Assembly: GCA_022360735.1 (NCBI GenBank) | Contig: JAKSCF010000147.1 | Coordinates: forward strand, 1-13,601 | Origin: Clostridia bacterium | Lineage (GTDB): Bacteria > Bacillota_A > Clostridia > Peptostreptococcales > JAAYPU01 | Direction of reading: 5' to 3' | DNA length: 13,601 bases | In this document: in pieces, positions 1 through 13,601 of the stretch | Layout: every line of letters begins with the position of its first letter | Numbering within the stretch: position 1 is the first letter of the stretch | Translations under genes and position numbers: made by a program | Notes under the pieces: model-generated | What the model saw: only the letters and a program-made list of their open reading frames with translations | Database searches by the model: none | Told to the model about the DNA's origin: nothing

Positions 1-162
1 GTGACCAAAAATAGTGGACAAGAAGGCGGTGTCAACGAAAAGATAAAAGCGGCTAAAGAAAAAGGCATTGAAGTCTTAATGCTTAATCGTCCTAAAATCG
101 CCTACCCAAATGTGTTTAATGATATGGATCAATTAATAGATGCGTTAAAGGAGAGGTGCTAA
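1..162 (+). CDS. cobK: Precorrin-6A reductase, C-terminal fragment (5' end outside window)
   Basis: An open frame runs from the first base to a TAA at 160-162. The 53 visible residues begin VTKNSGQEGGVNEKIKAA and continue to a motif reading LNRPKIAYPNVF. The TKNSG...K..AA......V..L.RP pattern is the C-terminal NADPH-binding/closing part of the CobK/CbiJ family, which reduces precorrin-6A (or the cobalt form) in corrin ring synthesis. The fragment stops one base before the cobyric acid synthase ATG, so the two are almost certainly co-transcribed and translationally coupled. The N-terminus is missing, so it cannot be told whether this is a stand-alone reductase or the tail of a fusion with another ring-modifying enzyme, as occurs in some Firmicutes. 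The family call rests on recalled motif similarity. Confidence 0.72.
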   Translation: MTKNSGQEGGVNEKIKAAKEKGIEVLMLNRPKIAYPNVFNDMDQLIDALKERC

Positions 163-163
163 A

Positions 164-1654
164 ATGGCAAAGTGTATTATGGTACAAGGAACCGGATCCA
201 CCGTTGGAAAGAGCATCATGACAGCGGGAATATGCCGTGTGTTAAAACAAGATGGTTATCGTGTAGCGCCTTTTAAAGCTCAAAACATGGCGCTAAACTC
301 GTATGTCACTAAGGACGGGAAAGAAATGTCACGTTCACAAGTTGTACAATCGGAAGCAGCCATGATAGAGCCTATGATAGAGATGAATCCTATTTTATTA
401 AAGCCCACCAGTGAAATGGGTTCACAGGTCATTCTAAATGGAAAAGTTTATGGCAACATTTCAGCTTATAAATACCATAATGTGAAATCCATCTTTAGAC
501 AAAGCATTAAAGAAGCCTATGATAAACTCAGCCGTCAATTTGATGTTATTGTTATTGAAGGTGCAGGTAGTCCTGCTGAAATAAATCTAAAAAAGGATGA
601 TTTGGCTAATATGGGTATTGCAGAGCTTGTGGATGCCCCTGTAGTATTGGTAGGCGACATTGACAAGGGCGGTGTTTTTGCTTCTATATATGGCACGGTA
701 ATGCTTTTAGAGGACAGTGAAAGAGAAAGAATTAAAGGATATATCATCAATAAATTCAGAGGCAATCTTGATATATTAAAGCCAGGTATTGAAATGTTCA
801 GGCAAAAAATGGATGTGCCATGTTTAGGTGTTGTACCTTTTAAGCAACTCAATATTGATGAAGAGGATAGCGTTACGACAAGATTTGAGGTTGCTAAAAG
901 AGCAGGTATTAATATTGGTGTTATTCGATTACCTTACATGTCAAACTTTACGGATTTTACGGTATTTGATATGGAACAGGAGGTTAGTGTCCAATATATC
1001 ACTTCCCCCGATGACTGTTCTGAACTAGATATTTTAGTTATTCCCGGAAGCAAAAATACCATAAAAGATATGGTCTATCTTCATGAATCAGGAATGGCCA
1101 AAGCAATATACAAAGAGCATAAAGAAGGTATTCCTATTATAGGTATATGCGGCGGATATCAGATATTAGGACAAGAATTAACGGACCCTAAAGGAATAGA
1201 ATCCAGCTTGAATCAAACCAATGGATTGGGACTACTGGATATCAGAACGACTATCCATGAACATAAAATGACAACACAAATTAGTGGTACCCTCCAATGT
1301 CATTTACCATTTGTACCCGATTTGAATGAATTTACTGTGACAGGATATGAAATACATATGGGAGATAGTGAAATCATTAATGGCACAACTCGGCCGGCTG
1401 TTATACTGGAAGATGGTCGGTTAGGCGGTGCTGTAAATAAAGATGGAATGGTTTTTGGCACTTATTTACACGGAATATTTGATAATGATCACTTTAGAAA
1501 TGCACTGCTGAACCATATTAGAAAAACAAAAGGGCTGAAGCAGCTAGAGAAGGTAACCTATAAAGAATATAAAGAAGAACAATATAATCAATTGGCTCAA
1601 TTAGTCAGAAATAATTTAGACTTTAATCATATTAAGAGGATCATAGGGCTATAA
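164..1654 (+). CDS. cbiP: Cobyric acid synthase (adenosylcobyrinate a,c-diamide amidotransferase)
   Basis: Glutamine- and ATP-dependent enzyme that amidates the b, d, e and g side chains of adenosylcobyrinate a,c-diamide to give adenosylcobyric acid; cytoplasmic. The 496-residue product has the usual family length. The N-terminal half is a dethiobiotin-synthetase-like ATPase with a modified P-loop GTGSTVGKS (9-17), the diagnostic KAQNMALNS (38-46) and VGDIDKGGVFAS (163-174). The C-terminal half is a class I glutamine amidotransferase domain: IPGSKNT (293-299), nucleophile Cys329 in GICGGYQ (327-333) and His436 in TYLHGIFD (433-440). The start at 164 follows a GGAG-like site inside the end of cobK. 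The gene is also called cobQ; the neighbours (cbiA, cbiB) fit the anaerobic-type nomenclature. Nothing is missing from the active sites. Confidence 0.97.
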   Translation: MAKCIMVQGTGSTVGKSIMTAGICRVLKQDGYRVAPFKAQNMALNSYVTKDGKEMSRSQVVQSEAAMIEPMIEMNPILLKPTSEMGSQVILNGKVYGNISAYKYHNVKSIFRQSIKEAYDKLSRQFDVIVIEGAGSPAEINLKKDDLANMGIAELVDAPVVLVGDIDKGGVFASIYGTVMLLEDSERERIKGYIINKFRGNLDILKPGIEMFRQKMDVPCLGVVPFKQLNIDEEDSVTTRFEVAKRAGINIGVIRLPYMSNFTDFTVFDMEQEVSVQYITSPDDCSELDILVIPGSKNTIKDMVYLHESGMAKAIYKEHKEGIPIIGICGGYQILGQELTDPKGIESSLNQTNGLGLLDIRTTIHEHKMTTQISGTLQCHLPFVPDLNEFTVTGYEIHMGDSEIINGTTRPAVILEDGRLGGAVNKDGMVFGTYLHGIFDNDHFRNALLNHIRKTKGLKQLEKVTYKEYKEEQYNQLAQLVRNNLDFNHIKRIIGL

Positions 1655-1656
1655 GC

Positions 1657-2616
1657 ATGGATAAGGATATATTGATTCTCCTGGCTTCCGTATGGTTGGA
1701 TATCTGTTTAGGAGATCCTCCTTTCATACCCCACCCTATTGTTTACATCGGAAAAACCATTAGCTTTATAGAGAAGGCAGTTCGAAGAACCGGTATACCT
1801 TTAAGATTGGCAGGATTCCTTCTATGGATAGCTACTATTATGGTTGTTGAAATGGTGATAACAGGCATATTGTTTGTATCATCCTATATTCATTCTTTTG
1901 TGTATACCGGGGTAACCATTTATCTGATTTATACGGCCCTAGCCGCTAAGTGCTTAGCATGTGAAACATTAAAAGTGTATAAGGCTTTAAAAGAAAATGA
2001 TTTATCAAAAGCAAGGCGTCAACTCTCCTATTTAGTAGGAAGAGATACATCTGGTCTTGATGCATCACAAATTACGAGAGCAGCTGTGGAAACCACTGCA
2101 GAGAATACGATAGACGGAGTTTTAGCACCATTATTCTTTCTAACCATAGGATTCTATATTGGGATTCCTGTACAACTGATTTTTTTATATAAAACGGTTA
2201 ATACCTTAGACTCTATGGTAGGGTATCAGCAGGAGCCTTATACAGAGATTGGATTTGCATCTGCTAAAATTGATGATGCGGCTAACTACCTGCCTGCAAG
2301 AATGGGGGCGTTGATGATGCTGGCAGGAGGATACTTGACAGGCTATGATATAAAAAATGGTTGGAAAGTATTAAAAAGAGATTGCAGAAAACATAAAAGT
2401 CCAAATTGTGGGTTCCCCGAATCAGCAGTAGCCGGACTTTTAGGCATTCAAATTGGTGGAACCAATACTTACTTTGGAGAAGTGGTTTACAAGCCCTCTA
2501 TTGGGGATGCCATAAATAATTTAAAACCTGAGCACATTAAAGATGCTATTAAGATTATGTATGTGTCTTTTGGATTGACGACCATGATAATAGGTATGAT
2601 GATGTGGCTATTATAG
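1657..2616 (+). CDS. cbiB: Adenosylcobinamide-phosphate synthase CbiB
   Basis: Integral membrane enzyme that joins adenosylcobyric acid to (R)-1-aminopropan-2-ol O-2-phosphate, forming adenosylcobinamide phosphate. The 319-residue length is normal. Family signatures are all present: an N-terminal hydrophobic segment leading to LGDPPFIPHPIVYIG (18-32), GRDTSGLD (128-135), AVETTAENTIDGVLAPL (143-159), YKTVNTLDSMVGY (178-190) and HKSPNCGFPESAVAG (246-260). Hydrophobic stretches at about 50-95, 155-178 and 300-319 fit several membrane spans. It starts two bases after the cbiP stop, with an AGAGG site (1635-1639) somewhat far upstream. Its co-substrate is made from the product of the cobD gene two genes downstream. 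In Pseudomonas nomenclature this enzyme is called CobD, which should not be confused with the decarboxylase below. Confidence 0.97.
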   Translation: MDKDILILLASVWLDICLGDPPFIPHPIVYIGKTISFIEKAVRRTGIPLRLAGFLLWIATIMVVEMVITGILFVSSYIHSFVYTGVTIYLIYTALAAKCLACETLKVYKALKENDLSKARRQLSYLVGRDTSGLDASQITRAAVETTAENTIDGVLAPLFFLTIGFYIGIPVQLIFLYKTVNTLDSMVGYQQEPYTEIGFASAKIDDAANYLPARMGALMMLAGGYLTGYDIKNGWKVLKRDCRKHKSPNCGFPESAVAGLLGIQIGGTNTYFGEVVYKPSIGDAINNLKPEHIKDAIKIMYVSFGLTTMIIGMMMWLL

Positions 2617-2637
2617 CTTATTTTTTCGATATGATGG

Positions 2638-2643
2638 TATAAT
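2638..2643 (+). promoter_or_regulatory. Possible internal promoter -10 box in the B12 operon
   Basis: A perfect TATAAT lies in the 60-base gap between cbiB and the small membrane protein gene, 33 bases before that gene's ATG. There is no convincing TTGACA-like box 16-18 bases upstream; the best matches there are poor. In AT-rich DNA such a hexamer arises easily by chance, so this is a weak candidate for an internal start that would uncouple the downstream genes. Confidence 0.3.
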
Positions 2644-2676
2644 AAATATAAATCCTACTATAAGGGAGATGGTATT

Positions 2677-2991
2677 ATGGAACCTGGCGTTTGGATAGCC
2701 ATTTATCTTCCCATTTTTGTATTATTTTTTGTGATATTACCATCACAGAAAAGAACGATTCTATTTAAGAAAAAAAGAAAAAGAAGAGGTGTAGCCATGT
2801 CAAACGAATTAATAAAAGACTGTATTGGAAAGGTATGCAACATATCAACAGGTTCATTGGGTTCAAACTTTACTAAAGTAAAGATTATTGAAGTGGTGGA
2901 TAATTGGATAAAGGTTGAGGGAAAAGGTAAAGTTGATCTGATTAATACAGATTTTATTCAAAACATAAAAATACTTTCAAGTCAAAAATAA
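2677..2991 (+). CDS. Small membrane-anchored protein of unknown function
   Basis: I do not recognise this 104-residue protein with confidence. Residues 4-22 (GVWIAIYLPIFVLFFVILP) form one clear membrane segment. It is followed by a very basic stretch, FKKKRKRRG (30-38), which by the positive-inside rule puts the C-terminal part in the cytoplasm. Residues 45-102 look like a small beta domain, with alternating hydrophobic positions in KVCNIST, KVKIIEVVDNWIKVEG and QNIKIL. This resembles SH3/Sm-like or YajC-type small barrels, but only in general character. The start has a GGGAG site (2664-2668) 8 bases upstream. An in-frame ATG at residue 41 (2797) would give a soluble 64-residue form after an AGAAGAGG-like site (2780-2787), so an internal start is possible. 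The gene sits between cbiB and cobD, 60 bases after one and 23 before the other. Confidence 0.75.
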   Translation: MEPGVWIAIYLPIFVLFFVILPSQKRTILFKKKRKRRGVAMSNELIKDCIGKVCNISTGSLGSNFTKVKIIEVVDNWIKVEGKGKVDLINTDFIQNIKILSSQK

Positions 2992-3014
2992 AGCTAAAGG
3001 ATTATAAGTGTGAT

Positions 3015-4058
3015 ATGAATAAACATGGTGGATATTTTGGAAATAAAAAAGAAGTCATTGATTTCAGCATTAATATTAACCCAATTGGAATTTCAAATGA
3101 AGTAAAGAATGTGATAGTAAAATCATTGGATCATATAGGGCGCTATCCGGAAATAGATGGTATGACAGCTAAAAAGAGTATTGCAGAATACGAAGCAGCG
3201 CATGTTGACCATTTGATATTAGGAAACGGTGCTGCAGAGTTAATTTATCTATATGCCAGGGCATTGAAGCCAAAGAAAGTACTCATTATTCAGCCTACAT
3301 TTAATGAATACAAGAGGGCTTTTAAAGTTGTTGGGTCTGAGATTTATGAATGCATTATGGATAAAGCAAATGATTTTTTGATGGATACCCATAAAATTAT
3401 AGATGCTATTAAAGAAATTAAGCCGGATGTCTTAGTGTTCTGTAATCCCAATAATCCAACGGGAAGATACACTAGTAGACAAGACTTTCAGCCTATTGTT
3501 GAAGCATTGGATGAGACTAACGCTTCAATATTTATAGATGAGTCTTTTATTGATTTCTCAGGACTGCCTTCATACAAACCGTACATTGAAAATCAGCCTG
3601 TTTTTATATTACGTTCTATGACCAAATATTTTGCAGTACCTGGGATGCGATTAGGTTACGGAATTGGAAATAAGACTATCATAAGAAAAATGGCTGCTAT
3701 AAAAGAGCCTTGGACGTTAAACTGTTTTGCCTTAAATTCGGTGGATGCATTAATCCATGATAAAGATTATATACTGAGAACAAAGCAATGGTTTGAAACT
3801 GAAAAAAGGTGGATGTATGAGAGTCTAAAGAAGATCAAAAACTTGCATGTTATTGAAAGTCATACTAATTTTTTTCTATGCCAATTATTAAACCATACAA
3901 GTAAAGAAATACAAGAGAAAATACTACAAGAGGATATATATATCAGAACATGTGAAGATTTTACCGGATTGGATGATACTTATATTCGTCTGGCTGTAAA
4001 AGAAAGAGAAGATAATGTAAAGCTTATTCCATGTCTTGAATATGCTTTAATGATATAG
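3015..4058 (+). CDS. cobD: L-threonine-O-3-phosphate decarboxylase CobD (PLP-dependent)
   Basis: Fold-type I PLP enzyme of the aspartate aminotransferase superfamily. It converts L-threonine phosphate to (R)-1-aminopropan-2-ol O-2-phosphate, the arm that CbiB attaches to the corrin. The 347-residue length fits. Visible motifs: N-terminal HGGYFGN and DFSININPIG (16-25) typical of CobD, GNGAAELIYL (70-79), CNPNNPTGRY (143-152), Asp175 in FIDESFIDF (173-181), Schiff-base Lys204 in SMTKYFAVPGMRLGYG (201-216) and carboxylate-binding Arg325 in YIRLAVK. The closest alternative is histidinol-phosphate aminotransferase (HisC), a sister family; the DFSININP motif, the FIDESFIDF sequence and the operon favour CobD. 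The ribosome binding site is poor (AAAGG at 2996-3000), so translation may be coupled to the gene before. Confidence 0.93.
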   Translation: MNKHGGYFGNKKEVIDFSININPIGISNEVKNVIVKSLDHIGRYPEIDGMTAKKSIAEYEAAHVDHLILGNGAAELIYLYARALKPKKVLIIQPTFNEYKRAFKVVGSEIYECIMDKANDFLMDTHKIIDAIKEIKPDVLVFCNPNNPTGRYTSRQDFQPIVEALDETNASIFIDESFIDFSGLPSYKPYIENQPVFILRSMTKYFAVPGMRLGYGIGNKTIIRKMAAIKEPWTLNCFALNSVDALIHDKDYILRTKQWFETEKRWMYESLKKIKNLHVIESHTNFFLCQLLNHTSKEIQEKILQEDIYIRTCEDFTGLDDTYIRLAVKEREDNVKLIPCLEYALMI

Positions 4059-4116
4059 AGGTTTGGGATTGTTGGCTTGCAATCATTGATAAGGGTTTCA
4101 CTCATTAGGAGAAAAA

Positions 4117-4140
4117 ATGTTTATATTATTGAGAGGTTAA
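4117..4140 (+). other. Seven-codon mini-ORF directly upstream of cobU
   Basis: An AGGAG site (4107-4111) sits 5 bases before ATG 4117, which opens a seven-codon frame (MFILLRG) ending in TAA at 4138-4140, two bases before the cobU ATG. The cobU ribosome binding site (GAGAGG, 4131-4136) lies inside the mini-ORF. The layout would allow a ribosome finishing the mini-ORF to re-initiate at cobU. Whether it is translated is unknown; it may be a chance frame in the 84-base cobD-cobU gap. Confidence 0.3.
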
Positions 4141-4142
4141 CA

Positions 4143-4703
4143 ATGAAAAAAACGATACTGATTACAGGCGGCGCAAGAAGTGGGAAAAGTTCTTTTGCTG
4201 AAAAAATGGCCGGAGATATGGGAACAGAAATTCTATATATTGCGACAGCCATTCCCTTTGATGATGAAATGAAGGATAGAATAAAAAAGCACCGGGAACA
4301 AAGACCGAAGCAGTGGAAAACGGTTGAAATGTATTCTGATTTTAATCGATTATTAAGTTTAAATGCATTCCATTCATCTGACTGTTTACTGCTGGATTGT
4401 GTGACAATTATGGTTACAAATCTCATGATGGCATCGGAAGAAGATTTCGACCAATGTGCTCAACAGATAATTGATGATGTAGAAGGTGGTATACATCATG
4501 AAATAAAGAAGCTCATTAACCTTTGCGAAGAGAATCATAAAAAGCTTATACTGGTTACAAATGAACTGGGCATGGGAGTAGTACCTGCTAATCGGTTTAG
4601 CAGAATCTTTAGAGATATAGCCGGAAGGATCAATCAATATGCCGCAAAAAAAGCAGATGAAGTATATCTAACTGTATCGGGTATTCCCATGAAGTTGAAA
4701 TAG
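4143..4703 (+). CDS. cobU: Bifunctional adenosylcobinamide kinase / adenosylcobinamide-phosphate guanylyltransferase CobU
   Basis: CobU phosphorylates adenosylcobinamide and transfers GMP onto adenosylcobinamide phosphate, giving adenosylcobinamide-GDP for CobS. With the start at 4143 the product is 186 residues, normal for the family. Motifs: P-loop GGARSGKSSFAE (9-20), YIATAIPFDDEM (32-43), His50 in KKHREQRPKQWKTVE (48-62), equivalent to the guanylylated His46 of the Salmonella enzyme, LLLDCVT (82-88), and NELGMGVVPANRFSRIFRDIAGRINQ (140-165). The frame is open upstream to a TTG at 4077, but those 22 residues do not resemble the family. ATG 4143 is preceded by GAGAGG and places MKKTILITGG at the N-terminus, so it is the better start. 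The cobS gene follows after 13 bases. Confidence 0.96.
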   Translation: MKKTILITGGARSGKSSFAEKMAGDMGTEILYIATAIPFDDEMKDRIKKHREQRPKQWKTVEMYSDFNRLLSLNAFHSSDCLLLDCVTIMVTNLMMASEEDFDQCAQQIIDDVEGGIHHEIKKLINLCEENHKKLILVTNELGMGVVPANRFSRIFRDIAGRINQYAAKKADEVYLTVSGIPMKLK

Positions 4704-4716
4704 GAGATCAATTATA

Positions 4717-5442
4717 ATGAAGAGTTTGCTAATAGTGCTAACGTTTTTAACCAGACTGCCCATAAAATATCCTTATGAATTCTCAAAGGAATTATATATA
4801 AAAGGGATAAAATACTTTCCTTTAGTGGGTTTGGTAATAGGCGGATTGTTGTATAGCGGAGCATTGTTTGAGCCCTATATAGATAGGCCCGTACTGAGTC
4901 TTTTATTACTGTTGTTTTATCTATGGATCACCGGCGGGCTGCATTTGGATGGGACGGCTGATACTTGTGATGGTATTTTTAGCGGGCGAGAGCGACCACG
5001 GATGTTAGAAATAATGAGCGATAGCAGAATCGGTACATTTGGCGTGATATCTCTCATAATGGTATTAGGAGCTTATCTTGTATTGTTTTCATATGTAAAT
5101 TTGACAGCGATTCTTGTTTTTCCGGTTGTAGGAAAATCAAGTGCTATTGTATCAGCTTTTAATAATCCCTATGCTAAAAAAGAGGGAATGGGTAAAGACT
5201 TTGTTCAAGGCTGCCAATTAGGACAGTTAATAATTGCTATAATATTTCCCCTTGTTATTACCTTGATATTACAAGATCATCACATGTTGATGAGCGTATT
5301 AATCTGTTTTATAATAGTACGGATCATTACTGCACATATTAGGAATCGATTAAATGGTATTACCGGTGACACCGTTGGATTTATAATGGAAATCAGCCAA
5401 GTTATTTTTTTGCTTCTGGTATATCTGATAAGATTTTTTTAA
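4717..5442 (+). CDS. cobS: Cobalamin synthase CobS (adenosylcobinamide-GDP ribazoletransferase)
   Basis: Polytopic membrane enzyme that condenses adenosylcobinamide-GDP with alpha-ribazole (phosphate) to complete the nucleotide loop. The 241-residue length is usual. Signatures: LTFLTRLPI (8-16), the Asp-rich catalytic motif GGLHLDGTADTCDGIFSG (73-90), MSDSRIGTFG (100-109) and GDTVGFIMEISQ (217-228). Hydrophobic segments at about 34-50, 58-74, 108-136, 170-184, 190-206 and 225-241 fit five to seven membrane spans. It has a strong AGGAG site (4702-4706) that overlaps the cobU stop region, so the two genes are tightly linked. A 57-base gap with no recognisable element separates it from cobC. Confidence 0.97.
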   Translation: MKSLLIVLTFLTRLPIKYPYEFSKELYIKGIKYFPLVGLVIGGLLYSGALFEPYIDRPVLSLLLLLFYLWITGGLHLDGTADTCDGIFSGRERPRMLEIMSDSRIGTFGVISLIMVLGAYLVLFSYVNLTAILVFPVVGKSSAIVSAFNNPYAKKEGMGKDFVQGCQLGQLIIAIIFPLVITLILQDHHMLMSVLICFIIVRIITAHIRNRLNGITGDTVGFIMEISQVIFLLLVYLIRFF

Positions 5443-5499
5443 TGAAATTTGCTCAATCAACAAACTCTATTTTAGAAAAAGATGAAAGAGGGATTGAAT

Positions 5500-6102
5500 A
5501 TGAAATGTATCATGGTACGGCATGCTGAGACGAAAGCGAATGCAGATAAGAAAATTTATGGATGGACAGAATCTGAATATAGTATGCTTGGTGAAAAGCA
5601 GGTAGAAAAGCTTGTTGAATATTTAGTGCTTCAAAATATAGACAAAATCTATGCCAGTCCGTTAAGAAGAGCTTTAACAATAGCTGAAAGAGTTGGTAAG
5701 GAAAAAGGAATCCATATTATTAAAGATGATCGTTTAAAAGAAATGAATTTTGGCATTCTTGAAGATATGACTTATAAAGAGGCAAAGGCTAAATATAAAG
5801 ATCACTATGATTCATTTATGAAGGATTTTGAAAACTATGTTATTCCAAATGGGGAAAGCTTTGCACAAGTGCACATAAGAGCTAAAGCGTTTATCGACAG
5901 CATAGAGGAGACCGATGAATGCCTTTTAATGGTTGCGCATGGCGGTGTTGTACGAAGCTTAATGCTACATCTATTAGATTTAAATTTTAAAGATACTTGG
6001 CACTTTGAAGTGCCGCCGGCGACGATTATTGAAATAGATTATGATAAAGGTTTTGGCAAATTAAAGCAATTCATTCCTATTGGGGATCAGGTGAAGCTAT
6101 GA
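5500..6102 (+). CDS. cobC: Histidine phosphatase, probable adenosylcobalamin/alpha-ribazole phosphatase CobC
   Basis: Two-His phosphatase (phosphoglycerate-mutase-like superfamily), here most likely removing the 5' phosphate from alpha-ribazole phosphate or adenosylcobalamin phosphate at the last step. With the start at 5500 it has 200 residues: catalytic His8 in RHAET (7-11), YASPLRRALTIAE (51-63), general-acid Glu81 in LKEMNFGILE, second His147 in VAHGGVVRSL (145-154). An in-frame ATG at 5482 would add six residues (MKEGLN), but its upstream sequence is a poor binding site, whereas ATG 5500 has AGAGGG (5487-5492) correctly placed and gives MKCIMVRH. The superfamily is broad and motifs alone do not fix the substrate; the assignment comes from its place between cobS and cbiA. 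Its stop overlaps the cbiA start (ATGA). Confidence 0.88.
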   Translation: MKCIMVRHAETKANADKKIYGWTESEYSMLGEKQVEKLVEYLVLQNIDKIYASPLRRALTIAERVGKEKGIHIIKDDRLKEMNFGILEDMTYKEAKAKYKDHYDSFMKDFENYVIPNGESFAQVHIRAKAFIDSIEETDECLLMVAHGGVVRSLMLHLLDLNFKDTWHFEVPPATIIEIDYDKGFGKLKQFIPIGDQVKL

Positions 6103-7460
6103 AAGGGATCATGATTGCCGGAACCTCTAGTGGTGTAGGAAAAACCACTATAACATCTGGTATTATGGCAGCTTTGACTAAAAGGAAAATAAGAGTTGCG
6201 CCTTTTAAAACAGGGCCGGATTATATTGATCCAGCATTTCATCAATTCGTCACAGGCAATACATCCTATAATCTGGATTCATGGTTGTTAGATGAAGATG
6301 TTATCAGGTATTTGTACAAGAAAAATGCTGAGCATAAAGATATAGCCATTATTGAAGGTGTTATGGGATTATATGATGGTTTGGGAAAGGAGATTAGAGG
6401 AAGCTCTGCTCATTTATCTCAAATATTAAAAGTGCCGGTCATACTAGTTATTGATGGAAGAGGCATGTCTACAAGTGCAGCTGCCCTGGTTCATGGGTAT
6501 CAAAACTTTAATAAGAATACGAATATTATTGGTGTCCTGATTAATAATATTTCCTCTAAAAAACATTTTGATCTTTTGAAAGATATTATCTATAAATACA
6601 CAGGAATCCCCAGTATCGGCTATCTGCCGACTAACAAACAAGTATCTATAAAGAGCAGGCATCTTGGTCTGGTGCAAGCAGAAGAAATTGAAGACTTAAG
6701 AGAAAAAATATATAAACTATCTAATATGGTCAGCCAATATATTGATTTAGATTATTTTTTAGAAGTCGCAGAAAGTAATGCGTCAATAGAGCTCTCAGAA
6801 AATCCTGCAAAGCCATATAAAGATTTAGCAAGGGGCTTAAAAATAGGCGTTGCTAGAGATAAAGCCTTCTCATTTTATTACCAAGATAATCTTAATTTAT
6901 TAACAGAATTAGGGGCGGAACTCATCTCTTTCAGTCCACTGTATGATCGTCACATCCCCGAAGTAGATGCATTGTATTTTGGTGGTGGTTATCCGGAGGT
7001 ATTTGCTGAGGAACTGGAAAATAATGTTGAGCTTAGGAGTGCTTTAAGACGGAAGCTTGAGGAAGGATTACCTGCCTACGCAGAATGCGGCGGACTCATG
7101 TATCTGACTGAGTCTATTACCGCTTTGAACAACCAGCAATATGAGATGGTAGGGTTCCTGCCGGCAAAATCTCAGATGACTCAAAGGCTGCAGCACTTTG
7201 GCTATGTTGATATAGAAGCATTTGAAAACCAGTATATCAAAGGCCATGAATTTCATCGCTCATTATTAACAGATAATGATAATGTAAAATATTCATATAA
7301 AGTAAAAAAAATAAGGGATAACCAATTGATAGATAAGTGGCAAGATGGATTAATAAAAAAGAATGTTATAGGAGCATATCCTCATATTCATTTTTATAGC
7401 AATATTGATTTTTTAATTCAATTAATAAAAAAATGTCAAAAGGCCAAAGTTGTAACCTAA
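6099..7460 (+). CDS. cbiA: Cobyrinate a,c-diamide synthase CbiA
   Basis: ATP- and glutamine-dependent amidotransferase that amidates the a and c acetate side chains of cobyrinate, upstream of CbiP in the pathway. The 453-residue product has the normal two-domain layout. An N-terminal ATPase carries the P-loop GTSSGVGKTT (8-17), APFKTGPDYIDPAFH (34-48) and IIEGVMGLYDG (84-94). The C-terminal glutamine amidotransferase domain has YFGGGYPE (293-300), nucleophile Cys330 in YAECGGLMYL (327-336), KGHEFH (381-386) and YPHIHFYSN (427-435). KTGPDYIDPAFH separates it from the related CbiP (KAQNMALNS). It overlaps cobC by four bases and is the last gene of the operon. Nothing in the sequence tells whether it is the cobyrinate or the hydrogenobyrinate (CobB) form; the neighbours favour the cobalt-early route. 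Confidence 0.97.
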   Translation: MKGIMIAGTSSGVGKTTITSGIMAALTKRKIRVAPFKTGPDYIDPAFHQFVTGNTSYNLDSWLLDEDVIRYLYKKNAEHKDIAIIEGVMGLYDGLGKEIRGSSAHLSQILKVPVILVIDGRGMSTSAAALVHGYQNFNKNTNIIGVLINNISSKKHFDLLKDIIYKYTGIPSIGYLPTNKQVSIKSRHLGLVQAEEIEDLREKIYKLSNMVSQYIDLDYFLEVAESNASIELSENPAKPYKDLARGLKIGVARDKAFSFYYQDNLNLLTELGAELISFSPLYDRHIPEVDALYFGGGYPEVFAEELENNVELRSALRRKLEEGLPAYAECGGLMYLTESITALNNQQYEMVGFLPAKSQMTQRLQHFGYVDIEAFENQYIKGHEFHRSLLTDNDNVKYSYKVKKIRDNQLIDKWQDGLIKKNVIGAYPHIHFYSNIDFLIQLIKKCQKAKVVT

Positions 7461-7539
7461 TTTACTGTTCCCTGTCACCTGAAAATGGAGTGTAATTATA
7501 CATATCTATCAACAAAAGCATTCAAACATAGAACTACGC

Positions 7540-7576
7540 AAAAATAGCCGGAAAATTTCTTACCGGCTATTTTTTT
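7540..7576. terminator. Bidirectional intrinsic terminator between convergent genes
   Basis: A perfect 12-base inverted repeat, AAAAATAGCCGG (7540-7551) and CCGGCTATTTTT (7563-7574), with an 11-base loop, is followed by T residues to 7576. It begins with five A residues, so it also has a U-tract when read from the minus strand. It lies 79 bases after cbiA and 52 bases beyond the stop of the convergent minus-strand gene, so it can end both transcripts. The rest of the 7461-7627 gap shows nothing recognisable. Confidence 0.92.
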
Positions 7577-7627
7577 AATACTTATAACTAAAAGCAAAGA
7601 TGGCAAAATGTTTTGATAAGCGCTTTT

Positions 7628-8527
7628 TTATTTATTAAAGAATACATTAAACTTTTCACATAAACCTAATACTACGTATTCGTGCTCTTCAACAATATGC
7701 TGCTTGATGCTAAAATAGATTTCCGGTAAGGTGTTTAAAACATCCTTGGGAATATAATTGGAATCAATATTTTTTAAGAATAGAAGAAAATCCTCATTTA
7801 ATGATTTAAACGTCTTATAAACCTCGGAAAGATTGTATAAATTGAGAGTGGGGTAAATAAGTGATAACTCATAAGTAACGGTATTAAATTGATTCGCATA
7901 ATCGGTCATTAGCTGAATCATATCTTTAGGTAATTTTGCTATTTCTTTCTGGGTTACATTCATCAGTATAGAGGGGTGCTCAGCTCCAATGATGGACCAA
8001 AAATACATTTGACCATAGATACATTCAAGAGGGGTATTGCCCAAACCTATATTTCTAAAATTAGCTTGTATCAGAACATCCTCTGAAGATGCTTCCATCA
8101 AACTATTATAAGGTTTAAAAATTTCTTGTACATAGAGTTGTTCATACAGAATATGATGCGTCACTTCATATAATACGGAAAATCCGTTATACCCTTCAAA
8201 TTTCAAACGTTCCAAAAGGTGAATAAAAAGTAAATTAGTCTCAATAAAACTTTTGAGTATTAGAAATTGATTGTGATTGATATAAGGCATTAACATTTCA
8301 TTAGAGTACTTATTTTCTTTTTTTTTTTGAATCATTTGATTGTATATGCTTTGGAATGAATTGAATATTTTTTTAAGATTTTTTTGAAAATAGGGTTGAA
8401 GAACTGCACTATTGGGTTCACCACTTTTTAGCAGTACGTCAATATGCTGGTATGAATTTTCACTCCAAAATTCAACTGAGTCCATAATAGATCGGGTTGG
8501 GAAATTAAGTTGACAGCAGTGTGTCAT
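7628..8527 (-). CDS. DUF2935-family protein (two-repeat helical, possible metal-binding bundle)
   Basis: A 299-residue, mostly helical, soluble protein with no signal peptide. Two similar halves are visible. Each begins with FW.......H (FWSENSYQH 20-28; FWSIIGAEH 176-184) and later has H...E...Y (HILYEQLYV 125-133; HIVEEHEYV 277-285). This matches what I recall of DUF2935, a ferritin/hemerythrin-like helical family in Firmicutes with no established function. Candidate metal ligands per repeat are His28/His125/Glu129 and His184/His277/Glu281. An AAGGAG site lies just upstream of the ATG on the minus strand (complement of 8537-8542). It is a single-gene unit, convergent with the B12 operon and divergent from the sigma-54 regulator; no functional link to either is evident. 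Confidence 0.82.
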   Translation of the reverse strand: MTHCCQLNFPTRSIMDSVEFWSENSYQHIDVLLKSGEPNSAVLQPYFQKNLKKIFNSFQSIYNQMIQKKKENKYSNEMLMPYINHNQFLILKSFIETNLLFIHLLERLKFEGYNGFSVLYEVTHHILYEQLYVQEIFKPYNSLMEASSEDVLIQANFRNIGLGNTPLECIYGQMYFWSIIGAEHPSILMNVTQKEIAKLPKDMIQLMTDYANQFNTVTYELSLIYPTLNLYNLSEVYKTFKSLNEDFLLFLKNIDSNYIPKDVLNTLPEIYFSIKQHIVEEHEYVVLGLCEKFNVFFNK

Positions 8528-8570
8528 TTGTAATTGACTCCTTTCGTGTTATTTGCTATACCTAATACCA

Positions 8571-8599
8571 TCTATATGTAGAAGATAAATAAAATACAA
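8571..8599 (-). promoter_or_regulatory. Candidate sigma-A promoter of the DUF2935 gene
   Basis: On the minus strand, TTGTAT (8594-8599) and TATAGA (8571-8576) are separated by 17 bases, each matching four of six consensus positions. They lie about 45 bases upstream of the ATG, the right place for this single-gene unit. Confidence 0.5.
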
Positions 8600-8614
8600 C
8601 TTATGAGATAAAAT

Positions 8615-8634
8615 ATGACTATTAAAAAAGTCAT
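8615..8634. repeat. Inverted repeat in the divergent intergenic region
   Basis: ATGACT (8615-8620) and AGTCAT (8629-8634) form a perfect 6-base inverted repeat with an 8-base spacer of A and T. It is centred about 33 bases before the regulator's extended -10 box and just upstream of the minus-strand promoter. TGACT is also the core of the repeats found downstream of the regulator gene (10089-10202), so this may be an operator for the regulator itself. There is no T-tract, so it is not a terminator. Confidence 0.4.
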
Positions 8635-8651
8635 TTCAAAATAATAAGATG

Positions 8652-8660
8652 TGATATAAT
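8652..8660 (+). promoter_or_regulatory. Extended -10 promoter of the sigma-54 regulator gene
   Basis: TGATATAAT is a perfect extended -10 element (TGnTATAAT), 63 bases before the regulator ATG. No good -35 box is present 16-18 bases upstream, which extended -10 promoters tolerate. It suggests the regulator is made by ordinary sigma-A transcription. Confidence 0.6.
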
Positions 8661-8723
8661 TAAACCCAGATTATTCATGAAAGATGCTTAGCTTTTAAAG
8701 TATTAAAATAGAGGGGTGCAATA

Positions 8724-10091
8724 ATGTCATCTAATATGGATTATAAAGAATTTAGAAGAATCATTGATAATTTATATGATGAAGTCATTGTTTATGACAA
8801 CAACTATAAAATAGTTTATGTCAACAAAGCATGTGAACGACATTATGGGATAGCACAAGAAAAAATGATAGGATCCAGTTTCTTCGATTATGCGGATGAA
8901 TATTGGGATTTGTCCGTATTGCCCTATGTATATAAGAAGAAAGAAGGGATTAAACAACGACAATCTACTACAATGGGCGCAGAGATTTATACCATTGCAA
9001 TACCATTATTTGATAAAAATGGAGAGATTCAATATGTCGCTATGAGCGTAAGAGATAATATAAACGAAAGCGGTATACAGGATTTGTTTCAGGTAAAATC
9101 GGATTTGCTCAATAGTAAAATAAGCTTTAACTCGAAATACTTCTATAAAAGTGAAATTATGAATGATGTGATGAATGTAGCCAATATGTTGTTAAAGGTG
9201 GATTCACCGTGCTTAATACAAGGTGAATCAGGCGTTGGAAAAACAATGTTAGGAAAATATATTCATGAACATAGCAGCAGAAGTAAGAATCCTTTTGTAC
9301 ATCTAAATTGTGCAGCTATATCAAAAGAATTAATTGAATCTGAGCTTTTCGGCTATACGAAAGGCAGTTTTACAGGTGCTCTGAGCTCAGGTAAAAAAGG
9401 GTTTATTGAGGCAGCCAATGATGGAACACTATTTCTTGATGAAATATCCGAGCTGCCTTATAAGGTACAAGCAAAGCTTTTACAATTTATTCAAGAAAAA
9501 AAATTCTATCCGGTTGGCAGCAATACGTCTATAGACGTGGATATAAAAATTATTACTGCTACTAACAGAGATCTGAAAAAGATGGTTGAGATGGGCAACT
9601 TTAGAGAAGATCTTTATTACAGATTAAATGTTTTCGAAATTGAGATACCGCCGCTGAGAAAAAGAAAAGATGATATTTTAGTATTGTGCAATTATTATTT
9701 AAATCAATATGATATAAAATATGAAAAAGATCATAGATTTAGTGAGGAAGTAAAAGAGATATTTTTAAATTATTCATGGAAAGGCAATATAAGAGAATTA
9801 TCAAATATTATTGAAAGATTGGTAGTATTGGTCAACGAAGTCATCATAAAGCCTTGGCATTTACCAAAGCATGTGTATGATATACGTGAAAAGAAGGATG
9901 ATATATTAGATACCTTTAAGATGACATCATATGATAAAGCCATAGAAAGTTTTGAAAAAATGCTTTTACAGAAAGCGTACAATGAATGTAAAACGACAAG
10001 GAAAATAGCAGAAAAATTGGAGATAAGTCAATCAAAAGCATCTAGGTTAATGAGAAAGTACGAAATTGGGAAAGGTTTGAGTTATAAATGA
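8724..10091 (+). CDS. Sigma-54-dependent transcriptional activator with PAS sensor domain
   Basis: A 455-residue bacterial enhancer-binding protein. Residues about 8-112 form a PAS domain (IIDNLYDEVIVYDNNYKIVYVN...), the likely sensor of a small molecule or redox state. The central AAA+ sigma-54 interaction domain (about 140-380) has Walker A GESGVGKT (167-174), the sigma-54-contacting L1 loop GSFTGA (214-219; usual form GAFTGA), Walker B TLFLDEI (235-241), arginine-finger region NFREDLYYRLNVFEIEIPPLRKR (292-314) and WKGNIREL (352-359). A C-terminal helix-turn-helix (about 424-446, TRKIAEKLEISQSKASRLMRKY) binds DNA and resembles the TyrR/PrdR-type tail. There is no receiver domain, so it is not phosphorylated as a two-component regulator. 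A GAGGGG site precedes the ATG. It most likely activates the -24/-12 promoter at 10411, reading into the adjacent catabolic genes. Confidence 0.95.
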   Translation: MSSNMDYKEFRRIIDNLYDEVIVYDNNYKIVYVNKACERHYGIAQEKMIGSSFFDYADEYWDLSVLPYVYKKKEGIKQRQSTTMGAEIYTIAIPLFDKNGEIQYVAMSVRDNINESGIQDLFQVKSDLLNSKISFNSKYFYKSEIMNDVMNVANMLLKVDSPCLIQGESGVGKTMLGKYIHEHSSRSKNPFVHLNCAAISKELIESELFGYTKGSFTGALSSGKKGFIEAANDGTLFLDEISELPYKVQAKLLQFIQEKKFYPVGSNTSIDVDIKIITATNRDLKKMVEMGNFREDLYYRLNVFEIEIPPLRKRKDDILVLCNYYLNQYDIKYEKDHRFSEEVKEIFLNYSWKGNIRELSNIIERLVVLVNEVIIKPWHLPKHVYDIREKKDDILDTFKMTSYDKAIESFEKMLLQKAYNECKTTRKIAEKLEISQSKASRLMRKYEIGKGLSYK

Positions 10092-10113
10092 CTCAAGAGT
10101 TAGATGTGACTCA
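10089..10113. repeat. Tandem TGACTCA elements, candidate upstream activator sites
   Basis: TGACTCA occurs at 10089-10095 (overlapping the regulator's stop codon) and at 10107-10113, in the same orientation and 18 bases apart. Two more copies, one in each orientation, form the hairpin at 10185-10202. Four copies in about 115 bases, 210-320 bases upstream of a -24/-12 promoter, fit the position of enhancer sites for a sigma-54 activator. That they are bound by the neighbouring regulator is inference. Confidence 0.45.
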
Positions 10114-10176
10114 ACTTTTATTCAACTTAATAAAATCCCTCCTACCATTAAAATTAGATGTTATCGGAGAGCTTTT

Positions 10177-10211
10177 AAAAGGCATGAGTCAAATGTGACT
10201 CGTGCCTTTTT
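10177..10211 (+). terminator. Intrinsic terminator after the regulator gene, containing an inverted TGAGTCA pair
   Basis: A 15-base stem pairs 10177-10191 with 10196-10210 around an AATG loop; the only non-Watson-Crick pair is one G-U. The 3' arm ends in five T residues (10207-10211). It lies 86 bases after the regulator stop and should end that transcript, separating it from the sigma-54 operon. The top of the stem is TGAGTCA/TGACTC, the same element repeated at 10089 and 10107, so the DNA palindrome could also be a protein-binding site. Confidence 0.8.
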
Positions 10212-10410
10212 ACTAATATAAAAAATACTTTGAATAAATTGATCATAACCACCGAAGTAGAGGTGTTAATGCTAAAATAATATATTTTAAGAGAATTTTC
10301 TATAGTGTTTTTTAGTTTTTTTATAAGAATTTTTAACACTCTGAAACCACCTAATTTCAATAGGTTGAACAAACGTATTGAACCTATATGAGCAATAATT
10401 ATTACCACAA
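10212..10410. other. Gene-free AT-rich stretch between terminator and sigma-54 promoter
   Basis: No credible gene lies here. The only longer frame, on the minus strand, has a GTG start, no ribosome binding site and runs into the terminator. The stretch is rich in T and A runs (for example 10306-10325), as expected for a flexible region that would loop between enhancer sites and promoter. It holds an inverted repeat, ATAGGTT (10360-10366) and AACCTAT (10381-10387), ending 23 bases before the -24 box, and a weaker AGTGTT/AACACT pair (10304-10309, 10335-10340). The first could be an extra operator. Confidence 0.5.
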
Positions 10411-10425
10411 TGGTATAGAAATTGC
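10411..10425 (+). promoter_or_regulatory. Sigma-54 (-24/-12) promoter of the catabolic operon
   Basis: TGGTATAGAAATTGC matches the consensus TGGCAC-N5-TTGC. The invariant GG (10412-10413) and GC (10424-10425) are present with exactly the required ten-base separation, and TTGC is perfect. The expected start of transcription is near 10437, giving a leader of about 63 bases before the enolase-superfamily gene. The presence of a sigma-54 activator gene immediately upstream strongly supports it. Confidence 0.85.
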
Positions 10426-10446
10426 GAAATACAATAGTGTCGACAA

Positions 10447-10466
10447 GGGGCTGAAAACACAGCTCC
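10447..10466 (+). other. Small hairpin in the leader of the sigma-54 transcript
   Basis: GGGGCTG (10447-10453) can pair with CAGCTCC (10460-10466) over a six-base loop, including one G-U pair. It begins about ten bases after the predicted transcription start and about 20 bases before the AGGAGGTG ribosome binding site (10487-10494). It has no T-tract. It could protect the 5' end of the mRNA; a regulatory role is speculation. Confidence 0.4.
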
Positions 10467-10499
10467 TAAAAAGGCCTTATTCTAATAGGAGGTGGTATT

Positions 10500-11615
10500 T
10501 TGAAAATAACTGATGTAGAAGTGATTTGCTTGCGAGTACCTAAGATGATTGAGAGATGTGTATGGGGAGAAGATGCAGTCATTGTTAAAATTCATACAGA
10601 TAAAGGGATAACAGGTTTTGGAGAAACAGATTCATCTCCTTTAGTAGTAAAAGCAATTATTGAAACACCCAATTCAAACTTAGCTTGCTATGGCTTGAAG
10701 GAACTATTGATTGGAGAAAACCCGCTGGATATTCAGAGACTATGGGATAAGATGTATGGGGCTTCCAATTATATGGGGAGAAGAGGCGCCGGCATTCATG
10801 CTATAAGTGCTGTAGATATAGCACTTTGGGATATAGCAGGCAAGTATTATAACGTACCGGTTTATCAGCTATTAGGTGGTAAATATAGAGATAAAATACA
10901 AGCCTATGGAACCTTTATACCTGCAGATAGACCGGAAGATAACAAAAAAATTGCTAATGATTTGGTTGAAAAAGGTTTTAGGAGTATGAAGTTTGGCGGA
11001 GGAATTTTAGGCGATGATCCTGACGCTGATGTCAAAATAATTAAAGCAGTCAGAGAAGCAGTAGGTGATGATATACAGGTACAGATTGATTTAGCTGCAA
11101 AGTGGAGAACTGCAGGACATACCATTGATGTGGCCCAGAGAGTGGAAGATTGTAATCTGAACTGGATAGAAGAGCCGGTATTATCAGATGATGTCAATAG
11201 CTACGCAAAGCTTTCCAATGCAGTAAAACCTAAAATCGCAGGAGGGGAAACATTAACCACGCGCCATGAGTTTAAGTACTTTCTAGAGCATGGCAAACCG
11301 GATATTGTACAGCCGGATGTAACAAGGTGCGGTGGTATAACTGAAGCAAAGAAAATTTATGACATGGCTGCTATGGATGGGACACAGCTTGTGCCACATG
11401 GATTTAGCACAGGTATTTTAATTGCAGCGACCGTTCATTTTCTGGCGTCTTGCGAATATGGCACTCTAATTGAGTATTCTCAAAGTACAAGCCCACTTTT
11501 TAAATATCTTGTAAGCAACATGATTGAATTTAATGAAGGTTATGTTGAAGTGCCGGATTCACCTGGACTTGGAATTGAGTTAAATGAAGACATCATTAGT
11601 CGATACCGAATTTAA
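10500..11615 (+). CDS. Enolase-superfamily enzyme, mandelate racemase type (dehydratase or epimerase, substrate unknown)
   Basis: A 371-residue enzyme that should abstract the proton next to a carboxylate, leading to dehydration or epimerisation of a hydroxy acid. An N-terminal capping domain (about 1-125) precedes a TIM-type barrel. Catalytic residues seen: Lys164 (SMKFGGG), Mg ligands Asp197 (QIDLAAKW), Glu224 (WIEEP) and Glu250 (GGETL), then Asp273 (QPDVTRCGG) and His300 (VPHGFS) as the His-Asp dyad, and Glu325 (LIEYS). These align closely in spacing with mandelate racemase Lys164, Asp195, Glu221, Glu247, Asp270, His297 and Glu317. The second lysine of the usual KxK (Lys166) is glycine here, which argues against true mandelate racemisation. 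The start is a TTG with a strong AGGAGGTG site seven bases upstream. It is the first gene of the sigma-54 operon. Acid-sugar dehydratase is the commonest role for such sequences, but the BCCT transporter next door suggests a different substrate. Confidence 0.93.
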   Translation: MKITDVEVICLRVPKMIERCVWGEDAVIVKIHTDKGITGFGETDSSPLVVKAIIETPNSNLACYGLKELLIGENPLDIQRLWDKMYGASNYMGRRGAGIHAISAVDIALWDIAGKYYNVPVYQLLGGKYRDKIQAYGTFIPADRPEDNKKIANDLVEKGFRSMKFGGGILGDDPDADVKIIKAVREAVGDDIQVQIDLAAKWRTAGHTIDVAQRVEDCNLNWIEEPVLSDDVNSYAKLSNAVKPKIAGGETLTTRHEFKYFLEHGKPDIVQPDVTRCGGITEAKKIYDMAAMDGTQLVPHGFSTGILIAATVHFLASCEYGTLIEYSQSTSPLFKYLVSNMIEFNEGYVEVPDSPGLGIELNEDIISRYRI

Positions 11616-11664
11616 AACAAATTAATAAAAAAATTCCAAATTGAAATATAGGAGGAAATGATAA

Positions 11665-13236
11665 ATGAGTACTGTTAAGGTTGAGGAAAACAATAAAGTG
11701 AAATACGATAAACTTTTAATTGTGATTAGCTTAGCGTTTGTATTGACTGTGGTAGCTTTTCTAGTTGTTATGCCGGATGCGTCTCAGAATGCTGCAGGTA
11801 AAATCTTCGGTGCATTTACGGATATTTTTGGTTCAGGGGTGCTTTTGTTTGCATTCTTAGGTGTTGTCTTACTAATAATTGTAGCTGCCAGTAAATATGG
11901 TAATATTAGATTTGGTCAAGCAGAGCCGGAATATTCAACCTTTAAATGGGTTGCAATGATGATTTGCTGTGGACTGGGTTCGGCTACAGTGTATTGGGCT
12001 TTTATCGAATGGGCTTATTATATTGGGACACCTGGGGTTGGAATAGAACCGGGAACACCATTTGCTTATGAGATGAGTGTTGGATACACCATGTTTCATT
12101 GGGGTTTTAGTGCATGGGCCTTATATACACTTGCTGCTCTTCCGGTGGCCTACCATTTCTATGTTAGAAAAAATACCGGTCTGAGCTTTAGTTCAGTTGT
12201 AAGCGCTATGACAGGTATAAAAAACGACGGCATTATAGGAAGAATCATTGATGTCATTTTTATCTTCACATGTTTTGGAGGACTAAGTATTACCTTAGGT
12301 GTTTCAGTACCGTTGGTAACACAAGTAGTCTGCAGCGTTATCGGGATTGAGCCGTCATTTACAATGAATATCGCTTTAATTATTTTAATATCTATCATAT
12401 ATTCCTTTAGTTCTTATATAGGGATTCAAAAAGGCATGAGTAAAATATCGGATTGGAATACTAAACTGGCTATTATTTTCTGTGTCTTAGTATTATTGAT
12501 TGGACCCACTTTGTTTATTATGAAGAACTTTGTGAGCTCCTTTGGGTTAATGATACAGAACTTTGTAAGAATGAGTTTATTTACAGACTCTGTGAACAAC
12601 AATGGATTTCCAGAATCTTGGACGATTTTCTATTGGCTATACTGGATAGCATATGCACCATTTACAGCATTATTTATAACAAAGGTATCAAAAGGCCGTA
12701 CCATTCGATCGGTTATTATCAATACGTTGGTGAGTGGCAGCTGCGGTTGCTTTTTCTTCTTCGGGATACTAGGAAGCTTCACAATGGAAAGGAGCCTTTC
12801 AGGCATCGTACCTGTAGTAGATATGTTGGGGCAAGGTTTGGATAATGAAGCTATCGTTATGTCCTTACAGTCATTACCAATCGGAAGTATTCTATTAATT
12901 ATATTTTCTATTGTTACAATACTATTTTTAGCAACTACTTTAGATGGAGCAGCTTTTACAATGGCATCTACTGCTACGCCGGGGCTTAAAAATAATGAGG
13001 AACCGCATCCATTACATCGATTGTTCTGGTGTGTTATGCTCGCATTAGTACCATTATCTATGATATTAATAGGCGCAAACCTTAATACCATTAAGACGTG
13101 TGCAGTAGCTACAGCAGTGCCGTTAACTTTTATCATGATCGTCATGCTTTATGGATGGATAAAATGGATGATATCGGATTATTCTGAGAAGCATTCCGTA
13201 GATATTTTTAAAGAGTTTGCATTAAAAGATCAATAG
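11665..13236 (+). CDS. BCCT-family transporter, CaiT-like (betaine/carnitine-type substrate)
   Basis: A 523-residue, roughly 12-span carrier of the betaine/choline/carnitine family. Motifs: IEWAYYIGTPGVGIEP (114-129), FHWGFSAWALYTLAALPVAY (144-163), NGFPESWTIFYWLYWIAYAPF (313-333) and SKGRTIR (342-348). The sequence is closer to CaiT than to BetP. From recalled alignment with CaiT, the aromatic substrate box is largely kept: Tyr118 (Tyr114), Trp146 (Trp142), Tyr326 (Trp323) and Trp327 (Trp324). Two residues that make CaiT independent of sodium are not kept: Arg262 is Asn265 and Met331 is Thr334. This points to sodium-coupled uptake rather than precursor/product exchange. The tail is short, without BetP's long osmosensing extension, so a nutritional role is likelier than osmotic stress. 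An AGGAGG site (11650-11655) lies nine bases before the ATG. It is 49 bases from the enolase-superfamily gene and in the same operon. Confidence 0.95.
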   Translation: MSTVKVEENNKVKYDKLLIVISLAFVLTVVAFLVVMPDASQNAAGKIFGAFTDIFGSGVLLFAFLGVVLLIIVAASKYGNIRFGQAEPEYSTFKWVAMMICCGLGSATVYWAFIEWAYYIGTPGVGIEPGTPFAYEMSVGYTMFHWGFSAWALYTLAALPVAYHFYVRKNTGLSFSSVVSAMTGIKNDGIIGRIIDVIFIFTCFGGLSITLGVSVPLVTQVVCSVIGIEPSFTMNIALIILISIIYSFSSYIGIQKGMSKISDWNTKLAIIFCVLVLLIGPTLFIMKNFVSSFGLMIQNFVRMSLFTDSVNNNGFPESWTIFYWLYWIAYAPFTALFITKVSKGRTIRSVIINTLVSGSCGCFFFFGILGSFTMERSLSGIVPVVDMLGQGLDNEAIVMSLQSLPIGSILLIIFSIVTILFLATTLDGAAFTMASTATPGLKNNEEPHPLHRLFWCVMLALVPLSMILIGANLNTIKTCAVATAVPLTFIMIVMLYGWIKWMISDYSEKHSVDIFKEFALKDQ

Positions 13237-13250
13237 CTCAAACAAAAATG

Positions 13251-13277
13251 TAAGGGTGGCTCACCTAGTCACCCTTA
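13251..13277 (+). other. Intercistronic hairpin next to the uxaA-like ribosome binding site
   Basis: An 11-base stem pairs 13251-13261 with 13267-13277 around a CACCT loop, with one G-U pair. It is GC-rich compared with its surroundings and is followed not by a T-tract but directly by the AGGAGG site (13279-13284) of the next gene. It is therefore unlikely to be an intrinsic terminator and may be an mRNA processing or stability element that sets different expression of transporter and enzyme. Confidence 0.6.
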
Positions 13278-13289
13278 GAGGAGGAAAAC

Positions 13290-13601
13290 ATGAAAAGATT
13301 TATCATAATGAATGCTGATGACAATGTAGCAACTGCGCTTGAAGATTGTCAAAAGGGTGAAACAGCTATCGTTTATGATCAGTATAAACAAGAAGTAGTG
13401 GTTTTGGATTGTCTTGACCATATAACCTATGGGAATAAGATGGCATTAAAAGATATTTATAGAAACGATACCATTCTAAAATATTCATTAAGCATTGGAA
13501 CGGCTGTATCCAATATTAATAAAGGAAAACTTGTACATGTTCATAATGTTAAGAGCAATAGAATTGATATTCCTGAAGATATAAAAAGGCAAATCATAGA
13601 A
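13290..13601 (+). CDS. UxaA-family SAF-domain protein (altronate dehydratase N-terminal-like), 3' end outside window
   Basis: The first 104 residues of a gene that runs off the window. They match the SAF domain at the N-terminus of altronate/galactarate dehydratases and of the small subunit of sulfolactate sulfo-lyase (SuyA): MNADDNVATALEDCQKGE (7-24), YGNKMALKDI (46-55), KYSLSIGTAV (63-72) and KGKLVHVHNVKSNR (77-90). In the family the central motif normally reads GHK; here it is GNK (47-49), while HVHN is kept. Either this is a stand-alone small subunit, with the catalytic large subunit encoded next, or the N-terminus of a full-length enzyme; the cut prevents a decision. It follows the transporter by 53 bases with a strong AGGAGG site and belongs to the sigma-54 operon. 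It probably acts with the enolase-superfamily enzyme in breaking down a hydroxy acid. Confidence 0.88.
   Translation, partial: MKRFIIMNADDNVATALEDCQKGETAIVYDQYKQEVVVLDCLDHITYGNKMALKDIYRNDTILKYSLSIGTAVSNINKGKLVHVHNVKSNRIDIPEDIKRQIIE

Follow-up and report, generated by a model that had tools for sequence, protein, structure and literature searches.

A conserved sigma-54-linked operon joining a BCCT carrier to two lyase-type enzymes: a possible route for hydroxylated betaine-type acids

Enzymes of the mandelate racemase (MR) type, in the enolase superfamily, and enzymes of the UxaA type both normally act on 2,3-dihydroxy acids. Racemization or epimerization by two bases requires, in the former, the second Lys of a KxK motif. 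A BCCT carrier in the company of an enolase-superfamily enzyme calls to mind the pathway for hydroxyproline betaine. In CaiT, the exchanger of the BCCT family, Arg262 and Met331 stand in for sodium. The aromatic pocket of DddT consists of Trp140, Trp320, Trp321 and Tyr324, and the W320A change abolishes transport; the same paper cautions against deducing the substrate of a BCCT carrier from sequence similarity and records two DddT-like homologues that did not transport DMSP when assayed (PMC13270143). SlcC and ComC together make up a two-dehydrogenase racemase, according to PMC12421959. Among the matches listed from the open-access full-text literature, no description was found of a BCCT carrier with a mandelate racemase, UxaA/altronate or sulfolactate module, and none of the gene set presented here, which agrees with an earlier note's suggestion that the set is undescribed but does not amount to proof of its novelty.

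The locus, its promoter and its distribution

The window, that is, the whole stretch of 13,601 nucleotides that was analysed (Clostridia bacterium contig JAKSCF010000147.1, positions 1 to 13,601, forward strand), carries the following features.

8724 to 10091, plus strand: sigma-54-dependent activator with PAS, AAA+ and HTH domains (Pfam PF00989, PF00158 and PF18024: PAS, Sigma54_activat and HTH_50)
10186 to 10201, no strand assigned: palindrome GAGTCAAATGTGACTC, candidate upstream activator site, with a half-site again at 10104-10112
10411 to 10426, plus strand: -24/-12 (sigma-54) promoter TGGTATAGAAATTGCG
10500 to 11615, plus strand: MR_A, mandelate-racemase-type enolase-superfamily enzyme with a TTG start (Pfam MR_MLE_N and MR_MLE_C)
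11665 to 13236, plus strand: BCCT importer of the YeaV/DddT type (Pfam PF02028)
13290 to 13601, plus strand: small, SAF-type subunit of a split lyase of the UxaA type, truncated where the contig ends (match to PDB 3k3s)

Strong Shine-Dalgarno elements, read from the sequence, precede the enolase-superfamily, BCCT and SAF genes (AGGAGGTG, AGGAGG and GAGGAGG, respectively). Pfam matches and promoter comparison confirm the activator, -24/-12 promoter, enolase-superfamily enzyme and BCCT carrier, with their strong ribosome binding sites, that the earlier note had read here; its UxaA-type gene is also present, though in the window only as the small (SAF) subunit of about 110 aa.

An activator with a Sigma54_activat domain and a -24/-12 site upstream of the operon, the two marks of sigma-54 control, are both found in the window and are conserved at other loci, which supports the proposal of a catabolic operon under such control. 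Relatives of the activator (46-64% identity) adjoin the same operon at eight other loci, and the gene at 8724-10091 is probably the operon's regulator. The site TGGTATAGAAATTGCG, 75 b upstream of the MR_A start codon, is weak on its own: it has 8 of the 11 consensus letters, a score that 109 of 2000 shuffles equal. Before the same operon elsewhere, -24/-12 sites score 9-10 of 11 in all nine other sigma-54-linked regions (eight loci); the best score was at most 6 of 11 in every one of the five control regions, drawn from the seven loci without the activator (L005 and L098 were left out). The palindrome GAGTCAAATGTGACTC may be where the activator binds. The homologous gap of L002 holds a palindrome of the same type, GAGTCATTTATGACTC; none was found in the other eight regions scanned, and L099, L102 and L103 have single or separate half-sites.

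Close relatives of MR_A occur at 16 loci from three phyla, accompanied by a BCCT gene at 13, a SAF gene at 10, a large UxaA subunit at nine and a sigma-54 activator at nine, so that the gene set proposed from the single window is indeed kept together elsewhere. Bacteria that carry it belong to several phyla, and many of them are gut or marine bacteria. When the 219 ORFs (minimum length 90 aa) lying within 8 kb of MR_A at 15 loci were counted by family, just these five families (MR_A, BCCT, SAF, UxaA large subunit and activator) were found at four loci or more. No extra family occurs at more than three of the 15; an SDR-type oxidoreductase family, identified for its L096 member only, reaches three, at scattered positions. 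Because no other family recurs more widely than that, the gene set looks like a closed module of an importer and two lyases. The BCCT gene is missing from L005, L097 and L098 (three of the 16 loci), the latter two having an EamA carrier in its stead. No relative of the UxaA pair at E<=1e-20 was found in G001 and G722, which both have MR_A and BCCT. In the operons L086 and L087, compared at the level of the operon only, a second enolase-superfamily enzyme, MR_B, stands where the pair otherwise sits; in four of four MR_B sequences strand 2 carries KxH and the strand-7 His is missing, and its solved relative, PDB 4JHM, has no function named.

The carrier and the two enzymes

PF02028 spans the full length of the BCCT protein (423 bits, residues 19-502), and its assignment to the betaine-carrier family is supported. 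The likeness to CaiT alleged in the earlier note does not hold: identity is 42% to YeaV and 26% to CaiT, and in the tree the clade forms the sister group of YeaV/AcnT, which import carnitine; CaiT lies elsewhere. The equivalents of CaiT Trp142 and Tyr327 are kept, but Arg262 has become Asn and Met331 Thr, and the CaiT score is 338 bits against a cut-off of 541; on identity, tree position and residues together we reject a CaiT-type exchanger. (Met does stand at the CaiT 331 position in the BCCTs of L003 and L096.) The best solved match is DddT. Three of the four aromatic pocket residues (Trp140, Trp321 and Tyr324) are kept, whereas the essential Trp320, equivalent to CaiT Trp323, is replaced by Tyr. 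A Thr-Thr pair equal to the DddT Na2 ligands Thr418/Thr419 is also kept, and the Na1 ligand Ser422 is replaced by Gly. YeaV/AcnT, whose genes adjoin carnitine monooxygenase genes, and DddT resemble the window protein in their mostly kept aromatic box but differ from it in their gene partners, and the carnitine importers have Trp where its clade has Tyr. The Trp-to-Tyr replacement makes up only three changes in the tree and is also present in three BCCTs for which no neighbouring MR enzyme was seen; the MR_C-linked BCCT of L214 keeps Trp. A repeated origin of this TM8 Tyr together with MR linkage was not upheld, since three letter changes and two linkage changes leave only two independent pairs, not enough to test the association.

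MR_A finds its best solved match, over the full length, in PDB 3SJN (E 7e-176), whose title says only 'Mandelate racemase/muconate lactonizing protein', with no function; we take the entry to be a structural-genomics target from Shewanella pealeana. In P0001 numbering (window numbering + 1), MR_A retains K165 and the mandelate racemase subgroup signature of D198, E225, E251, D274, H301 and E326, which is present in 29 of 29 members, the His301/Asp274 dyad being intact in them all. G167 replaces the second Lys of KxK; that residue is Gly in 29/29 members versus Lys or Arg in 46 of 75 outgroup rows, and the strand-3 position holds Ala, Val or Gly in 29/29, where 53 of the 75 outgroup rows have His or Asn. 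The missing lysine would make MR_A probably a one-face, single-base lyase, although some other type of isomerase could also work with a single base; a role as racemase or epimerase is disfavoured, and with it the epimerization that had been suggested for the substrate. DgoD, the galactonate dehydratase of E. coli, is 35% identical and shares the metal ligands, the His-Asp dyad and the first Lys, but has KxN and a strand-3 His where MR_A has KxG and Ala. Two residues, Trp23 and Asp45 (found in 1% and 8% of the outgroup, respectively), are specific to the family; Asp26 is invariant too, but occurs in 24% of the outgroup. The loops that bear these three residues cap the active site in the enolase superfamily.

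The contig-cut SAF ORF has no Pfam match at 0.001; its best solved match is the altronate hydrolase SAF domain 3k3s (E 1e-9). Its relatives are 109-131 aa long, and it is 38-46% identical to those of the nine loci with an adjoining large subunit; a separate large subunit of about 390 aa adjoins the SAF gene in nine of 15 relatives. The complete relative L002 has the UxaA/GarD-type architecture (SAF, then GD_AH_second and GD_AH_C by Pfam), and P0167 is a Shewanella pealeana large subunit of the same family. As aligned, the large subunit differs from its relatives precisely where these are most strongly conserved: in L002 numbering, and among 128 members themselves chosen by similarity, E83G, D283C and F300W are found in all 128 and K316R in 127, whereas an outgroup of 42 has E83 in 40, D283 in 36, F300 in 41 and K316 in 42. 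Trp217 and Trp300 are present in 128/128. (An Arg-to-Glu charge reversal at position 225, seen in a 27-row alignment, was not reproduced with 170 rows.) Identity to the split UxaA-type lyases among those listed (SuyAB-like, altronate and galactarate dehydratases) is 31-39%. As read from sequence, Trp23 and Asp45 of MR_A and Trp217 and Trp300 of the large subunit would suit a cationic group.

A proposed pathway and its alternatives

From the gene content, conservation, promoter and residue patterns of the operon we tentatively propose, as something less than probable, that a hydroxylated acid of the betaine type is degraded by two eliminating lyases with complementary stereochemistry, in a substrate-induced sigma-54 operon with BCCT import. 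The PAS/AAA+ activator would sense the compound and bring about transcription from the -24/-12 promoter; the BCCT would import a zwitterionic, perhaps onium-type, hydroxy acid, probably coupled to sodium, like DddT. Two unrelated lyases, the metal-dependent MR_A and a putatively metal-dependent UxaA pair, would then each take one C2 configuration, the His301-Asp274 dyad serving one face and the SAF/UxaA-type heteromer the other. In Psychrobacter and Pseudomonas plasmid operons MR_B, its base on the opposite face, would replace the heteromer. Both lyases would abstract the proton beside the carboxylate and eliminate the beta-substituent; the resulting 2-oxo acid would pass into central metabolism, and this would account for the lack of any other conserved enzyme family in the cluster. 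Candidate substrates that would fit are 2,3-dihydroxy-4-trimethylammoniobutyrate and 2-hydroxy-3-onium-propionate. A specific form of the proposal, in which MR_A and its partner are onium lyases turning the enantiomers of a 2-hydroxy-3-onium-propionate (trimethylammonio- or dimethylsulfonio-lactate) into pyruvate and trimethylamine or dimethyl sulfide, is quite improbable as it stands; if true, chemistry of this sort would be, to our knowledge, new both to the enolase superfamily and to UxaA-type enzymes.

Ordinary sugar-acid catabolism, with MR_A and the UxaA pair as aldonate or aldarate dehydratases and the BCCT as a bystander or switched to sugar acids, we consider unlikely. The top NCBIfam models of both enzymes are sugar-acid dehydratases, and EamA takes the place of the BCCT in L097/L098, but MR_A scores 240.3 bits against the galactonate model (NF010624) and the score for the galactarate model is 156 bits, under curated cut-offs of 311 and 731. 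The sugar-acid kinship that the earlier note had weighed is thereby partly answered: the two enzymes fall below the cut-offs of the characterised ones and, as far as tested short of a full similarity network, neither finding that would have undone the note's reading was made, be it enzymes clustering with a characterised pathway together with a transporter of the non-betaine hydroxy-acid kind, or a lack of conserved co-occurrence. Moreover, no kinase- or aldolase-like family recurs at the 15 loci (by recurrence count rather than gene-by-gene annotation), a BCCT is present at 13 of 16 loci in three phyla, and the positions conserved in UxaA/GarD are the very ones altered in 127-128 of 128 members.

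It is decidedly unlikely that the operon is a sulfolactate module, in which the SAF/UxaA pair would be a SuyAB-like (R)-sulfolactate sulfo-lyase and MR_A would racemize (S)-sulfolactate or cleave it to pyruvate and sulfite. The two-subunit architecture is SuyAB-like, the sulfolactate pathway likewise requires only a stereo-partner and one lyase, and, among the matches listed, P0150 and P0161 are annotated at source as (2R)-sulfolactate sulfo-lyase subunit beta; members also occur in Desulforhopalus singaporensis, Halodesulfovibrio and a Mailhella MAG, organisms presumably of sulfonate or sulfite habits. The large subunit is, however, 35% identical to the protein of L108 (which is called SuyB-like from its SlcC/ComC-like neighbours only, and stands in for a characterised SuyB), no closer than to other listed split UxaA proteins (up to 36.6% in one comparison, 39% in another). 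L108 also lacks Cys51 and the GC at 81-82 that the operon's family keeps, and no SlcC/ComC-type family recurs at the 15 loci; on these grounds SuyAB membership is disfavoured. Nor does the rest of the operon fit: MR_A lacks a racemase's second base, and a sulfonate with two negative charges would be ill matched to the aromatic cation box of BCCT carriers.

Dehydration of D- and L-carnitine to crotonobetaine by MR_A and its partner lyase draws on the sister relation of the BCCT to YeaV/AcnT, and we regard it as decidedly unlikely too: the known substrates of both enzyme families bear a substituent at C2, which carnitine does not, the cluster shows no recurrent cai-type family (15 loci), and the carnitine importers differ at the Trp/Tyr position. 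An epimerase and a lyase acting on a cyclic betaine, hydroxyproline betaine or one like it, are highly improbable, for MR_A is without the second base and the cluster has no recurrent accessory family, even though in L129 proline genes and a gene for aconitase X are found near a more distant BCCT (39%).

The operon is a compact catabolic unit common to three phyla, with one carrier and two enzymes to screen, and solved relatives without a named function, 3SJN for MR_A and 4JHM for MR_B, are at hand. The substrate, once identified, would name a nutrient of gut, marine and sediment bacteria and give functions to three enzyme subfamilies together. The operon may point to a way of degrading betaines in which trimethylamine or dimethyl sulfide is set free; the onium-lyase chemistry, if true, would be a new microbial source of these compounds in guts and marine sediments.

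Gene content and control of the operon

The window is the entire contig, since the longest contig that the protein search lists for this enolase has 13,601 bases. It contains the gene set already recognized in the earlier note: a sigma-54 activator, a -24/-12 site, a mandelate-racemase-type enolase-superfamily gene (MR_A), a BCCT carrier and a UxaA-type ORF, the latter encoding the small (SAF) subunit of a split lyase. The features are the following.

164-7460, cobalamin gene cluster: CobQ, CbiB, CobD-like, CobU, CobS, alpha-ribazole-phosphatase-like protein, CobB/CbiA
7628-8527, minus strand, DUF2935-type gene (299-aa product, marginal DUF2935 match)
8724-10091, sigma-54 activator
10186-10201, palindrome, candidate activator site, with a counterpart in the homologous gap of L002 (a related locus)
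10411-10426, -24/-12 site, 8/11 consensus letters
10500-11615, MR_A, enolase-superfamily gene, TTG start
11665-13236, BCCT carrier
13290-13601, SAF-type small-subunit ORF, running off the contig (match to 3k3s, an altronate hydrolase, E 1e-9)

Each of the three structural genes (MR_A, BCCT and SAF ORF) is preceded by a strong Shine-Dalgarno sequence. Taken alone, the -24/-12 site of the window is modest, 109 of 2000 shuffles being equally good. Sites with 9-10 of the 11 consensus letters lie upstream of the operon in all nine other sigma-54-linked regions (from eight loci), and five of five control regions, taken from activator-free loci other than L005 and L098, score 6/11 or less. The palindrome may be the activator's binding site; none of the window's type was found in the other eight regions scanned. 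A Pfam search at 0.001 gave no match for the truncated SAF-type ORF. A 104-aa ORF (2677-2991) is inserted in the cobalamin cluster and matched no NCBIfam model.

Conservation of the module

The best 120 relatives in a protein search with MR_A are 64-100% identical to it and carry names from Clostridia, Fusobacteria, Vibrio/Photobacterium/Shewanella, Pseudovibrio, Desulfovibrio-type bacteria, Bacillaceae and Synergistes. Synteny was surveyed in 16 loci with MR_A proteins 58-100% identical: the window; L001-L005, which are five of 80 returned loci (the other 75, at most 43% identical, did not enter the survey; 74 of these were reused as the MR_A outgroup); two plasmids, L086 and L087, among 1644 matching records; and eight further loci from whole-genome searches at a cut-off of E<=1e-120. 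These searches, in which the centre genomes were not recounted, gave 3 new loci in 247 genomes, 1 in 291, 3 in 198, 0 in 24 and 1 in 199. Where named, the 16 loci belong to Bacillota, Pseudomonadota and Thermodesulfobacteriota.

A BCCT carrier lies near MR_A in 13 of the 16 loci, the SAF subunit in 10, the sigma-54 activator in nine and the large UxaA-type subunit likewise in nine, the window ending before its place. The L004 genome has the large subunit on a separate contig; none was found at E<=1e-20 in the genomes of L001 and L101. Gene order is not constant; L099 and L103 share exactly the order activator, MR_A, BCCT, SAF, large subunit, from which the large subunit, of ~390 aa, is predicted to follow directly on the window's SAF ORF. 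In the operons of L086 and L087, and as far as the operon itself is concerned, a second enolase-superfamily type related to PDB 4jhm (MR_B) sits where the UxaA pair otherwise stands. L097 and L098 have an EamA carrier in place of the BCCT.

In 15 loci, L004 being too short to include, neighbour clustering covered the 219 ORFs of at least 90 aa within 8 kb; MR_A and the large subunit of L003, lost to overlapping ORFs, were counted from the separate synteny survey. Beyond the module's own families none occurs in more than three of the 15 loci, and the module therefore looks closed, consisting of a regulator, an importer and two lyases. Two families reach three loci: one includes GntR-type regulators, and the other, scattered in position, has an SDR oxidoreductase as its L096 member. 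In Desulforhopalus singaporensis (L005, 10001-11119) MR_A is an orphan with neither BCCT nor UxaA neighbours, adjoining genes that by eye resemble those for XdhC, hydantoinase and molybdenum enzymes.

Active sites of the putative lyases

In an alignment of 29 MR_A members with 75 outgroup rows (the 74 loci and DgoD, the E. coli galactonate dehydratase), Lys165, the metal ligands Asp198, Glu225 and Glu251, the Asp274-His301 dyad and Glu326 are kept in 29/29. The two-base racemases and epimerases of the enolase superfamily use a second lysine as base. Its place is taken by Gly167 in every MR_A, where the outgroup has Lys or Arg in 46/75 rows and Gly in 9/75; this loss points to proton abstraction from a single face, hence to a lyase, and speaks against the epimerization that the earlier note had envisaged. 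Position 200 is Ala, Val or Gly in MR_A, and Asn or His in 53/75 outgroup rows. MR_B (four of four sequences) has His at the second-lysine place, no strand-7 His, and Asn for the strand-5 Glu. Since this pattern mirrors that of MR_A, we infer that MR_A and its partner would handle opposite C2 configurations. Family-specific MR_A residues are Trp23, Asp45, Phe140 and Phe303 (1%, 8%, 0% and 5% of the outgroup); Asp26 is invariant, yet it is also found in 24% of the outgroup. Trp23, Asp45 and Asp26 lie on the active-site-capping loops of the superfamily, where aromatic and acidic residues of this kind would be well suited to an onium group.

The complete UxaA-type relative in L002 has SAF, GD_AH_second and GD_AH_C domains. 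Its identity with other listed UxaA-type proteins is 31-39%, and its score with the galactarate dehydratase model is 156 against a cut-off of 731. The large-subunit family (128 aligned sequences, of which 119 are best hits of a single search and not independent) has Gly, Cys, Trp and Arg at positions 83, 283, 300 and 316 in 127-128 of 128; the wider superfamily keeps Glu83 (40/42), Asp283 (36/42), Phe300 (41/42) and Lys316 (42/42). In this family (the L002 gene at 11674-12855, for example) Cys283 replaces a conserved Asp, and Cys51, Cys82 and Cys139 are at positions that are also Cys in most split UxaA proteins aligned. To judge from the alignment, this could mean an iron or iron-sulfur site.

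A protein of the Variovorax SRS16 plasmid (L108), called SuyB-like solely from its SlcC/ComC-like neighbours (compare PMC12421959), lacks cysteines kept in the large-subunit family and is 35% identical to it, no closer than other UxaA-type proteins. Its surroundings (4512-9273: hydroxyacid dehydrogenase, split UxaA pair, tripartite-carrier binding protein, Ldh-family oxidoreductase) look like a sulfolactate (SlcC/SuyAB/ComC-like) cluster, the annotation saying only UxaA family. The Sporomusa termitida plasmid locus L109 (1-7161) is a further racemase-plus-lyase set still without an explanation: besides a split UxaA pair it has an enolase-superfamily enzyme, a protein with a lactate-racemase domain and a tripartite carrier.

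The carrier and a proposed route

The best solved relative of the window's BCCT is the DMSP carrier DddT; the carnitine importer YeaV is 42% identical. The earlier description as CaiT-like does not hold: CaiT, an L-carnitine/gamma-butyrobetaine antiporter, is ~26% identical, and in a tree of 69 carriers (quick method) it falls outside the 22-row set, including the L002-genome carrier L202, that unites the MR_A- and MR_B-linked carriers with YeaV/AcnT. The Thr-Thr pair of the DddT Na2 site is kept, though the Na1 ligand Ser422 is Gly, making sodium-coupled import likelier than CaiT-type exchange on residue comparison. Three of four DddT pocket residues are also kept, the equivalent of Trp320, in TM8, being Tyr. 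According to PMC13270143, the W320A mutant of DddT loses activity; the paper also cautions that sequence is a poor guide to the substrate of a BCCT carrier, and two DddT-like proteins in it failed to transport DMSP. Tyr stands at this position in 13/13 MR_A-linked and 2/2 MR_B-linked carriers. The 70-row table has 50 Trp and 20 Tyr, with L161 and L180 duplicating L003 and L002 among the latter; three matches without a locus were left out, of which one was afterwards examined as L214, and for whole-genome-search rows MR neighbours were sought in short locus flanks only. Because the letter needs just three changes on the tree, Tyr also occurs in three other carriers (L198, L201, L202) and L214, whose carrier is MR_C-linked, shows Trp, the Tyr is not independent evidence.

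In the L002 genome (Clostridiaceae M8S5), a paralogous sigma-54 activator stands beside a further BCCT cluster (L210, 3320-12594), with a Tyr-type BCCT, two CoA-transferase-like proteins (one Pfam-confirmed as class III), an acryloyl-CoA-reductase-like dehydrogenase (511 bits, cut-off 640) and, at the EtfAB place, two ORFs whose Etf names were read from their sequences and which are probably EtfAB. The cluster may serve the anaerobic use of DMSP or of beta-alanine betaine. In a third cluster (L214, 4520-8740) the BCCT is accompanied by an enolase of 3mqt/3mkc type and by a PF12831 FAD oxidoreductase, a trio that recurs with MR_B (4jhm type) in L130 (2225-6401, where a GntR-type regulator is annotated) and L211 (5463-9703). 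The pairing of a BCCT with an enolase-superfamily enzyme seems to be a more general theme, and no description of it turned up among the papers that full-text search of the open-access literature listed.

We propose that an induced importer would bring in a zwitterion, that two beta-eliminating lyases of opposite stereo-preference would act on it, and that the pathway would end in a 2-oxo acid. Such a model explains why the gene set is closed, why MR_B takes the place of the UxaA pair in some operons, why the second lyase is not always present and why the active sites are altered. Both enzyme families have known chemistry on 2-hydroxy acids bearing a beta leaving group; taken together with transport by a BCCT carrier, this suggests a hydroxylated betaine-type acid as the substrate class, any individual compound being a candidate from background knowledge or reasoning rather than a result. 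The observation in the earlier note is confirmed and its interpretation partly supported, the CaiT-like carrier and the epimerization being the parts that are not. The module is of interest for its conservation, its apparently closed gene set and its testability.
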